In this document: piece after piece, positions 1 through 64,000 of the stretch
Position numbering within the stretch: position 1 is the stretch's first letter
How the letters are laid out: each line of letters opens with the position of its first letter
NCBI RefSeq assembly: GCF_900070365.1
Contig: NZ_LN850107.1
Coordinates: 2,604,001 to 2,668,000 of the forward strand
Direction of reading: 5' to 3'
From: Alloactinosynnema sp. L-07
Lineage (GTDB): Bacteria > Actinomycetota > Actinomycetes > Mycobacteriales > Pseudonocardiaceae
DNA length: 64,000 bases
The notes under the pieces: model-generated
What the model was told of the DNA's origin: nothing
Database searches by the model: none
Seen by the model: the letters and a program-made list of their open reading frames with translations, nothing else
Program-made: the position numbers and the translations under genes

Positions 1-24
1 GGATGTAGGAAACCAAACAACAAA

Positions 25-48
25 GCCGCATCAGACCGCCTGAGCGGC
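25..48. terminator. Hairpin at the left edge
   Basis: The stem is GCCGC plus TCAG pairing with CTGA plus GCGGC, with one bulged A and a 5-nt loop. No U-tract follows on either strand, so factor-independent termination is not certain. It sits about 190 bp beyond the stop codon of the carboxylase gene and immediately left of a longer inverted repeat. It could serve that gene or an upstream gene outside the window. Confidence 0.35.
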
Positions 49-201
49 ATCGGGTGAAGGTGGGCGATCACGCTTTGTCTGGGGGGACGACGGCCCCTAA
101 GCTGCCTGGCGTGTGGGGTGCCTTATCCGCCACCGCTTTTTCCCCACAGGGGCCGTCGTAGGGGCCCCGGACAAAGCGTGATCGCCCAGTTTCACCCGAT
201 G
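48..201. repeat. Long imperfect inverted repeat, arms about 50 bp
   Basis: The left arm (48-97) and right arm (149-201) are reverse complements over about 50 bp. There are two adjacent mismatches near the outer end, one further mismatch and a small length difference near the inner end. The loop is about 51 bp. The outer ends read CATCGGGTGAA and its complement. No transposase and no convincing gene lie inside. It could be a MITE-like element, a large terminator or a structured RNA. Confidence 0.7.
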
Positions 202-233
202 GTGCGGACAGAACTACAGAGCGCGGGTGCGAC

Positions 234-1892
234 TCACAGGGGGATATTCCCGTGCTTGCGGCGAGGCGCCTGCTTGCGCTTGGTTCGAAGCATCGCAAGG
301 GCGCGGGCAATCGCCGACCGAGTCTTGGCCGGATCGATGACATCGTCAACCAAACCACGCTCAGCGGCGAAGTACGGATGAGTGAGCTGGTCCCCATACT
401 CAGCCCGCATCTCGGCGCCTAGGCGTTCCGGATCTGCGGAGGCGGCCAGTTCTTTGCGGAAGAGGATGTCTACCGCGCCTGCCGCGCCCATGACGGCTAT
501 CTCGTTGGTTGGCCAGGCGAGTGACATGTCGGTGCCGATGGACCTGGAGTCCATGACGATGTAGGCGCCGCCGTAGGCCTTCCGCAGAATCACCTGCACT
601 CGGGGCACCGACGCCTCACAGTAGGCGTACAGAAGTTTGGCGCCATGGCGGATCACGCCCGCGTACTCCTGCTCAGTCCCCGGTAAGAACCCCGGCACAT
701 CCACCAAAGTCACCAAAGGAATGGCGAAGGCATCACAGAAGCGGACGAAACGAGCGGCCTTCTGCGAAGCCGCCGCGTCCAGGACGCCCGCCAGCACCAA
801 CGGCTGATTGCCGACCACGCCCACAACCTCACCGTCGATCCGGCCAAGGGCGCACAGAACATTGGCCGCCCACTGCTCGTGGACCTCCAAATAATCGCCG
901 TCGTCGACGATCTCCTCAAGGACCGCGCGCATGTCATAGGGCTTGTTCGGCTCAGCGGGAACCATGTCGGCCAAGCCGGGCCGATCGTCTTCAGTCGCCC
1001 CGCGCGCCGGGGCCGATGGAGGCATCTCCAGGTTGTTCGAGGGCAGCAGCGACAGCAGATACCGCACGTCCTCGAAACAGCTTTCCTCGTCGTCATGGAC
1101 GAAGGCGGCCACACCTGAGCGGGTGCCGTGGACGTCAGCGCCGCCGAGTTCGGCGTGGGTGACACGTTCGCCGGTGACCGCCGCGACGACATCGGGGCCG
1201 GTCAGGAACATGTTCGACGTGTCCCGGACCATGAACACGAAGTCGGCCAGGGCCGGTGAGTAGGCCGCGCCACCGGCACACGGGCCGAGGACGACGCTGA
1301 TCTGGGGGATGATCCCCGAGGCCTCGACCTGGCGGCGGAAGATGCCGCCGTAGCCGTCCATCGAGAGCACACCCTCCTGGATGCGCGCTCCCCCGCTGTC
1401 GTTGAGGGCGATGATCGGCGCCCCGGTGGCCAGGGCCAGGTCCATCACCTTGTGGATCTTGGCGGCGTGGGCGACGCCCAGTGAGCCGCCGTTGATGGTG
1501 AAGTCCTGGGCGTAGACGAACACGCGGCGGCCGTCGATGGTGCCGGAGCCGACGATGACGCCGTCGGTGTGCGGGCGGCTCTCGTCGATCTTGATGCCGC
1601 GGGCCTGGTGCCTGCGGAAGATCTCGATCTCGGTGAACGAGTCCGCGTCGAGCAGCAGCGCCAGCCGCTCGCGGGCGGTGCGCTTGCCCTGGGCCCGCAT
1701 CCGCGCGATGGCCTCCGGCTTGCCCGCCAGGACCTGCCGGTGCAGCTCGTCGCGCTCCTGGCGCAGCAGCCGCATCGACCGGGGCGGCGGCGGCGCGGGC
1801 ACCGCTTCGACCTTGCGCAGGTGCCTGCCGTGCCCGTGGTCCCCGACCCGAGGAGGCGGGGAGTCAGGCAACTCGAATCCGGGGGCGCTCAT
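234..1892 (-). CDS. Acyl-CoA carboxylase beta (carboxyltransferase) subunit
   Basis: This 552-aa protein has the two crotonase-like carboxyltransferase domains of propionyl/acetyl-CoA carboxylase beta subunits. They transfer CO2 from carboxybiotin to an acyl-CoA to give malonyl- or methylmalonyl-CoA. Visible family signatures are GGSLGVAHAAKI, NDSGGARIQEGV, GPCAGGAAYSPAL and, in the C-terminal half, VDVPGFLPGTEQE and RKAYGGAYIVM. The length is normal for the family. I chose ATG 1892 because GGTGGGG lies 6 nt upstream; a GTG at 1904 is in frame. The first 45 residues are a Pro/Arg-rich extension. No biotin-carrying alpha subunit is nearby. Next to an enediyne PKS it could supply malonyl-CoA, but it could equally be a primary-metabolism gene at the cluster edge. 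Confidence 0.9.
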   Translation of the reverse strand: MSAPGFELPDSPPPRVGDHGHGRHLRKVEAVPAPPPPRSMRLLRQERDELHRQVLAGKPEAIARMRAQGKRTARERLALLLDADSFTEIEIFRRHQARGIKIDESRPHTDGVIVGSGTIDGRRVFVYAQDFTINGGSLGVAHAAKIHKVMDLALATGAPIIALNDSGGARIQEGVLSMDGYGGIFRRQVEASGIIPQISVVLGPCAGGAAYSPALADFVFMVRDTSNMFLTGPDVVAAVTGERVTHAELGGADVHGTRSGVAAFVHDDEESCFEDVRYLLSLLPSNNLEMPPSAPARGATEDDRPGLADMVPAEPNKPYDMRAVLEEIVDDGDYLEVHEQWAANVLCALGRIDGEVVGVVGNQPLVLAGVLDAAASQKAARFVRFCDAFAIPLVTLVDVPGFLPGTEQEYAGVIRHGAKLLYAYCEASVPRVQVILRKAYGGAYIVMDSRSIGTDMSLAWPTNEIAVMGAAGAVDILFRKELAASADPERLGAEMRAEYGDQLTHPYFAAERGLVDDVIDPAKTRSAIARALAMLRTKRKQAPRRKHGNIPL

Positions 1893-1993
1893 TCTGTTCC
1901 CCACCTGAGACTGACCAACTGACTCACCCTCGTCCCTCGGCGAGCGCCCCGACGCGCCCGCGCTCTTGACTTGGCCGCTGCCGGGTCACGGCG

Positions 1994-2785
1994 CTATGCG
2001 AACTGGCCGGGCTCGCGCCCCGTACCCGCGGGACCCCGGTAGGCCTGGGCGATCTCCAGCCACGCGGTGGCCTCCGGGCCGGTCGCGGTGACCGCGAGGT
2101 CGCTGTGGTGCCTGCGGCGGGTGACCAGCAGGCAGAAGTCGACGGCCGGGCCGGTGACCCGGTTCTCGGCGTCGGCGGGGCCGAACTCCCAGACCGCGCC
2201 GGACGGGCCGGTGATCTCGAAGCGGAACTCGACCTCGGGGGTGGGCAGTTCGCGGGCGAGGTAGCCGAAGTCCCAGGTGCGCACCGCGAAGGCCACCAGG
2301 TAGTGCAGGCGGTCGGTGAAGGTCCGCTCGACCCCGAGGGTGTCGGCGATGTCCTGGCCGTGGCCGAAGAGCTCCATCATCCCGGCGCAGGCCAGGATGG
2401 CGGGCGGCAGCGGGCGGACCAGCCACGGCACGACCTTGTCGGCGGGCACCGCGGCCAGCGCCTTGAACGCGGCGTCGCGTTCGGTGCGCCAGCGCGACAG
2501 CAGGACCTCGGGCGGGTCGTTGACGAAGGCCGACAACGCGTACTCGACGTTCGCGGCGAAGTCGGGGCTCAGCTTCGATGCCATGGCGCCGAAGGCGGCC
2601 GGGTCGGCCGCGGCCAGTCCGGCCATCCGGAAGGTGGCGGCCAGGTGGGCGACCTGGTGGGCCACGGTCCAGCCCGGCGCCGGGGTCGGCAGCGCCCACT
2701 GGGCGGCGTCGAGGTCCTTGACCAGGCGGTCGACGTCCTCGCCGTCCGCGGTCAATGCGGTGATCACGTCCTGCAGTCCGGACAC
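1994..2785 (-). CDS. TIGR03084-type protein (DinB/maleylpyruvate isomerase-like fold)
   Basis: A 263-aa protein resembling the actinobacterial TIGR03084 family. The N-terminal half looks like the four-helix DinB/maleylpyruvate-isomerase bundle: PGWTVAHQVAHLA near residue 45, with metal-type histidines, and a later GHGQDIADTLG. These bundles often bind a divalent metal and act in mycothiol- or thiol-dependent steps, but no substrate can be assigned. The start is GTG 2785, which has AAAGGA 7 nt upstream; the frame stays open to 2863 only because it runs through the repeat unit at 2822-2897. It is the next gene after the SDR on the same strand and could be a late member of the enediyne operon. 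Confidence 0.75.
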   Translation of the reverse strand: MSGLQDVITALTADGEDVDRLVKDLDAAQWALPTPAPGWTVAHQVAHLAATFRMAGLAAADPAAFGAMASKLSPDFAANVEYALSAFVNDPPEVLLSRWRTERDAAFKALAAVPADKVVPWLVRPLPPAILACAGMMELFGHGQDIADTLGVERTFTDRLHYLVAFAVRTWDFGYLARELPTPEVEFRFEITGPSGAVWEFGPADAENRVTGPAVDFCLLVTRRRHHSDLAVTATGPEATAWLEIAQAYRGPAGTGREPGQFA

Positions 2786-2821
2786 GTGACTGTCCTTTCG
2801 CGAGCGAGGCGGGCGCAAACG

Positions 2822-2973
2822 CCTGCGGGCCAATGTATCCAGGATCACCCGGTGGCTAGGCAACGGGCGTCTCCCGATTTGCGGATGGGGTCGCGAGCCT
2901 GCGGGCCAATGGGTTCAGGATCACCCGGTGGCTAAGCAGCGGGCGTCTCCCGGTTTGCGGATGGGGTCGCGAG
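2822..2973. repeat. Two tandem copies of a 76-bp unit at a gene 3' end
   Basis: Copies at 2822-2897 and 2898-2973 differ at only a few bases. The inner copy (2898-2973) contains the last 13 codons and stop of the SDR gene; the outer copy repeats that coding tail, its stop and about 33 bp of flank. The simplest explanation is a recent duplication of the 3' end of the SDR gene into the space before the next gene. Confidence 0.9.
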
Positions 2974-3972
2974 CCTGCCCGCCTGCCGGTCGGTGAGGTG
3001 ACCGGCGGCGTGCAGCCAGCTGATCGTGTCGGCGACCGAGTCGGCCAGTGGCCGCGCCACCCGCGTCGAGACCTCGTCGTCGACCCTGGTCGCGCAGGCG
3101 CAGGTGTGGATCGCGCCGTACTGCACCGGCAGGTGCCACGGCCAGATCCGCTGCAGCAGGTCGCACATCCGGCCGACCGGCCCCAGCGCGCGGGCGGGCA
3201 GCCGCACCGCGGGCAGGGAGCGGCCGGTGACCAGCCGCACCGCCCGCAGGAATTCCTTTGTGGACACATAGGTGTTCGGGCAGAAGACCCGTGGCCCCGC
3301 GACCGATCCGCCGACGACCCGGTCGAGCGTCGCCGCGGTGTCGCGCACGTCGCCCATCGGGAAGCCGCCGGTCGGCCAGATCGGGGTCAGCCCGCGCAGC
3401 ACGTCGCGCAGGCGGGTGGCCTGGTCGCCAAGGTGCGGGTCGTCGGGGCCGAGCAGCGCGGGCGGGTAGACGATGGTCACCGGCGACCCGGCCCGCTGGT
3501 GGTCCCGCGCGATCCGCTCCGCGGCCGACTTGGTGGCCAGGTAGGGCTCCCGCGAGGTGCCGACTGGGGAGTCCGGGCCGATCACCCGCACTCCCCTACC
3601 GAACAGAGCGGCCACAGTGGACACGTGGACGATCCGCCCGGCACCCGCCCGGCGCGCGGCGCCGAGGACGAGCTCGGTGCCGTGCTCGGTGGTCCGCCGC
3701 ATCCTGGCGCGGTCGCGGCTGTCGAAGGAGTACACCGCCGCCGCGTGCAGGACGGCGTCCGCCCCGCGCACGGCGGTGGTGACACTGGCCTCGTCGAGGA
3801 TGTCCCCGACGACGACGTCCACCCCGGTCAGGCCGAGACCGTGGGCCCGCAGGACGCGGGGCACCGCGGTCTCATCCCGTACCAGCAGCCGGACCTGGTG
3901 GCCCGACCGCAGCAGCGCCGCGACCGTGTGGGAGCCGACGAATCCCGTGCCCCCGGTGACGGCCACTCTCAT
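2932..3972 (-). CDS. NAD(P)-dependent epimerase/dehydratase (extended SDR)
   Basis: The 346-aa protein begins with the nucleotide-binding motif TGGTGFVGSH (residues 6-15). It carries the SDR catalytic set: Ser in HVSTVAALFG and YLATK (Tyr-x3-Lys). This architecture fits reduction or epimerisation of a carbonyl or sugar-nucleotide substrate; it looks closest to dihydroflavonol reductase-like SDRs. The start ATG 3972 has GGGAG 6 nt upstream. It lies 14 bp after the flavin reductase, within the minus-strand run led by the enediyne PKS, so a tailoring role is plausible. The last 13 residues fall inside a 76-bp tandem duplication, so the C-terminus may have been altered recently. Confidence 0.85.
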   Translation of the reverse strand: MRVAVTGGTGFVGSHTVAALLRSGHQVRLLVRDETAVPRVLRAHGLGLTGVDVVVGDILDEASVTTAVRGADAVLHAAAVYSFDSRDRARMRRTTEHGTELVLGAARRAGAGRIVHVSTVAALFGRGVRVIGPDSPVGTSREPYLATKSAAERIARDHQRAGSPVTIVYPPALLGPDDPHLGDQATRLRDVLRGLTPIWPTGGFPMGDVRDTAATLDRVVGGSVAGPRVFCPNTYVSTKEFLRAVRLVTGRSLPAVRLPARALGPVGRMCDLLQRIWPWHLPVQYGAIHTCACATRVDDEVSTRVARPLADSVADTISWLHAAGHLTDRQAGRLATPSANRETPAA

Positions 3973-3986
3973 GGTGATCTCCCGGT

Positions 3987-4541
3987 TCAGGCGGTCCTGG
4001 CGGCAGGCGGCGCCGCCTGCAGGAATCCGCCGCTGAAGAACATCAGGGCGTCGCGCCCGCCGCCGCGCTGGGCTTCGAGCACCTCCCCGACGAAGATCGA
4101 GTGGTCGCCGCCCTCGTAGTCGTTGGTCAGCGTGCACTCCAGCCAGGCCAGCGCGCCCATGAGCATCGGCGCGCCGGTCTGGCGGCCCGGGACCCAGTCG
4201 ACAGCGTCGAACTGACTGGGTCCCGCGGGCCTTGTCTTGTCGGCGAAGTAGCGCGCGAGCGTGGTCTGCTCGGCGCCGAGGATCGACACCCCGTATCCGC
4301 CCGCGGCCAGGATCGCCTGGTGCATCCGGGCGGTCCGGGCCACGCAGCACAGCACCAGCGGCGGTTCCAGCGAGACCGAGGTGAACGAGTTGGCTGTCAT
4401 CCCGTGGCCGAGCGGGCCGCCCGCGGTGATGACGGTGATCCCGGTGGCGAACTGCCCCATGACCTGGCGCAGTGTGGCCGGGGTCGAACTCGGCTGCGGC
4501 GCGGCGGTCAGATGCCGCACCGGCCCCGGATTGTTGACCAT
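3987..4541 (-). CDS. Flavin reductase, enediyne E6 type
   Basis: A 184-aa single-domain flavin reductase. It shows FATGITVITAGG and TANSFTSVSLEPPLVL near residues 31-70, the FMN-binding split-barrel signature of NAD(P)H:FAD reductases that feed two-component monooxygenases. The closest functional parallel is the E6 flavin reductase of enediyne loci. Start ATG 4541 has a strong GGAGGGG 5 nt upstream. It lies 17 bp after the thioesterase. No obvious flavin-dependent monooxygenase partner is in the window, so the partner must be elsewhere or another oxygenase is served. Confidence 0.85.
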   Translation of the reverse strand: MVNNPGPVRHLTAAPQPSSTPATLRQVMGQFATGITVITAGGPLGHGMTANSFTSVSLEPPLVLCCVARTARMHQAILAAGGYGVSILGAEQTTLARYFADKTRPAGPSQFDAVDWVPGRQTGAPMLMGALAWLECTLTNDYEGGDHSIFVGEVLEAQRGGGRDALMFFSGGFLQAAPPAARTA

Positions 4542-4558
4542 GTCGTCCCCTCCGCCTG

Positions 4559-5017
4559 CTAGGCCGCGTCCGCGAGCAGTGCCTTCGGCGAGATCCCCGG
4601 ACCGGCGTAGGGCGCGAGCGCCTTGCGCAGCTCCAAGGGGACCCGCGAGGGCACCGTGTTGGTGTTCGGCCCACGCATACAGGCGATGCGCTGCGTTCCC
4701 CTGGCGATCAGGACCTCGCCTTCGAGCTTGACGTAGTCGAAGGTGAACTGGACCTGGGTCTGGGTCAGCTCGTCGAGGCGCATCCGGATGGAGAGCTCGT
4801 CGAACGCGGTGATCTCGGCGAAGAACTCGCACTCGGCCTTCAGCGTGAACAGCTTCAGGTCCTTCTGCACGTCCTCCAGCACCAGCGGGGCCTTCTGCTT
4901 GAGGAACATCTCGCGGCACCTGCCTTGCCAGCGCAGGTAGTTCACGTAGTACACGTTGCCGACGAGATTGGTCTCCTCGAACCCGACGGTGTGCCGGATC
5001 TCGTAGTAGTTCGCCAT
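4559..5017 (-). CDS. Enediyne hot-dog thioesterase (E10 type)
   Basis: A 152-aa 4-hydroxybenzoyl-CoA-thioesterase-like hot-dog protein. The N-terminus reads YYEIRHTVGFEETNLVGNVY, which matches the family: the usual catalytic Asp position is replaced by an ETNLVGNVYY segment typical of enediyne thioesterases. These release the linear polyene from the ACP of PksE. Its ATG overlaps the PksE stop by one base (TGATG), so the two are translationally coupled, the arrangement expected for the PksE/E10 pair. Confidence 0.95.
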   Translation of the reverse strand: MANYYEIRHTVGFEETNLVGNVYYVNYLRWQGRCREMFLKQKAPLVLEDVQKDLKLFTLKAECEFFAEITAFDELSIRMRLDELTQTQVQFTFDYVKLEGEVLIARGTQRIACMRGPNTNTVPSRVPLELRKALAPYAGPGISPKALLADAA

Positions 5018-8000
5018 CAGAGTTCCTCTCCGGACAGAACCGCGAACACGACCGGGTCGGTCCGGTCGTTGACCGTGGTGACCCACGTCGCGATCTTGGC
5101 GTCGCCCGAGGACAACACCACCCAGCCGTCCTGGTGGACCTTGTCGAGGGTCAGTGCCTGGCTGGTGTACCCGGCCTTGCGCAGGGACTCCAGCGCGCTC
5201 CAGATCCGGGTCCCGGTCACCGAGGCCGCCTCGCCGGTCTCGGTGGTGACCAGGTCGCGCAGGGCGATCTGGTCCTGGCCGATGAGCCCGACCCAGTCCT
5301 GCTCGGAGCGCTCGGCGGCGGACTCGACGTCGCAGCCGAGGCGGTTGACCCCGACGATGGCGAAGGTCAGCCCCGCGGCGTGCGATGAGGACACCTGGCC
5401 GCCGTCGATCTCGGGCTTGCCGTCGGGCCGGTGCCGCACGTTCGCGGCCTTGCCCAGGGCCCGGCTGACCGCAAGTTCGGTCTGCGCGCGCCGGTCGGCG
5501 TCCTCGCCGTCGGGTTCGACGACGACGGCCCGCTTGCCGCCCAGGACCTTCTCGAGTGTGCGCTCGAGGTAGGCGCTGAGCATGGTCGGCACCCACGGTC
5601 CGGCCCCGTTGCGGCTGCGGACGCAGCGCAGGACCAGGCCTTCCCAGCGTTCCACCAGGTCGCCGTCCGGGGTGCGGACGTCGACGTCGTAGGTGTAGCT
5701 GTCGCCGTCCTGGAACCGCTCACGGGCGTCCATCACCACGTACTCGGTGTCCGCGGCGGCGCGCTGGGCCAGGTGCAGCTTCTCGATGCCCTGCGGGAGC
5801 AGGATGCCGTCGGGAACGCAGCACTGGATGGCGTGCATGACCGCGTCGCGGGTGCCGGGGTCGGCGAGCAGCCGCTCCTGCGGCAGGTAGGCGGCGAACC
5901 ACGGGGCGGTGGAGCTGGTGCCCAGTTCGGCCACCGCGTGGCGCGCGGCGGCGGTGCGGTAGGCCTGCACCCGCTGGAACCGCTTGCCCTGGAACAGAAC
6001 CGTGCCGTACAACTCGGTGGTCGGGTCGACCGCGACCGCGGGCAGGCCCGAGTCTGGCACCCTGGTGGCGGGCAGGTCCGGCCGGGGCAGTTTCAGCGTG
6101 GCACGGAAGTGGTCGGCGCTGAACCCGGTCTCCTCGCTGCGCAGCGCGACGTCCACCGTCTCGGCGTCGCGGACGAGCGCGGCGAGGCGGATCGTGGTGG
6201 AGCCGCCGGGTCGCACCGCGATCGGCCGGAGGAACTCGACGTTCTCCAGCAGCGGAGCGCCCTTCGGGCCGGTCAGCGCGGTGGCGACCTGGGTCATCGC
6301 CTCCATGCCGATCACCGCGGGGAACAGCAGGTCGCCGTCGAGGAGGTGGTCCTCCAGGTACGGGTCGCTGCCCGCGGACAGCTCGACCTCGCTGACGAGT
6401 TCGACGCCCGGGTAGTGGACGATCACCTGGTCGACGAACCGGCTCAGCGGAAGCTCGACCTCGTCCATCTCCACCGTGGGCAGCCCGGCCGCGCGGCCGC
6501 TGACCACGAGCACCGGACCGGCGTTCGGGTCGGCCAGCACCTCGCGCAGCACCGCGATGCCGTTCTCGGTGGAGATCGGGGTGATGCCGTCGCGCATCAG
6601 GGCCTCGACCACGCCGAGTTTCTCGCCCATGCCCGCCCCGGACCAGACCGACCATTCCAGCGCCAAGGCGCGGGCTCCGGGGTGGTCCTCGGCGAACTTG
6701 ACCGTCAGCTCGGACATCCAGTCGTTGGCGGTGGAGTAGTGCGCCTCACCGCGCAGACCGGCCCGGCCGATGATGCTGCCGAAGGTGACCAGCAGCTTGA
6801 TCTTGTCCTGGTCCACCGCGTCGAGGACCGCCCGCAGACCGGCGATCTTGGGCGCCAAGGTCTTGTGGAAGTCCTCTTCGGACAGACTCGACAGGGCGGC
6901 GGGCTCGTTGCGGCCCGCGCCGTGCAGGAACGCCGTGACCGGGCCGAGTTCGGCCTCGAAGACGGCGACCGCGGCGGCGATGTCCGACGTCGAGGTGACG
7001 TCGGCCCGCTCGTAGCGGAAGGTCACGCCCGCGGCCTCCATGCGGGCCAGGTTCTCCGACAGCTCCTCGTCCTTGGCCGGGTCGGCCCGGCCGAGCAGCG
7101 CGAGCTTGGCCCCGGAGTCCTGCGCCATGGCCAGCGCGCACTCCGCGGTGATGCCCTTGCCGCCACCGGTCACCAGCAGCACGTCGGTCGAGTCCAAAGG
7201 AGACGGTCCGACCGGCCCGGCGGGCGCGGTGAGCGCCCGCAGCACCGGGGAGGTCCGGGTGCCGTCGGTGCCGTAGCGCACCTCGCTGAAGCCGCTGGTG
7301 AACGCGACCTCCTCGACGACGCGGGTCACCGTGTCGGCGACCGAGTCGGCGTTGGAGGGCTCGGTGTCGGCAAGGCCGACCACTGTGGTGGTCACCCCCG
7401 GGTTCTCCAGGTGCAGCGTGCGGGCCAGGCCCGAGGCGCCGAGGCGCTGCTGCACCACGACGAACCGGGAACCCGGTTTGCCCGCCACGGCGGCTTGGCC
7501 CGCGGCCAGGAACAGGTCGATGTGCTCCTCGCCGTCGTTGGGCAGGCACAGCAGCACACCGTCGCCGATCGCGGCCTCGGAAAGCGCCTTGCGCAGCGGC
7601 TCGGCCAGCGGGTGACCCGCCGGGGCGAACCCCTGCCACGTGCCGGGCTCGCCGTCGCCGACCTCGACCGGCAGCCGGTAGGACTCGACGTAGTCGACCT
7701 GGAAGGGTCGGACCCACGCGGCGATTCCCGCGACGTCCTTGCCCGGGTCGACGCCGCCGCCCGCGGTGTCGGCAAGGTTGTCGATCAGCTGGGCCAGGTC
7801 GCCCAGGGTGACCGTGGCGAAGTTGGTCGTGGCCGACAGCGCCGGACGGCCCAGCTCCCGGCAGACCTCGTTGATGATCTGGCCCACCGAGATCGAGCTG
7901 AGGTGCAGGTCGTCGAGCGGGTGGGTCTCCGCGGTGACGCTCTCCTGCGGCAGCTCGACGCGCTCGGCGGCGAGCTTGCACAGCAGCTCCAAAGTGGACA

Positions 8001-10815
8001 GTTCGGACTGGCCTGCCGCCGAGGACGAGGGGGATGCGTCCTCGGCGGCCCCCGCGGTCTGCTGAACGGGGATCAGCAGGTGCGCGTCGATGGCGGGCGC
8101 GGCCTCACACGGGCTGGAGAGGAAGGTCATCTCCCCGTCCAGCGCCAGCGGGCGGACGAGCCGGTCGGTGAACAGCGCCGACGCGTCGACCGGGGCACCG
8201 AGCGCGAACGCGGCGGCGATCGCGGTGAACAGCGGGCTCAGCGAGGCGCTGTCGGTGTCCAGGGCGAGCGCAGGCTTGTCGGGGGCGATCTGGGCGAGCA
8301 GCCCGGTGAGCACCCGGCCGGGGCCGACCTCGATGAGCAGGTCGACGTCGCGGGCGGCGCGGGCGGCGGCCTCGGTGAACCGCACCGGCAGCAGCACCTG
8401 CTCCACGAGCAGGGTCCGCAGGTCGGTGTCGGGGTCGAGGACGTCGCCGGTGACCGTGGAGGCGACCTGGCGGGCCAGGCGCTCGAACGGGCGCTCGGCC
8501 AGCCGCGCGGTCATGGCGTCGGCCGCGGGCTTGACCAGCGGCGAGTGGAACGCGTGCGAGACGTTGATGCGGGTCGCGGTGACACCCTCGGCCGAGGCCT
8601 TGGCGCACACCTTCTCCACTTCCTCGGCCGCACCGGAGATGACGGTCTGACCGGGGCTGTTGAACCCGGCGATGACCACGTCGGAGCCCGCCATCAGGCG
8701 CAGCGCGCCCTCCGGCTCGACCGCGAGGCCCGCCATCGCGCCGCCGCCGTGGCTGGCCTGCGCCATGACCTGACCGCGGATCTTGGCCAGCTCCTGCACC
8801 TCGGACCCGCCCATCGCCCCGGCCCAAGCCAGGGCGGTGAGCTCGCCGAGGCTGTGGCCAACGGCGATATCGGCCTCGACGCCCACGGCGTGCAGCACGC
8901 GCAGACCGGCCAGCGAGCCGGTGACGATGCGCGGCTGGGCGACCTCGGTGGCGACCTGGTCGCCCGCCAGGGTCACGGCCTGGAATACCTGGTCGGCCAC
9001 CGGGAACCGGCGGCGGATGGCGCCGACGGCGCCGCGGCCGGAGCCCTGGCCGGGGAACAGGAACGCCAGCTTCGGCGCCACCGTCCGGTTGTCCAGGAAG
9101 ACGCCCTCGACCGGCGAGAACAGCGTGGTCTCCCCCGCGTCGAGCAGGGTGACCAGCTTCTCCAGCTTGCGGGCCGCCTCCTCGGCGTTGCTCGCCAGGA
9201 CCGCCGCGCGCAGCGGACGGCCCGCCAGCTCACCGGCCAGGGTGCCCGCGAGGTCGCCGAGTTCGGCGAAGGAGAGCTTGGTGACCAGCGCGGCCACCCG
9301 CGACAGCTGGTCGCGCAGCTCGGCGGCGTCGGCGGCGTCGAAGAGGAACAGCTCGACGTCCTGACGGCTGGACACCAGGGTGCCGGTGCGCCGGGTCAGC
9401 TCGGTGCGCCGGGTGACGCCCGCTGCTTGCTCCAACGCGATGTGGGTGTTGATGCCGCCGAAGCCCATCGCCGAGACACCCGCGCGCAGCGGGACGTCGG
9501 TCGGGAACAGCTCGGCCGACTGCGGCACGTACATCGGCGCGTTCTCGGCCTCCAGCAGCGGGTGCGGGGCCTTCTGGCCCGTGCCCGGCGGGATGACCTG
9601 GTTGTGCAGCGCCAAGGTGGCCTTGATCAGACCGGCGATGCCCGCGGCGGCCTTGGCGTGGCCGATGTTGCCCTTGATGGTGCCAAGGGCGGCCGGGCGC
9701 GCGGTCGGGTCGGCGAGGCTGCGGGCGGTGGACAGCGCCTCGATCTCGGTGGCGTCGCCGACCGCGGTGCCGGTGCCGTGGCCCTCGAAGTAGGACACGG
9801 TCTCCACGCCGTAGCCCGCGCGGTTGTAGGCGCGGGACAACGCGAGGCGGTGTCCGGCCTCGGCGGGGCGGGTGATGCCGCCCTTGCCGTCGGAGGAGAT
9901 GCCCCAGCCCGAGATGCAGGCGTAGATCTTGCCGCCGCGGGCCACGGCGTCCTCTTCGCGCATGAGCACGACGACGCCGGAGCCCTCGCCCGGCCAGAAG
10001 CCGTTGGAGTCCTTGTCGTAGACCTTCATCTCGCCGGTGGCCAGCGCACCGGTCTTCGCGAAGCCGATCACCTCGAACGGGTCGATCGACAGGTCGACAC
10101 CGCCCGCGATGGCCACGTCCATGTCCCGGTCGACCAGCGCCTTGGCGGCGGTGGCGATGGACAGCAGCGAGGACGAGCAGGCGCCGTCGACGGTGTAGCC
10201 GCCGCCGCCGAGGTCGAAGTGGTTGCAGACCCGGCCCGCGATGGTGTTCGCCAGGCCACCGGCGAGGGTGTCCTCGTCGAACAGCGGGAACGGCGCCTTG
10301 TACTGCGCCTCCAACTCGGCGAGGAAGGCGGTGGTCTCGTCCTCCGACCAGCCCTTGCCCGCCAGGGTGTGCGCCACGGTGCGCCGCACGTAGGGCCAGC
10401 GCACCCGCATGATGTTGGCGCGGGAGAACTCACCGGTCAGGCTGTTGCCGAAGACGACGCCGGTGGCCGCCTTGGGCAGCCCCTCCCCTTCCGGGAAGCC
10501 CGCGTCGGCCAGGGCCTGGGTCGCCACGTCGAGGGCGAGCCAGTGGGTCAGGTCGGTCGACCGGAAGGTGCTTCCGGCGATCTTGTACTTGACCCGGTCG
10601 AACTCGAAGTCCTTGAGCACGGCCGCTTTGCTCGCGTAGAAGCGGTCCGGCGCCTTCGGGTCGGGCGACCAGTAGTCGGCGTGGTTCATCCGCTCGTCCG
10701 GAAGCCGCCGGAACGCGCGGCGGCCGGACAGCACGTTCTCCCAGAGCTCCGCCGGGGAACTCGCATCGGGATAACGAAGGCCGATGCCGACGATCGCGAT
10801 CCGTTCACTGCTCAT
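5017..10815 (-). CDS. pksE: Iterative enediyne polyketide synthase PksE
   Basis: A 1932-aa type I iterative PKS with the diagnostic enediyne order. The KS occupies residues 1-460 (Cys213 in GACSSS, His346 in EGHGTG, His386 in GNIGHAK). The AT spans about 585-900 (GHSLGE, Ser655; FHSP). The unusual ACP at 940-1015 has the Ser pair at 973/974 in LHLSSISVG. The KR lies at 1205-1445 (TGGGKGI, Ser1347, Tyr1360) and the DH at 1475-1740 (His1490 in EDHLLDG, Asp near 1657). The C-terminal phosphopantetheinyl transferase covers about 1750-1932 (Asp1829, WSALESLRKAG). It should make the conjugated polyene precursor of the warhead from malonyl-CoA and self-activate its ACP. I use ATG 10815; the frame extends to 11004 without homology. 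All catalytic residues I looked for are present. Confidence 0.97.
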   Translation of the reverse strand: MSSERIAIVGIGLRYPDASSPAELWENVLSGRRAFRRLPDERMNHADYWSPDPKAPDRFYASKAAVLKDFEFDRVKYKIAGSTFRSTDLTHWLALDVATQALADAGFPEGEGLPKAATGVVFGNSLTGEFSRANIMRVRWPYVRRTVAHTLAGKGWSEDETTAFLAELEAQYKAPFPLFDEDTLAGGLANTIAGRVCNHFDLGGGGYTVDGACSSSLLSIATAAKALVDRDMDVAIAGGVDLSIDPFEVIGFAKTGALATGEMKVYDKDSNGFWPGEGSGVVVLMREEDAVARGGKIYACISGWGISSDGKGGITRPAEAGHRLALSRAYNRAGYGVETVSYFEGHGTGTAVGDATEIEALSTARSLADPTARPAALGTIKGNIGHAKAAAGIAGLIKATLALHNQVIPPGTGQKAPHPLLEAENAPMYVPQSAELFPTDVPLRAGVSAMGFGGINTHIALEQAAGVTRRTELTRRTGTLVSSRQDVELFLFDAADAAELRDQLSRVAALVTKLSFAELGDLAGTLAGELAGRPLRAAVLASNAEEAARKLEKLVTLLDAGETTLFSPVEGVFLDNRTVAPKLAFLFPGQGSGRGAVGAIRRRFPVADQVFQAVTLAGDQVATEVAQPRIVTGSLAGLRVLHAVGVEADIAVGHSLGELTALAWAGAMGGSEVQELAKIRGQVMAQASHGGGAMAGLAVEPEGALRLMAGSDVVIAGFNSPGQTVISGAAEEVEKVCAKASAEGVTATRINVSHAFHSPLVKPAADAMTARLAERPFERLARQVASTVTGDVLDPDTDLRTLLVEQVLLPVRFTEAAARAARDVDLLIEVGPGRVLTGLLAQIAPDKPALALDTDSASLSPLFTAIAAAFALGAPVDASALFTDRLVRPLALDGEMTFLSSPCEAAPAIDAHLLIPVQQTAGAAEDASPSSSAAGQSELSTLELLCKLAAERVELPQESVTAETHPLDDLHLSSISVGQIINEVCRELGRPALSATTNFATVTLGDLAQLIDNLADTAGGGVDPGKDVAGIAAWVRPFQVDYVESYRLPVEVGDGEPGTWQGFAPAGHPLAEPLRKALSEAAIGDGVLLCLPNDGEEHIDLFLAAGQAAVAGKPGSRFVVVQQRLGASGLARTLHLENPGVTTTVVGLADTEPSNADSVADTVTRVVEEVAFTSGFSEVRYGTDGTRTSPVLRALTAPAGPVGPSPLDSTDVLLVTGGGKGITAECALAMAQDSGAKLALLGRADPAKDEELSENLARMEAAGVTFRYERADVTSTSDIAAAVAVFEAELGPVTAFLHGAGRNEPAALSSLSEEDFHKTLAPKIAGLRAVLDAVDQDKIKLLVTFGSIIGRAGLRGEAHYSTANDWMSELTVKFAEDHPGARALALEWSVWSGAGMGEKLGVVEALMRDGITPISTENGIAVLREVLADPNAGPVLVVSGRAAGLPTVEMDEVELPLSRFVDQVIVHYPGVELVSEVELSAGSDPYLEDHLLDGDLLFPAVIGMEAMTQVATALTGPKGAPLLENVEFLRPIAVRPGGSTTIRLAALVRDAETVDVALRSEETGFSADHFRATLKLPRPDLPATRVPDSGLPAVAVDPTTELYGTVLFQGKRFQRVQAYRTAAARHAVAELGTSSTAPWFAAYLPQERLLADPGTRDAVMHAIQCCVPDGILLPQGIEKLHLAQRAAADTEYVVMDARERFQDGDSYTYDVDVRTPDGDLVERWEGLVLRCVRSRNGAGPWVPTMLSAYLERTLEKVLGGKRAVVVEPDGEDADRRAQTELAVSRALGKAANVRHRPDGKPEIDGGQVSSSHAAGLTFAIVGVNRLGCDVESAAERSEQDWVGLIGQDQIALRDLVTTETGEAASVTGTRIWSALESLRKAGYTSQALTLDKVHQDGWVVLSSGDAKIATWVTTVNDRTDPVVFAVLSGEEL

Positions 10816-11147
10816 ACCTTCACCGCCTCTGGACTGAAATGGACCATTGCCTGACCGCGCCCGATGGGTCACAATTTTGAATAAGTCGCGGTTCCAATGG
10901 TCATAATTTATGGCTTCGCGATGCCCAGTTTGCTGGCGGAAAGCAAACATTGTCGTCTCCGTCCGTGCGCGCACCCCGGACGCCCCCGGACACCCACCCC
11001 ACAACCCCCCTATTTCGGACGCTTACTCCGAACGTGCCCTCTTGGCCGCGCCCGCCGATATTCGCCAGTCGCGTCAGTACCATCTGCAGATTCACGGAAC
11101 CGCAATATCGGAGAATATCCCCGTCGCCTTTCCGAAAAGGACAGCAG
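10816..11147. promoter_or_regulatory. 332-bp divergent promoter region of pksE and the plus-strand membrane gene
   Basis: No gene is supported here. Positions 10870-10915 are clearly more AT-rich than the surroundings (AATTTTGAATAAG and TCATAATTTATGG), as expected for a pksE promoter or regulator-binding segment. I could not assign a confident -35/-10 pair on either strand. The frame upstream of pksE is open but has no recognisable start or homology. Confidence 0.45.
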
Positions 11148-12122
11148 ATGAGCAGCAGCGACACCCGGCACGCCCGTGGCCCATCCGTCCCCGCAGCCAC
11201 CGATCCGTCGGCGCTCGGCCCCTTCCCCAGCCGCAAGGGGCTGGTGATCGGCCTGAGCGCGCTCGTCGGATTCCTGCTCACCGTGGCGTGGTCGGCGAAG
11301 TTCGTCGACAGCACGATCGGCGACACCATCGCCAACGGCATGCTCGGCCACGACGCCAAGGCCACCGCGATCAGCGGCGTCGGCGCCGGGATCGCCTTCG
11401 CGTTCGTCACCGGCGTCGCGGGCACCTTCACCGCGTGCAACATCGCCGTGTTCGGTGCCATGGCGCCGGTTCTGGGCACCACCGACACCCGGATGGGCAG
11501 GCTCAAGGCCACCTTGAAGCCGTTGCTGTGGCTGTCGGTCGGCATGACAGCGGTCTCCGCGGGCTACGGCGTGCTCGTCGGCGTCGTCGGCACGAACATG
11601 CCCCAGTTCTCCACCGCCAAGAGCGTCGCGGGCCAGCTGTCGGCCCGCAGTGTTCAGTCGCTGGTGGTGTTCGGGCTGATCGGCCTGATCATGATCTACC
11701 TCGGCCTGGCCGCGGCCGGTGTCGTGCGCGACCCGTTCGCCAAGATCTCGCGGCGCTTCCCCAACGCGCGCATGGTGTTCCTCGGCGCGCTGATCGGCGC
11801 CTTCCTCATCGGCAGGCCCTTCGGCCTGTTCCGGGCGCTGTTCCGCGACGCCGCCGAGAGCGGCAACCCGCTCTACGGCGCCGCCGCGTTCACCCTGCAG
11901 TCGCTGGGCAACATCCTGATCATGGGCGTGCTGCTGGTGCTGATGGCCACCCTGCTGGGCGGGGCGGTGGGCCGCTGGTTCGCCGCCGACCCGCGCCGGG
12001 TCGCGGTCGTCACCGCGTCGGCATTGATCATCGCCGGGGTGTTCACATTCCTCTACTGGGACGTGCGCATGCTGGCGAACCGGGGCATCCTGCCCTGGTA
12101 CCCGCTGGCGCCCTGGGTGTAG
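11148..12122 (+). CDS. Polytopic membrane protein of the enediyne locus, function unknown
   Basis: A 324-aa protein with about seven predicted membrane helices starting near residue 32. The short loop GVAGTFTACNIAVFGAM around residue 95 contains the only cysteine in the N-terminal half and recalls the helix-loop patterns of CcdA/DsbD-like or sulfur-handling transporters; that resemblance is weak. ATG 11148 has AAAGGA 7 nt upstream. It is transcribed divergently from pksE and ends in its own strong terminator, so it is a separate unit from the UnbL-UnbV-UnbU operon. It could serve transport, self-protection or redox chemistry. Confidence 0.7.
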   Translation: MSSSDTRHARGPSVPAATDPSALGPFPSRKGLVIGLSALVGFLLTVAWSAKFVDSTIGDTIANGMLGHDAKATAISGVGAGIAFAFVTGVAGTFTACNIAVFGAMAPVLGTTDTRMGRLKATLKPLLWLSVGMTAVSAGYGVLVGVVGTNMPQFSTAKSVAGQLSARSVQSLVVFGLIGLIMIYLGLAAAGVVRDPFAKISRRFPNARMVFLGALIGAFLIGRPFGLFRALFRDAAESGNPLYGAAAFTLQSLGNILIMGVLLVLMATLLGGAVGRWFAADPRRVAVVTASALIIAGVFTFLYWDVRMLANRGILPWYPLAPWV

Positions 12123-12147
12123 CGCGACCGCAATAACCGAGTAACAA

Positions 12148-12173
12148 CGCCCCGCCGGGACACCGGCGGGGCG
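12148..12173 (+). terminator. Rho-independent terminator
   Basis: A perfect 11-bp GC-rich stem with the tetraloop GACA is followed by TTTCTCC. It lies 25 bp after the stop of the membrane-protein gene and separates it from the DUF1702 operon. Confidence 0.9.
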
Positions 12174-12272
12174 TTTCTCCATTATTTCCCACCTTGGCGC
12201 CGCAGGCAATACGGAAGATGCACCCCGATATCGGACACCAGACCATGGTCCAAGGAAAGCGGGGTGACATCT

Positions 12273-13283
12273 ATGCCGATTCTCGGCACGCTACGAAGAG
12301 TTCTCCTCACGCCCAAACTCACCGAGGTCAGCTTCGCCGTCCGCGGCTTCCCCGGCGCGGACTCCCCCGCCGCCGAGGCGTTGGAGGCGATTCCGCAGGC
12401 GGTGATCAGCGGATTCGAATGGGGCATCGAGGCCAAGACCCTGTGGGAGGTCGAACGCAAGCTGGCCCTGGTGCGCCAGGAGCAGCGCGGGTTCGCCTAC
12501 GAGGGCGCCGCGATGGCCGCCACCGTGCGCGACGCGATGGCCGGTGGTCGGGGGAAGAAGGCCAAGGAGCTGCTCGGCGGCCCCGGCGCCCCGCACATCT
12601 TCCTCACCTACATCGGCATCGGCTTCGCCATGGCGCGGCTGCCCCGGGTGCTGTGGAAGAAGGTCATCCCCGACATCAGCGAGTCGCCGTACCACCCGAC
12701 CATGACCTGGCTCGCGGTGGACGGCTTCGGCTTCGACCGCGCCTACTTCCAGACCAAGCGGTGGGTCGACGAGCAGCGAGTGCCCAAGCCGTACCCGTGG
12801 GAGGGCTCGCCGGAGTACTTCCTGCGCGCATACGACCAAGGCGTGGGCCGGGCGCTGTGGTTCATCAACGGCGCGCGCCCCGAGGCCGTCGCCAAGGCGG
12901 TGAACGGGTTCGCCGAGCACCGCCGCGCCGACCTGTGGAGCGGGGTCGGCCTGGCCGCGACGTTCGCGGGCGGCGGCGACGAGGCTGGGCTGACCTGGCT
13001 GCGTCAGGCCAGCGGCGCCCACTGGTCCGAGCTGGCGCTGGGTGCGGTGTTCGCCGTCAAGGCCCGCACCTACGCCGGGTTCACCCCGCCGCATTCCGAG
13101 CTCGCCGCGCGCGCGATGGCGGGCCTGACGATCGACGAGGCGGTCGAGATCGCCGACAGCACCGCGGCCGACCCGTGGGGCTCGGGCATCGACCCCGCCT
13201 ACGAGCGCTGGCGCGAGCGCATCCGCACCCGGCTCGTGCAGAGCGTTGTCAGCCAACCATCCGCAGAACGAGTCCACCCGTAA
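12273..13283 (+). CDS. DUF1702 protein, UnbL-like enediyne biosynthesis protein (copy 1)
   Basis: A 336-aa DUF1702 family protein, a conserved component of enediyne cassettes without an established reaction. Characteristic stretches are GFAYEGAAMA, YIGIGFAMARLP and a Trp/Tyr-rich middle part (WLAVDGFGFDRAYFQTKRW). It is clearly paralogous to the next gene, with the same motif order throughout. I place the start at ATG 12273 (GGGGTGA 6 nt upstream); GTG 12264 is an equal alternative. It leads a tight five-gene operon with UnbV-, UnbU- and P450-like genes. Confidence 0.88.
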   Translation: MPILGTLRRVLLTPKLTEVSFAVRGFPGADSPAAEALEAIPQAVISGFEWGIEAKTLWEVERKLALVRQEQRGFAYEGAAMAATVRDAMAGGRGKKAKELLGGPGAPHIFLTYIGIGFAMARLPRVLWKKVIPDISESPYHPTMTWLAVDGFGFDRAYFQTKRWVDEQRVPKPYPWEGSPEYFLRAYDQGVGRALWFINGARPEAVAKAVNGFAEHRRADLWSGVGLAATFAGGGDEAGLTWLRQASGAHWSELALGAVFAVKARTYAGFTPPHSELAARAMAGLTIDEAVEIADSTAADPWGSGIDPAYERWRERIRTRLVQSVVSQPSAERVHP

Positions 13284-13297
13284 AGGGGGAGAGTCAG

Positions 13298-14296
13298 TTG
13301 GGCACAGCATGGCGCGCGCTACGGCGCCGGATCCTGACCCCGAGCACGTCGGAGACCTTGCTCGACGTCCGAGGGTTCCACAAGAAGAGCCCCGAGGCCC
13401 AGGAGAACCTGGAGACCGTCGGCCGCAGCTTCCTGGAGGGCTACGCGCACGCCGCGGAGGCCGCCACCGTCAGCGAGGCCGCGGCGCGGATGGACGAGAT
13501 CCCGCCGTACTACCGCGGTTTCGCCTATGAGGGCGCGGGAATGGGGTTCGCGGTCCGCGACGGACTGCCGCTGGGTCCCACGAACCTCACCGACAAGTTC
13601 CTCGCCGGTGAGGGCGACAAGCACGTCTACATGGTCTACGTCGGCATCGGCTGGGCGATGGCCAGGCTGCCGCGCTTCCGCTGGCCCAAGGCGAAGAACC
13701 TGGACCCGCTGCTGAGCTGGCTGGTCCTCGACGGGTACGGCTTCCACCAGGCCTACTTCAAGACCAAGCGCTACATCGACGAGCAGTACGTCGACCCGCG
13801 CTTCCCGTGGCCCGGTGGCGATTACTCCAAGACCACCGAGGCGACCTCGTACGCCAACCGGGCTCTGGACCAGGGGATCGGCCGGGCGATGTGGTTCATC
13901 GGCGGCAGCGACGGCGAACTGGTCGCCAAGATGATCAACAAGTTCCCCGAGCACCGCCGCGAGGACCTCTTCGCGGGCACCGGGCTCGCGGCCACCTACG
14001 CCGGTGGCGCCGACGAGTCCGAGCTGCTGCGCTACCGCGACCTGGTGGGCCAGTACCAGCCGGTGGTGAGCCAGTCCTCGGCGTTCGCGTCGGAGGCCAG
14101 GGTCCGGGCCGGGCTGGTCATCCCGCACACCGAGATCGCGTCCCGAGTGTTCTGCGGACTGTCCCCTCAGGACGCAGCGCAAGTCACCCACGATGCCCGT
14201 CGCGGCCTGCCGGCCGACGGCGAGCTGCCCGCCTATGAGGTCTGGCGCCAGCGCGTCGCAGGCCAATTCGTTTCACTGGGAGGTGTGAGTCGATGA
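13298..14296 (+). CDS. DUF1702 protein, UnbL-like enediyne biosynthesis protein (copy 2)
   Basis: A 332-aa second DUF1702 protein, 14 bp after the first. It shares GFAYEGAGMGF, YVGIGWAMARLPRF and VLDGYGFHQAYFKTKRY with it. The start is a rare TTG at 13298, supported by GGGGGAGA 6 nt upstream and by alignment of the N-terminus (LGTAWRALRR) with LGTLRR of copy 1. No ATG or GTG fits the homology. Its TGA overlaps the next ATG (ATGA). Two diverged copies in tandem suggest a heteromeric complex or separate steps in warhead formation. Confidence 0.88.
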   Translation: MGTAWRALRRRILTPSTSETLLDVRGFHKKSPEAQENLETVGRSFLEGYAHAAEAATVSEAAARMDEIPPYYRGFAYEGAGMGFAVRDGLPLGPTNLTDKFLAGEGDKHVYMVYVGIGWAMARLPRFRWPKAKNLDPLLSWLVLDGYGFHQAYFKTKRYIDEQYVDPRFPWPGGDYSKTTEATSYANRALDQGIGRAMWFIGGSDGELVAKMINKFPEHRREDLFAGTGLAATYAGGADESELLRYRDLVGQYQPVVSQSSAFASEARVRAGLVIPHTEIASRVFCGLSPQDAAQVTHDARRGLPADGELPAYEVWRQRVAGQFVSLGGVSR

Positions 14297-16206
14297 CCGC
14301 CAAACCTGGATGGCTGCACAGGCAGCTTCCTGGGATCATCGCTTTGGTCTTGGTGGTGACCACGTTCATGGTGGCCCGCCTGCCGGAGACCTCGGCGGCC
14401 GAGAAGTCGGTGATGGCCAAGGACTTCAAGTTCAGCCCGATGTCCATCGCCATGCCGAGCGGCTTCAAGCAGCAAGAGGTCCGCAAGGTCAACCAGGACT
14501 ACAAGCACATCGACGCGTGGATCTCGTCGGTCGGCGCGGCCATCGCGATGAACGACGTCGACGCCGACGGTCTGCCCAACGACCTGTGCATCACCGACCC
14601 GCGCATCGACCAGGTCGTGGTGACGCCGGTGCCGGACCGCAACGGCGACCGCTACCCGCCCTTCGCGCTGAACCCCGGCGTGCTGCCGATGAACGGCCAG
14701 ATCGCCCCGATGGGCTGCCTGCCGGGCGACTTCAACGAGGACGGCCGGATCGACCTGCTGGTCTACTACTGGGGCCGCACGCCGATCATCTTCTACACCA
14801 AGCCGGGGGCCAAGAAGCTCGACCCCGACTGCTTCGTCGCGGTGGAGCTGGTGCCCACCTCCACCAGCGGCATCTACGAGGGCCCGCAGTGGAACAGCAA
14901 CGCCGTCACCTATGAGGACTTCGACGGCAACGGCCACGCCGACATCCTGATCACCAACTACTTCAAGCACAGCCCGGTGCTCGACGACCGGGTCGCGGGC
15001 GGCGTCGAGATGAACGACTCGATGTCCGACGCGCGCAACGGCGGTGAGGACTACTTCTTCCTCAACCAGGGCAAGGGCAAGTTCACGATGGTGGACGACG
15101 CGCTGCCGGTGGAGGTCTCCAAGGGCTGGGAGCTGGGCGCGGCCTCGGCCGACATCGACGGCGACGGCCTGCCCGAGCTGCACCTGGCCAACGACTTCGG
15201 CCCCGACCACCTGCTGCACAACAAGTCCACGCCGGGCAAGCTGGCCTTCGAGGAGATCCGGGCCTACGGCTCGCCGGTGGTCCCCAAGTCCAAGCAGATC
15301 GGCAACGACTCGTTCAAGGGCATGGGTGAGGACTTCGCCGACCTCGACGGCGACGGTCTCTACGACCTGTTCGTCTCCAACATCACCACATCGTGGGGCA
15401 TCGAGGAGAGCAACTTCCACTTCCTGACCAAGGCCAAGGACCAGACCGACCTGCGCAACAAGCTCAACGCGGGCGAGGCGCCGTTCGACGACGTCAGCGG
15501 CAAGGTCAACACCGCCTGGTCGGGCTGGGGCTGGGACGTCAAGGCCGGTGACTTCACCAACCAGGGCGTCAACCAGGTCGTGCAGGCCACCGGCTTCGTC
15601 AAGGGCTACGTCAACCGCTGGCCGCAGCTGCAGGAACTGGCCACCGCCAACGACCAGCTGCTCATCGACCCGGTCTTCTGGCCGAACGTGACCCTCGGCG
15701 ACGACGTCGGCGGCGACCACACGATGAAGTTCTTCGTGCGCGGCGCGGACGGCCGCTACGCCGACCTGGCCCCCGAGTTGGGCCTGGCCATCCCGGTGCC
15801 CACCCGCGGTGTCGCCACGGGTGACGCCGACGGCGACGGCAGGCTCGACTTCGCCATGGCCCGGCAGTGGGACCAGCCGGTGTACTACCGCAACGAGGCG
15901 CCCAACGTGGGCAAGGCGATCACCCTGTGCCTGTTCCACGAGGACACCCCCGGCTCCCCGGTCGTGGGCGCGCAGGCCGTCGCCACCCTCCCCGACGGCC
16001 GCAAGGTCATCGGCCGGGTCGACGGCGGCGGCGGGCACTCCGGCAAGCGCAGCAACGACATCCACCTCGGCCTCGGCGACGTGTCCGGGCCGGTCCAGGT
16101 GCACCTGACCTGGCGGGACCGCGCGGGCCAGCGCCAGGAACAGGATCTGCAATTGACCCCGGGCATGCACGCGCTGTTGCTCGGCGCCCAGGCGAAGGAG
16201 AAGTGA
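14293..16206 (+). CDS. unbV: UnbV-like FG-GAP/ASPIC protein of enediyne biosynthesis
   Basis: The 637-aa protein has an N-terminal membrane anchor or signal segment (about residues 14-30). FG-GAP/VCBS calcium-binding-type repeats follow: DVDADGLPND, DFNEDGRIDLL, DFDGNGHADIL, DIDGDGLPELH, DLDGDGLYDLF and DADGDGRLDF. The C-terminal ASPIC/UnbV domain is at about 545-630. It should sit outside the membrane or be membrane-tethered. UnbV-type proteins are conserved in enediyne cassettes, but their biochemical role is not settled. It overlaps the upstream gene by 4 bp and ends 3 bp before the UnbU-like gene. Confidence 0.92.
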   Translation: MTAKPGWLHRQLPGIIALVLVVTTFMVARLPETSAAEKSVMAKDFKFSPMSIAMPSGFKQQEVRKVNQDYKHIDAWISSVGAAIAMNDVDADGLPNDLCITDPRIDQVVVTPVPDRNGDRYPPFALNPGVLPMNGQIAPMGCLPGDFNEDGRIDLLVYYWGRTPIIFYTKPGAKKLDPDCFVAVELVPTSTSGIYEGPQWNSNAVTYEDFDGNGHADILITNYFKHSPVLDDRVAGGVEMNDSMSDARNGGEDYFFLNQGKGKFTMVDDALPVEVSKGWELGAASADIDGDGLPELHLANDFGPDHLLHNKSTPGKLAFEEIRAYGSPVVPKSKQIGNDSFKGMGEDFADLDGDGLYDLFVSNITTSWGIEESNFHFLTKAKDQTDLRNKLNAGEAPFDDVSGKVNTAWSGWGWDVKAGDFTNQGVNQVVQATGFVKGYVNRWPQLQELATANDQLLIDPVFWPNVTLGDDVGGDHTMKFFVRGADGRYADLAPELGLAIPVPTRGVATGDADGDGRLDFAMARQWDQPVYYRNEAPNVGKAITLCLFHEDTPGSPVVGAQAVATLPDGRKVIGRVDGGGGHSGKRSNDIHLGLGDVSGPVQVHLTWRDRAGQRQEQDLQLTPGMHALLLGAQAKEK

Positions 16207-16209
16207 GTC

Positions 16210-17172
16210 ATGGCCGAGACCAAGGCCGCTCCCGCAGCGGTTCGGCATGATCCGAAGGTCACCATGGCGTTGCGCAACTTCGCCATGTCGATCACGGTGT
16301 TCAACATCCTCGGTTACCTGCTGCTCGGCTTCGAGCAGCCGTGGATCTGGCCGCTGGTGGCCCTGGCCACCGGCTACACCGTCGAGCTCGGCCTGGAGAA
16401 GCTCGGCGCCCGCGCCGAGGGCCGCGACCCGCGCTACGCGGGCGGCGGGTTCAAGGGCCTGATGGTGTTCCTGTTCCCCGCGCACATCACCAGCCTCGCG
16501 GTGAACATGCTGATCTACGTCAACGACCGGATCTGGGTGCTCATCTTCGGTGTCACCCTGGCCGTCGGCGCGAAGTGGATCCTGCGGGCTCCGGTGAAGG
16601 GCCGCATGCGGCATTTCATGAACCCGTCGAACTTCGGCATCGCGATGATCCTGCTGCTGTTCCCGTGGGGCTCGATCGCGCCGCCGTACCACTTCACCGA
16701 GCACACCTCGGGCTGGGTGGACTGGCTGATCCCCGGTCTGATCATCATCGGCGGCACGATGATCAACGGCAAGCTGACCGGCCGGATGTGGCTGATCGCG
16801 GGCTGGGTGGGCGTGTTCGCCGCCCAGTCGATCGTCCGCGGCTGGCTGTTCGACACGTCGATCCCGGCCGCGCTGGGCATGATGACCGGCGTCGCGTTCA
16901 TCCTGTTCACCAACTACATGATCACCGACCCCGGCACGTCCCCGTCGAAGCCGTGGGCGCAGTTCGCCTTCGGCGGCGGTGTGGCGCTGGCCTACGGCGT
17001 GCTGATCGTGGCGCACGTGGCGTACAACATCTTCCTCGCCACCGCGTTGGTGTGCCTGATCCGGGGCTGCTTCCACTGGACGGTGCACTTCATCAACAAG
17101 TCCAAGGTGTCGGCGCCCCCGGTCACGCTGGTGCCCGCGGCGACCGTCACCACGGAACCGAAGGCGGCCTGA
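16210..17172 (+). CDS. unbU: UnbU-like membrane protein of enediyne biosynthesis
   Basis: A 320-aa integral membrane protein with roughly eight to nine helices. Its motif FMNPSNFGIAMILLLFPW near residue 140 resembles the NPS/NPA loops of the NqrB/RnfD electron-transport subunits. That resemblance is my inference; the family is known from enediyne loci as UnbU. Together with the adjacent UnbV-like protein it suggests a membrane-associated step, perhaps redox or export. Gaps to both neighbours are 2-3 bp, indicating one transcript. Confidence 0.9.
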   Translation: MAETKAAPAAVRHDPKVTMALRNFAMSITVFNILGYLLLGFEQPWIWPLVALATGYTVELGLEKLGARAEGRDPRYAGGGFKGLMVFLFPAHITSLAVNMLIYVNDRIWVLIFGVTLAVGAKWILRAPVKGRMRHFMNPSNFGIAMILLLFPWGSIAPPYHFTEHTSGWVDWLIPGLIIIGGTMINGKLTGRMWLIAGWVGVFAAQSIVRGWLFDTSIPAALGMMTGVAFILFTNYMITDPGTSPSKPWAQFAFGGGVALAYGVLIVAHVAYNIFLATALVCLIRGCFHWTVHFINKSKVSAPPVTLVPAATVTTEPKAA

Positions 17173-17174
17173 CG

Positions 17175-18524
17175 ATGACCCACCCGCGCCGGGTTCCCCC
17201 CGGTCCCCCACGCAGCCAGACGTTCAGCCTGCTCAAGCAGCTCAAGAGCGACCGCCTCACGCTGATGTCCACGGCGGCGGAGACCTACGGGGACGCGGTG
17301 CGGGTGGGCATCGGCCCGAAGACCCTGTATTACTTCAACCACCCCGACCACGCCAAGCACATCCTGGCCGACAACAGCGCCAACTACCACAAGGGCATCG
17401 GCTACGTCGAAGCCCGTCGCGCCCTCGGCGACGGCCTGCTGACCAGCGATGGTGCCCTGTGGCGCGAGCAGCGGCGCACGATCCAGCCGGTGTTCCAGGC
17501 CAGGCGGATCAGCGGCCAGGCCGACACGGTCATCGAGGAGGCGGCCAAGCTCGTCGCCCGCCTGCGCACCCGCGAGTCGGGTGGGCCGGTGGACGTGCTG
17601 CACGAGCTGACCGGCTTCACCCTCGGCGTGCTCGGTCGCACCCTGCTCGACGCCGACCTCGACGCGTTCGAGTCGATCGGCCACTCGTTCGAGGCCGTGC
17701 AGGACCAGGCCATGTTCGAGATGGAGACCATGGGCATGGTGCCGACGTGGTTGCCGCTGCGCAGGCAGCGGGAGTTCCGCGCGGCCAGTGCCGACCTGAC
17801 CCGCATCGTCGAGGCGCTGGTGGCCGAGCGACGCGGCAACCCGCGCGACCCGGCCGACGACGTGATCTCCCGGCTGATCCTGTCCACCAAAGAGGAAGCC
17901 GACCCGAAGGTCGCGAGCCAGCGCATGCGCGACGAGCTGATCACGCTGCTGCTGGCCGGGCACGAGACGACGGCCAGCACGGTGGGCTGGGCTCTGTACC
18001 TTGTGGACAAACACCCTGAGGTCGCTCAGCGGCTGCACGAGGAGGCGGTGGCCGTGCTCGGCGACCGCACCCCGGTGCTGGAGGACCTCAAGCAGCTCAC
18101 GTACACCAACATGGTCCTCGAAGAGGCCATGCGGCTGTTCCCGCCGGTCTGGATCCTCACCCGGCGCGCGGTCGAGGAGGACGAGGTCGGCGGCTACCAC
18201 GTGCCCGCGGGGTCGGACGTCATGGTGTGCCCCTACACCCTGCACCGACACCCGGCGTTCTGGGACGAGCCGGAGAAGTTCGACCCGGAGCGGTTCGACC
18301 CGGAACGGCCCAACACGCGGCCGCGGTACGCGTACCTGCCATTCGGCGCGGGCCCGCGCTTCTGCGTCGGCAGCCACCTTGGGCTGATGGAGGCCGCGTT
18401 CGTGGTCTCCATGATCGCCAGGGAGATGCGGATGAAGCTGGTCCCGGACTACCCGGTGGTGCCGGAGCCGATGCTGTCGCTGCGGGTCAAGGGCGGGTTG
18501 CCGATGACGGTGCACTCGCTCTGA
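17175..18524 (+). CDS. Cytochrome P450 of the enediyne operon
   Basis: A complete 449-aa P450 with all signatures: I-helix AGHETT, K-helix EEAMR (ExxR) and heme loop FGAGPRFCVG with the Cys ligand. The sequence style is that of the CYP class with long C-terminal regions (GYHVPAGSDVMV, PERFDPER). It is the last gene of the DUF1702-UnbV-UnbU operon, beginning 2 bp after UnbU. This position, and the existence of an E7 P450 in enediyne loci, suggest it oxidises the enediyne core or an intermediate. No ferredoxin is encoded in the window. Confidence 0.92.
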   Translation: MTHPRRVPPGPPRSQTFSLLKQLKSDRLTLMSTAAETYGDAVRVGIGPKTLYYFNHPDHAKHILADNSANYHKGIGYVEARRALGDGLLTSDGALWREQRRTIQPVFQARRISGQADTVIEEAAKLVARLRTRESGGPVDVLHELTGFTLGVLGRTLLDADLDAFESIGHSFEAVQDQAMFEMETMGMVPTWLPLRRQREFRAASADLTRIVEALVAERRGNPRDPADDVISRLILSTKEEADPKVASQRMRDELITLLLAGHETTASTVGWALYLVDKHPEVAQRLHEEAVAVLGDRTPVLEDLKQLTYTNMVLEEAMRLFPPVWILTRRAVEEDEVGGYHVPAGSDVMVCPYTLHRHPAFWDEPEKFDPERFDPERPNTRPRYAYLPFGAGPRFCVGSHLGLMEAAFVVSMIAREMRMKLVPDYPVVPEPMLSLRVKGGLPMTVHSL

Positions 18525-18538
18525 GGCATGCGGTTCTG

Positions 18539-18568
18539 GAGGGGCGTCGGCTTCGGCAGGCGCCCCTC
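18539..18568. terminator. Bidirectional hairpin between convergent genes
   Basis: GAGGGGCG at 18539-18546 pairs with CGCCCCTC at 18561-18568 around a 14-nt loop. It lies between the convergent stop codons of the P450 and the anti-sigma gene. There is no clear U-tract on the plus strand. Confidence 0.55.
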
Positions 18569-18581
18569 CCCCGCGTCCGGG

Positions 18582-19259
18582 TCAGAACGTCGACTCGAGG
18601 ACGAGAGCGCCGGACGGATCGGTGACCTCGAATCCGTTGGCGTTCGCCCGGAGCACCGAGCTGTTGAGATTGCACTTCATCTCTTTCGGCCCGGTGCCGA
18701 TGAACTCGCCCGCGGGGATCTTGCGCCCATCGGCGTCGGTGACCATGACCCGATAGGGTTCGCCGGTCTCGAACCCGGTGGCGGTCAGCTTGATCTCGAC
18801 ACCCCAGGTGTGGGGAACAAGCTGCGCGCTCGCGCTGATCCTGGGGTCCGGTCCCCGCACGGCGACCGCCTCCAGCGGCACCTTCGCGTCCTGGGTCGGC
18901 GCGGGCGCGTCCGGATGCGCCCACCACCCGACTCCCGCGCCTAGAGCGACCGCGGCCACCGCCGCGGCGGCCGGTACCGCCCAGCGGGGCGCCCGGACCC
19001 GCTCGCCCCGTTCGGCGCGGATCCGGGCGAGCACCGCCTCCCCCAGGTCCGGGGGCGGCGACGGCGGCACCGGGCCAAGCTGGTCTACGTCGACTAGGCG
19101 CAGGCTCTCGGCGACCGGGGTGATCTCACGCAGTTCGGCCCGACACTCCTGACACCCGGCCAGGTGCGCTTCGACGGCCAGCCGCTCATGTTCGTCGAGC
19201 TGGTCGAGCGCGTAGGCGCCGAGCACCTCCTTGAGGGCGCGATGGGCGTTCTCATTCAC
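18582..19259 (-). CDS. Anti-sigma factor (zinc-finger/RskA type)
   Basis: A 225-aa membrane anti-sigma factor. The N-terminal anti-sigma domain contains the zinc-type motif HLAGCQECRAEL. A single membrane helix lies at about 95-118 (VAAVALGAGVGWW), followed by an extracytoplasmic C-terminal RskA-like sensor domain. It should hold the co-encoded sigma factor inactive until the outer domain is processed. The GTG start at 19259 overlaps the sigma stop as GTGA. A methionine in the outer domain (DADGRKIPAGEF region) is consistent with RskA-type sensing but proves nothing about the signal. Confidence 0.88.
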   Translation of the reverse strand: MNENAHRALKEVLGAYALDQLDEHERLAVEAHLAGCQECRAELREITPVAESLRLVDVDQLGPVPPSPPPDLGEAVLARIRAERGERVRAPRWAVPAAAAVAAVALGAGVGWWAHPDAPAPTQDAKVPLEAVAVRGPDPRISASAQLVPHTWGVEIKLTATGFETGEPYRVMVTDADGRKIPAGEFIGTGPKEMKCNLNSSVLRANANGFEVTDPSGALVLESTF

Positions 19260-19819
19260 AGCTCCACCCCCATCTCCTCCAAGGCCACGCGGAGTGATTT
19301 CAAACCGTAGAACAGCCTGCTGCGCAGCGTCCCGGTCGGCACGCCCTGCTCGGCGGCCACCTCGGCGTGCGACCGGCCGCGGAAGTAGGTCTCGATCAGC
19401 GCGCCGCGGTGCTCGGGGCTGATCCTGGTCAGCGCCTCCTCGATGAGCCATGCCGTCAGGTGGCGCTCGTCGAAACCCTCGGCGTCCTGGGCTGGTTCCT
19501 CGGGAATCAGGCCGAAAACGCGCGCGGGCCGGGCGGTGCTGCGCCGGACCTCGTCGACAACCACGTGCCGGGCGATGGCGAACAGCCACACCCGCAGGCT
19601 CGCCACGTCCGGGTCATAGCGGTCGGCCGCGCGCCACGCGCGCAGGAACACCTCCTGCACCACGTCTTGGGCGCCGCCCTCGTCGCGCAACGTGCGCAGG
19701 GCGAAGCGGTAGAGCTCCGGGCCATGGGCCCGATACGCGGCACGAAGTGCCTGGTCGGAGGTCAGATCAGCACCGTCCGACCGGCGCGCGGTCCGTCGCC
19801 CGCGGGTAAGCCCGCTCAT
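19256..19819 (-). CDS. ECF RNA polymerase sigma factor (SigK/SigL-like)
   Basis: A 187-aa ECF sigma factor with region 2 (ELYRFALRTL, DVVQEVFLRAWR) and region 4 (HAEVAAEQGVPTGTLRSRL helix-turn-helix) and no extra domain. ATG 19819 has AAAAGGAG 5 nt upstream; GTG 19825 is possible. It is coupled to the downstream anti-sigma factor. The pairing with an RskA-like anti-sigma resembles the SigK/RskA module. The DUF4394 exported protein is divergently transcribed 158 bp away and is a candidate regulon member. Confidence 0.92.
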   Translation of the reverse strand: MSGLTRGRRTARRSDGADLTSDQALRAAYRAHGPELYRFALRTLRDEGGAQDVVQEVFLRAWRAADRYDPDVASLRVWLFAIARHVVVDEVRRSTARPARVFGLIPEEPAQDAEGFDERHLTAWLIEEALTRISPEHRGALIETYFRGRSHAEVAAEQGVPTGTLRSRLFYGLKSLRVALEEMGVEL

Positions 19820-19977
19820 CGACACTCCTTTTCGGGGTCGATGTGTGTTCGGAGCGGACCCGCCAACTGTTCAGTCGGGTGATGAATTCGTCCGGTTTCG
19901 ATCCCGGATGAACACCGGGGCCCTCGGCGCCGAATGCACTGCGCAAGGTTTCCGGAAGTCGAGAACAGGGAGCACTC

Positions 19978-20853
19978 ATGCGCAAAGCGACTACCGCCAT
20001 CGTGGCCTGCGCCGCGGTCCTCGCCGCGGTACTGGGCACCGGCAGCGCGGCGGCCACCCCGAAGCACCACCCCCGCTCCGGTGGCGAACTGCTCGTGCTG
20101 AGCACCAATGGGTTCCTGACCAGGCATGACGCGGGGTTCCCGCTGCTGGTCAAGGGCAAGGCGCGGATCACCGGCGTGGCCGCTGGCGACCGCCTGATCG
20201 GCATCGACGTCCGGCCCGCCACGGGCGTGCTGTACTCGCTGTCGGCGGGCGGCCAGCTCTACACCGTCGACGCCCACACGGGACAGGCCACCGCGGTCGG
20301 CGCCCCGATCGCGCTCAACGGCACCGCGATCGGCATCGACTTCAACCCGACGGTCGACCGGATCCGGGTGGTGACCTCGTCCGGCCAGAACCTGCGGCTC
20401 GTGCCCGGCACCGGCGCGGTGGCCGCCACGGATACCCCCTTGGCCTACGCCCCGACCGACAAGGCCGCGGGCACGACCCCGGCCGTCGCCGCGGCGGGCT
20501 ACACCAACAGCGTCGCGGGCGCGACGAGCACGCTGCTCTACGACCTCGACGCCGCCCGGGACACGCTGGTCACCCAGGGAACCGCGCCCGGCGTCACCCC
20601 GGCCGTGTCCCCTAACACCGGGCAGCTGTTCACCGTGGGCAGGCTCGGTCTGCGGATCACCGCGGTCAATGGTTTCGACATCAAGGGAGCCGCTCCGGCG
20701 GGCCCGTTCGACCCGAGTGACTACCGGGCCATCGCGGCCGTCCAACTCGGCGGGCCGCTGTCGGTGTTGGCCCGCGTCGACCTCGCCACCGGGCGGGCGC
20801 ACGTCGTGGCGCCGCTGTTCAGCAGGGCGGTCGGCGTCGCCTTCATCGGCTGA
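19978..20853 (+). CDS. Secreted DUF4394 protein
   Basis: A 291-aa exported protein. It has a signal peptide (MRKATTAIVACAAVLAAVLG, cleavage near the TGSAAA-TP boundary, about residue 27) and a DUF4394 beta-propeller-like domain. Repeated patterns include LIGIDVRPATGVLYSL, AIGIDFNPTVDRIRVV and VSPNTGQLFTVGRLG. Members are extracellular and of unknown function. It faces the ECF sigma gene in divergent orientation, suggesting control by that sigma. Nothing ties it to enediyne synthesis. Confidence 0.85.
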   Translation: MRKATTAIVACAAVLAAVLGTGSAAATPKHHPRSGGELLVLSTNGFLTRHDAGFPLLVKGKARITGVAAGDRLIGIDVRPATGVLYSLSAGGQLYTVDAHTGQATAVGAPIALNGTAIGIDFNPTVDRIRVVTSSGQNLRLVPGTGAVAATDTPLAYAPTDKAAGTTPAVAAAGYTNSVAGATSTLLYDLDAARDTLVTQGTAPGVTPAVSPNTGQLFTVGRLGLRITAVNGFDIKGAAPAGPFDPSDYRAIAAVQLGGPLSVLARVDLATGRAHVVAPLFSRAVGVAFIG

Positions 20854-20880
20854 GGCCGGGGGTTCGGCGGCGCGGCGGTC

Positions 20881-21426
20881 TCAGCCGCGTCGTCGGGCCA
20901 GCCTGCGCAGGGCGACCAGGAGGATGTCGCCCAGGACCGTGCCCGCCGGGGAGGTCTCGGCGTCGGCGGTCCGGTCGAGGCGGGCGATCGCCTCGGCGAG
21001 TTCGGCGTAGCTGTCGACGTGGTCGAGCAGCTCGCAGTGGCCCAGCCGCCGGAACGCGCACAGGACGCCGACCAGGGCGGACACGGCGGTGTCCGCGCCG
21101 CGCAGGTCCCAGCCGCGGGATTCGGCCATGGCGGAGATCCGGTCCAGCGCCCACGCGCGTTCCTCATCGGTCACGTCCAGTTTGCCGCGCCCGGCCTTGA
21201 GCAGGTCGTGGGCGGAGTCGGCGAGCACGTCGCGGATCGCGGCGATCGACAGGCCGCCGATGCCGGCCAGCGAGCGGATGAGCCGCAGCCTGCGCACGTG
21301 GCTCTCGTCGTAGTCGGCCTGGTTCGGGCCGGTGCGCTCCCCCGGCGGCAGCAAGCCCTCGCGCAGGTAGAACTTGACCGTCGCCACCGACAGGCCCGCC
21401 TCGGCACAGAGTTCGCGCATCCGCAC
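20881..21426 (-). CDS. MerR-family transcriptional regulator
   Basis: About 181 aa. The N-terminal winged helix is typical of MerR proteins (AEAGLSVATVKFYLREGLLPPGERT) with the second-helix stretch RRLRLIRSLAGIGGLSI. The C-terminal helical dimerisation part lacks a cysteine cluster for metals, so an organic effector is more likely. GTG 21426 is placed by GGAGG 10 nt upstream; ATG 21420 would give two residues fewer. It faces the DUF5987-GMC operon divergently with a short AT-richer gap (21427-21595) and is the natural candidate to control it. Confidence 0.85.
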   Translation of the reverse strand: MRMRELCAEAGLSVATVKFYLREGLLPPGERTGPNQADYDESHVRRLRLIRSLAGIGGLSIAAIRDVLADSAHDLLKAGRGKLDVTDEERAWALDRISAMAESRGWDLRGADTAVSALVGVLCAFRRLGHCELLDHVDSYAELAEAIARLDRTADAETSPAGTVLGDILLVALRRLARRRG

Positions 21427-21595
21427 AACAAGTCTCCCTCCAAATGCCGACTGTGGCGCCAAAACTGACGGGAGACACCTTCCTGACTGCGGATTTTCCT
21501 TATACAGCAAGAAAAGATTGGCATGGCGGGAGATGCGGCAATGACCCTCTCAGCAAGACGATAAACGTCTACCGCAGCCGAGGGAGGACACCGCC

Positions 21596-22162
21596 GTGCA
21601 CTCGGGCACCTCAGACGAACAGGTCAAAACGATCACGTTGGAAGCGTTCGCGGACACGATCGTGCCTGGCGAGAAGCGCAGCCCCGACGACCGTGCCATC
21701 GCCGGTGTCTCGACCGGCGGCGGTGCCGTGCAGTCCGGCGCCCTGGAGATGCTGCACCACCCCGCGACCGGGATCACCGCCGGGCTGGAGTCGCTGGTCG
21801 GGATGCTCAACGGCCACGCCACGAACTATGCCGCCGACAAGGGGATCACCCTCGACGACACGGTTCCGCCGTTCGTGGCGCTGGAGTTCGACGACCGGGT
21901 CGCGCTCATCCGAATCCTGACCACCCCCGGTCACCCGGAGAAGTCGGGTTGGGTGCTGCTGGCCCTGTTCTGCAACATGGCCTTCGACAGCGCCGCGCAC
22001 ATCAGTACCCACGACGCGATCGCCGAAGGCCACCCCGGCCTGCTCACCATCGGGTTCGAGCTGCCGCAGAAGGACGGCCTGTGGCGGTTCAAGGACTACT
22101 CCTACGGCAGGCAGTTCGCCAAGCCGCACCCCGACACGACTGCCACTGGGAGCCCGGCGTGA
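21596..22162 (+). CDS. DUF5987 protein, probable small partner of the GMC oxidoreductase
   Basis: A 188-aa protein of the DUF5987 type, resembling gluconate 2-dehydrogenase subunit 3 in size and position. ITLEAFADTIVPGEKR at the start is the common motif of these small partners. There is no clear twin-arginine signal. The GTG of the GMC gene overlaps its TGA by 4 bp, so the pair is translationally coupled. I infer a complex in which this subunit assists folding, cofactor insertion or localisation of the dehydrogenase. GTG 21596 follows GAGGGAGGAC. Confidence 0.75.
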   Translation: MHSGTSDEQVKTITLEAFADTIVPGEKRSPDDRAIAGVSTGGGAVQSGALEMLHHPATGITAGLESLVGMLNGHATNYAADKGITLDDTVPPFVALEFDDRVALIRILTTPGHPEKSGWVLLALFCNMAFDSAAHISTHDAIAEGHPGLLTIGFELPQKDGLWRFKDYSYGRQFAKPHPDTTATGSPA

Positions 22163-23805
22163 CCACCGAGACCACCGATGTCCTGATCGTCGGCAGCGGG
22201 TTCGGCGGCGCCATCGCCGCCTACCACCTGGCCACCGGCGGGGCGAAGGTCACCATCCTCGAACGCGGCCCGTGGCTGCAGGCCGAGGACTTCGACCACG
22301 ACTACCTGCTCGGCAAGAGCTACACCCGGGCCTTCGACTTCGTCGCGGGCGACGGGATGAGCATCCTGAGCGGCAACTGCGTCGGCGGCGGCAGCGTGGT
22401 CTACTTCGCCGCCCTGCCCCGCGCGCCGCGGTTCGTCTTCGAGCGGCAGGGCAGCATCGGCCGCCGCATGTGGCCCGCCGCGATCAGCCGCGACACGCTC
22501 GACCCGTGGTACGACCGGGTGTCCTCGGCGATCCCGGTGCAGCAGCAGACCTGGGACGACATCAGCTACGCGGGCGGTCTGTGGGCCGCGGCGTGCGACA
22601 ACGCGGGCCGCACGGCCAACCCGGTGCCGGTGGGCATCGACAACGGCAAGTGCACCAACTGCAACTGGATGATGGCGGGCTGCAAGTTCGACGCCAAGAA
22701 GTCGCTGCTGTTCAACTACCTGCCCGGCGCGGCGGCCGCGGGCGCGGAGATCCGCCCGCTGCACGAGGTCCAGCGGCTGGAGCGGCTCGACGACGGCGGC
22801 TACCGGGTGCACTACCTGCACGTCGACGACGAGGACTACCGGATCACCACCGGCGGCGGCGCCATCGAAGCCAAGATCGTCATCCTGGCGGCGGGCGCAG
22901 GCGCGACCCCGGTCATCCTGCAGCGGTCGGAGGCCGAACTCGGCCCGATGCCGCACGCGGTCGGCCGCTACTTCTCCGGCAACGGCGAGCGCCTCAACAC
23001 CGCGATCATCAACGAGGACCGCGCCCGCGACGTGCTCGGCCTCGACCGCGGCGACGGCCGCGCCTACGCGGCCAACCAGATCGGCAAGGGCCCGGTGATC
23101 GCCAGCTGGGACCGGCTCGACGGGTCGCTGCCGGAGTACCGGCGCTACTCCCTTGAGCAGCTGTACTTCCCGCCCGGCCTCGGCACGATCCTGGCCCAGG
23201 CGCACGGTGAGGACGGCCCGACCTGGCTGGGTCCGGCGAAGAAGGAGATGCTGCGCCGCTGGCAGTCGTGGCTGACGATCTTCCAGATCGTCGAGGACGA
23301 CAACGAGGGCGTCTTCGGCCCGCCGCCGCCCACCGGCAACGCCTACCGCATCTCCCAGCAGATGCTGGGCCGCGGACCGCTGAGCTACGACCCGACGCCC
23401 AACACGCTCGGGGCGTGGGCGGCCGCCGACGCCGACGTCCGCGACATCCTCGAACGCGACGGCATCGCCACGGTGCTGCCGTGGACCAACGACCTCGTCG
23501 GCGCGTACACCGTGCACCCGCTGTCGTCGTGCCGTATCGGCGACGACCCGGCGACCTCGGCGCTCGACGACCGCCATGAGCTGCGCGGACACCCTGGCAT
23601 CTTCGTGACCGACGGTTCGGCGGTGCCCGCCGCGCTCACGGTCAACCCCGCGCTCACGATCTCCGCGCTGGCCGAGCGGGCGATGCCCGGCATCGTCGCC
23701 GCCGCGCGGGCGCGCGGGATCAAGGTCGGCTACGACGGGTCGCTGCCGGACCCGGCGACGACCAAGCCGTTGCTGCGGCCGGGGACCGTACCGCTGAGCG
23801 CCTGA
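22159..23805 (+). CDS. GMC-family FAD-dependent oxidoreductase
   Basis: A 548-aa oxidoreductase with the N-terminal FAD motif VGSGFGGAIAAYHLA (GxGxxG, about residues 12-26) and a cysteine-rich insertion (CTNCNWMMAGC, about residue 170). The C-terminal GMC signature is HPLSSCRIGDD, then FVTDGSAVPAALTVNP. It should oxidise an alcohol or related group with FAD. Coupling to DUF5987 (GTGA overlap) and the enediyne locus upstream suggest a tailoring oxidation; a GMC-like oxidoreductase is also known from some enediyne clusters. A cholesterol-oxidase-like steroid role cannot be excluded by sequence alone. Confidence 0.88.
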   Translation: MTTETTDVLIVGSGFGGAIAAYHLATGGAKVTILERGPWLQAEDFDHDYLLGKSYTRAFDFVAGDGMSILSGNCVGGGSVVYFAALPRAPRFVFERQGSIGRRMWPAAISRDTLDPWYDRVSSAIPVQQQTWDDISYAGGLWAAACDNAGRTANPVPVGIDNGKCTNCNWMMAGCKFDAKKSLLFNYLPGAAAAGAEIRPLHEVQRLERLDDGGYRVHYLHVDDEDYRITTGGGAIEAKIVILAAGAGATPVILQRSEAELGPMPHAVGRYFSGNGERLNTAIINEDRARDVLGLDRGDGRAYAANQIGKGPVIASWDRLDGSLPEYRRYSLEQLYFPPGLGTILAQAHGEDGPTWLGPAKKEMLRRWQSWLTIFQIVEDDNEGVFGPPPPTGNAYRISQQMLGRGPLSYDPTPNTLGAWAAADADVRDILERDGIATVLPWTNDLVGAYTVHPLSSCRIGDDPATSALDDRHELRGHPGIFVTDGSAVPAALTVNPALTISALAERAMPGIVAAARARGIKVGYDGSLPDPATTKPLLRPGTVPLSA

Positions 23806-23961
23806 GCGGGACGCCGTCCTCGGCTGTGCGCACCTTCGCCGGGACCCGCCGCGGGTCCTCCCAGAACGGGCGGAACGCCTCGTCGGTGCGCAGGACGGCC
23901 GCCCCGCCGCCCGCGACCCGCGGGCGGCCGGGGCGGGCTGAGACGACGGTGGTGGCGGGAC

Positions 23962-24168
23962 ATGAGTGTGCTCGAAGAGATGACCAAGCTGATGCTGGAC
24001 ATGCCGGGGCCGAAAGCAGGCACGCAGGAAGTGGCTGACTGGTATGCCCGAAAGGCAAGGTTGCTCGAACACATCGCGGCCGAGGGTGGACCGGACGCCG
24101 AACAGGTGCGTGAACTCGCCCTGTTGGCCTATAGGCGCTCCCAATCCTTGCATGGACGCGCCGCGTGA
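23962..24168 (+). CDS. Small 68-aa helical protein, unknown
   Basis: An acidic, probably all-helical protein with a motif KAGTQEVADWYARKARLLEH. I do not recognise a family. Codon usage looks coding (third positions strongly G/C) and there is no competing frame with better statistics. The ribosome site upstream of ATG 23962 is weak (GGTGGCGGG). It lies between the GMC gene and two membrane-protein genes on the same strand, so it may belong to that transcript. Confidence 0.6.
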   Translation: MSVLEEMTKLMLDMPGPKAGTQEVADWYARKARLLEHIAAEGGPDAEQVRELALLAYRRSQSLHGRAA

Positions 24169-24231
24169 CGCCAAGATCACCGCGGGTCGCCGTGCCGGGC
24201 GGACCGCACATCGCGACGAGAGGTGGGCGTG

Positions 24232-24798
24232 ATGACGACGCAAGTGAGCGCGGGCAAGCAGGGTGGCCTGATCGCCGCGCTCAATGGGAAGTACCACAAG
24301 GCCGCCCTGATGGGTTTCCTGTTCATCGTGCTCGCCCACTGGGCCGAGCACATCGTCCAGGCCATTCAGATCTACGTCCTGGACTGGGCGCGGCCCAAGG
24401 CGGGCGGCGTACTCGGGCTCTGGTTCCCGTGGCTGGTCAGCTCCGAGTGGATGCACTACGGCTACGCGATCATCATGCTGACCGGTCTGGTCATCCTGCG
24501 CCACGGCTTCACCGGCCGGGCGCGCAAGTGGTGGGTCGCATCGATGTGGATCCAGGTCTGGCACCACTTCGAGCACCTGCTGCTGCTGATCCAGGCGCTG
24601 GCGGGCAGCAACCTGCTCGGCGAGGCCAAGCCGACCAGCATCGTCCAGCTCATCGCCCCGCGCGTTGAGCTGCACCTGTTCTACAACTTCGTCGTCTTCG
24701 TCCCGATGGTCGTGGCGATGATCCTGCACATGCGCCCTCGCCCCGAGGAGCGCGCCGAGATGAAGTGCTCGTGCGCCGGGCCGGTCCTCGTCGGCTAA
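24232..24798 (+). CDS. His-rich four-helix membrane protein, unknown
   Basis: A 188-aa membrane protein with about four helices. Histidines cluster inside them: AHWAEHIVQAIQ (near residue 40), WIQVWHHFEHLLLL (near 105-118) and ELHLFYN (near 147). This pattern is what heme- or metal-binding membrane proteins look like, but I know no family match. The C-terminus has two near-adjacent cysteines (CSCAG). ATG 24232 has GAGAGG about 8 nt upstream. It is 5 bp ahead of the next membrane-protein gene. Confidence 0.7.
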   Translation: MTTQVSAGKQGGLIAALNGKYHKAALMGFLFIVLAHWAEHIVQAIQIYVLDWARPKAGGVLGLWFPWLVSSEWMHYGYAIIMLTGLVILRHGFTGRARKWWVASMWIQVWHHFEHLLLLIQALAGSNLLGEAKPTSIVQLIAPRVELHLFYNFVVFVPMVVAMILHMRPRPEERAEMKCSCAGPVLVG

Positions 24799-24803
24799 GC
24801 GAG

Positions 24804-25445
24804 ATGGTGGGCCGCCTTCCGCGGCGGCTCACCATCCCCGCCGCCACGGTCTTCTTCCTGGTCACGACGGCGGTTCCGGCTCAGGCCCAGCACGAGCACA
24901 CGATCACCGTCCCGATCTCCCTAGGCCCGCTCACGCTGCGGATCGCGTTGCTCTACGCGGTCCCCGCCGTGGCGGGCTTCGCGCTGCTGCGCGGATTCCT
25001 CGGCGTGCCGAGCAGGCGCACGGCGGCGTTCGTGTGTGCCAGTGCGGCGGTGGCCGTGGTGTTGGAGCTGATGCTCTCGGGCAAGCTGGGCCTGCCCAAC
25101 CAGGTCGCGTTCTTCGCTTTCCTCGCCGGGGTGTTCCCCGCCTTCCACGCGATCGCCCCGGTGTCGCGCCCGCTGACCCCATATGTGACCCGCGCCGCGC
25201 CGTTCGTGCTGGCGGCGGGCTCGATCGGGGCGGCCATCGCGTTCACCAGGGCCTGGACGGCCGCGGGTGAGCAGACCGCGTTGCTCCACAGTGGAGTGAT
25301 CCTGGGCTTGGCCGGGCTGGCCTGGCTGCCCTTGCTGGGCAATCCCGCCCGAATGGTTCGTTTCATCGTGTTCCCGGCGGCCGGGGCGCTGGCCGTCGCG
25401 CTGCTCGCCGCGGCCGCCCAAGCGACCGTCGCGGCCGCCTTCTAG
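24804..25445 (+). CDS. Membrane protein, possibly DUF6239 type
   Basis: A 213-aa protein with an N-terminal signal-like helix (residues 8-30, ending PAQAQHEH) and five to six further membrane helices. The short histidine motif HEHT follows the putative cleavage site. I associate it tentatively with a small family (DUF6239) named for natural-product loci; this should be treated as a guess. It starts 5 bp after the His-rich membrane gene. The pair may form one complex. The plus-strand run ends here. Confidence 0.65.
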   Translation: MVGRLPRRLTIPAATVFFLVTTAVPAQAQHEHTITVPISLGPLTLRIALLYAVPAVAGFALLRGFLGVPSRRTAAFVCASAAVAVVLELMLSGKLGLPNQVAFFAFLAGVFPAFHAIAPVSRPLTPYVTRAAPFVLAAGSIGAAIAFTRAWTAAGEQTALLHSGVILGLAGLAWLPLLGNPARMVRFIVFPAAGALAVALLAAAAQATVAAAF

Positions 25446-25457
25446 TCCACAGTGGAC
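25445..25457. promoter_or_regulatory. Perfect palindrome GTCCAC-A-GTGGAC
   Basis: A 6-1-6 inverted repeat directly at the stop of the preceding membrane gene, followed at 25458 by TTGACA, a good -35 match. No good -10 lies 16-18 bp further on, so promoter activity is uncertain. Near-copies of this palindrome occur elsewhere in the window, also inside genes, so it may be a genome-wide motif and not a local operator. Confidence 0.35.
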
Positions 25458-25547
25458 TTGACAAACAGAGCACGATGCAAGATCACCAAGCGGCGCCTGC
25501 CCCGTAGGTTTGACCTGGATACTCCTGCATGGGGAAGGAACGCGTCC

Positions 25548-25769
25548 ATGAGCGAGCTTGCGAGCGAATCATCGTCACAGTGCCTTCGCGAGTGGAGCCA
25601 CCGAACTTGTGAGGTGGCCGGATGAGCGAGCTTGCGAGCGAATCATCGTCACAGTGTCTTCGCGAGTGGAGCCACCGAACTTGTGAGGTGGCCGGATGAG
25701 CGAGCTTGCGAGCGAATCATCGTCACAGTGTCTTCGCGAGTGGAGCCACCGAACTTGTGAGGTGGCCGG
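25548..25769 (+). repeat. Three tandem 74-bp repeats, each a coupled 25-codon ORF
   Basis: Copies at 25548-25621, 25622-25695 and 25696-25769 are identical except one silent T/C. Each starts with ATG and encodes a 25-residue peptide beginning MSELASESSSQCLREW. Its TGA overlaps the next ATG as ATGA, and the third copy hands over to the ATG of the AhpD-like gene at 25770. Copy 1 has its own ribosome site (GGAAGGAA, 7 nt upstream). Each unit carries a hairpin GCCACC-N10-GGTGGC whose 3' arm contains the GAGGTGG ribosome site of the next ORF. The peptides may be translated or may only serve coupling. Confidence 0.92.
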
Positions 25770-26813
25770 ATGAGTGGTCTGTTGATCCGTACAGCGCTGC
25801 GCACGGCGTTGAACCAGATCCAGTACGTCATCCCGGTCCGTCCGCGCCGCGCCCGCGACCTCGTCGCCGAGGTGTACGGCCAGGTCGAGCGCGAGTTCGG
25901 CATGCTCGCCCCGCCCATCGCCCTGCACTCCCCCGCCCCCGACGTGATGGCCGCGGTGTGGGCGATGCTGCGCGAGTCGCTGCTGGCCAGGGGCGCGATC
26001 GACCGGGCGACCAGGGAGATCGTCGCGGCCGGGGTGTCGGTCGGCAACGAGTGCCCCTACTGCGTCGAGGTGCACAGCGCCACTCTCGGCGGGCTGACCG
26101 ACGGCCCCGAGGCCGCCGCCTTGGCCGTGTCCCGCCTCAACGAGATCGAGGACGACGACGTGCGCGCGCTGGCCGAGTGGTCACGCGACAGCGGCGCGGG
26201 CGGCCCGGTGCCCACACCGACCGCCGAGGTCATGGGCGTGGCCATCACCTTCCACTACCTCAACCGCGTGGTCAACGTCTTCCTCCCCGGCTCGCCGCTG
26301 CCGCCGAACGTGCCGGAGAGCGCGCGCGGCCGCGCGGGCAAGTTCCTCGGCCGGGTCATGAAGTCCTCGGCGAGCGCCGACCACGAACCGGGCCGCGCGC
26401 TCGACCTGCTGGCGCGCGCACCGATCGGCCCGGACCTGTGGTGGGCCGATGGCAACCCGACGATCGCCGACGCCTTCGCCCGCGCCTACGCCGTGATCGA
26501 CGAGGCAGGCCGCCGCTCGGTCCCGCCGTCGGTCCGCGACCTGGTCGCCGCCGAACTCGCGGCGTGGGACGGCAAACCCAAGGGCATCAGCCGCGTCTGG
26601 GTCCGCGACGCCGTCTCGGTCCTGCCCGAGCCCGACCGCGCCGCGGGCGTGCTCGCCCTGCTCACCGCCATCGCGGCTTACCAGGTCGAACCGTCTGTCG
26701 TGGACGAAGCGGCGCTTTCCGACGCGGAACTGGTCGATCTGACTTCCTGGGCGAGTCTCGCCGCCGCCCGCCGAGTCGCCGAACTCGCCAAAACACCTGG
26801 CCACACCAGGTAA
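25770..26813 (+). CDS. AhpD-like (carboxymuconolactone decarboxylase fold) protein
   Basis: A 347-aa protein. The middle part (about residues 60-110) has the AhpD/CMD signature ATREIVAAGVSVGNECPYC followed by VEVH: a CxxC thiol pair and a downstream histidine, the active site of alkylhydroperoxidase-type proteins. It is much longer than simple AhpD (about 170 aa). The C-terminal half is helical and looks like a second, cysteine-free copy of the fold. Peroxide or thiol redox protection fits, and could be relevant near a DNA-damaging enediyne. Its start codon is reached through three coupled micro-ORFs. Confidence 0.82.
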   Translation: MSGLLIRTALRTALNQIQYVIPVRPRRARDLVAEVYGQVEREFGMLAPPIALHSPAPDVMAAVWAMLRESLLARGAIDRATREIVAAGVSVGNECPYCVEVHSATLGGLTDGPEAAALAVSRLNEIEDDDVRALAEWSRDSGAGGPVPTPTAEVMGVAITFHYLNRVVNVFLPGSPLPPNVPESARGRAGKFLGRVMKSSASADHEPGRALDLLARAPIGPDLWWADGNPTIADAFARAYAVIDEAGRRSVPPSVRDLVAAELAAWDGKPKGISRVWVRDAVSVLPEPDRAAGVLALLTAIAAYQVEPSVVDEAALSDAELVDLTSWASLAAARRVAELAKTPGHTR

Positions 26814-26936
26814 TGTGGAACCCCTACCCCCATTAGCAGGTACCAGTTGACAATTACCGGCGTCCAGACGGGCGTAAATCAGACACGTGGAAGGTGGTAC
26901 AAACAACATGGGTCGGGCGGGCGAAGGGTGCGTGAA

Positions 26937-27542
26937 GTGATCAGAGTGTTGATTGCTGAAGACATGCACATGGTCCGCGGCGCCCTGGTGGCCCTGCTGA
27001 ACCTGGAACGCGACGTCGACGTCGTCGCCGAGGTCGCCTCCGGCGACGACATCCTGTCCACCGCGCGCAAGTCGCAAGCCGATGTGGCGGTCATCGACAT
27101 CGACCTGCCCGGCAAGGACGGCCTCACCGCGGCCACCGAGCTGCACGAGCATCTTCCCGAGTGCCGCACCCTCATCCTGACGAGCCTGGGCAGACCGGGC
27201 ACATTACGCCGCGCGTTGGCGGCCAAGGTCGGCGGCTTCATCCTCAAGGACGCCCCCGCCGACAAACTCGCCAACGCCATCCGCGGCGTCGCCGCAGGCA
27301 GACGAGTCGTCGACGGCGACCTCGCCCTGGCCGCCTGGGACGGCGCGGACTGCCCCCTCACCGGCCGCGAGATCGAGGTCCTGCAAATGGCAGCGGGCGG
27401 CGCCAACGCCGTCGACATCGCCGCCCGCCTGTACCTCTCCGCCGGAACAGTGCGGAACTACCTGACGACCATCGTCACCAAACTCAACGCCCGCAACCGC
27501 GTCGACGCCATCCGCATCGCCACCGAGTCAGGCTGGCTCTGA
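26937..27542 (+). CDS. NarL/DesR-type response regulator
   Basis: A 201-aa two-domain regulator. The receiver domain (1-120) has the acidic pair (AED), phospho-acceptor Asp in VIDIDLPGKDG and Lys in ILKDAP. The C-terminal LuxR-type HTH is at 135-195 (PLTGREIEVLQMAAGGANAV, LSAGTVRNYLTTIVTKL). GTG 26937 follows AAGGGTGC. It is convergent with the two kinase genes downstream on the minus strand, and its DesR-like style matches their DesK-like modules, so they are the likely cognate pair. Confidence 0.92.
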   Translation: MIRVLIAEDMHMVRGALVALLNLERDVDVVAEVASGDDILSTARKSQADVAVIDIDLPGKDGLTAATELHEHLPECRTLILTSLGRPGTLRRALAAKVGGFILKDAPADKLANAIRGVAAGRRVVDGDLALAAWDGADCPLTGREIEVLQMAAGGANAVDIAARLYLSAGTVRNYLTTIVTKLNARNRVDAIRIATESGWL

Positions 27543-27583
27543 CCCACTGCCCCACAGTCGTTTGCCACTGGCACAAACAGATG

Positions 27584-29818
27584 TCATGGCTGGGCGGGCA
27601 CCCGCACCGTCAGCCGGAAGACTCCGTTCCCCTCGTCGCGCGCCACGAGTTCGCCGTCGACCGCGCGGACTCGATCTGACAGGTTGCGGATTCCGTTGCC
27701 GCCGCCCGGGGCGGCGCTGTCGGGGATCGCTCCGTCATTGACGATCTCCAACTCCACCAGTTCCCCCACCCTGCGCACGGAGATCTCGCAGCGGGCGCCT
27801 CGGCTGTGACGCAGGACGTTCGTGACGCCCTCGCGCAGTACGGTCGCCAGGACGGTGAGCACCGACGCGGGCAGTTCCCCGTAGCGCAGATCCATCCGCA
27901 CGTCCACGTCGGCGGCCGCCAGTACCGCCTCAGCGGCCCGAGACTCCTCACTCAGCGACAGGTCCCGATAGCCCCCGGCCACCAGCCGGACGTCGGCCAA
28001 CGCGAGCCGGGCGATCTCCTCGATCTCGGCGACCTCGGCCGCGGACCGCGCCGGGTCCGCCCGCATCGCCCGGTACGCCAGCTCCGCCTTCAAGGTGATG
28101 GCCGACAAACTCAACCCCAGCAGATCATGCAGGTCCCGCCCAAAGCGCAACCGCTCACGCGCCACCGCGGCCGCCGCCAGTTCGCGACGCGCCGTGCGCA
28201 GATCCGACACGGTTCGCGCCATCCAGGTCAGCCCGTAGGTGACGAGCGCGGTGATCACGACGCCCGGCAGCGCCGACCCGCCCTGGGTCCACGTCACGGT
28301 CGCGGCCACCGCGACGAGCGCGGGCACGGCCACCGGCGCGCGCAGGACCAGCAGGATCGTGCCGGCGAGCAGGCCCGGCACGCTGGCCCACGCGTGCGGG
28401 AACACCGCGAGCGGCAGATAGACGAGCACCGCCTGCCCGGCGACCACCAGGTAAGCCTGCGGCTCGGTCGGCCGCGCCCCCGGCTTGCTGACCAGGAACA
28501 GCTGCGTCGACACCAGCCCGGCCAGGCAGATCCCGCTGAACACCAGCACCTCGGGATCGTGGGTCTGGTAGAGCAGATGCAGCATCGCCGCGCAGAGGAA
28601 GCCGACGAAGACCACGTTCATCAGTCCCGTGGCCAGCCAGGTCGCGTAGCGCGGGATCGGCTCGTCTGCCCTGGGTGCGCGCTCCCTGGCCACCGGGATG
28701 GTCAGGTGCAGCCCGAACCGGCCGTCGGGGTCCGGTCCCGCCACCAGCCGCCCACCCAGGGCGGCGACCTGATCGGTCACCACCGCGAGCCCGTCGGGTG
28801 CCACGAACTCGGGATGGCAGCGGCCGGACACGCCGTCGTCGACGATGTCGAGGGTCACCGTCTGACCGGCCTGGCGCAGCGTGATGTCACAGCGGGCGAC
28901 ATCAGTGTGGTGCAGCACGTTGGCCACCCCGACGCGCAGGACCGCTGCCAGAACCGACCGCAGCCGGGGTGGCAGTTCGCCGTGGTTGAGTTCCATCCGC
29001 ACGTCGACGTTCGACGCCGCGAGCAGCGATTCGACCGAGCGGGTCTCCTCGCGCAGCGACACCTCGCGGTAGCCGCTGGAGATCAGCCGCACGTCGGCCA
29101 GCGCGTGCCGGGCCACGGTCAGGATCTCCCCCAGCTCGGCCCGCGCCCGGTCCGGGTCGGCGGCCATGACCGCCCGCGCCACTGTCCCCTTAGGACCAAT
29201 CGCGGCGAGGCTGAGACCGAGCAGGTCGTGCAGGTCGCGGGCGAAGCGGCTGCGCTCCTCGGCCACCGCGAACCGGCCCAGCTCCGTGCGGGCCTCGTGC
29301 AGGTCGGTGATCAGGCCGGCGAGCCTGGTCAGGCCGAAGACGTGCAACGCAGCGCCGACGCTGCCGACGACGATGTAGGCGACGTCGAGCGTCGAGTGGG
29401 TGAGCGACTCCTGGTTGGCCGCGATGACGGCGATGATCACGGTGAACACCGCGCCCGCCGCCGCGGACGGCAGGACCAGCAGCACGGTTCCGGCCAACAG
29501 GCTGGGCAGCGCCGCCCACGCCTGGCCGAACTCCTGCTGCGGCAAGAAGACGAGCACGGCCTGCGCGATCAGCAGCAGATGGCTCAGCGACGAGCTCAGT
29601 GCCACACCGGGGCGCGAGAAGTAGCCCACCTGCAACGCCAGCAGGACCAGCAGCACCCCGCCCGCGGCGACTGTCGGCCAGTGCCCCACCGTCGAGTCGA
29701 CCACCTGCAAGAACGCGACCAGACACAGACCGAAGAACACGGTGGCGACGATCGCGCGCGCCAGCGAGGGCGCGAGCAGCGGACCGGAGTCCGCCCGAAA
29801 CTCCCCCCAGGAACGCAC
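27584..29818 (-). CDS. Tandem-module DesK-like histidine kinase (second of pair)
   Basis: A 744-aa membrane kinase holding two full DesK-type modules. Module 1 has membrane helices at 20-170, then RFARDLHDLLGLSLAAIG (His197), then an ATPase-like domain to 375. Module 2 has helices at 395-535, then RFGRDLHDLLGLSLSAIT (His564), then an ATPase domain to 744. In module 2 the N-box EGVTNVLRHS and G-box GGGNGIRNLSDR are intact. In module 1 the N-box Glu is replaced (VGVANVLHHT) and the G-box is eroded (DGLAVVTDQ), so it is probably catalytically weak or a pseudokinase. The GTG start at 29818 has no clear ribosome site. Confidence 0.85.
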   Translation of the reverse strand: MRSWGEFRADSGPLLAPSLARAIVATVFFGLCLVAFLQVVDSTVGHWPTVAAGGVLLVLLALQVGYFSRPGVALSSSLSHLLLIAQAVLVFLPQQEFGQAWAALPSLLAGTVLLVLPSAAAGAVFTVIIAVIAANQESLTHSTLDVAYIVVGSVGAALHVFGLTRLAGLITDLHEARTELGRFAVAEERSRFARDLHDLLGLSLAAIGPKGTVARAVMAADPDRARAELGEILTVARHALADVRLISSGYREVSLREETRSVESLLAASNVDVRMELNHGELPPRLRSVLAAVLRVGVANVLHHTDVARCDITLRQAGQTVTLDIVDDGVSGRCHPEFVAPDGLAVVTDQVAALGGRLVAGPDPDGRFGLHLTIPVARERAPRADEPIPRYATWLATGLMNVVFVGFLCAAMLHLLYQTHDPEVLVFSGICLAGLVSTQLFLVSKPGARPTEPQAYLVVAGQAVLVYLPLAVFPHAWASVPGLLAGTILLVLRAPVAVPALVAVAATVTWTQGGSALPGVVITALVTYGLTWMARTVSDLRTARRELAAAAVARERLRFGRDLHDLLGLSLSAITLKAELAYRAMRADPARSAAEVAEIEEIARLALADVRLVAGGYRDLSLSEESRAAEAVLAAADVDVRMDLRYGELPASVLTVLATVLREGVTNVLRHSRGARCEISVRRVGELVELEIVNDGAIPDSAAPGGGNGIRNLSDRVRAVDGELVARDEGNGVFRLTVRVPAQP

Positions 29819-29838
29819 GCTAGTGGCCCAAAGCGAGG

Positions 29839-29872
29839 GTTCGGCGCCAGAGCCGCCATGCGGGCGCCGAAC
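29839..29872 (-). terminator. 10-bp hairpin between the two kinase genes
   Basis: GTTCGGCGCC (29839-29848) and GGCGCCGAAC (29863-29872) form a perfect stem around a 14-nt loop, in the 69-bp gap between the kinases. No U-tract follows on the minus strand. It may be a processing or attenuation element that sets the ratio of the two kinases. Confidence 0.5.
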
Positions 29873-29887
29873 TTCCGGTTCGCCGCA

Positions 29888-32233
29888 CTAGGCGGGCACC
29901 AGCGCGCGCAGGCGGAAACTGCCATCGGAGTCAAGCCCCGCGGTCAGCTTCCCGCCGACCATGGCGACCCGGTCGGACAGGTTGCGGATGCCGTTGCCGC
30001 TGCCCGCGCCGGTCTCCGCCTCGCCCACCCCGTCGTTGACGATCTCCAGCACGACCATGTTCTCGTGCTGGCGCACACTGATCTCGCAGCGCGCGCCCTT
30101 GCTGTGCCGCAACACGTTGGTGACCCCCTCCCGCAGCACCGTCGCGAGCACGGTGCGGACCTCCACCGGTAATTCACCGTAATGCAGGTCCATCCGCACG
30201 TCGACGTCCGCGGCGGCGAGCACCGACTCCGCCGAGCGCGACTCCTCGTTGAGCGACAGGTCCCGGTAGCCGCTGGCAACCAAACGGACGTCGGCCAGCG
30301 CCAGCCGCGAGATCCCGACGATCTCCATCAGCTCCGTGCGGGCGCGCGCCGGGTCGACCTTCATCAGCCGCTGGGTCAGCTCGGTCTTCAGGGTGATCGC
30401 CGACAAGCTCAGGCCCAGCAGATCATGCAGGTCGCGGGCGAAGCGCATCCGTTCCTCCGCCACGGCCGCCTCCGCCAACTCCCGGCGGGCCGCGCGAAGT
30501 TCCGACACCGCCCGGGCCATCCAGGTGAGCCCATAGGTGACGAAACCGGTGATGACCGTCGCGCCCACGTTGAAGACGATGCCGACCAACTCACCCTCGA
30601 ACCCCTGCTGGGCGATCGGCACGCTCACCACGACCGCGACGAACCCGACCCAGCCCAGCGCGGGCCGCAGCAGGAACAGCATGGTCCCCGCGAGCAGCCC
30701 CGGCGCGCTCACCCAGGCATGTGGGAACAGGGCATACGGCAGATAGACGAGCACCGCCTGGACCGCGATCACCGCGTACTTCTTCACTGTGGTGAACCGC
30801 GCGCCGGGCTTGCTGACATAGAACAGCTGCAGCGCCACCAGTCCGGCCACACACACCGCGCTGACGGTGAGCACTTCGGGCGCGCGGGTGATGAGAGCCA
30901 AGTGCAGCATCGCCGCGATGAAGAAGAGCGCGAACACGGTGTTCATCAGGCCGGTGGCCAGCAGCGTGGCCATCCGGGGAACTTGCTCGATCTCGTCGGA
31001 CTCCACCTTCAGGTCGACGTCGTCCGTGGTCACCGGGATGACCAGGTGCAGACCGAACCGGCCGTCAGGGTCAGGCCCCACCGTCAGCTCACCGCCGAGC
31101 GCGCTGACCCGCTCGGTGAGGACGTCGAAGCCTTCGCCCTCCCCAGGAGCGATCTCGCAGCGGCCGGACACGCCGTCGCTGAGGATGTCGAGGGTCACGG
31201 TACGCCCGGCTTGGCGCATGGCGATCTCGCACCGCGCGACGCTGGTGTGGTCAAGAACGTTGGCCACGCCTGCTCGCAGGACAGCGACCACCACAGACCG
31301 GATGTTCGCGGGCAACTCGCTGTGGTTGAGCTCCATCCGCACATCCACGTTCGACGCGGCGAGCAGCGACTCGACCGCGCGGGACTCATCGTGCAGCGAC
31401 ATCTCGCGGTATCCGCTGGCGATCAGGCGCACATCGGCCAGCGCGTGTCGAGACACCCTGATGATCTCGGCCAACTCCGCGCGCGCCCGGTCTGGGTCCG
31501 TGTCGAGCATGCGGCGGGCCTGCGCGCTCTTCGGGCCGATCGTCGCCAGGCTCAACCCGAGCAGGTCATGCAGGTCGCGGGCGAACCGAGTGCGTTCCTT
31601 GGCCACCGCGGCCCGACCCAGTTCAGACCGTGCCTCGTGCAGACTGGTGATCAGACCCGCGAGCCGCGTCAACCCGAAGACCTCGAGCGTGGCTCCAAGG
31701 CTGCCGAGGGTGGTGTAGACGGCGTCGAGCAGGGACCCGGTCAGCAGATACTCGGTGCGGCAGATGATGAACAGAATGGACACGGCGGCGGCCACCCCGA
31801 GCGCGGGCGGCAGCACCAGCAGTACCGTGCCTGCCAACAACGCGGGCATCGACACCCAGGACTCGCCGAACTGCTCCATCGGGATGAAGGCCAGATACAC
31901 CTGAACAGCCACGACCGCGTACGTCAGCGGCAAGCGAAGCGGGGCGCCTGGTCGGGAGAAGTAGACCACCTGCAGCATCAGCAAGATCAGCAAATAGACC
32001 GCGGCCTGCAACGACGGCCAGAGAGCCTTCTGGGTGACGACCACCGACAGGAACGCGAACAGGCAGATTCCGAAGAACACGGTGGCGACGATCACTCGAG
32101 CGAGAACCGGAGCCAACTGGGGCACGCGCGCGGAGTCGTCGCCACCGTCCAGGAAATCGCTCCTCGGCAGGTCGGCGCCGGGAGTGTCACCTGGACGCCT
32201 GGCTAACTTGCCGCGACCGGAGACCGACTGCAT
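29888..32233 (-). CDS. Tandem-module DesK-like histidine kinase (first of pair)
   Basis: A 781-aa paralogue of the next kinase with the same two-module architecture. The phospho-acceptor histidines are at about 222 (RFARDLHDLLGLSLATIG) and 603 (RFARDLHDLLGLSLSAIT), and each module is preceded by about five membrane helices. The first ATPase domain again lacks the N-box Glu (AGVANVLDHT) and a normal G-box, while the second has EGVTNVLRHSKG and GSGNGIRNLSDR. I use ATG 32233 (GAGGGGG 5 nt upstream); the open frame continues to 32593. It follows the SagB-type gene by 65 bp on the same strand and may be read with the RiPP genes. Confidence 0.87.
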   Translation of the reverse strand: MQSVSGRGKLARRPGDTPGADLPRSDFLDGGDDSARVPQLAPVLARVIVATVFFGICLFAFLSVVVTQKALWPSLQAAVYLLILLMLQVVYFSRPGAPLRLPLTYAVVAVQVYLAFIPMEQFGESWVSMPALLAGTVLLVLPPALGVAAAVSILFIICRTEYLLTGSLLDAVYTTLGSLGATLEVFGLTRLAGLITSLHEARSELGRAAVAKERTRFARDLHDLLGLSLATIGPKSAQARRMLDTDPDRARAELAEIIRVSRHALADVRLIASGYREMSLHDESRAVESLLAASNVDVRMELNHSELPANIRSVVVAVLRAGVANVLDHTSVARCEIAMRQAGRTVTLDILSDGVSGRCEIAPGEGEGFDVLTERVSALGGELTVGPDPDGRFGLHLVIPVTTDDVDLKVESDEIEQVPRMATLLATGLMNTVFALFFIAAMLHLALITRAPEVLTVSAVCVAGLVALQLFYVSKPGARFTTVKKYAVIAVQAVLVYLPYALFPHAWVSAPGLLAGTMLFLLRPALGWVGFVAVVVSVPIAQQGFEGELVGIVFNVGATVITGFVTYGLTWMARAVSELRAARRELAEAAVAEERMRFARDLHDLLGLSLSAITLKTELTQRLMKVDPARARTELMEIVGISRLALADVRLVASGYRDLSLNEESRSAESVLAAADVDVRMDLHYGELPVEVRTVLATVLREGVTNVLRHSKGARCEISVRQHENMVVLEIVNDGVGEAETGAGSGNGIRNLSDRVAMVGGKLTAGLDSDGSFRLRALVPA

Positions 32234-32298
32234 GTTTCCCCCTCGCTGAGTTGGAGTCATCCAACCCCCGTCCGATCTGACCATCGGTAGCGGCGCCG

Positions 32299-33807
32299 CT
32301 ACTGCCGGATTATAGGGGTGCCGCCGTCGGCACCCCGGGATTCGCTCCGGTGGCCGAAGACGAACTCCCCCACCCCGATCTCCGCGGGCCAGTCCAGACG
32401 CAACGCCGCGTCCACGACGTCCCCCGGATCGATCGCGGGCACGCAGGCCGCTAGGCCCATCGCGGTGGCCGCGAGGCACAAGGTCTGCTGCAGTGCGCCG
32501 ACATGGGTGAGCGTGAGCGAGTACGCGATGCCCCCGTACATCCACGACGACCGCGCCGCTCGCGCCGTCACCGTGATCATCGCCGGCGGCCACCGCGATG
32601 TTCCACTCCCGATCATGGCGTAGTCGAGTACCTCGTCGAGCTCGCCGTCAGCGTCGTTGACCATGGTCAGCTCGTGTGCCTGCGGGTCGAAGTGATAAAT
32701 CGCCCTTGGCAGGTCCGCGCAGCGGTGCAGCAGGAGGTAGATCTCCAGCTCGTAGAGCCCGTTGACGCTCAGATAGGGCCGGTCCGACACCTCGTAGGTC
32801 ACCGACCCGCCCGCCGACGCGCGTGACACCGATCGGATCCGGGCGGCCCGGAACAGCAGTTCGCCGACCTGTTTGGCCGTCACTGGCCGGTCGGACAGCT
32901 CCTGACACAGCCGGGTGTTCTCGATGACCTCGGTGAGCGACGGGTCGCTGGTGTCCAGCTCGGCCAGGTCGGGCTGGTGCAGCCGAAACCGGCGGCCCCC
33001 TTCCAGGCGCTTGACCAGCGCGGGCGGCGGGACCGCCTGCGCGGTCGGGAACACCATGCCCGACAGCCCGCCGTAGCGGCCGAGCCTGGTGCGGGCGTGG
33101 AACAGCAGGTCGTGGTGGGACCAGCTGACCAGGCTCGGGTCGGTGTCCTCGACGAACCTCGGCACCCGGGCCGCGGCGCCGTCGGCCCACTCGCCGAGCA
33201 GCACGATCCTGGTCGCCGCCAGGAACGAGACCACGTCGCCGACCAGGGAATGCTCGAAGTCCAGCGCCGCGGCGAGGTCGCTGACCGACGTGGCCGCGTT
33301 GAGCCCGACGACCACCCGCGAGGCGATCCGCCGGTGCAGCACCACCCGGTAGTCGGCCAGCGGCGATTCGAGCACCAGGTCCCCGTCGTTGGTGCGGATC
33401 GCGGCGAACCGCGACAGCCGCACCGGGCGGGCCGGGTCGACCTCGGCGAAGACGAACCGCGCGGTGCGCGCCACGGGGACCGCCGACAGCATCGGCCCTT
33501 CCCCACTGCGGGTGCCAAGCGAGTGCACCACTGAGCCCGCCAGCCGGTAGAGCACGTCGCGCAGCCGGGCGATGTCCTCCGGGGAGCCGCCGCGCGGGCC
33601 GAGCACGTTGTCCAGCGACACCGGGCCCAGGCTCATCCGCCGCAGCGACTCCCACACCATCTCGTCCGCGCCCTCGATCTTGGTCTCACCCCAGCGGGTC
33701 ACCACGACCAGTCGATCGTCTTGCGGGTCGCCTTCGACGAGAACGTCTTCTCGCAGCGACCACAGCCGGATCCGAGGTTCGGACCGGCCGCCGGGCTCGA
33801 TGGGCAC
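32299..33807 (-). CDS. SagB-type FMN dehydrogenase (azoline oxidase)
   Basis: A 502-aa SagB/ThcOx-type protein. The C-terminal nitroreductase domain (about 290-500) includes SVNGLYELEIYLLLHRC and ALQQTLCLAATAMGLAACVP. The N-terminal 230 residues resemble the leader-binding/ocin-ThiF-like region of long SagB proteins. The enzyme should use FMN to oxidise azolines made by the cyclodehydratase to azoles. It lies 34 bp after the cyclodehydratase gene and completes a minimal TOMM set: precursor, fused C/D protein and B protein. Confidence 0.9.
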   Translation of the reverse strand: MPIEPGGRSEPRIRLWSLREDVLVEGDPQDDRLVVVTRWGETKIEGADEMVWESLRRMSLGPVSLDNVLGPRGGSPEDIARLRDVLYRLAGSVVHSLGTRSGEGPMLSAVPVARTARFVFAEVDPARPVRLSRFAAIRTNDGDLVLESPLADYRVVLHRRIASRVVVGLNAATSVSDLAAALDFEHSLVGDVVSFLAATRIVLLGEWADGAAARVPRFVEDTDPSLVSWSHHDLLFHARTRLGRYGGLSGMVFPTAQAVPPPALVKRLEGGRRFRLHQPDLAELDTSDPSLTEVIENTRLCQELSDRPVTAKQVGELLFRAARIRSVSRASAGGSVTYEVSDRPYLSVNGLYELEIYLLLHRCADLPRAIYHFDPQAHELTMVNDADGELDEVLDYAMIGSGTSRWPPAMITVTARAARSSWMYGGIAYSLTLTHVGALQQTLCLAATAMGLAACVPAIDPGDVVDAALRLDWPAEIGVGEFVFGHRSESRGADGGTPIIRQ

Positions 33808-33841
33808 GTGGCACTCCTTGAACGGATGAAACGTCGAACAC

Positions 33842-36106
33842 TCAAAGGAACATGGGCAGGGGGTTGAGGTCCTCGAACCGGGTAGGCGCGGGCAGCCGAC
33901 CCATCCGGACCGGCACGTCGTAGAGCCGCCCAGGAGCGAACCGGGACCAGAAGTGCCGCAGGCCGGGAACGATCACCTTGACCACGGGCAGGCCCACGTC
34001 AGGCCGGGTCTGGTCCAGGACGAGCACCGACATCCCGCGCGCCTCGATCCGGCCGGTCAGCGCGGTGATGTCATCGAGCAAATCGGTCGACAAGGTGTAG
34101 TGGTGGTCCTGCGGCACGGTCGGCCGCACCGACACGTTGGGCCGCAGGTAAGGCTGGTTCGCCACGGTCGCGGTCCGCCACCAGTGCACCGCGTCCGGGT
34201 CGTCGCACTGGTGTTTCCCGTCGCCGCGGGTCTCGATCACCGCGGGCATCATCTGGTTCAGCTCGGTCAGCGCCCGGCGCAGCGCGATGCGTGGGTCGAG
34301 GTGGGCGCCGAAGCCGAACATGATGTCCTCCTCGGCCTGGTCGACCCGCCGCGACAGCGCGACCATCGTGGGCACGCCCAGGTCCGAGGTCAGGTCCAGG
34401 GCCCACACCTCGCGGCCGATCTTGGCGTGCACGCGGCGCAGCTCGGCGACCCAGCGGTCGTCGAACGCGGCCAGGTCCACGCCGGGCTGGCGGGTGCGGT
34501 TGTGCCACCAGATCGCCACCGCGTCGCGCTCTATCAGCTCCAGTAGACCCTGCAGGGTCGCGTCCTCCAGGCTGCTGCCCGCGGCGTTGCCGTTGGAGTC
34601 GGCCATGATCGGGCCGCTGTCGGGGGCGCCGAAGTAGAGCAGGCTGGTGGGCAGCAGGCGGTGGCGCCGCTCGGTCAGCGACCACACCGGCGTCCAGTCG
34701 ATCACGGCGTCGGGGTCGAACGGCGGGGGGACGTACTGGAACGCCCCGTGCCCGGCGTTCCAGGCGTGCCGATCGCGGAACTGGCGCTCGTCATAGAGCT
34801 GGCAGGCGTTGGGATGGATGGCGAGCTCGCCGAGCGACCGCAGGCTGCCGCGTACCCGCTCCTCGTCGCCGTGGAAGGAGCCGGAGTACCGCTCGACCGC
34901 CTCGCACAGGGCACTGACCTCGGCGGCCACCTCGGTGATCCCCTTGCCGCCGTTGGTCATCCGCAGGGTGGCGCGCAGTGTGTCGACGTGGCGGGCGCGG
35001 GTGGCGACGTTGGCCCCGGAGCGGAACGAGTTGAAGAAGGCTGGGCCGCGGCGGTCGCGCTTGATCTCCTTGACGATGCCGGTGACCGGGCTGATCAGGT
35101 GGCAGTAGCGGTCGCGCATCTGTTCCGGGGTCAGGCTGCGGTGGCCGCCGCCGCCGTCGGAGACCTTGCCGCGCGAGGACAGCTCGATCGGCCTGTTCGA
35201 CCGGTCACGGATCAGTGCCGGGTCGCCGCAAGCCGGGCACTGTGGGTAGACGGGGACGTCGTGGTGGGTTCCGCGCAGATCGAGGGTGTCGAGTGTCCAC
35301 ACGGTGCGCTGGCCCGGGTACCGCAGCCCCGAGACCCATTTGAGCGCCTCGGCGGCGACCAGGTGCATGGCCAGCGCCGCGGTGGCGGGGGTGGACGCGG
35401 CGGGGCTGATCGCGGGGCCCTTGCGGCCCAGCGCGTCCTGCACGCACAGCTCGGCGTTGCGGTGCTTGCGCAGCCGGTCGGCCAGGCAGTGCCAGCAGCC
35501 CGCCGCGGCCGGCTCGAACACCGGCCCCAGCCACGTCTTGGTGCCGCCGGGCTTGGCCAGCAGCCATGGCACCCCGGACTGACGGTGCTCGGCGTCGATG
35601 CGGGCCAAGATCGGGTTCAGATAGTCGTCGCACACGACGACGGTCAGCGCGCAGGTGTCGGGTTCGTCAGCCACACACAGGCCCGCGCCATTGAGCGCGG
35701 ACACAGCGGCGGCGATGTCGAGGTTGCCGACGACGCGCAGCCGCACGGTGTCGCGCGCGGTGGCGGACACGGCGGCCGCGGCGTCGAGGCCCGCGGCGTC
35801 CCAGTAGGCGAGCGTGCGGGTGTCGGCAGGTTCCTGCTCACGGCGCACGGTGAGCAGGCCTGCCTGTGACAGGCGGGCCAGGACGCTGCCCGCCTCTTGC
35901 GGCGTGACATCGGCGGGCAGGCCGCCGAGCACGTCCGCGAGGTTCCTGGTTCCGTCCATAAGGGACGCGACCGAGGCGACTGTCGATCCTTTGAGGACGG
36001 TGACTCCGTCCTCCGAGAACAGGTAGACGCCGTGACCCTCGGCGACTTCGGCACGAAGATGCCGCTTGAAGGAGACCAGCGGCTCACTCGTGCCATCGCC
36101 AGTCAT
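33842..36106 (-). CDS. Fused E1-like/YcaO TOMM cyclodehydratase
   Basis: A 754-aa fusion. Residues 1-330 are the E1-ubiquitin-activating-like partner, with a leader-binding winged region at about 10-90 and the zinc tetrad Cys204/Cys207 (CWHC) and Cys290/Cys293 (CPAC). Residues 345-754 are the YcaO domain that uses ATP to cyclise Cys/Ser/Thr; visible motifs are GGKGITEVAAEVSALCEAVER and SLEDATLQGLLELIERDAVA. The C-terminus NPLPMFL is a degenerate form of the Pro-rich tail important in azoline-forming YcaO enzymes. ATG 36106 overlaps the precursor stop by one base (TGATG), so it is coupled to it. Confidence 0.93.
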   Translation of the reverse strand: MTGDGTSEPLVSFKRHLRAEVAEGHGVYLFSEDGVTVLKGSTVASVASLMDGTRNLADVLGGLPADVTPQEAGSVLARLSQAGLLTVRREQEPADTRTLAYWDAAGLDAAAAVSATARDTVRLRVVGNLDIAAAVSALNGAGLCVADEPDTCALTVVVCDDYLNPILARIDAEHRQSGVPWLLAKPGGTKTWLGPVFEPAAAGCWHCLADRLRKHRNAELCVQDALGRKGPAISPAASTPATAALAMHLVAAEALKWVSGLRYPGQRTVWTLDTLDLRGTHHDVPVYPQCPACGDPALIRDRSNRPIELSSRGKVSDGGGGHRSLTPEQMRDRYCHLISPVTGIVKEIKRDRRGPAFFNSFRSGANVATRARHVDTLRATLRMTNGGKGITEVAAEVSALCEAVERYSGSFHGDEERVRGSLRSLGELAIHPNACQLYDERQFRDRHAWNAGHGAFQYVPPPFDPDAVIDWTPVWSLTERRHRLLPTSLLYFGAPDSGPIMADSNGNAAGSSLEDATLQGLLELIERDAVAIWWHNRTRQPGVDLAAFDDRWVAELRRVHAKIGREVWALDLTSDLGVPTMVALSRRVDQAEEDIMFGFGAHLDPRIALRRALTELNQMMPAVIETRGDGKHQCDDPDAVHWWRTATVANQPYLRPNVSVRPTVPQDHHYTLSTDLLDDITALTGRIEARGMSVLVLDQTRPDVGLPVVKVIVPGLRHFWSRFAPGRLYDVPVRMGRLPAPTRFEDLNPLPMFL

Positions 36107-36291
36107 CAGACGAGAGCCTCGGCAAGGGACCGCGAGGTGAGGCACATCGTCGAGCCCATGGTCATCGAGGTGCGGTCGTCGTCCACCCACTGCTCGAACC
36201 TGTCGATCTGCACGGAACGGTCGGTCGGACGGGCGTCGACGCCGAGGGTGGCTAAGAGGGTGATCACGTTCTGCGTGTCGAGCGTGGTCAT
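36106..36291 (-). CDS. Candidate TOMM precursor peptide (61 aa)
   Basis: A 61-aa ORF translationally coupled to the cyclodehydratase; GGAG lies 5 nt before ATG 36291. Residues 1-40 are acidic/hydrophobic (TLLATLGVDA, RFEQWVDDD), as expected for a leader. Residues 41-56 (TSMTMGSTMCLTSRSL) are rich in Thr/Ser with a single Cys50 and three Met, a plausible core. The tail is AEALV. I see no classical GG or AxA cleavage site; the DDDR/T boundary at 40/41 is my guess. There is no protease in the cluster. Position and size make it the best precursor candidate, but modification is not provable from sequence. Confidence 0.75.
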   Translation of the reverse strand: MTTLDTQNVITLLATLGVDARPTDRSVQIDRFEQWVDDDRTSMTMGSTMCLTSRSLAEALV

Positions 36292-36533
36292 CTGAACTCC
36301 CGTGGAGTGCGTATTTGAAGTCGGGAGGCCAATTTTGAAGTCGACAACGCCGCGCGGCCAGTGTCACTGTCACCGGCCATACGTGTCTTTTTCATACCCC
36401 GGGTGGACCTGTTTTCACCAAGTCCGTCGTGGGCCCGTCACTGTCGAACGACGGCACATTCTGCGAGTGTTCTGGGCGTGCTGGCCTCATCGCCGGGAGA
36501 AGGTATTTCTCAGCTGAAAGGAGGAAGACGCCG
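36292..36533. promoter_or_regulatory. Divergent promoter region of the RiPP operon
   Basis: This gene-free stretch between the precursor gene and plus-strand ORFs has lower GC than the flanks. It should hold promoters for both directions. I could not fix -10/-35 elements, and see no riboswitch-like fold or long inverted repeat. Confidence 0.4.
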
Positions 36534-36815
36534 ATGCGGGGACACGCTATCGGATCCACGCCGTCAGACCAAATCGGACCGTCGTGGTCGAACACCCAGT
36601 ACGGCCATCACCACAGGTCACAGCGTCTTCCACGGCCGAAATCCGCTTCGCCCGAACAAACACGGGCAATCTCGGACATGAACTTCCGAATCGACGGTTT
36701 CGACGTCGCCGGTATACCGCCGATCCGCCGGGCCGAAAGCCAGTCAGCGCCGCGCGGCCCATCACCGGCCCACCTGCAGGGGAGACGAGATGCCTTCATT
36801 CGCCCAACGGATTGA
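36534..36815 (+). CDS. Possible 93-aa ORF with a very strong ribosome site
   Basis: ATG 36534 follows AAAGGAGG, a full anti-16S match, at about 9 nt. The product begins MRGHAIGSTPSDQIGPSW and is basic, His/Arg/Pro-rich and without homology I recognise. It ends 26 bp inside the next gene in another frame. The coding quality is poor (mixed third positions), so it may be a leader peptide or the ribosome site of a decayed gene. A second RiPP precursor is possible but there is no typical leader. Confidence 0.3.
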   Translation: MRGHAIGSTPSDQIGPSWSNTQYGHHHRSQRLPRPKSASPEQTRAISDMNFRIDGFDVAGIPPIRRAESQSAPRGPSPAHLQGRRDAFIRPTD

Positions 36816-37305
36816 CGTCGCCAATGAATTGAGCAAGGAACTGATCGCGGCGGACTTCGGGCCGTATTATGCCACGCCGTGCGGCGTTCTCTCGCCATTG
36901 CACAGAACACTGGACGAACGTGCGGGCGTGCTGACCGTGGCACGCGAGGACAACGCGGTGGGCATCGCCGTCGGCGCCTCGCTGACCGGCCGCCACCCGG
37001 TGGTGCTCATGGAGAACGCCGGGCTGGGCATGTCGCTGAGCGCCATCGCCTCGCTGGTGGTGCCCTATCGCATCCCGATGCTCTTCGTGGTCAACGTGCG
37101 GGTCGTGGCAGGCGAGCACCTCGGCGAGAGCGCGATCCTGCGCAGGCTGACCGTCCCGCTGCTGGTCGGCCTTGGCATGGAGACATTCGAACTGGACCTC
37201 GAAGGGGCCTTCGACGAGCAGGTCAACCTGATGGTCGAGGCAGTGCAGGACCAGCGGCGCCCGGCGGCGCTGCTCATCGCGGACAGGGTGGGGGACGAGA
37301 AGTGA
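36790..37305 (+). CDS. TPP-dependent decarboxylase, alpha (PYR) subunit, ComD-like
   Basis: A 171-aa stand-alone pyrimidine-binding domain of thiamine-diphosphate enzymes, the size of sulfopyruvate decarboxylase alpha (ComD). VAREDNAVGIAVGASLTG near residue 50 carries the TPP-activating Glu, and VLMENAGLGMSLSAIASL follows as in sulfo-/phosphonopyruvate decarboxylases. ATG 36790 has GGGGAGA 4 nt upstream. The TGA overlaps the GTG of the beta subunit. It is divergent from the RiPP precursor, so it may supply a decarboxylated keto-acid derivative or be unrelated to the peptide. Confidence 0.85.
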   Translation: MPSFAQRIDVANELSKELIAADFGPYYATPCGVLSPLHRTLDERAGVLTVAREDNAVGIAVGASLTGRHPVVLMENAGLGMSLSAIASLVVPYRIPMLFVVNVRVVAGEHLGESAILRRLTVPLLVGLGMETFELDLEGAFDEQVNLMVEAVQDQRRPAALLIADRVGDEK

Positions 37306-37889
37306 ACAAGACGGCAGCCATCCAAGCGATCATCTCGGCGACGTCGACCGCGCAGCCGGTGGTGTTCACCACCGACGCGACGTGTCGCATCGCGCAAGTC
37401 GTCGAGGACCGGCCGAACCACTTCTACCTCACCGCGTCGATCGGCCTGGCGGGCTCGCTGGGCATCGGGATCGCCCTGGAGACCCGGCGGCCCACGGTGA
37501 TCGTCGACTCCTACAGCAACCTCGTGCGCAACCCGGTCGGCCTCATCACCGCGGGCACCCTGGTCGACCTGCCGCTGATCCACATCGTCCTCGACGACGG
37601 CCTCTACGGCTCCGGCCACGCCTCGCCGCCGCCGTCGGACCGGGCCGACGTGCTCGCGCTGGCCCGCGCCTCCGGCTACAGCGACGTCTCGACCACCACC
37701 CAGCTCGACAAGTTCAGCAACCTGGTGCGCGGGAAGCTCGCTCACTGCCAGTCCCCCGTGCTCGTGAGAGCGGTGCTCACCCACCCGGATTCCCCCATGC
37801 CCTACCCGTCGGACTCCGACCCGGCCATCCACGCGAGCCGATTCCACGCCCATCTGAGCATTCCGGAAAACCGCTCGGCAGCGGCGTGA
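37302..37889 (+). CDS. TPP-dependent decarboxylase, beta (PP) subunit, ComE-like
   Basis: A 195-aa pyrophosphate-binding subunit coupled to the alpha subunit by a 4-bp GTGA overlap. FYLTASIGLAGSLGIGIALE fits the fold. The metal/TPP motif that usually reads GDG with a downstream Asn appears as VDSYSNLVRN, so the first Gly and the third position are changed while the Asp and an Asn are kept. The substrate may therefore differ from sulfopyruvate or phosphonopyruvate. The Pro-rich C-terminal tail (PDSPMPYPSD) is not typical. Confidence 0.82.
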   Translation: MNKTAAIQAIISATSTAQPVVFTTDATCRIAQVVEDRPNHFYLTASIGLAGSLGIGIALETRRPTVIVDSYSNLVRNPVGLITAGTLVDLPLIHIVLDDGLYGSGHASPPPSDRADVLALARASGYSDVSTTTQLDKFSNLVRGKLAHCQSPVLVRAVLTHPDSPMPYPSDSDPAIHASRFHAHLSIPENRSAAA

Positions 37890-38067
37890 CCAGCGGCTTG
37901 TGAATTGCGCACCACCCGAACATGCGTTGTGCACACGACACCCGAGAATCACTCACCCGGGGTCATGACGAAGGCACTTGAAGGACGTTCGAGAACGGCT
38001 GGACAATGTTTTTCTCCAGCTGTATCCGGCAAGGGGCAAGGGCTGATTCAGCGAAAGGGAAAACGCA

Positions 38068-38844
38068 ATGGACGAGATGGTCGTGCGAGCCGTCGAACGG
38101 GCTATCGACACCATGCGGCGTGGCCTCGCCGATCGACTCACCATCGACGACATGGCCCGATCGGCCATGTTCAGCAAGTTCCACTTCTCCAGGGTCTTCC
38201 AGCAGGTCACCGGGGTCTCCCCCGGCCGCTTCCTCTCGGCCATGCGCCTGGAGGAGGCCAAGCGGCTGCTGCTGACCACCTCACTCACCGTCGCCGACAT
38301 CAGCCACCAGGTCGGCTACAACAGCGTCGGCACGTTCAGCTCGCGGTTCCGCAGCACCGTGGGCCTCTCCCCGATCTCCTACCGCCAGTTGGGCGGGTCG
38401 ACCGCGGAACTGCCCGCCGACGTCCCAGCGGGTGGCATGAACCGGACCTCCACGGTGCGCGGGCACGTCACGCCGCCGCCGGTGGGCATGGCCGGGCTGG
38501 TGTTCATCGGGCTGTTCCCCAGCCGGATGCTGCAGGGTTCGCCGGTGCGGTGCGCGGTGCTCGACCGGCCCGGCCCGTACGCGCTCAACGACGTGCCGGA
38601 AGGCACCTGGCACGTGCTCGCCCACTCGGTGCCGCCCGGCGCGGAGGACTCCCTCGACCCGATCCCGTTCATCGGCGCGCACGGCCCGATCACGATCCGC
38701 CCCGACATCACCGCACGCATCGCCGACGTGTCGCTGCACCCGATGCGGGTGTTCGACCCGCCCGTGCTCAGCGCGCTGCTCGACGTGCGCTCCGCGGCAC
38801 TCACCCGCCGCGCCACCGCCACCCAGGTGCGTCGCGCGGTCTAG
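38068..38844 (+). CDS. AraC-family regulator with N-terminal DNA-binding domain
   Basis: A 258-aa protein whose double HTH is at the N-terminus, about residues 10-110 (LTIDDMARSAMFSKFHFSRV, LTVADISHQVGYNSVGTFSS). This is the reverse of classical AraC. The C-terminal 130 residues (GMAGLVFIGLFPSRM, GPYALNDVPEGTWHVL) look like a small ligand-binding beta domain. ATG 38068 has AAAGGGA upstream. It follows the TPP decarboxylase genes and ends in a strong terminator, so it is the natural local regulator of the RiPP/decarboxylase block. Confidence 0.88.
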   Translation: MDEMVVRAVERAIDTMRRGLADRLTIDDMARSAMFSKFHFSRVFQQVTGVSPGRFLSAMRLEEAKRLLLTTSLTVADISHQVGYNSVGTFSSRFRSTVGLSPISYRQLGGSTAELPADVPAGGMNRTSTVRGHVTPPPVGMAGLVFIGLFPSRMLQGSPVRCAVLDRPGPYALNDVPEGTWHVLAHSVPPGAEDSLDPIPFIGAHGPITIRPDITARIADVSLHPMRVFDPPVLSALLDVRSAALTRRATATQVRRAV

Positions 38845-38864
38845 AAGTTAGTTCACTCATCATC

Positions 38865-38890
38865 GCGCGCGGTCATCCCAGACCGCGCGC
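38865..38890 (+). terminator. Rho-independent terminator
   Basis: GCGCGCGGTC and GACCGCGCGC form a perfect 10-bp stem with a 6-nt loop, followed by TTTGTTGTG. It lies 21 bp after the AraC-family gene. Confidence 0.88.
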
Positions 38891-38922
38891 TTTGTTGTGT
38901 GCGCTGTCCATGAACGCGACAA

Positions 38923-38950
38923 AGCCCGGCGGCCTTGGGGCCGCCGGGCT
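38923..38950 (-). terminator. Rho-independent terminator of the HxlR gene
   Basis: AGCCCGGCGGCC and GGCCGCCGGGCT form a perfect 12-bp stem around a 4-nt loop, followed on the minus strand by TTGTC. It lies 12 bp after the HxlR gene stop. Confidence 0.85.
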
Positions 38951-38962
38951 AGGTGTTGTCGA

Positions 38963-39799
38963 TCAGCTGACGGGCGCGGCGATCGGGAGGATCTGGAACA
39001 GGGTCACGAACCGCGGGAACAGCGACTCGTCACCGGTGAGGGTGACGTGCCCGGTGTTCAGCGCCTGCTCCGGGGTCATCTCGTTGGCCATCAGCATCTT
39101 CAGCGTCGGCCCCGGCTCGACGATCAGGTCGGCACCGGGCAGCGGGCCCGCGCCCGCCCGGAGAACGCCGTCGACGACCTTGGCGTGGATGGTGACCGGG
39201 CCCAGCCGCAGCTCGAAGCTCGCGGTGAGGCCCGCGGCGGCCTCGGCCTGGTAGGTCGACCGAAGCGCCATGATCATCGAGTTCTCGGTGATGATGTCCT
39301 CCGGCCGCGGGTCCTCCAGCGACAGGGCACCCCACCGGCCAAGCGACATGACGATCTCGTCGAGCGCGCGACCGTACTCGGTCAGCTCGTAGCTCATGTC
39401 ACCGTCCTTCATCGACTCATCGAGCACGCCGAAGTGCTGCATCTCCCGCAACCGCGAGCACAGCACGTCGATCGACAGCCGGGGGAAGCCCTCGGCCAGC
39501 TCGGTGAACGACTTCGGACCGACCAGCAGGTCTCGGATGATCAGCAGCGCCCAGCGCTCGCCGACCATCTCCACGGCCCGCGACAGACCGCAGAACTGCC
39601 CATAGGTGCGCCGCGTCATCGACTGCAGCTCGGAGATGATCCCTTCGAGCTGGCTGGACTCCATGGCCTCGAGCACGGCCTCGTCCGGGGCGAGTTCGTC
39701 CTGCGGGGGGACCGTGCCTGCCGCGGTCAGCCGGAACCGGTCACTGGCGATGGTCACGCCCTCCCGGTCCACGACCAGCTTCCATTGGTTATCCGTCAT
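38963..39799 (-). CDS. HxlR-family regulator with SCP2-like C-terminal domain
   Basis: A 278-aa protein. Residues 66-160 are an HxlR winged helix (FCGLSRAVEMVGERWALLII, FPRLSIDVLCSRLREMQHFG). Residues 170-275 resemble an SCP2 sterol-carrier lipid-binding fold (GADLIVEPGPTLKMLMANEM, then LNTGHVTLTGD). The N-terminal 65 residues are an extra acidic extension not found in simple HxlR proteins. ATG 39799 and 39808 are both possible; neither has a good ribosome site. The lipid-binding domain suggests a hydrophobic effector. HxlR regulators occur in enediyne loci, but this one is 20 kb from pksE. Confidence 0.85.
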   Translation of the reverse strand: MTDNQWKLVVDREGVTIASDRFRLTAAGTVPPQDELAPDEAVLEAMESSQLEGIISELQSMTRRTYGQFCGLSRAVEMVGERWALLIIRDLLVGPKSFTELAEGFPRLSIDVLCSRLREMQHFGVLDESMKDGDMSYELTEYGRALDEIVMSLGRWGALSLEDPRPEDIITENSMIMALRSTYQAEAAAGLTASFELRLGPVTIHAKVVDGVLRAGAGPLPGADLIVEPGPTLKMLMANEMTPEQALNTGHVTLTGDESLFPRFVTLFQILPIAAPVS

Positions 39800-40090
39800 A
39801 ATCCGCATCCAATCTGGGTCGTCCCCGCAAACCGTTGACTTTCCCGTCGCCGCAGGAGTGGCACTCCGTACGATTGTTTCTGCGGTGTGTGTACAGTTCC
39901 ATCGTGCTGTCGCGTGCGCCGAACCGCATCTCCGCGAATGCGAAACACCCCAGGCGAACACCGCTCATCCTTAAACGGTACCCGGCCTGGGACTATTACG
40001 GTGGTGACCGATTACGGCGGCGCCGATGAAAAACACACAAGTGCGGTATGCAGAACTCATGAATGTCGCATTTCCGCGCGAACGGCCGAA

Positions 40091-42937
40091 CTACTCCTGG
40101 TCGCTCAGCAGCCTGATCAGCTGAGTCCGCGACCGGATGCCGAGCCGCCGGTAGAGCCGGGTCAAGGTCGCCTCGACGGTCTTCACACTGACGAACAGGC
40201 GGTCGGCGATCTCCTTGTTGCTGGCGCCTTCGGCCACCAGCTCAGTGATCCGCGACTCGCCGCTGGTCAGCTGCAGGGCCGTGGCGGCCGTGGCGGCCGG
40301 GGCGTCGGAGCCGTCGAGCCGGGAGCGCAGCGTGTCGGTCTGGGTGGCCCACGGGTGGGCCTTCGCGGCGGTGAACACGGCGTGCGCGGTATCCAGGGAG
40401 GCTCGGGCGGGAGCGAACCGGCGGCGGTTGCGCTCGACCCTGGCGCGGACCAAGTGGCACTTGCCGGTTTCCAGCGGCTGTCCCAACTCGGTGAACACCG
40501 CGGTCGCGCGGTCGAGCAGCTCGATCGCGGCGTCGGAGTCGCCGCGGGCGTGGCGCAGTCCGGCATCGGATCGGTCGAGTCGGGCGCGGACGCCGTCGGT
40601 GTGCGGGCGGCCATCGACTTCCTCACGGGTCGACTTGAGGAGCCGCTCGGCCTCGTCGAGTTCGCCGACAAACACGTGCGCGGCGGCGAGGTCGCCGTGC
40701 CAGCGCAGGATGGACGGATCGCTCTGGTCGGACTCGGCGATGCGGCGCAGCGCCGCCACCGCGGACGCGGGCTGGCCCGACCGCAGCAGGCCCTGCCCCA
40801 GCACGTGCAGGTGTCGCCGGATGAAGACGCCGTCGGACTCCTGCTCGGAGGCGCGGATGCCGCGCTCGGCCAGCGCGATGGCCCGGCCGATGCTGCCGCC
40901 CGCCAGTTCCGCCTCCGCCGCGGCGTGCCAGCACGGCCCCGGGCTCATCCGGGCCTCGCTCGCGATCCGCAGCGCGCGGTCGGCGTAGGTCAGCGCGTCC
41001 TGGCAGCGCCCAAGCCCGACGGACACCTCAGACAGTGACCGCAACACGTGCACAAGTTCCTCGGCCGCTCCGTGCTCCACCAGGGCGAGCATGTCGAGCA
41101 GGTCGGAGCGCGCGTCGTCGAGCCGGTCGTCGAAGATGGCGAAGCGGGTGCCGATGTAGCGCGGGGACATGTGGGTCCAGCCATCGATGTCCGGGGCGGG
41201 CAGCGCGAGCGCGGCCCCCAGTGCCGACCAGCTGTCCGGCCGCCCGATGACCCGGAACTGCAGCGCGATCGCGGCGGCGGCCAGCGCCGCGGTGTTGTGG
41301 TCGCCGACCGACCGGGCCAGTTCGACGGCGCGCTCGGCGTCGGCGATGGCCTTGTCGGAGTCCGATGCGACCATGGCCGCCCACGACTGCCACAGACAGA
41401 GCAGCGCGCGCGACGCCGGGTCGTCCCCAGCGTCGGCGACGGCCGCCGCGAACACCTCTCTCATGCCGCCGAACCCCTGACCGGCCACGTGCAGCAGGGC
41501 CATCCGCACCCGCACCCGCAGCAGCGGCCGGGCGTCGGCGGCGTCGAGCAGGGGCTGGGCGGCCCGGCCCGCCTGCTCGGGCAGACCCGCGTTGGCCGCC
41601 GCCTCGGTGGCCGAGACCAGCCACTCCAGGCGCTGACCGGCCAGGTCGGCGGGGGCCCGGTCGGCGGCCAGCAGGTACAGCTCGGCGGCCAGATCCCGCG
41701 AGCCGCGCCGGATCGCGGTCTCGGCGGCGACCACCAGCGCCCGCGCGACCTGGGCGTCCGGCGCGGCGGAGGCCAGCGCCAGGTGCCGGTCGCGCTGGTC
41801 GTCGAAGGTGACCGCCTCGGCCAGCTCGCGGTGCGCCTGGGCGCGGCGTTCGGCGTCGGCCAGGTCCGCGACGATCGACGCGGCGGCGGGCGGGGTGAAG
41901 CGGATGTTCTCCTCGTCGGTGACCACCAGCCCGGCCTGCACGGCGTGGCGGATGTCGTGGCGCGCGTCGGCCCGGCCCGCGCGCAGCAGCAGCCGCATGG
42001 TCGGCCGCGTCGCCAGCGCGCACAGCAACAAGGTCTGGCGCACCCGGGGCGCAACGGCGGCGAGACGTTCGTGCACCAGCGCGGCCACGCCGGGCGGCAG
42101 CGGCGCGGGCGCGCGCAGCCCGGTGCGCTCGGAGAACGCCCCGGCCAGGGTCAGCGCCAGATACGGGTTGCCCTCGGAGTCGGTGTGGATGGCGATGGCC
42201 GTGCGGGCAGGCAGGCCGTAGACGTCGAACAGCTCGGCCAGGTCGTCGGCGGTCAGCGGCGGCACGGGCAGGCGCAGCAGCGGTGGCGGCACCAGCAGCG
42301 ACGGCGCCACCGGCCGGGGATCTGCGCCGTCGCCGTCCTCGGCGAGGTCCACCGGCTCCTGGACCCGACCCGCGACCACCACTCGCACGTCGCTTCCGGG
42401 GAGCCTGCGCGCGGCGTAGGCGAGGATGTCGGCGGAGGTCGCGTCGATCCACTGGACGTCATCGATGAGCACCAGGACCGGCGCCTCGGCCGAGGTGGCG
42501 AGCAGCAGCGCGTGCCACGCCATGCGCAGCGCCGCCCCCGGCGCGTCGATCCGCTCGCCGCTGAGCATGTCCGCGACCGCGCGCCGCTGTGGGTCCGGCA
42601 GGGTGGCCAGTGCCTCGGTGGGGATCTGCGCGAACAGGTCGGCCAGCGCGGTCCCGGGGATCCACCGCTCGTTCTCCGCGCTGGTGGCCCGCAGCACCAC
42701 CCCGGGCCAGCCGTCGGCGACCTCGTCGAGCAGGGTGGTCTTGCCGATGCCGCTGGGTCCGGTCAGCAGCACGCCACCACCTCCGGCGAGCTGGTCGCGC
42801 AAGGCGTTCAACACGCCCGTCCGCCCAACGATGCGCGCGCGACTCCGGCCCTCCACAGCGCAGAGGATAAGACGGAACCGGACAAGCCCGACGTTCGGCA
42901 TCCCGGATTCCCAGTTGGTAGACCCCACCTCGGCCAA
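40091..42937 (-). CDS. Large LuxR-family ATP-binding regulator (LAL)
   Basis: A 948-aa LAL-type regulator. Its N-terminal AAA/STAND ATPase has Walker A GPSGIGKT (60-67) and Walker B VLVLIDDVQW near residue 156. A long TPR-like helical middle part follows, and a C-terminal LuxR HTH at 880-945 (LVAEGASNKEIADRLFVSVK). The true start may be an ATG at 42901 or further in. LAL proteins are often pathway-specific activators of antibiotic clusters. It is divergent from the metallophore importer and lies between the RiPP and isonitrile loci, so its target could be either. Confidence 0.9.
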   Translation of the reverse strand: MAEVGSTNWESGMPNVGLVRFRLILCAVEGRSRARIVGRTGVLNALRDQLAGGGGVLLTGPSGIGKTTLLDEVADGWPGVVLRATSAENERWIPGTALADLFAQIPTEALATLPDPQRRAVADMLSGERIDAPGAALRMAWHALLLATSAEAPVLVLIDDVQWIDATSADILAYAARRLPGSDVRVVVAGRVQEPVDLAEDGDGADPRPVAPSLLVPPPLLRLPVPPLTADDLAELFDVYGLPARTAIAIHTDSEGNPYLALTLAGAFSERTGLRAPAPLPPGVAALVHERLAAVAPRVRQTLLLCALATRPTMRLLLRAGRADARHDIRHAVQAGLVVTDEENIRFTPPAAASIVADLADAERRAQAHRELAEAVTFDDQRDRHLALASAAPDAQVARALVVAAETAIRRGSRDLAAELYLLAADRAPADLAGQRLEWLVSATEAAANAGLPEQAGRAAQPLLDAADARPLLRVRVRMALLHVAGQGFGGMREVFAAAVADAGDDPASRALLCLWQSWAAMVASDSDKAIADAERAVELARSVGDHNTAALAAAAIALQFRVIGRPDSWSALGAALALPAPDIDGWTHMSPRYIGTRFAIFDDRLDDARSDLLDMLALVEHGAAEELVHVLRSLSEVSVGLGRCQDALTYADRALRIASEARMSPGPCWHAAAEAELAGGSIGRAIALAERGIRASEQESDGVFIRRHLHVLGQGLLRSGQPASAVAALRRIAESDQSDPSILRWHGDLAAAHVFVGELDEAERLLKSTREEVDGRPHTDGVRARLDRSDAGLRHARGDSDAAIELLDRATAVFTELGQPLETGKCHLVRARVERNRRRFAPARASLDTAHAVFTAAKAHPWATQTDTLRSRLDGSDAPAATAATALQLTSGESRITELVAEGASNKEIADRLFVSVKTVEATLTRLYRRLGIRSRTQLIRLLSDQE

Positions 42938-43055
42938 TGGCCTATCCGGTTGAGCCGATCATCCGGGGCCGATCGTGGCGGATACCGCTCGGCCCGGAAC
43001 TTCCGGCGGCGACCGCCCGACTAGAGGACGACTATCTACGCGAACAGGGGTCGAT

Positions 43056-44129
43056 ATGCGTTCTCGTGTGCTCAGCGCACTGGTGATCGGGACTGCCGCG
43101 GTGGGGCTCGCCGCGTGCTCACCGGCCGTGCAGGAGGCCAAGCAAGACCCGTCCGGCCAGTCCGGGGGGTCCACCGGGTTCCCGGCCACGCTCGACGACT
43201 GCGAAGGCCGCAAGACCACCTTCGACGCCGCGCCGCAGCGCATCGTCACGAGCAACGGCTCCAGCCTGGAGCTGCTGTTCTGGCTCGGCGCGGGCGACAA
43301 GATCATCGGTACCGGGTTCCCGCCCGCCAAGGGCACGCTGCCGGAGTCGTTCCGGGCCGCTGGCGAGAAGGTGCCCGTCCTTGGCGAGATGGTGATCTCC
43401 AAGGAGAAGCTGCTCGGCTCGGGCGCGCAGCTCTACGTCGACACCTTCGCCCACGCGGGCGCGATGGGCGGGATGGGCGGGCCGCCGAGCGAGGAGGAGT
43501 TCGCCGCCGCCGACATCAAGCACGTCTACCTCAAGTCGACCGCGTGCGCGGCCAAGGCGTCCGGCCCGCTCACCGACCTGTCCACTGTGGAGACGGACAT
43601 CAAGCGCATGGGCTCGGTCACCGGGACCGGCGCCAAGGCCGACGAACTCGTGCAGGGCATGCGCACGAAGGTCACCAAGGTGACCGACGCGGTCGCCAAG
43701 CTGCCGCAGGACAAGCGCCCATCGTACTTCTTCTTCGACTTCGACGCGGGCACCGAGCAGCCGATCGCGGTGTGCGGCAAGCAGGTCGCCAACGCGGTGA
43801 TCACGCTGGCGGGGGCCAAGAACCTGTTCGCCGACTGCGACGCCGACTTCAAGCCGGTCGGCTGGGAGCAGGTCGTGTCGGGCAACCCGCAGTGGATCCA
43901 GCTCGGCGTCCGCGACAAGGGCGGCAAGCAGGAGAACGACGCCGCGTTCGCCGCGGCGGAGAAGTTCTTGCGCGAGTTCCCAGCCACCGCGGGCCTCGAA
44001 GCGGTCAAGCAGGGCAAGTTCGTGCGGGTGAGTTCGGAGGCCACCACGATCGCGGGCGTGCGCAACGCCGACGCCGTCGTGGAGATCGCCAAGACCATCC
44101 ACCCCGACGTGATCGTCGCCCAGGGCTAG
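43056..44129 (+). CDS. ABC importer substrate-binding lipoprotein (iron/metallophore type)
   Basis: A 357-aa lipoprotein: signal MRSRVLSALVIGTAAVGLAA with lipobox LAAC (Cys at about 21), then a periplasmic-binding-protein class III fold (RIVTSNGSSLELLFWLGAGD). A Met/Gly-rich loop GAMGGMGGPP lies near residue 130. ATG 43056 has AGGGG 6 nt upstream. It is the first gene of a complete importer. Family members bind ferric siderophores, heme, cobalamin or the F420 precursor; nothing here fixes the ligand. The neighbouring isonitrile synthase makes a metal-isonitrile worth testing. Confidence 0.9.
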   Translation: MRSRVLSALVIGTAAVGLAACSPAVQEAKQDPSGQSGGSTGFPATLDDCEGRKTTFDAAPQRIVTSNGSSLELLFWLGAGDKIIGTGFPPAKGTLPESFRAAGEKVPVLGEMVISKEKLLGSGAQLYVDTFAHAGAMGGMGGPPSEEEFAAADIKHVYLKSTACAAKASGPLTDLSTVETDIKRMGSVTGTGAKADELVQGMRTKVTKVTDAVAKLPQDKRPSYFFFDFDAGTEQPIAVCGKQVANAVITLAGAKNLFADCDADFKPVGWEQVVSGNPQWIQLGVRDKGGKQENDAAFAAAEKFLREFPATAGLEAVKQGKFVRVSSEATTIAGVRNADAVVEIAKTIHPDVIVAQG

Positions 44130-44131
44130 CC

Positions 44132-45205
44132 GTGGCGGTCGAATCGCTTCCCCTCCAGGACCGCGCGCACCTCCCGGCTGTGCCCAAGGTGCGCGCGGGC
44201 CTGGTGGTGGCCGTGCTCGCCGTCGCCCTGGTCGCCGGGCTCGCGCTGGCCACCGCGGTCGGCTCGACCTTCGTCCCGCTCGGCCAGGTGTGGTCGATCG
44301 TGGCAGGCCACCTGACCGGTGCCAAGCCGGTACCGGGCACACCCGATCTCATCGTCTGGCAGCTGCGGGTGCCGCGCGCGCTGCTGGCCGCCGTGGTCGG
44401 CGCCGGGCTCGGTTTGGTCGGCACCGCGGTGCAGGCGCTGGTCCGCAACCCCTTGGCGGATCCGTACCTGCTGGGCATCTCCTCCGGCGCGTCGCTGGGC
44501 GCGGTCGCGGTGATCGTGCTCGGCGGCACGGCGGGCGGCCTGCTCGGGCTGGGCCTGTCCGCGGCGGCGTTCCTCGGCGCGCTCGGGTCGTTCGCGCTGG
44601 TCTGGGCGCTGGCCAGGCGCGGTGGCGGCTTCTCCCCGCTGCGCCTGGTGCTCGCGGGCGTCGGCATCGGCCAGTTCCTCGCGGGCATGTGCAGCTATCT
44701 GGTGCTGCAGACCGCCGACGAGCAGCAGACCCGGGGCGTGCTCTTCTGGCTGATGGGCAGCCTCAGCGGGGCGAAGTGGTCGATCCTGGCCGTGCCCGCG
44801 ATCGTCGTGCTCCTGGGTTTTCTGCTGCTGCAGGCGCGCGCCCGCGGGCTCAACGCGCTGCTGATGGGCGACGAGACCGCGGCCGGGCTCGGCATCGACG
44901 TGGGCAGGCTGCGCCGCGAGCTGTTCGTGGTCACCAGCGTGCTGACCGGTGTGCTGGTGGCCGTGTCCGGCGCGATCGGGTTCGTCGGGCTGATGGTGCC
45001 GCACGTGTGCAGGCTGGTGGTCGGCGGCGACCACCGCAGGCTGCTGCCGATCTCGGCGCTGACCGGCGCGGTGCTGCTGGTGGTGGTCGACATCGTCGCC
45101 CGCGTCGCCCTGTCCGACCAGGAACTCCCCATCGGCGTGGTGACCGCCCTCGTCGGCGCGCCGACGCTGCTGTACCTGCTGGACCGACGGCTGGAGCGCG
45201 CGTGA
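44132..45205 (+). CDS. FecCD-type ABC importer permease
   Basis: A 357-aa permease with about ten membrane helices and the family motifs LRVPRALLAAVVGAGLGLVG, RNPLADPYLLGISSGAS and GFVGLMVPHVCRL. GTG 44132 lies 2 bp after the lipoprotein stop; its TGA overlaps the ATPase GTG by 4 bp. It forms the membrane channel of the same importer, presumably as a homodimer since there is only one permease gene. Confidence 0.93.
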   Translation: MAVESLPLQDRAHLPAVPKVRAGLVVAVLAVALVAGLALATAVGSTFVPLGQVWSIVAGHLTGAKPVPGTPDLIVWQLRVPRALLAAVVGAGLGLVGTAVQALVRNPLADPYLLGISSGASLGAVAVIVLGGTAGGLLGLGLSAAAFLGALGSFALVWALARRGGGFSPLRLVLAGVGIGQFLAGMCSYLVLQTADEQQTRGVLFWLMGSLSGAKWSILAVPAIVVLLGFLLLQARARGLNALLMGDETAAGLGIDVGRLRRELFVVTSVLTGVLVAVSGAIGFVGLMVPHVCRLVVGGDHRRLLPISALTGAVLLVVVDIVARVALSDQELPIGVVTALVGAPTLLYLLDRRLERA

Positions 45206-45981
45206 GGATCGCCATCGAGAACCTGACCGTCGCCCTGTCCGGGCGCACGGTGGTGTCCGGGGTCGACGTGATCGCCGAGCCCGGCGAGATCGTCGGCGTG
45301 GTCGGCCCCAACGGCAGCGGCAAGTCGACCATGCTGCGCACGGTGTACCGCCACCTCAAACCGGCCTCCGGGCAGGTGCTGCTCGACGGGCGCGACCTGC
45401 GGGCGATGTCGGCCACCGAGGCCGCCCGCCATGTCGCCGCGCTGCCCCAGGAACGCGGCAGCGACTTCGAACTGTCGGTGCTGGAGGTCGTGGCGATGGG
45501 CCGCACACCGTACAAGCGCGCGTTCGCGGGCGACGACGAACGCGACCGCCGGATCATCGCCGACGCGATGGCCCAGGTCGGGGTCACCGAGCTGGCTGGG
45601 CGCCCCTTCTCGGCGCTGTCCGGCGGGGAACGGCAGCGGGTGCTGCTGGCCAGGGCGTTCGCGCAGGAGCCCGACGTGCTGGTCCTCGACGAGCCGACCA
45701 ACCACCTCGACCTACGCCACCAGATCGACCTGCTCGGCCTGCTGCGCCAACACCGCCGCACCACGCTGATCGCCCTGCACGACCTGAACGCCGCGGCGAG
45801 CCTGTGCGATCGACTGCACGTGCTGCGCGACGGTCAGGTCGTCGACTCGGGCAAACCGCGCGACGTGCTCACCGTCGACCTGCTCGCCGAGGTGTTCGGC
45901 GTGCGGGCCGCGGTGGTCGAGCACCCACTGACCGGCGATCCCCTGATCGCGTTCGACCACCAGGGCCCCGTCAATCAGTGA
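45202..45981 (+). CDS. ABC importer ATPase (FecE-type)
   Basis: A 259-aa ATPase with Walker A GPNGSGKST (residues 35-43), signature LSGGERQRV, Walker B VLVLDEPTNHLD and H-loop LIALHDLN, all intact. It completes the importer operon and overlaps the convergent isonitrile synthase 3' end by 11 bp (45971-45981). Confidence 0.95.
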   Translation: MRIAIENLTVALSGRTVVSGVDVIAEPGEIVGVVGPNGSGKSTMLRTVYRHLKPASGQVLLDGRDLRAMSATEAARHVAALPQERGSDFELSVLEVVAMGRTPYKRAFAGDDERDRRIIADAMAQVGVTELAGRPFSALSGGERQRVLLARAFAQEPDVLVLDEPTNHLDLRHQIDLLGLLRQHRRTTLIALHDLNAAASLCDRLHVLRDGQVVDSGKPRDVLTVDLLAEVFGVRAAVVEHPLTGDPLIAFDHQGPVNQ

Positions 45982-46927
45982 CGCGGAAATGACTCGGCCT
46001 GCCGTCCACTGTGACCAGCTCGCCAAGCTCCACGGCGTCCTTGTGGCGCACCAGCCGGGGGGCCTTCCCCGGCTCCTCGACCAGCACCGAATGCCACGGC
46101 GTCATCCAGGCGTCCGGGGCGTCGAGCAGGCGGATCCCGAACTTGGCCGCGCCCGCGGGCTGGGGGTGGATCGACAGCCGGACGGAGCGCGGATGGTAGG
46201 CCGCGACCAGGTCACCCCACGCCCGGCTGCGGGCGATCACCTCGTAAGATCGAGTGCGGCACTCGCGCTGCAGCGCCGACTTCGAGCCGGTCCAGTGCGC
46301 GGTGTCGTCGACCAGGAACCGGGTGATCCCTCGATAGAGCCGCAACGTCGACTCGTCGGTCATGACCTCTTCACGTAACTGCGCGATAGTCGGAGCGTAG
46401 GCGACCGTGACCCGGCGCCGCTTCTCGTCGTAACTCAGACCGGGGTAGATGTCTTGCAGATTGAACAAGGACAGCCGAGACAGTTCTTCCTTCGCCATCA
46501 GCTCGCGGAGTTCATCCGAGTACGCGTCAACTCGATCATCGGCGACCCCGATGACGTCACCGAAGATGTGTCCGTCCGAGCAGATGACGAGTCGCGCGCC
46601 CGGCGCGTATACCGCCTGCACCGACGCGCACAGCTCGTCGAGGAATCGCAGCGACAGGCGTTCCCCCTCGTCTGGCAGGTCGCCCAGCACCTTCGCCGGA
46701 TTGGGTGACTTGCACGGGAATCCCGGCAGGGTGAACATGACCGGCTCACCGACGGAGACGAAGTCGAGCAGCTGGTTGATCTGTTCGGGGAACGCCGCCG
46801 CGGTGTTCGGCGCGTCCGGGTCCGCGGCGCGCCGCACGGGGTACAGAAGCTCCAGGATCGCCGCGCAGGTTTCCAAGTCCGATGTGGACGGCGTGGCGCC
46901 TGGGACCGTTGACGGTGACGTGGTCAT
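45971..46927 (-). CDS. Isonitrile (isocyanide) synthase, PvcA/DIT1 family
   Basis: A 318-aa protein of the DIT1/PvcA family. It has PVMFTLPGFPCKSPNPAKVL (about 60-80) and APGARLVICSDGHIFGDVIG (about 108-130), the conserved N-terminal signatures. These enzymes convert the alpha-amino group of an amino acid (Tyr, Trp) to an isonitrile with ribulose-5-phosphate. ATG 46927 has GGAGGAAC upstream. It is the last gene of a minus-strand run (MFS, AsnB-like, P450, this gene). No PvcB-type Fe/2-oxoglutarate oxygenase is present, so the P450 probably performs the oxidative step. Confidence 0.93.
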   Translation of the reverse strand: MTTSPSTVPGATPSTSDLETCAAILELLYPVRRAADPDAPNTAAAFPEQINQLLDFVSVGEPVMFTLPGFPCKSPNPAKVLGDLPDEGERLSLRFLDELCASVQAVYAPGARLVICSDGHIFGDVIGVADDRVDAYSDELRELMAKEELSRLSLFNLQDIYPGLSYDEKRRRVTVAYAPTIAQLREEVMTDESTLRLYRGITRFLVDDTAHWTGSKSALQRECRTRSYEVIARSRAWGDLVAAYHPRSVRLSIHPQPAGAAKFGIRLLDAPDAWMTPWHSVLVEEPGKAPRLVRHKDAVELGELVTVDGRPSHFRVTD

Positions 46928-47010
46928 CTTGGGTGTTCCTCCACTTGGGCAGGTTGGATCGCCACGCCTGCGCGGGACAGCGGGCGTGGTGTGTCGGATC
47001 GGCTATCGGG

Positions 47011-48240
47011 TCAGGTTCGCTCGGTGTAGGTGACGGGCAGTGCGGTGGTGCCGCGGGCCAGGACCGCGCCGACCCACTCGATCTTGTCCTCGGGCACGGC
47101 CAGCCGCAGACCGGGCAGCCGGTCGATGAGCGTGCCGATGGCGATCTGCAGTTCGAGCCGGGCGAGCGCGGCGCCAGGACAGAAGTGGATCCCATGGCCG
47201 AAGGCCAGGTGCGGGTTCGGGCTGCGGGTGAGGTCGAGCTCGTCGGCGTCGGCGAAGCGGCGCTCGTCGCGGTTGGCCGCGCAGAGCGAGACGATCACCG
47301 AGTCGCCCGCCGGGATGGTGGTGCCGTGCAGGTCGGAATCCTCGGTGAAGAACCGCCAGGTGGTCAGCTCGAAGGCGCTGTCGTAGCGCAGCAGCTCGTC
47401 GACGGCCAGCGGCAGCAGGGACGGGTCGGCGGCGAGGACAGCCAGCTTCTCCGGGTGCCGGACCAGCGCCATGATCGCGGTGGTGATCTGGTTGGTCACC
47501 GGTTCCTGGCCCGCGACAAGCAGTTGGAAGATCATCGAGTCCAGCTCGGCCTGGCTCAGCTCGCCCGCCGCGTGCGCGCCGACGAGCTTGCTCAGCAGGT
47601 CGTCACCCGGATTGGCCCGCCGGTTGGCGACGACCTCGGCGATGTAGCCCTGCAGACCGCGCAGCAGGCCCTCGTACTCGGCGCGGCGCGGGTCGGTCGG
47701 GCCGACCGGGGCGACGACCTTGCCCCACTCGCGCTTGAAGCGCGAGGCCAGCTCCGGTGGCAGGCCGATGACCTCGGCCAGCGCCTGGAACGGGAACCTG
47801 GCGGCGAAGCAGGCCACCAGGTCCATGCTCACCTCCGGGGTCGACGGCATCGCGTCGATCAGCGCGTCGGCCAGTTCCTGCAGCCGCGGGCGCAGCGCCT
47901 CGATACGGCGCGGGGCGAATCCGTCGGTCACCAGCTTGCGCATGGACGTGTGCTTCGGCGGGTCCTGGTGCAGCAGATGGACCTGCAGCTGCGAGTGCTG
48001 CGGCTCCGGCATGATCGCCGCCCGCTCGCGCCACGTGGCGTTGCCGCGGGAGTGGTTCTTGCCGAGACGGTCGTCGTTGAGGGCTTCGTGCGCCGCGGTG
48101 TAACCGGTCACCAGCCACGCCTTGACGCCGCTGGGGAACAGCACCCGGTGCACCGGTCCTTCGTCGCGCATCTTCCGGTACAGCTCATAGGGATCGCGCT
48201 TGTACTCGCGCCCGAACATCTCGATGGGCTCGTCGGTCAT
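47011..48240 (-). CDS. Cytochrome P450 of the isonitrile cluster
   Basis: A 409-aa bacterial P450 (CYP105/107-like length). It has the heme loop FGHGIHFCPG, K-helix ELLRY and I-helix VAGQEPVTN. The usual acid-alcohol pair of the I-helix is changed: Glu is kept but the following Thr is replaced by Pro, which often accompanies unusual P450 chemistry. ATG 48240 has CCGGAGG upstream. It lies between AsnB-like and isonitrile synthase genes (gaps 14 and 83 bp). Likely substrate: an isonitrile amino acid or the amide formed from it. Confidence 0.92.
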   Translation of the reverse strand: MTDEPIEMFGREYKRDPYELYRKMRDEGPVHRVLFPSGVKAWLVTGYTAAHEALNDDRLGKNHSRGNATWRERAAIMPEPQHSQLQVHLLHQDPPKHTSMRKLVTDGFAPRRIEALRPRLQELADALIDAMPSTPEVSMDLVACFAARFPFQALAEVIGLPPELASRFKREWGKVVAPVGPTDPRRAEYEGLLRGLQGYIAEVVANRRANPGDDLLSKLVGAHAAGELSQAELDSMIFQLLVAGQEPVTNQITTAIMALVRHPEKLAVLAADPSLLPLAVDELLRYDSAFELTTWRFFTEDSDLHGTTIPAGDSVIVSLCAANRDERRFADADELDLTRSPNPHLAFGHGIHFCPGAALARLELQIAIGTLIDRLPGLRLAVPEDKIEWVGAVLARGTTALPVTYTERT

Positions 48241-48254
48241 CGTCGTCCTCCGGC

Positions 48255-50081
48255 TCAGACGGTCAGTTCAGGCTTGTGGATGTCGAGGAACAGGGCCAGG
48301 TCGACGACCCGCTCCAGGCGCAATCGGTGCCCCCACGGCAGTTCCTCCGGCGCGACGTCGAGACAGGCCTTGATCTGCGTCTCGTCCACCAGCGCGCGCA
48401 CGGAGTCGACAGTGAGCGCGTCCCGCGCCATATCCTGCAGGCCGCGGTTGTAGTCAGGGTGGTGTGTGGCTGGATAGTGGTTCTTCGGCCGGTAGAGCAC
48501 CGAGTCCGGCGCGATGCCCTGGCCCACCGACCGCAGCAGACTCTTCTCCCGGCCGTCGTGGCTCTTGAGCGCCCACGGGGTCGCGAAGGCGTACTCGACC
48601 AGCCGGTGGTCGCAGTACGGGACGCGGACCTCCAAGCCCTGGGCCATGCTCAGGCGGTCCTTGCGGTGCAGCAGCTGGCGCAGCCACCTGGTCATCGACA
48701 GGTGCTGCATCTCGCGTTGCCTGCGTTCCAGGAGATCAGTGCTCTCACTTTGCGGCACGGCGGCGATCGCGGTGCGGTAGGTGTCGTCGCGGAACTCGGG
48801 GATCCGCAGGACGCCTGCCAGGTCGGGGTTGATCGGCATGGCGGCATCGTCTTTGACGACCAGCAGCCACGGGAAGGTCTGCGCGTCGAGCGCTTCCTTC
48901 TTGTGGAACCAGGGATAGCCGCCGAACACCTCGTCAGCCGCCTCGCCGGACAGCGCCACCGTCGAGTGCATGCGGATCCGCCCGAACAGCAGGTAAAGCG
49001 ACGTGTCCATGTCGCCGACGCCGATCGGCGAGTCCCGGCACTCCACCACCGCGCGGCGGTGGTCGAGGTCGAGCAGCGAGCGCGGGTCGAGCACGACGGT
49101 GCTGTGCTCGGTGCCGATGAACTCGCCCGCCTCGGCGGCGAACGGGGTGTCGTGGCCGGTGCGCAGGACGTCGCCGGTGAACTTCTCGGCCTGGTCGGAG
49201 TAGTCCACGGCGTAGGAGCGGATCTTGCCGCCCTCGGTGCGGCGCAGCTCGTCGGCGAGGATCGCGGTGATCACGGTCGAGTCGATGCCGCCGGAAAGCA
49301 GGCTGCACCGCGGCACATCGGATTCGAGCTGGCCGCGCGCGGCGTCGTTGAGCAGGGCGCGGACGGTCTCGATCGAGGTGTCGAGGTCGTCGGCGTGGGT
49401 GCCCGCTTCGAGCTGCCAGTACACGCGTTCGCGGTAGCCGCCGCGGTCGAAGGTCGCCACGACACCGGGCGGCACCTCGCGCACCCCCGCCCAGACCGTC
49501 GGGCCGGTGTTGAACAGCAGGCTGTAGGCCTCGCGCAGGCCGTCGGCGTCGATCCGCGGTGAGACCTCCGGGTGGGCGAACAGGGCCTTGGGCTCGGAGC
49601 CGAAGACAATGCCCGCGCTCACTTCGGCGTAGAACAGCGGCTTGACGCCGAGCCGGTCCCGCACCAGCACCAGCTTCTCGGCGCGGGCGTCCCAGATGGC
49701 GAAGGCGTACATGCCGACCAGGCGGTCGGCCAGCGCCTCACCCCACTGGAGGTAGGCACGCAGCACGACCTCGGTGTCGCTGCGGGTGCGGAAGGTGTGG
49801 CCCAGCGATGTCAGTTCGCGGCGCAGGTCATGGTGGTTGTAGACCTCGCCGCTGTAGGTGAGCGCGATGTCCTGTCCGTTGTGGACGGTGGTCATCGGCT
49901 GGGCGCCGCCGTCGCGGTCGATCACCGAGAGCCTGCGGTGGCCAAGGGCGACGTGCCGCCCGCACCAGGTGCCCGAGTCGTCCGGTCCACGCTTGGCCAT
50001 TGTGGACGTCATGGCTTCGATAACGGTGGGATCGGCGCCTGGATCCTGGTCGAAGGACGCCCAGCCGGTTATTCCGCACAT
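48255..50081 (-). CDS. Asparagine-synthetase-like glutamine amidotransferase
   Basis: A 608-aa two-domain protein. The class II glutaminase domain has the nucleophile Cys2 (MCGITGW) and RLSVIDRDGGAQP. The synthetase domain has the PP-loop SLLSGGIDSTVI near residue 250. The length equals AsnB. It adenylates a carboxylate and transfers ammonia. Because it sits inside the isonitrile operon rather than with primary metabolism, I infer that it amidates the isonitrile product or acts as a beta-lactam-synthetase-like ligase. An ordinary Asn synthetase is possible. Confidence 0.88.
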   Translation of the reverse strand: MCGITGWASFDQDPGADPTVIEAMTSTMAKRGPDDSGTWCGRHVALGHRRLSVIDRDGGAQPMTTVHNGQDIALTYSGEVYNHHDLRRELTSLGHTFRTRSDTEVVLRAYLQWGEALADRLVGMYAFAIWDARAEKLVLVRDRLGVKPLFYAEVSAGIVFGSEPKALFAHPEVSPRIDADGLREAYSLLFNTGPTVWAGVREVPPGVVATFDRGGYRERVYWQLEAGTHADDLDTSIETVRALLNDAARGQLESDVPRCSLLSGGIDSTVITAILADELRRTEGGKIRSYAVDYSDQAEKFTGDVLRTGHDTPFAAEAGEFIGTEHSTVVLDPRSLLDLDHRRAVVECRDSPIGVGDMDTSLYLLFGRIRMHSTVALSGEAADEVFGGYPWFHKKEALDAQTFPWLLVVKDDAAMPINPDLAGVLRIPEFRDDTYRTAIAAVPQSESTDLLERRQREMQHLSMTRWLRQLLHRKDRLSMAQGLEVRVPYCDHRLVEYAFATPWALKSHDGREKSLLRSVGQGIAPDSVLYRPKNHYPATHHPDYNRGLQDMARDALTVDSVRALVDETQIKACLDVAPEELPWGHRLRLERVVDLALFLDIHKPELTV

Positions 50082-50119
50082 GCGGGAACTCCCCTAGGTT
50101 CGTTGGTCGGCGGCTGGAG

Positions 50120-51448
50120 TCAGCGGCCGGATCGTGTGGAGGTCAGCAGAATCAACCCGAGCGCGCCCGCGCCCATGGCGAGGATCAATCCAGCTGGTGT
50201 GGACCCGCCTGGCATGGCCCAAGCCGCGGTGGCCAGCGCCGGGCCGACGGTGAAACCGAGACTGCGGGCCACTTGAACGGCCGAACTCGCGGCGCCCATG
50301 CGGTCGGGCGCGGTGGCCATCGCCATCACCTGTGATGGCCCGCCGTAGAGACCCATCCCGAGTCCGGCGATCGCCATTCGCCAGGCGATGTCGACCGGAG
50401 TCCACTCGGCGCCCGCGAACACCAGCAGCAGAAGGCCCAGTGTCGTGGTGGCCGCGCCGCTGATGGCGACCGGCCGGTGGCCGAAGCGGTCGGCGAGCCT
50501 GCCGCCGATCGGCCCGGCCAGCGCCATCGCCAGCGGAAACGCGATGACCGTCAAGCCGGTGCTGGTGGCGCTGACTCCCTCGTCCCGTTGCAGGTGCAGC
50601 GCGACGAGGTAGTGCATGGCGGCGAAGGCGGCGGCCAGGCAGAGCACCGCACTGTCCACTCGCCACAGACCGCCCGCGATGGTGCCCGCGACCCGTTTGC
50701 CGCTGTCCCGGCGCAGCCAGGCGGCCGTGGCGGGGACCGCGACCAGGGCCAGGAGCAGCCACGCGGGCGAGTCGACGGCGAAGGTCAGCGCGAGCAGCAC
50801 CGCGGCGACAGCGGATCCGATGAGGCCCGCGTCGACGAACGCGGCGCGACTGGGCGCGGGCAGGCCGCCGCCGCGCGGCGCGATGCGCCAGGCGACCAGC
50901 AGACCCACCAGGCAGAACGGGATCTTGACCAGGAAGATGGACTGCCAGCCCCACTGATCAAGCAGCACACCACCGATGGCTGGTCCAAGCACCGCACCTA
51001 GCGGGCCGAGGGTGGCGGGCACGCTCATCGCCCGCCCACGCATCTCGGGACGCACGGATTTGGCCGCCAGCACCGGCATCAGGACGAACAACACCGCCGC
51101 GGCCGTGCCTTGCACGACACGGGCGGCGATGAGCCAGGTCAGATTGGGCGACAAGGCCGCCAGGCCGCTGGCGCAGGCGAACACCGTCACCGAGGCGAGC
51201 ACGGCCGACCGCGGGCCCGCGCCGTCGAGCCAGCCGCCCACCGGCAGCAGCAGAGCGACGACGACCAGCTGATACCCCAGCACCGCCCACTGCGCGGCCT
51301 GCGGCGAGACCTGTAACTCGTCGCCGATCTTGGCCAGCGCGACCGTGACGATGCTCATGTCGAGCATGGCCACAAAGGACAGAATCCCCGCTACGGCAAC
51401 CAATCCCCATCGGTCTTGCCGCTCGGGCGTGACTGTCGCCTCGGTCAT
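50120..51448 (-). CDS. MFS drug exporter
   Basis: A 442-aa major-facilitator protein with about 12-14 helices. The motif-A loop is GGWLDGAGPRSAVLAS (near residue 72) and motif C GPLGAVLGPAIGG (near 150), the drug:H+ antiporter pattern. ATG 51448 has GGGGAGG upstream. It is the first gene of the isonitrile run, 38 bp before the AsnB-like gene. Product export or self-resistance is the likely role. Confidence 0.92.
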   Translation of the reverse strand: MTEATVTPERQDRWGLVAVAGILSFVAMLDMSIVTVALAKIGDELQVSPQAAQWAVLGYQLVVVALLLPVGGWLDGAGPRSAVLASVTVFACASGLAALSPNLTWLIAARVVQGTAAAVLFVLMPVLAAKSVRPEMRGRAMSVPATLGPLGAVLGPAIGGVLLDQWGWQSIFLVKIPFCLVGLLVAWRIAPRGGGLPAPSRAAFVDAGLIGSAVAAVLLALTFAVDSPAWLLLALVAVPATAAWLRRDSGKRVAGTIAGGLWRVDSAVLCLAAAFAAMHYLVALHLQRDEGVSATSTGLTVIAFPLAMALAGPIGGRLADRFGHRPVAISGAATTTLGLLLLVFAGAEWTPVDIAWRMAIAGLGMGLYGGPSQVMAMATAPDRMGAASSAVQVARSLGFTVGPALATAAWAMPGGSTPAGLILAMGAGALGLILLTSTRSGR

Positions 51449-51539
51449 TTCCCCCCACCTCCCCTCCGCGACCCCACGCTAGCGGTTCTCAGGAGAAGTC
51501 ATTCACCTATTCGGGTGATACTTGGTTAACTATTCCTAA

Positions 51540-52268
51540 CTATGCAGCACGATGTTTGCTCGCTGGGCGCAGGTGTCCCCTACGCGATCCCTTCTTTTCC
51601 CTCTGTGGCGCGGACACCGGGCTCAGGTCGCCATATTCCTCTGGCGTGCCAACGACATCGCCGTGCCCCGGCGTCGGCGAGGCCGCGTCATGACGCACGA
51701 TCAACAGCAAAACCAGCGCCAGCACCAGAACGCCGTGACTCACCACCCGCGATGTCGGCACCGCGTCCGCGATCAAGTCATAGACCGAATAGCCCAGAAG
51801 AACCACGACGAATCCCGCGAGCACCGGGATCAGCCCCGCGGACGCCTTGGGCCGCAGCGCCGCCCACCCCAGCCCCATCCCCAGGGCCAGGTTCCACGCG
51901 GTGCTCTCGTTGAACAGGTGGCCCGCGAACGGGCCCGCGTGGCCGTGGTCGACGTGGTAGGAGTTGCCGTCCACCCCGATGATCTGCGCCAGCGCCAACG
52001 TGAGCTGGGCGACGGCGACCAGGCCGAGGGCGAAGCGCGGCCACGCCCGCGCACGCTCCGGCGCCGCGGCCAGGATCGCGGCGGTCAGGTCCGGCACGGC
52101 GACCGCGGGACGCACCCGCAGCGAGCGTGACAGCTCGACGGCGCTCGCCTGCCACGCCCGGCACGCCGCGCAGCGTTCGAGGTGCTCGTCGACGGCCGCG
52201 GCCCCGGCGGGCTCGGCTTCGTTGTCCAGCCGCGCGGACACGGCTTCGCGACACAGGTCACAGTCCAC
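51540..52268 (-). CDS. Zinc-finger anti-sigma factor with membrane helices
   Basis: A 242-aa membrane protein. Residues 1-45 form a zf-HC2 type anti-sigma domain (CDLCREAVSARLD, HLERCAACRAW; H-x3-C-x2-C). About four membrane helices follow at 78-190, with a histidine-rich loop SYHVDHGHAGPFAGH between helices 1 and 2. It is divergent from the sigma gene 63 bp away. It should sequester that sigma; the His loop could bind a metal. Confidence 0.87.
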   Translation of the reverse strand: MDCDLCREAVSARLDNEAEPAGAAAVDEHLERCAACRAWQASAVELSRSLRVRPAVAVPDLTAAILAAAPERARAWPRFALGLVAVAQLTLALAQIIGVDGNSYHVDHGHAGPFAGHLFNESTAWNLALGMGLGWAALRPKASAGLIPVLAGFVVVLLGYSVYDLIADAVPTSRVVSHGVLVLALVLLLIVRHDAASPTPGHGDVVGTPEEYGDLSPVSAPQREKKGSRRGHLRPASKHRAA

Positions 52269-52331
52269 GATTGGATAGTCGCTCGACTGGCTCTCGAAGT
52301 TCCCGCGGGTATTTCCGCTACGCTGCGCTTC

Positions 52332-52910
52332 GTGGGAGTCTCAGGGGGCAACAATCACGACGAACTGACCGAGTGCGCGCTCGCCGCCGGATCGGGCGAC
52401 CGACGCGCGCTGGAGCGGTTCGTCCGTGCCACGCAGCGTGACGTCTGGCGGTTCTTGGCCCATCTGACGTCAGTGGACCTGGCCGACGACCTCACCCAGG
52501 AGACCTATCTGCGGGCCCTGCCGAGCCTGTCGCGGTTCGCCGCGCGCTCGTCGGCGCGAACGTGGCTGTTCTCCATCGCGCGCCGGGTCGCGGTCGACAA
52601 CATCCGCGCCGCCGTCAGCAGGCCAAGGACCGTCGGCACCGACGATTGGGCGACCTCGGCGGAGAACCGGCACGCGGAACTCCACGACGGCGCCGCCGGG
52701 TTCGAGGACCTGGTGGAGATGAACCTGCTGCTCGACGACCTGCCCGCCGACCGCCGCGAGGCGCTGGTGCTCACCCAGGTCCTCGGCCTGTCCTACACCG
52801 AGGTCGCCGAGATCTGCGGCTGTCCGATCGGCACGGTCCGCTCGCGCATCGCCCGCGCCCGTGAGGATCTGCTCCGCGCGGGCGGCGCCCGCCGCACCTC
52901 GTCCGGCTGA
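52332..52910 (+). CDS. ECF sigma factor (SigC-like)
   Basis: A 192-aa ECF sigma. Region 2 has DVWRFLAHLT and LADDLTQETYLRAL; region 4 has LSYTEVAEICGCPIGTVRSR. The SigC-like style and divergent zf-HC2 anti-sigma form a known pairing. GTG 52332 starts after the GC-poor gap that contains both promoters. Its stop overlaps a short tandem duplication shared with the VWA gene tail. Confidence 0.92.
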   Translation: MGVSGGNNHDELTECALAAGSGDRRALERFVRATQRDVWRFLAHLTSVDLADDLTQETYLRALPSLSRFAARSSARTWLFSIARRVAVDNIRAAVSRPRTVGTDDWATSAENRHAELHDGAAGFEDLVEMNLLLDDLPADRREALVLTQVLGLSYTEVAEICGCPIGTVRSRIARAREDLLRAGGARRTSSG

Positions 52911-52966
52911 CTCAGCTCCAGCCCACCACATCTCATCGGACTGACTCAGCTCCAGCCCAGCACATC
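52907..52966. repeat. Direct repeat (26 bp, period 34) at convergent stop codons
   Basis: The copies at 52907-52932 and 52941-52966 are identical except for one base. Copy 1 holds the sigma-factor stop; copy 2 holds the last codons and stop of the VWA gene on the other strand. It looks like a short tandem duplication of a gene end. Confidence 0.85.
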
Positions 52967-54073
52967 GTCGCCGCGCAGCGCGGCGGCCATCACGTCGCCG
53001 AACCTGTCCGGTGTGCAGGCGAACGCGGGCACACCCAGTGCCGCGAACGCCGCCGCGTTGTCATGGTCGTATGACGGTGCCCCGGAGTCGGACAGGGCCA
53101 GCAGCGCCACCACTCGGACGCCGGACTCGAGGATCGCTCGAATCCGGCTCAACATCTCGTCGCGGTTGCCGCCCTCATAGAGGTCACTGACGAGGACGAG
53201 CACGGTGTCGGCGGGCTTGGTGATCAGCCCCTGGCAGTAGGCCAGCGCCCGGTTGATGTCGGTGCCGCCGCCGAGCTGGGTGCCGAACAGCACGTCGACC
53301 GGGTCTTCGAGCAGGTCGGACAGGTCGACCACCGAGGTGTCGAACGCGACCAGCGACGTGCGCAGCGCCCGCATGCTGGCCAGCACTGCACCGAACAGGC
53401 TCGCGTAGACGACCGACTCGGCCATGGAGCCCGACTGGTCGATGGCGAGGATGACGTCGCGCTGCACGGCCTGGCCGCGGCGGCCGTAGCCGATCAGCTT
53501 CTCGGGGACCACGGTCCGCAGTTCCGGGGAGTAGTTGCGCAGGTTGGCCTGCACCGTTCGGCGCCAGTCGATGTCGCCGTGCCGCGGCCTGGCTGTGCGG
53601 GCGGCCCGGTCGAGCGCGCCGCGCAGGGCGGACCTGGTCGGCTCGGCGAGCTTGCCCTCCAGTTCGTCGACCACCTTGCGGACGACCTCGCGCGCGGTTT
53701 CCTTGGTGCGCTCGGGCATCACGGAGTTCAGCGACAGCAGCGTCCCTACCAAGTGGACATCGGGCTCGACCGCCGACAGCAGCTCGGGTTCGAGCAGCAG
53801 CCTGGTGAGCCCGAGGCGGTCGACGGCGTCGCGCTGCATCACCTGGACCACCGAACTCGGGAAGTACGAACGGATGTCGCCCAGCCAGCGCGCGACCCGC
53901 GGCGCCGACGCGCCGAGCCCGGCCTGGCGCGGCGCGTCGTCGTTGGTCTCCGACTGGTACAGCGCGCCCAGTACACCGTCCATTTTGGAGTCGTCGCCGT
54001 CGAGGGTGACGCCCGTGCCGTCCTCTTCGCCGCCCAGCACGAGCCGCCAGCGGCGCAGTCGCTCGTCGGTCAC
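52946..54073 (-). CDS. VWA-domain protein of the MoxR/SWIM operon
   Basis: A 375-aa protein with a C-terminal von Willebrand A domain (about 185-365). The MIDAS motif is AIDQSGSMAES, with VLVSDLYEGGN further on. The N-terminal half is helical and family-specific. GTG 54073 overlaps the DUF5682 stop (GTGA). VWA proteins paired with MoxR ATPases act as adaptors for complex remodelling. It is the last gene of the operon and ends convergent with the sigma gene. Confidence 0.92.
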   Translation of the reverse strand: MTDERLRRWRLVLGGEEDGTGVTLDGDDSKMDGVLGALYQSETNDDAPRQAGLGASAPRVARWLGDIRSYFPSSVVQVMQRDAVDRLGLTRLLLEPELLSAVEPDVHLVGTLLSLNSVMPERTKETAREVVRKVVDELEGKLAEPTRSALRGALDRAARTARPRHGDIDWRRTVQANLRNYSPELRTVVPEKLIGYGRRGQAVQRDVILAIDQSGSMAESVVYASLFGAVLASMRALRTSLVAFDTSVVDLSDLLEDPVDVLFGTQLGGGTDINRALAYCQGLITKPADTVLVLVSDLYEGGNRDEMLSRIRAILESGVRVVALLALSDSGAPSYDHDNAAAFAALGVPAFACTPDRFGDVMAAALRGDDVLGWS

Positions 54074-56238
54074 CGGCCCACCCCCAGCAGCGTGGCCAGC
54101 ACCGGCAGCGCGGCAACGGCCCGTTCCTCGTCAAGATCGGCACTCGTCTGGGTTCGGGCGGTGCGGCCCGCGGCGCGCTCGCCGATCACCCGGCGCTCCG
54201 GGGGCGCGAAGGCACCGAAAGTACGCCGCAGCAAGGGAAGCACCTGGGTGAACTGGTCAACGGCGATCTCGGCGAGCCAGCGGTCGAGGACGCCGAGCAG
54301 GGTGTCGTCGTGCACGAGCAGCAGGGCGCCACCGGCGAAGAAACCCTCGATGAACGCGGCGGCGGCCTGCGGGGTGACGCCCGCCGTCAACGCGCGGGCC
54401 AGTCGCAGCGCGACCTCGTCGGTGGCGACCCGGTCGGCGTCGTGGAGCAGTCTGGTCACCCGGCCCGCGAGCAGCGGCGGCGCGGTGTCGCGGGCGGCGA
54501 TGGTGGCCAGCGCGGACAGCCACTGGTCGACGGCGACGTCGCCGAGCAGGCCGGTGGCCTCGTGCACGCCGTCGACCAGCTTGCACAGCTCCTCGGCGGC
54601 CTGGTCGTCGATGCCGTGCGCGGCACGCGGCAGACCGGCGCAGACGCGGGTGAGGATCCGTTCGCTGACGGCGGCCAGGGCGGCGGTGTCGGTGCCGCGG
54701 ACGTCGCCGTAGCGGGCCGCGCGGGCCAGCGGCGGCAGCGCGCCCATCAGGGCGGTCGCGTCGGCGTCGGCGGCGGCGCGGGTGTCGAGGGCGGCCAGTG
54801 CCTCGGGCAGCGCGTCGGCGAGGTCGGCGAGCAGGCAGTCCTCGATGGCGCCGGTGATCTCCGGCAGCGTCGACTCGGCGGTCGTCCTGGCCCGCACGAC
54901 CGAGGTCGCGGCGGCCAGGACCGACGTGCCGTGCACGCCCGCGGCGACGAGGTCGACCTCGAAGCCGGGCTCCCAGCACAGCGCCCATGTCTCGCGGAAC
55001 GTGCCCTTCGAGCGGCGGGCCGACAGCGCGGGCACGCCCCAGTCGATGCTCAGGATCCGCAGCCGGTGCAGCAGCCGGGACTTCTCGGCGCCGTTCTGGT
55101 CGCGCAGGTCGAGGTCGAGTTCGCGTTCGAGGGGGTCGCGCTTGAGCCGCAGCCTGCGGGCCTGGGCGGTCAGATCCGCGGCGACCGGGGCCTGCGGCGT
55201 GCCGGGGGGAACCGCGCCGAGCCGCTCGCCCACCACCAGGCGCCGGGTGACCAGGTCGAGTTGGAGTTCGTCGCCGCCACACAGCACGGCCCGCGTCGCC
55301 TCGGTGACCTCGGCCAAGCCCGGCACGGCGCGGTCGCGCAGCGCGGCCAGGGTGTCGGCCAGGCGGACGGCCTCGATGACGTGCGCGCTGGACACCGGCA
55401 GGTCCTCCTGGCGCAGGACGCGGGCAACGTCGGTGAGCCAGCGGGCGGTGATGTGGTCGGTGGCGGTGAACAGGTGGTGGTACCAGCCGGGCGAGGTGAT
55501 GCCCGCGCCGTAGCCGCTGGTCGTGGCGAGCCTGCTGTGCGTCCACGGCACCCACGTGCACGCGACCTTGCGCTTCGGCAGTCCTTTGAGGACGCGCTGG
55601 TCGTGCGCGGCGGGCGGCAGCGGCTCACGCAGCGCGGGCACGTGCCACGCGCCGCAGACCACCGCGATCCGCTCGAAGCCGTCCTTGCGGGCCTTGCGGA
55701 TCGTCTGGCGCATGTAGGCCTCGCGCTGCTTCTCGCGCTCGTCGGGCTCGTCGTGGTCCTCACGCAGCGCACCCATCGCCTCGGCGATGACGTCGAACGG
55801 CGCCTCGTCGTGCGCGCCGTGCTCGATCACGTCGTCCCACCAGCGCTCGGCGTCGTCGTAGCCCGCGAGTTCGGCGAGCGTGCCCAGCGGGTCCTCCGTG
55901 CGCCGCGTGCGTTTGGTATCGGCGGCGAACTGGTGGGCGGCGGGCAGGTCGCAGAAGCGGACCGGGATGCCGTGGGCGGTGGCGTAGCGGATCGCCTGCC
56001 ACTCGGGGCTGAACACGGCGAACGGCCAGAACGCCGCCCGCGCCGCGTCGTCGACGGCGTAGGCGAGCAGCGCCACCGGCGGCGCCATGGTGTCCTCGGC
56101 GGCGAGCGCCACGAGTGCGTCGGCCTCCGGCGGGCCCTCGATCAGCACGATGTCGGGCGCGAGATCGGCCAGCGCCGACACCAGCGCCCTGGCCGACCCG
56201 GGCCCGTGGTGGCGGATGCCGAGGACGGAAAGGGTCAT
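54070..56238 (-). CDS. DUF5682 family protein
   Basis: A 722-aa protein. The N-terminal half (1-250) has LGIRHHGPGSARALV, IVLIEGPPEADALV and RIAVVCGAWHVPAL, which fit DUF5682/EreA-ChaN-like folds with scattered histidines. The rest is helical, without known motifs. ATG 56238 overlaps the AAA stop by 4 bp (ATGA). It is found next to MoxR and VWA genes; the biochemical role is unknown. Confidence 0.88.
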   Translation of the reverse strand: MTLSVLGIRHHGPGSARALVSALADLAPDIVLIEGPPEADALVALAAEDTMAPPVALLAYAVDDAARAAFWPFAVFSPEWQAIRYATAHGIPVRFCDLPAAHQFAADTKRTRRTEDPLGTLAELAGYDDAERWWDDVIEHGAHDEAPFDVIAEAMGALREDHDEPDEREKQREAYMRQTIRKARKDGFERIAVVCGAWHVPALREPLPPAAHDQRVLKGLPKRKVACTWVPWTHSRLATTSGYGAGITSPGWYHHLFTATDHITARWLTDVARVLRQEDLPVSSAHVIEAVRLADTLAALRDRAVPGLAEVTEATRAVLCGGDELQLDLVTRRLVVGERLGAVPPGTPQAPVAADLTAQARRLRLKRDPLERELDLDLRDQNGAEKSRLLHRLRILSIDWGVPALSARRSKGTFRETWALCWEPGFEVDLVAAGVHGTSVLAAATSVVRARTTAESTLPEITGAIEDCLLADLADALPEALAALDTRAAADADATALMGALPPLARAARYGDVRGTDTAALAAVSERILTRVCAGLPRAAHGIDDQAAEELCKLVDGVHEATGLLGDVAVDQWLSALATIAARDTAPPLLAGRVTRLLHDADRVATDEVALRLARALTAGVTPQAAAAFIEGFFAGGALLLVHDDTLLGVLDRWLAEIAVDQFTQVLPLLRRTFGAFAPPERRVIGERAAGRTARTQTSADLDEERAVAALPVLATLLGVGR

Positions 56239-57320
56239 CCGGCCAGCTCCCGGCAGGCCCGGTAGAAGTCGGCCCACCCGTCCCGTTCGCGGACCACGGT
56301 CTCCAGGTACTCGGTCCAGACGGCGGTGTCGGCGGCCGGGTCCTTCACCACGGCGCCGAGAATCCCGGCGGCCACGTCGTGCGGCCGCAGGACGCCGTCG
56401 CCGAAGTGCGCGGCGAGCGCGACACCGCCGGTCAGCACGCTGATCGCCTCGGCCGTGGACAGCGTGCCCGACGGCGACTTCACCGCGATCCGCCCGTCCT
56501 CGGTGCGGCCCGCCCGCAGCTCGCGGAACACGGTGACGACCCTGCGGATCTCGGCCAGCCCCGCCCCCTCGGACGGCAGCGAGAGCGACGCCCCGAGGTC
56601 GATGACCCGCCTGGTGACGATCTCCACCTCGGCCTCGGCGGTGTCGGGCAGCGGGAGGACGACGGTGTTGAACCGCCTGCGCAGGGCGCTGGAGAGGTCG
56701 TTGACGCCTTTGTCGCGGTTGTTGGCGGTGGCGATGACGTTGAACCCGCGCCGGGCCTGCGTCTCGCTGCCCAGTTCGGGGATCGGCAGCGTCTTCTCGG
56801 ACAGGACGGTGATGAGGCTGTCCTGGACGTCGGCGGGGATCCGGGTCAGCTCCTCGATCCGGGCGAGGCTGCCGTCGCGCATCGCCCGCAGCACCGGGCT
56901 CGGCACCAGCGCCTGCTCACTGGGCCCCTCGGCGATGAGCCGCGCGTAGTTCCACCCGTAGCGGATCGCCTCCTCGGCGGTGCCCGCCGTGCCCTGGACG
57001 AGCAGCGTCGAGTCGCCGCTGATGGCGGCGGCCAGGTGCTCGGACACCCAGGTCTTGGCGGTGCCGGGCACGCCGAGCAGCAGCAGCGCCCGGTCGGTGG
57101 CCAAGGTGGCGATGGCGACCTCGATCAGCCTGCGCGGCCCGATGTACTTGGGCGTGATCTCGGTGCCGTCGGCCAGCGTGGTGCCCATCAGATAGTGCAG
57201 CACCGCCCACGGCGACAGCCGCCACGACGGCGGCCGCTCCCGCTCGTCCACCGCCGCCAGCGCGACGAGTTCGTCGGCGTAGGCCTGCTCGGCGTGTGGA
57301 CGCAACACGGTCTCAGTCAC
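56235..57320 (-). CDS. MoxR-type AAA+ ATPase
   Basis: A 361-aa AAA+ ATPase with Walker A LLLGVPGTAKTW near residue 100, a Walker B-like segment LARIEELTRIP and sensor 1 IATANNRDKGV. The domain order is as in MoxR. GTG 57320 has GGAG 7 nt upstream. A 92-bp gap separates it from the upstream DUF5691 gene, so a second promoter may lie there. It should power remodelling of a target through the VWA partner. Confidence 0.93.
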   Translation of the reverse strand: MTETVLRPHAEQAYADELVALAAVDERERPPSWRLSPWAVLHYLMGTTLADGTEITPKYIGPRRLIEVAIATLATDRALLLLGVPGTAKTWVSEHLAAAISGDSTLLVQGTAGTAEEAIRYGWNYARLIAEGPSEQALVPSPVLRAMRDGSLARIEELTRIPADVQDSLITVLSEKTLPIPELGSETQARRGFNVIATANNRDKGVNDLSSALRRRFNTVVLPLPDTAEAEVEIVTRRVIDLGASLSLPSEGAGLAEIRRVVTVFRELRAGRTEDGRIAVKSPSGTLSTAEAISVLTGGVALAAHFGDGVLRPHDVAAGILGAVVKDPAADTAVWTEYLETVVRERDGWADFYRACRELAG

Positions 57321-57412
57321 GACTGCTCCAAATCCACGACAACCACTGCTTCGCCAGAGCGCGCGCCCCGATCAATGCTCAGGTTTGAAACGATCATTGA
57401 GACTCCTCGTTC

Positions 57413-58924
57413 TCATCGCAGCTCTTCGTCCATCCGACGGCGGAAGTTCAGCGTCTCCCACAGATGCCGACGCCACGCCGGGGCGTCCGACGGAAGGGAT
57501 TGGGTGGCCACCCGGTGGTCGAGGCACTCGGCGGGGACCGTCCGCGCGACCACGTTCGCCGCCCGCGCCACCGCCCGGTTGTCCCCGTGCCCCGCGAGCC
57601 AGTCGAGCAGGGCGTCGCCGAGGTCGGCGGGCCACGGTCCAGACAGGGCGATCACCAACTCGGCGAGGTCCGCGGACTTGCGCACCCCACCGAGCCGCTT
57701 GATCGCCCGCGCCCAGTCGCCCGCCGGGAGAACACCCACCAGGGCCGCGGTCTCCGGGGTGGACAAGTCGGTCTCCAGCAACGCCCGCGCCCACCGCACG
57801 TTCCGCTGGCGGGCGGCGGCCAGCGCCCACGCCTCGCGCAGCGTCCCCGCGTCACAGCCTTGAACGGGCATAGCGAGCAGTTCCCCCGGCTCACCCCACG
57901 CCCCCAACGGCGCCGCCGCGACGATCGCCCGCAGCCAGGCCGTCCGCTGCCCACCGCGACCCACGCCCGCGGGCACACCGTCCCGCGCCATCGCGTCGTC
58001 CCGCGCGGCGGGCAACCGCACGACCAGCGTCCCGCCAGTGACCGCCACCAACTCCGCCAACCGCCGCGCCATGCGCCCGGCCAGGTCCGACTCCGGCCGC
58101 CCGGCCAGCAGGTCGGCGGCCAGCGCCCGCACCTCCTGCGCCCGATCGTCGAGCGCGGATTCGAGGAACTCGTCGTCCAACGATTTCCCCACCGCCCGCA
58201 GCATCCGCACCCGAACCGGTGCGGGCTCAGCACCCCAGTCGGCCGCGAGCGCCGCCCTCGCCACCTCCGGATCGGCCTCGGTCAGCCAATGAATCCGCTG
58301 CGCGGTGTCGCCGAACCGCCAGACATCGTCCACATCGGACCGATGGCTGGCCAGGTAGCTCCACTCGGGATTCAGTGCGCCAAGCCAGTTACCCCGCCCC
58401 GCCGCTACGCGGGCCAACGAGTGTCGAATCCCCGGCCGAACCCGCGCCACCTCCGCGAGCGCGGGCAACCGCTCCGGCGGCAACCGGAACCCCCGCGCGT
58501 GGACGAGGTCCAACCAGTCACCGAGAAGATCGGTGTGATCCCCAGTGAGCATGAGATCAAGCCGCCGCCGCGCGGCGGCCGGAACCACACCCCGAACGTC
58601 GGCCACCGCCTGCTCAAGCGCGGTCGCGTCCCGCTCCCCCACCCGCCCGGCCCGCCGATACCCCGCCATCAGTGCCGCGGCCGTCAACAGCCGATCCGCG
58701 GCGGCGAGAGCCACGGCCCGCTCCCCCACACCGCCACGCGCCGCCCCCACCGCTGAATCACCAGTGTGTTCACCCGCCGCGGGCGCCCCGGGCGCCGGTT
58801 CGGCGTCGGCCGATGGGGGTTCGTCGAGCAGCGCCCGAACCTCCTTGGGCAGCTCCCCCGTGCGAACGGGGCGCCGCCGGGTGCCCAGGAGCGCCGCGGC
58901 GACAAGGTCGTCCCAGCCGGTCAC
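57413..58924 (-). CDS. DUF5691 family protein
   Basis: A 503-aa helical protein (HEAT-like feel in the C-terminal part) that begins TGWDDLVAAALLGTRRRP, typical of DUF5691 members in SWIM/MoxR operons. GTG 58924 overlaps the SWIM stop as GTGA. A low-complexity Ala/Gly/Pro linker lies at about residues 35-65. No catalytic motif is evident; a scaffold is plausible. Confidence 0.88.
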   Translation of the reverse strand: MTGWDDLVAAALLGTRRRPVRTGELPKEVRALLDEPPSADAEPAPGAPAAGEHTGDSAVGAARGGVGERAVALAAADRLLTAAALMAGYRRAGRVGERDATALEQAVADVRGVVPAAARRRLDLMLTGDHTDLLGDWLDLVHARGFRLPPERLPALAEVARVRPGIRHSLARVAAGRGNWLGALNPEWSYLASHRSDVDDVWRFGDTAQRIHWLTEADPEVARAALAADWGAEPAPVRVRMLRAVGKSLDDEFLESALDDRAQEVRALAADLLAGRPESDLAGRMARRLAELVAVTGGTLVVRLPAARDDAMARDGVPAGVGRGGQRTAWLRAIVAAAPLGAWGEPGELLAMPVQGCDAGTLREAWALAAARQRNVRWARALLETDLSTPETAALVGVLPAGDWARAIKRLGGVRKSADLAELVIALSGPWPADLGDALLDWLAGHGDNRAVARAANVVARTVPAECLDHRVATQSLPSDAPAWRRHLWETLNFRRRMDEELR

Positions 58925-60204
58925 AGGCGCACCGCCCGATCGTCGTCCCAGCAGGTCAGGGGACGCAGACCGCTGGGGGACAGCTCGGCGGCCATGGTCA
59001 GCGGCCTGCCGCCCGACACCGCCAGCAGGGCCCACGGGTCGACCCCCGCGCCCAGCGGCAGCGCCAAACCGTCCGAAGAGGACAGTCCCCACCCGCCGCC
59101 GAGGCGCACCGGCGTGACGTCGCCCAGCATCACCGGCACGCGCTCCGTCCACGGATCCACAGCCAGCGCGCCCGCGTAGGCCGCGAGCGCGTCGCCGATG
59201 CCGCCGCCCTCGGGCCGCCCGGCCAGCACCGGATCCCCTTTGTCGGCGACAAGCGCGCGCAACGGCAACGCCCCCGGGTAGAAGGCCAAGACCGCCCGCA
59301 ACCGCGTGCCGCCGATCAGGGAGGTGTCCAGCGTCCGCCCTGGCCCGGCGAAGGACAGCACCAGCGCCCACCGCCCCGACTCGACCCCACGCAGCCACAC
59401 CCGGCGCGACACCAGCTGCTCGGACTCCTGGTCGACGTGCCCCGCCACCAGCCACTCATCACTGACCCGCTCGCCCGAGGCGAGCACGTCGGCGGTGTCC
59501 ACCGTGAACCCGATCCGCGCGCGCACGGTGGCTGCCAGCGGCTCCGGCAGCTCGTCGACCCGCTCATACGCCTTCGCCAGCGCCCGAAGCAGTGCCAACT
59601 CCTCCAACAGCCGCGACGGCCAGTCCCGGCCCCGCCCCGGAATCACCGCCGCCCGCCGTAGCGCTGTCGCCAGGCCACCCGCCTGGGCGTCGACCATCCG
59701 CGCTGCGACCCCGTAGAGGACGTCCGGGCTCTGGTCGAGCACGGCCAGACCGGTGCTCACCTGGTCGTTGAGCCAGCCAAGCAGCTCAGCCACCCCACCC
59801 GAGACCCGCCCCGCCCGCCGCGCGGCCCGCGTCGCGGCGGCCGCCTCGTCGCGCTCGCCCGGTTCAGTGGACTGGCGTACCCGACTGGCCCGCTCACGCA
59901 GCCAGGCATCGACCCACTCGGGCTCATCGCCATCTGCCACGACACCCTCGGCCCACAGGAGCAGGAGCCCGACCGCGTGCTTGCAGGGGAACTTCCGGCT
60001 GGGACACGTGCAGCGGAACGCGGGCTCTGCCAACTCGACAATCACCTGGTAAGGCGCCTTGCCACTGCCCTGGCACTGGCCCCAGACCGCGTCCCCCGAC
60101 GCACCCGACGCGGTCCACCGCACCGCCGACGCCTGCGCCCGCCCCGCCCGGACCGACGCCTCATCCGGCGCCAGGGCGAGCACGCGCTCAGCGGTCCACC
60201 GCAC
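58921..60204 (-). CDS. SWIM zinc-finger protein
   Basis: A 427-aa protein with the SWIM motif FRCTCPSRKFPCKHAVG (C-x-C...C-x-H, about residues 63-80). The rest of the protein is helical with a beta-rich C-terminal half. SWIM domains bind DNA or proteins. It is the first gene of the operon; GTG 60204 has GGAGGG about 10 nt upstream. It probably confers target recognition on the MoxR-VWA system. Confidence 0.9.
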   Translation of the reverse strand: MRWTAERVLALAPDEASVRAGRAQASAVRWTASGASGDAVWGQCQGSGKAPYQVIVELAEPAFRCTCPSRKFPCKHAVGLLLLWAEGVVADGDEPEWVDAWLRERASRVRQSTEPGERDEAAAATRAARRAGRVSGGVAELLGWLNDQVSTGLAVLDQSPDVLYGVAARMVDAQAGGLATALRRAAVIPGRGRDWPSRLLEELALLRALAKAYERVDELPEPLAATVRARIGFTVDTADVLASGERVSDEWLVAGHVDQESEQLVSRRVWLRGVESGRWALVLSFAGPGRTLDTSLIGGTRLRAVLAFYPGALPLRALVADKGDPVLAGRPEGGGIGDALAAYAGALAVDPWTERVPVMLGDVTPVRLGGGWGLSSSDGLALPLGAGVDPWALLAVSGGRPLTMAAELSPSGLRPLTCWDDDRAVRL

Positions 60205-60356
60205 CTCCGCACCCTCCGCCTCGGTTCACGTCCCGTCGATCGGGCGTGGATCGAGCATGCCGGCCGACCCTGACACTCCGACTGCCTGGGCCACCTTCCG
60301 GCGAAGGCCTACGGCTGACCTGCGCGTGCCCGCCTGGCGGGCTCCACCGAACCGCG

Positions 60357-61388
60357 TCAGTCGACGCAGGGTGGATCTTGCGTGCCACCTCCCCCGGTCT
60401 GATCAGGTCCGTTGAACATGCCGCCCACGTATGACCGCACTTTGTCCCCGGTCACGCCCAACGCCGACACGGCGGGCGTTTCGATCTGCCCGTCGACCGG
60501 GATGACTCCCATTCGTACGGTCCGCTCAGACGCCCGCTGGGCCAGGTCGACGAGGTCGAGGTCGGTGACAACGTGATCCCGCACCACTCCGACCATCGCG
60601 GACAAGTCCCCCTTGGCGACCACCTTGGCCGTCAGGGCCGTGAAGAACGCCTGTTGACGCTTGACCCGGTCCAAGTCGCCGTTGGGCAGGGAGCGGCGCT
60701 GTCTGACGAACGCCAGTGCCTGGGCACCGGACAGCGTCTGCCTGCCCGCGTTGAAGTCTGCCCCGCTGTACCTGTCCGAGGTGGCAGCGCGGAGGCAGAC
60801 CTCGACGCCGCCGACGGCGTCCACCATGGTCGGCACGGCGGCCATGTCGATCACGGCGTAGTGATCGATCGGGACGCCGGCTAATGAGCGGACCGTCGCC
60901 ATCGCGGTCTCCACGCCCGCCTTGGTCGACGCCGCCGCATCCTGGCCACGTTGTTCGGCGGCCCAACGGCCGCGCGCGTAGGCGATGTTGACCCTGCCCG
61001 GTCCGTGGCCCGGGATGTCCACGAAGACGTCCCGTGGGATCGAGATCGCGGTCAGGCCGGTCGCGGTCAGCCGGGTCAGCATGACCACGTCGGTATATCC
61101 GAACTCGTCCCTGCCCAGCACCAGGATGGTCTGGTCGGCCATGGCGGCGGCGATGTCGGGCGTTCCGGCAGGCGGGCGGTCGCTCCGCACCAGGCCCGGC
61201 ACGACCACCGCGGACACCACCGCGATGACCACCGCCGCCGCGGCGAACACCAGTACGGCCTGCCGCGAACCGCGGCGCGCGCCTGAACCTCTCCGTAGTT
61301 CCCGAAGGACCGCCTCCGGGTCGACCGCGCGGGCCGCCTGGTCGGTGATGGCGTCGCGGATGAGGGACTCGGTCTTGTCGAACGTCAT
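60357..61388 (-). CDS. LCP-domain (LytR-CpsA-Psr) protein
   Basis: A 343-aa membrane-anchored protein with a cytoplasmic N-terminus (1-45), one helix at 45-68 and an extracytoplasmic LCP domain (95-310). Visible motifs are AISIPRDVFVDIPGHG, VNIAYARG, GGVEVCLRAA and ALAFVRQRR. LCP enzymes attach teichoic-acid-like or arabinogalactan polymers to peptidoglycan. Its ATG overlaps the sigma stop by 4 bp. The N-terminal segment resembles the position of an anti-sigma domain, so it may also restrain the co-encoded SigE-family factor. Confidence 0.9.
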   Translation of the reverse strand: MTFDKTESLIRDAITDQAARAVDPEAVLRELRRGSGARRGSRQAVLVFAAAAVVIAVVSAVVVPGLVRSDRPPAGTPDIAAAMADQTILVLGRDEFGYTDVVMLTRLTATGLTAISIPRDVFVDIPGHGPGRVNIAYARGRWAAEQRGQDAAASTKAGVETAMATVRSLAGVPIDHYAVIDMAAVPTMVDAVGGVEVCLRAATSDRYSGADFNAGRQTLSGAQALAFVRQRRSLPNGDLDRVKRQQAFFTALTAKVVAKGDLSAMVGVVRDHVVTDLDLVDLAQRASERTVRMGVIPVDGQIETPAVSALGVTGDKVRSYVGGMFNGPDQTGGGGTQDPPCVD

Positions 61389-61891
61389 CTGTAGGCCTCC
61401 GTCACGGCGAACCCCGGCGCCGCCGCACGCAAGGTGCTCAGCGCCCGGGAGATATGGCTGCGGACCGTTCCCGCGGAACAGCCCAGGACCCCGGCGATCT
61501 CCTCGTCCGTGTTGTCCTCGTAGTAGCGCAGGACGATCGCCGCCCGCTGCTTGCGCGGCAGCGTCGCGATGCACGCCCGCATCGCGTCGCGCTCGGCGTG
61601 TTGGTGGGCCGGGTCGCGCACGGGCGGACTGATCGCCTCGAGCGTCGAATGCGCCGAGGTGACGTCACGCGCGGCGCGTCTGCGGCGCCAGGACAGGTAC
61701 TCGTTGGTGACCATGCGCTTGACGTAGTGGTCCGGGGCGTCCAGCGCGCTGATCCGACTCCACCGGGACTGCGCCCGGAGCATGACCTCCTGCACGATGT
61801 CCTGCGCGAGGTACGGGTCGCAGGTCAGCGCCGTGGCGTAGCGCAACAGCCAGGACAGGCGATCAGCGGCGAACGCGTCGAAGCTCGGCAC
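61385..61891 (-). CDS. SigE-family ECF sigma factor
   Basis: A 168-aa SigE-family sigma: FAADRLSWLLRYATALTCDP and AQDIVQEVMLRAQSRW (region 2), then IAGVLGCSAGTVRSHISRA (region 4). I choose GTG 61891 because AAAGGAG lies 7 nt upstream; the frame opens at 61927. It is coupled to the LCP gene. These small sigma factors are abundant in actinomycetes and are often not controlled by a separate anti-sigma. Confidence 0.92.
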   Translation of the reverse strand: MPSFDAFAADRLSWLLRYATALTCDPYLAQDIVQEVMLRAQSRWSRISALDAPDHYVKRMVTNEYLSWRRRRAARDVTSAHSTLEAISPPVRDPAHQHAERDAMRACIATLPRKQRAAIVLRYYEDNTDEEIAGVLGCSAGTVRSHISRALSTLRAAAPGFAVTEAYR

Positions 61892-62030
61892 CCAATCACT
61901 CCTTTCAGTTGATCGACGCCCCTCCAACGCACCTCAGGGTCGGATTGTTGAGTCCGCTGAGAAATTCACCCGATCCAGCGAGCGGACTCACGGTACGGTG
62001 CTCTGCCGTCGCCGTCGTCGAACGGAAACC

Positions 62031-63641
62031 ATGCCCCGCACCCCCGCGCGCTATCTGCTCGCCCTCGTCCACACCGAACGCCGGTCCTTTACCCTGTCTC
62101 TGGCCTACGGGACCTTGTGCACGATCTCCCAGGCCCTCCTCCCTGCCGCGATAGGCCAAGGAATCGATCGCGGCTTGATCGGCCGCGACCAGCGCGCTCT
62201 GCTGTGGTGGGGCGCGGCGGTGCTCGGGCTCGGCGTCGTCGCTGCGGTGACCGGGACGCTGCGGGACCGCGCCGCCTTCCAGGCCAGGTTCGGCGCGAGC
62301 TATACGGTCATGCGCGACACGACGCGCCACGCCGCGCGGCTCGGCGCCGCGCTGTCGGCCAGGATGTCGACCGGCGACGTGGTCGGCATCGGTGCCGCCG
62401 ACATGACCCGGATCGGCCTGGCCATGGAGAACGCGGCGCGCGGCGCCGGGGCGGCGGCCGCCATCCTGGTGGTCGTTGCGATCATGGTCGACACCTCGTG
62501 GCGACTCGGCCTGGTCGTGCTGGTCGGTGTCCCTCTCATCGCCGCGTTGGTCTCGCTGCTCATCCGCCCGACGCACGCCCGCCAACAGCACTTGAGGGAA
62601 CAGCAGGCCGAACTCACCACCCTGGCGGTCGACATCGTCGATGGCCTCCGCGTGCTGCGCGGCATCGGCGGCGAGGACGCCTTCGATGCCCGTTACCGGA
62701 GTCAGTCCCAGCGGGTCCGCGAATCAGGCGTGCGCGTGGCCATGGCCGAGTCCCTCATCGAGGGCGCGAAGCTGCTGCTACCGGGCGTGCTGGTGACGGT
62801 GATCGTCTGGCTCGGGGCCCGCTCCGTGGCGGCGGGCGACCTGGGTGCGGGACAACTGGTGGCGTTCTACGGCTACGCGGTGTTCCTCGCGGGCGCGCTG
62901 CGCCGGGTGACCTCGTTGATCGAAAGCGCGACCCGCGCCCACGTGGCCGCGGGCCGGGTGATCACCCTGCTCAACGCCCGACCAGACCTACGCTCTGGCG
63001 ACCGGACACCGATCCACGGCACGCTGACCGATCCCGAGTCCGGGCTGACCGTCCCACCTGAGGTCTTCCTCGGCGTGGCGTGCGCGGCCCCCTCCGACGC
63101 CGCCGAATTCGCCGACCGCCTGGGCCGCTACCACGACAGCGACGCCACCTACGCAGGCATCGATCTGCGAGACATAGATCTACCCGGTCTACGACGGCAC
63201 GTCCTGGTCGCGAACAACGAGGCCCACCTCTTCACCGGCCCGGTGAGCGAACTAGCGACCGATCGCGCGATCGACACCGCCCAGGCCCGCGATGTCGTCG
63301 AGTCGACGAACTGGATCGCGGGCGCGGGCCGGGAGTTCTCCGGCGGGCAACGACAGCGACTGCGGCTGGCCCGCGCGCTCACCGCGAACCCGGACGTGCT
63401 GATCCTGGTCGAACCGACCAACGCGGTGGACGCGCTCACCGAGTCACACATCGGCCAGGCGATCGCCGACCACCGACGCGGCCAGGCGACAGTCGTGTTC
63501 ACCACCAGCCCGATCCTGCTCGGCCACGCCGAGCGAGTCGCCTATGTGGAGGACGGCAAGGTCGTCGCGGAGGCGGCGCACAACGACTTGATGAGCGATC
63601 AGCGCTATCGGTCCCTGGTCACTCGCGAGGAGGCAGAGTGA
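62031..63641 (+). CDS. ABC exporter subunit with degenerate nucleotide site
   Basis: A 536-aa half-transporter: six-helix membrane domain (1-300), then an ATPase-like domain. The signature FSGGQRQRLRLARAL (near 435) is good, but no Walker A is present where expected (345-365). The Walker B Asp is replaced by Val460 (LILVEPTNA) and the H-loop His is missing (FTTSPIL). It must work with the intact partner encoded 4 bp overlapping downstream. ATG 62031 has a weak GGAA upstream. Confidence 0.88.
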   Translation: MPRTPARYLLALVHTERRSFTLSLAYGTLCTISQALLPAAIGQGIDRGLIGRDQRALLWWGAAVLGLGVVAAVTGTLRDRAAFQARFGASYTVMRDTTRHAARLGAALSARMSTGDVVGIGAADMTRIGLAMENAARGAGAAAAILVVVAIMVDTSWRLGLVVLVGVPLIAALVSLLIRPTHARQQHLREQQAELTTLAVDIVDGLRVLRGIGGEDAFDARYRSQSQRVRESGVRVAMAESLIEGAKLLLPGVLVTVIVWLGARSVAAGDLGAGQLVAFYGYAVFLAGALRRVTSLIESATRAHVAAGRVITLLNARPDLRSGDRTPIHGTLTDPESGLTVPPEVFLGVACAAPSDAAEFADRLGRYHDSDATYAGIDLRDIDLPGLRRHVLVANNEAHLFTGPVSELATDRAIDTAQARDVVESTNWIAGAGREFSGGQRQRLRLARALTANPDVLILVEPTNAVDALTESHIGQAIADHRRGQATVVFTTSPILLGHAERVAYVEDGKVVAEAAHNDLMSDQRYRSLVTREEAE

Positions 63642-64000
63642 GCACGCTCCCCGTCGCGTCCGCCGCCGAAGTCCGCGCCCACGCGCGCGCACTGGCTCTT
63701 CGCCACCCGCGCGCGCTCGCGGGCTCGGTGTCACTGCACGCTCTGGCGACGATCAGCGGGTTGGCGGTGCCGTGGCTCATCGGCAGGCTGGTCGAGCGAC
63801 ACGACAAGGTCGACCAGATAGCACTGTCCGTACTCGGTTTCCTTATTCTACAAGCGGTCCTTACGTCAGTGGCCCTCTACGCATCGGCCCGTCTGGGTGA
63901 ACGCGTGCTGGCCGACCTCCGCGAGACATTCATAGGCACGGTACTGAGACTCCCCCAGGGAACCGTCGAACGCGCGAGCACCGGGGACCTGGTGACCCGC
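63638..64000 (+). CDS. ABC exporter partner subunit (truncated by window end)
   Basis: The first 121 codons of a half-transporter. GTG 63638 overlaps the previous stop as GTGA. The visible part is the N-terminal membrane domain (SLHALATISGLAVPWLIGRL, LRLPQGTVERASTGDLVTR), matching the entry helices of type IV exporters. The ATPase domain lies outside the window. Confidence 0.9.
   Translation, partial: MSTLPVASAAEVRAHARALALRHPRALAGSVSLHALATISGLAVPWLIGRLVERHDKVDQIALSVLGFLILQAVLTSVALYASARLGERVLADLRETFIGTVLRLPQGTVERASTGDLVTR

Follow-up and report, generated by a model that had tools for sequence, protein, structure and literature searches.

A 64,000-nt stretch of chromosome from a soil actinomycete of the genus Actinokineospora (genome G000; the stretch is hereafter the window) holds, at roughly 234-39799, what is almost certainly a chromosomal cluster for the warhead of a nine-membered-type enediyne, a DNA-cutting natural product. 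Its core genes are standard; the novelty is a peptide/sensor cassette embedded at 26964-36291, comprising a candidate precursor peptide, a cyanobactin-type heterocyclase (YcaO), a SagB/ThcOx oxidase, two membrane histidine kinases and a LuxR response regulator. The explanation that best accounts for the whole, which we hold tentatively, is that a nine-membered-type cluster is switched on by an azole-peptide signal from the cassette embedded within it.

A standard enediyne core with common accessory genes

Gene calling combined with Pfam and NCBIfam profile scans gave the following enediyne gene set (identities are to C-1027 locus proteins; locus counts are matches among 80 named loci).

234..1775, minus: acyl-CoA carboxylase carboxyltransferase subunit, left edge of the set (PF01039; within 10 kb of PksE in 29/80)
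1994..2785, minus: TIGR03084/mycothiol-isomerase-like protein (TIGR03084 above cut-off; 56%)
2932..3966, minus: extended SDR (PF01370; 18/80; no match in the C-1027 stretch)
3987..4541, minus: flavin reductase, E6 type (PF01613; 55% to SgcE6)
4559..5017, minus: E10-type thioesterase (Pfam; solved-structure matches; 76%)
5017..10815, minus: PksE, KS-AT-carrier-KR-DH-PPTase, 1932 aa (Pfam and motifs)
11148..12122, plus: membrane protein with no assigned function, about 7 TM segments by hydropathy (16/80)
12273..13283, plus: DUF1702 protein 1 (PF08012, 7e-138)
13358..14296, plus: DUF1702 protein 2 (PF08012, 1e-125)
14293..16206, plus: ASPIC/UnbV (CRTAC1-type) protein (PF07593, PF13517; 59%)
16210..17172, plus: UnbU/RnfD-like membrane protein (66% to a protein annotated RnfD-like)
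17175..18524, plus: cytochrome P450 (PF00067; 61%)
21596..22162, plus: DUF5987 protein (PF19449; 68%)
22159..23805, plus: GMC-type oxidoreductase (PF00732, PF05199; 76%)
24229..24798, plus: conserved membrane protein (64%; 17/80)
24804..25445, plus: DUF6239 membrane protein (PF19752)
25770..26813, plus: carboxymuconolactone-decarboxylase (CMD)/AhpD-like protein (PF02627; 45%)
36928..37305, plus: TPP decarboxylase alpha-like subunit (TIGR03845 below cut-off)
37302..37889, plus: TPP decarboxylase beta-like subunit (TIGR03297/TIGR03846 below cut-off)
38068..38844, plus: AraC-type regulator (PF12833; 51%; 61/80)
38963..39799, minus: HxlR-type regulator, right edge of the set (PF01638)

An earlier sequence-only reading had proposed a complete enediyne core at 4559-18524, and we found it there and intact-looking, with E10 thioesterase, PksE, two DUF1702 proteins, UnbV, UnbU and P450, so that all types of the five-gene PKS cassette of enediyne clusters (PksE, E10, DUF1702, UnbV, UnbU) are present; this match in gene content is far beyond chance. 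The E10-, E6-, UnbV-, UnbU- and P450-type flanking genes it named were likewise borne out by scans or C-1027 matches, the flavin reductase lying just outside that interval. The best solved structures for E10 were 4i4j ('ACP-polyene thioesterase', 6e-70), CalE7 (6e-62) and DynE7 (3e-35), and those for the flavin reductase were 4r82 and 4hx6. The membrane protein at 11148..12122 matched no family in the Pfam and NCBIfam scans, and the UnbU/RnfD-like protein, which had no Pfam match, takes its name from its C-1027 counterpart. A rule given in excerpts of PMC5181780 defines nine-membered enediynes by the presence of E2 and absence of R3; the tandem DUF1702 pair has the same order as the C-1027 tandem pair, as judged from general matches rather than E2- or R3-specific profiles. 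By these core and accessory markers, the warhead set appears to be of the nine-membered type.

The PksE motifs are intact, again as first read: direct reading located DGACSSS and EGHGTGT (KS), GHSLGE and SHAFHS (AT), LHLSS (carrier), TGGGKG and YSTAN (KR), DHLLDG (DH) and C-terminal CDVE and WSALESLRK (phosphopantetheinyl-transferase type), which we take to mark the respective domains and catalytic residues, the carrier and PPTase domains being assigned by motif rather than by Pfam match. The second KS histidine, which the search pattern missed, is the invariant column H386 in a 12-sequence alignment. The window PksE is 85-86% identical to that of Actinokineospora xionganensis; for the best Streptomyces plasmid PksEs the figure is 53-57%, with C-1027 among these at only 54-55%, and in the PksE tree it falls in a clade apart from the Streptomyces plasmid and C-1027 sequences (support 1.0). 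This lineage is widespread, mostly in Pseudonocardiaceae, and forms a large clade, none of whose members in our comparison is characterised; no characterised enediyne PKS appeared among the (truncated) names of the 120 matches listed of 5649 PksE protein matches.

The SDR, TIGR03084, DUF5987 and GMC genes had been described as a combination not recognised from C-1027. The scans confirmed all four, but the annotated plasmid SGLP1 of Streptomyces globisporus (NZ_CP013739), which encodes C-1027 (lidamycin), carries TIGR03084, DUF5987, GMC, CMD-like and AraC genes around PksE, and within 10 kb of PksE in the 80 named loci we counted GMC in 52, DUF5987 in 55, TIGR03084 in 33, CMD in 45 and SDR in 18; these extras are therefore usual. 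Fourteen window genes match the C-1027 locus at 45-76% identity over at least 85% of gene length: PksE, E10, both DUF1702 proteins, CRTAC1/UnbV, RnfD-like/UnbU, the flavin reductase SgcE6, P450, DUF5987, GMC, TIGR03084, the CMD-like protein, one membrane protein and the AraC regulator. Gene order differs, however, and nothing in the C-1027 stretch matches the window carboxyltransferase, SDR, 11148-12122 membrane protein, DUF6239 protein, TPP pair or azole-peptide cassette. Conversely, the apoprotein and peripheral moieties for which C-1027 is known are not seen in the window: a Pfam scan of all 49 called genes confirmed that it holds no NRPS, deoxysugar or anthraquinone set, and the reported lack of an apoprotein gene, the mark of a chromoprotein enediyne, extends to the whole genome (no PF00960 match at E<=0.001). 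The suggestion that the cluster may continue to the left found no support, as the next 17 kb contain ordinary genes and a GyrA/GyrB-like pair, followed by a lipid-type PKS locus.

The enediyne locus of A. xionganensis HBU206404 (L051/G010) keeps synteny with the window, small gaps aside, between the gyrase-like pair and a point beyond the HxlR gene, cassette included, and lacks matches to the window's sigma/anti-sigma, DUF4394 and MerR genes (18582-21426). The annotated acm cluster for amycolamycins in Amycolatopsis sp. HCa4, compared by its description in excerpts of PMC8037709, shares the core genes E and E2-E11, among others, and a Pseudonocardiaceae host, but spans about 76 kb and includes aminosugar, methylsalicylate and chloro-mandelate genes, none of which were seen in the window.

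An azole-peptide and two-component cassette within the cluster

The odd part of the locus lies to the right of the core and was overlooked in the sequence-only reading.

26964..27542, plus: LuxR-type response regulator (PF00072 and PF00196; 98% in A. xionganensis)
27584..29818, minus: membrane histidine kinase, double (two HisKA_3 stretches; TM segments by hydropathy)
29888..32095, minus: membrane histidine kinase, double (two HisKA_3 stretches; TM segments by hydropathy)
32299..33807, minus: SagB/ThcOx-type azoline dehydrogenase (PF22767; TIGR03605 above cut-off; CyaGox 8e-52)
33842..36106, minus: LynD/TruD/MusD-type heterocyclase, YcaO (TIGR03882 and TIGR03604 above cut-offs; LynD 1e-170)
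36106..36291, minus: candidate precursor peptide, 61 aa (directly upstream of YcaO with a one-base overlap; leader motif IDRFEQW; S/T/C-rich variable core)

The YcaO protein scored as a heterocyclase with a leader-binding domain (TIGR03882, 148.7 bits; TIGR03604, 286.7 bits), its LynD match spanning residues 7-752 of 754, and the SagB protein scored as an FMN-dependent azoline dehydrogenase (TIGR03605, 118.3 bits against a cut-off of 78.4). Together with a short precursor, these are the enzymes of linear azol(in)e peptide (TOMM) clusters, and the near whole-length homology to LynD and CyaGox is shared with the cyanobactins (LynD, TruD, MusD; CyaGox). Unlike TOMM clusters, the cassette has no transporter and lies in or beside biosynthetic clusters with a kinase, LuxR and often a SARP; unlike cyanobactin pathways, with their PatA/PatG-type protease and macrocyclase, it has another precursor and a two-component system instead. 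A peptide gene beside a membrane histidine kinase and a response regulator also recalls peptide pheromone systems, but the Pfam scan of genes 25770-42772 found neither the dedicated exporter nor the processing protease of those systems. The same scan showed no macrocyclase, and the cassette contains no exporter, immunity gene or leader protease.

The 61-aa precursor matched no Pfam family and nothing above cut-off in NCBIfam, yet has the conserved leader and S/T/C-rich variable core expected of a TOMM precursor. The strict leader motif occurred upstream of 23/39 Pseudonocardiaceae YcaO genes (missing at the other 16) vs 19/506 called genes, and a looser motif at 23/39 vs 23/506, with the caveats that the motif was composed after examples had been seen and that the 506-gene control still includes YcaO genes. 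Across 13 precursors, cysteine accounted for 0 of 450 leader residues vs 13 of 372 core residues, and the S/T/C share was 12% in leaders vs 26% in cores (12% vs 23% without the repeat-bearing A. fastidiosa precursor). These precursors are about 60 residues long, with cores near 20 that vary between species: the window and A. xionganensis peptides agree at 24/40 leader positions vs 6/23 core positions. A search for a common DNA site upstream of the precursors found none.

The cassette recurs beside enediyne genes

We sampled 297 genomes of the family and found 97 YcaO loci in 85 of them, of which 29, from eight genera, lay no more than 40 kb from a listed DUF1702 gene and are here called linked (22 of them within 10 kb); the other 68 had no listed DUF1702 gene nearby. 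Neighbourhood genes were counted in 17 linked and 21 unlinked loci. An AraC regulator stood beside the cassette in 17/17 linked vs 0/21 unlinked loci and an HxlR regulator in 16/17 vs 0/21, while a SARP accompanied YcaO in 12 of the 17, though in none from Actinokineospora; among the loci counted, the TPP decarboxylase-like alpha subunit was confined to the four from Actinokineospora. Enediyne-type genes flank the cassette on both sides in the window and in G256, G206 and G226 (L154/L155, L160, L161), and in genus g32 (Amycolatopsis by matched names) the cassette accompanied an enediyne cluster in 20/22 sampled genomes. The cassette probably belongs functionally to the enediyne cluster.

Away from enediyne genes, the 21 unlinked loci had a kinase match in 18, a LuxR match of at least 66% in 18, SagB in 16 and a SARP in 14, and six Streptomyces plasmids carry YcaO, kinase and regulator within biosynthetic clusters of other kinds. 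A SARP lay near 14/21 unlinked cassettes vs 1/40 random segments (12/18 with near-duplicates removed), and a ketosynthase near 4/21 vs 0/40 (4/18). A ketosynthase, AMP-ligase or P450 was found near 9/21 vs 4/40 (p 0.006), which shrinks to 6/18 vs 4/40 (p 0.055) without near-duplicates and one locus-derived marker.

Proposed mechanism and alternatives

PksE would build a polyene chain using a carrier domain and a phosphopantetheinyl transferase of its own, probably from malonyl-CoA supplied with the help of the carboxyltransferase, and E10 would release it; the DUF1702, UnbV, UnbU, P450, flavin-reductase, DUF5987, GMC and CMD products would convert it to the enediyne, roles that we assume from C-1027-type clusters. 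In the cassette, the LynD-like heterocyclase and the SagB/ThcOx oxidase would turn S/T/C residues of the precursor into azolines and azoles. The resulting peptide might leave the cell by general export routes as a signal, which the adjacent kinases would read and pass to the LuxR regulator, turning on the enediyne genes through a SARP in most linked relatives and perhaps through AraC or HxlR here. We start here from observed gene content, enzyme families, precursor signature, recurring architecture and linkage in eight genera; export, sensing and the transcriptional target of the peptide are our conjecture. Linked loci lack a kinase match in 3/17 cases (L149, L160, L161), a LuxR match in two of these (L160, L161) and a SagB match in one other (L151), gaps that are hard to square with a signal circuit; those in kinase and regulator led us to lower our estimate slightly: that the kinases read the azole peptide to switch on the enediyne genes is possible, but uncertain.

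The three linked loci that have lost any kinase match but retain YcaO and SagB would suit an independent azole peptide, an antibiotic or otherwise, with its own two-component control, lodged beside the enediyne genes so that the two are inherited, or act, together. A heterocyclase, dehydrogenase and precursor are all present, and 68 of 97 YcaO loci stand apart from listed DUF1702 genes; the lack of exporter, immunity and protease genes in the cassette, and its retention between enediyne-type flanks through rearrangements, make this reading unlikely, if still a serious contender. That the linkage is merely a relic of shared chromosomal position would fit the YcaO tree, in which linked loci share ancestry and fall in one or two clades, suggesting one or two captures, and also the 394 class-wide genomes (many of them drafts), where YcaO occurred in 24, DUF1702 in 18 and both on one contig only in G000, no linkage being seen outside the family. 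We give this little credence, as the cassette is retained while Actinokineospora and Amycolatopsis arrange the surrounding enediyne genes in different orders, and the draft genome of A. fastidiosa (L164) still has it with the GMC-to-HxlR genes, on a contig other than that of PksE.

The missing decoration genes among the Pfam-scanned window genes, the position inside the cluster and the species-variable cores could instead point to a hybrid, in which the azole peptide is joined to the enediyne or aids DNA binding, replacing sugar, beta-amino-acid or naphthoate decorations. We saw no obvious ligase, however, and similar kinase-bearing cassettes beside chemically unrelated clusters are easier to reconcile with a shared switch than with a shared building block, which leaves the hybrid quite improbable. 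Least plausible is that the modified peptide takes over the role of the missing apoprotein as a carrier sequestering the enediyne: although no PF00960 gene was found in the genome, one lies about 23 and 26 kb from YcaO in the cassette-linked loci of G275 and G234, and a precursor of about 60 residues, whose core is near 20, would make a small carrier.

Implications

In culture, many enediyne clusters stay silent, and to our knowledge little is known of how they are switched on outside C-1027-type Streptomyces. We know of no ribosomal-peptide/enediyne hybrid so far, so a peptide that joins the enediyne would make the first. Should the cassette instead produce a peptide signal, this could account for enediyne silence in Pseudonocardiaceae and would provide a marker by which to find further clusters controlled in this way. 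Actinomycete signalling is known mainly for butyrolactones and furans, and such a signal would add a new class: a ribosomal peptide bearing azoles installed by a LynD/CyaGox-like pair and read by its own membrane kinase and LuxR regulator. Our searches found no such autoinducer described, and it is a rather doubtful but conceivable prospect that the cassette is a portable switch of this new class, acquired by different biosynthetic clusters.

The enediyne core and its place among known clusters

The genome of Alloactinosynnema sp. L-07 forms one contig of 7,405,112 bases, of which the window spans 2,604,001–2,668,000. Genes were called with a codon-score script, on which the gene starts rest, and domains were assigned by Pfam and NCBIfam scans of the called genes. 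By both gene calls and domains, the complete enediyne core that the sequence-only reading had placed at 4559–18524 is real, with each gene that it named found at its position. PksE shows the expected domains and motifs (Pfam, alignment and motif reading), the thioesterase matches the solved enediyne thioesterases 4i4j, CalE7 and DynE7, and the best solved-structure matches of the flavin reductase are 4r82 and 4hx6. No match to a neocarzinostatin-type apoprotein (PF00960) was found in the whole genome.

The genes flanking this core had been read as unusual extras, a view that we dropped because the annotated C-1027 plasmid carries the same genes around its own PksE, making them the usual accessory set. 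The plasmid's PksE is surrounded by two DUF1702 genes, by CRTAC1/UnbV, RnfD-like, SgcE6, P450 and AraC regulator genes, and by genes of the DUF5987, GMC, thioesterase, TIGR03084 and carboxymuconolactone/alkylhydroperoxidase-like types. Of the 31 genes called in 234–39799, fourteen match the C-1027 locus at 45–76% identity, with 85% or more of their length covered.

Identity of proteins encoded in the window to their C-1027 counterparts
TIGR03084: 56%
Flavin reductase: 55%
E10: 76%
PksE: 54%
Two DUF1702 proteins: 57% and 52%
UnbV: 59%
UnbU: 66%
P450: 61%
DUF5987: 68%
GMC: 76%
Membrane protein at 24229: 64%
CMD: 45%
AraC: 51%

In contrast, the C-1027 stretch has no match to the carboxyltransferase (234–1775), the SDR (2932–3966), the membrane protein at 11148–12122 (which has a counterpart in 16 of 80 named PksE loci), the sigma/anti-sigma, DUF4394 and MerR genes (18582–21426), DUF6239, the TPP pair or the cassette described below, and its match to HxlR spans only 37% of the length of that protein. 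The sigma factor/anti-sigma pair, DUF4394 and MerR sit between P450 and DUF5987 and have no counterpart at the Actinokineospora xionganensis locus, although 13 of the 80 named loci have a MerR match close to PksE. The TPP pair (36928–37889) is a split decarboxylase of sulfopyruvate/phosphonopyruvate type, with scores below the cut-offs, and among the compared cassette loci it recurs in four Actinokineospora loci only, in none of which SARP stands beside YcaO.

According to PMC5181780, a nine- or ten-membered ring can be predicted from E2 or R3, whichever of the two is exclusively present. The tandem DUF1702 pair in the window parallels that of C-1027, a likeness that points to a warhead set of probable nine-membered type. 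The PksE itself is 85–86% identical to that of A. xionganensis and 96% identical to a metagenome-assembled protein named Actinokineospora sp.; the strain is most probably an Actinokineospora (Pseudonocardiaceae). The best 120 of 5649 protein matches are 67–96% identical, and as far as their shortened names tell, none of these 120 is a characterized enediyne PKS. A tree was built from 97 PksE sequences, with some genomes entering twice and without those of the kedarcidin, neocarzinostatin, maduropeptin and amycolamycin clusters. The window PksE belongs there to a 44-member clade (support 1.0) of Pseudonocardiaceae and Nocardiopsis sequences, one each from Streptomyces and Kitasatospora, and nameless ones, with the C-1027 sequences outside. 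This PksE lineage is abundant and no oddity, and since PMC8037709 describes amycolamycins and an annotated cluster for them from an Amycolatopsis, it may have a known product. The sequence-only reading was half right: the core is complete, but both the accessory genes and, for its lineage, the core are ordinary. The part of interest sits to the right of the core, a putative ribosomal azole-peptide/two-component cassette carried by many enediyne clusters of Pseudonocardiaceae.

Cluster borders and neighboring loci

At its right edge the cluster includes the AraC (38068–38844) and HxlR (38963–39799) genes; 61 of the 80 named loci have an AraC match close to PksE, and PMC2657911 assigns SgcR2 of C-1027 to the AraC/XylS type. 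The next 17 kb to the left of the cluster encode a mycothiol-S-transferase-like protein, an aldo/keto reductase, an FtsK-like protein and others, followed by a GyrA/GyrB-like pair (genome 2587072–2592614) in which each gene carries an intein-like insert (Hint domain; Intein_splicing domain). In A. xionganensis, the matches extend over no more than 82% and 71% of the length of these two genes, which suggests that the putative inserts are absent there. Farther left lies a lipid-type locus (genome 2571192–2584272) with an AMP-ligase, a single PKS, an MFS protein, a secretory lipase, an esterase and a carboxyltransferase. We considered this PKS (genome 2573719–2580093) as a naphthoate-type synthase of the enediyne cluster and dropped it, because its domains (KS, AT, DH, KR, two carrier stretches and TE) and its AMP-ligase, MFS, lipase and carboxyltransferase neighbors look like a separate lipid pathway.

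Beyond the right edge, a separate small cluster (43068–51373), with no match in the A. xionganensis stretch, encodes a periplasmic binding protein, FecCD permease, ABC ATPase, PvcA-like protein, P450, asparagine synthetase and MFS protein; we take the PvcA-like protein to be of the isocyanide synthase type. It is followed at 52946–58204 by a series of MoxR-type ATPase, DUF5682, VWA/CoxE and DUF5691 genes.

A cassette for a putative modified ribosomal peptide

The cassette (26964–36291) lies between CMD and AraC. It opens on the left with the gene for a LuxR response regulator, continues with genes for two membrane histidine kinases, both containing two HisKA_3 stretches, then for a SagB/ThcOx oxidase and for a YcaO protein, and closes with a 61-residue ORF that overlaps the YcaO start by one base. 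YcaO scores above the TIGR03882 and TIGR03604 cut-offs and matches the solved structures of LynD (1e-170, residues 7–752 of 754), MusD and TruD, and the oxidase scores above the TIGR03605 cut-off and matches CyaGox (8e-52). Judged by these matches, the two appear to be a functional pair for azoline/azole formation. Among the Pfam-scanned genes of 25770–42772, neither an exporter nor a protease was found.

Many relatives of this YcaO have a short upstream ORF with a leader motif of approximately (I/V)(D/E)xF(D/E)xW, often with xNP next, after which comes a variable part enriched in Ser, Thr and Cys. Of 39 Pseudonocardiaceae YcaO genes, 23 are preceded by the strict motif, which was composed after viewing examples; among 506 genes called in the loci compared, a control that contains YcaO genes, it precedes 19. 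For a looser motif the counts are 23/39 and 23/506. Across thirteen precursors, 12 from enediyne-linked loci and one from Actinokineospora fastidiosa that bears a WPTT repeat, Cys is found at none of 450 leader residues vs 13 of 372 core residues, and Ser, Thr and Cys together rise from 12% in the leader to 26% in the core (23% without the A. fastidiosa precursor). The window and A. xionganensis precursors share 24 of 40 leader residues and 6 of 23 core residues. By its sequence, this ORF type carries the signature of a putative ribosomal-peptide precursor.

The cassette recurs beside enediyne clusters

Among 297 sampled genomes of the family, YcaO (E ≤ 1e-80) is present in 85 (97 loci) and DUF1702 (1e-40) in 113. 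DUF1702 coordinates were available for 77 of these 113 genomes, down to about 1e-94, so the linkage counts are lower bounds: at least 29 of the 97 YcaO loci, in at least 29 genomes and at least 8 genera, have a DUF1702 gene within 40 kb, at least 22 of them within 10 kb. We estimate that chance would link fewer than one locus, assuming about 9 Mb per genome. The sampled genomes share ancestry, and a single genus (g32) supplies 20 of the 29; YcaO lies within 40 kb in 20 of its 22 genomes with a listed DUF1702 gene, usually in the order DUF1702, AraC, LuxR, kinase, SagB, YcaO, SARP, HxlR. In three genomes viewed on both flanks (G256, G206 and G226), a homologue of the 24229 membrane protein comes next after HxlR. 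Actinokineospora has the same units in another arrangement, with the cassette still flanked by enediyne-type genes, and the A. fastidiosa draft has PksE on one contig and the GMC-to-HxlR genes with the cassette on another. In the YcaO tree the linked sequences form two groups, one that includes A. fastidiosa (support 0.98) and one (support 1.00) in which a single unlinked sequence is nested.

Outside the family, no linkage was found among 394 class-wide genomes, many of them drafts: YcaO occurs in 24 and DUF1702 in 18, both on one contig in the window's genome only and on different contigs in four others. Of 48 named PksE-bearing genomes, drawn from the 80 loci found, 20 carry YcaO; these 20 include no genome of Nocardiopsis (9 genomes searched), Streptomyces (4), Kitasatospora (1) or Salinispora (2). 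Among the matches listed from open-licence PMC titles and abstracts, we found no report of the cassette or of a YcaO in an enediyne cluster; YcaO and enediyne were co-mentioned in a single paper.

In one sampled genome (G014, 6105001–6140000), a full-looking cassette adjoins a second, reduced enediyne locus that has one DUF1702 and a 1503-aa copy of PksE in which nothing matches the KS part, and no match to UnbV, UnbU, P450 or GMC in the 35 kb examined; a fuller enediyne locus lies elsewhere in that genome.

Cassettes beside other clusters and a possible signaling role

The cassette also occurs away from enediyne genes. Kinase, LuxR, SagB and SARP matches were found at 18, 18 (at least 66%), 16 and 14 of 21 unlinked Pseudonocardiaceae loci, and at 14, 15, 16 and 12 (SARP adjoining YcaO) of 17 linked loci. 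On 6 of 7 Streptomyces plasmids with a match, YcaO (45–52% identity), kinase and response regulator stand among other biosynthetic genes, with a small annotated ORF directly upstream of YcaO on five of the six. The hosts are three phenylalanine-aminomutase clusters (ketosynthases in one) and tryptophan-halogenase/adenylation, VlmB-like/ketosynthase and ketosynthase/AMP-ligase clusters. The plasmid of Streptomyces sp. NBC_00335 has, a few kb from its cassette, a second YcaO paired with TfuA and accompanied by a two-component system of its own.

Forty random segments taken from eight of the genomes served as a control for the unlinked loci. SARP occurs at 14/21 of these loci vs 1/40 segments (12/18 vs 1/40 after deduplication), with SARP markers themselves derived from such loci. 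Ketosynthases occur at 4/21 vs 0/40 (p 0.011; 4/18 vs 0/40, p 0.007, after deduplication), and any of ketosynthase, AMP-ligase or P450 at 9/21 vs 4/40 (p 0.006). A recount that dropped three near-duplicate loci and one marker derived from a tested locus gave 6/18 vs 4/40 (p 0.055), weakening this biosynthetic-neighbor signal.

The peptide could supply a building block common to these products or act as a signal. A signal is the better fit for a set of modified peptide, membrane kinase, LuxR regulator and, in many cases, pathway activator that recurs next to clusters of differing chemistry. Kinase matches are missing at three linked loci (L149, L160 and L161) and LuxR matches at the latter two, which counts against such a circuit there. 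A motif search upstream of 41 precursors (four near-duplicate loci dropped) revealed no DNA site common to them; the 10-mers that recur are non-palindromic and may be SARP coding sequence. On balance we tentatively suggest, at rather less than even confidence, slightly lowered after a recount, that the modified peptide would be a signal switching on the neighboring cluster. It is a shade less likely, with confidence likewise slightly lowered after the recount, that azole-modified ribosomal peptides of this kind would constitute a class of autoinducers, each with its own membrane kinase and LuxR regulator and portable among clusters.
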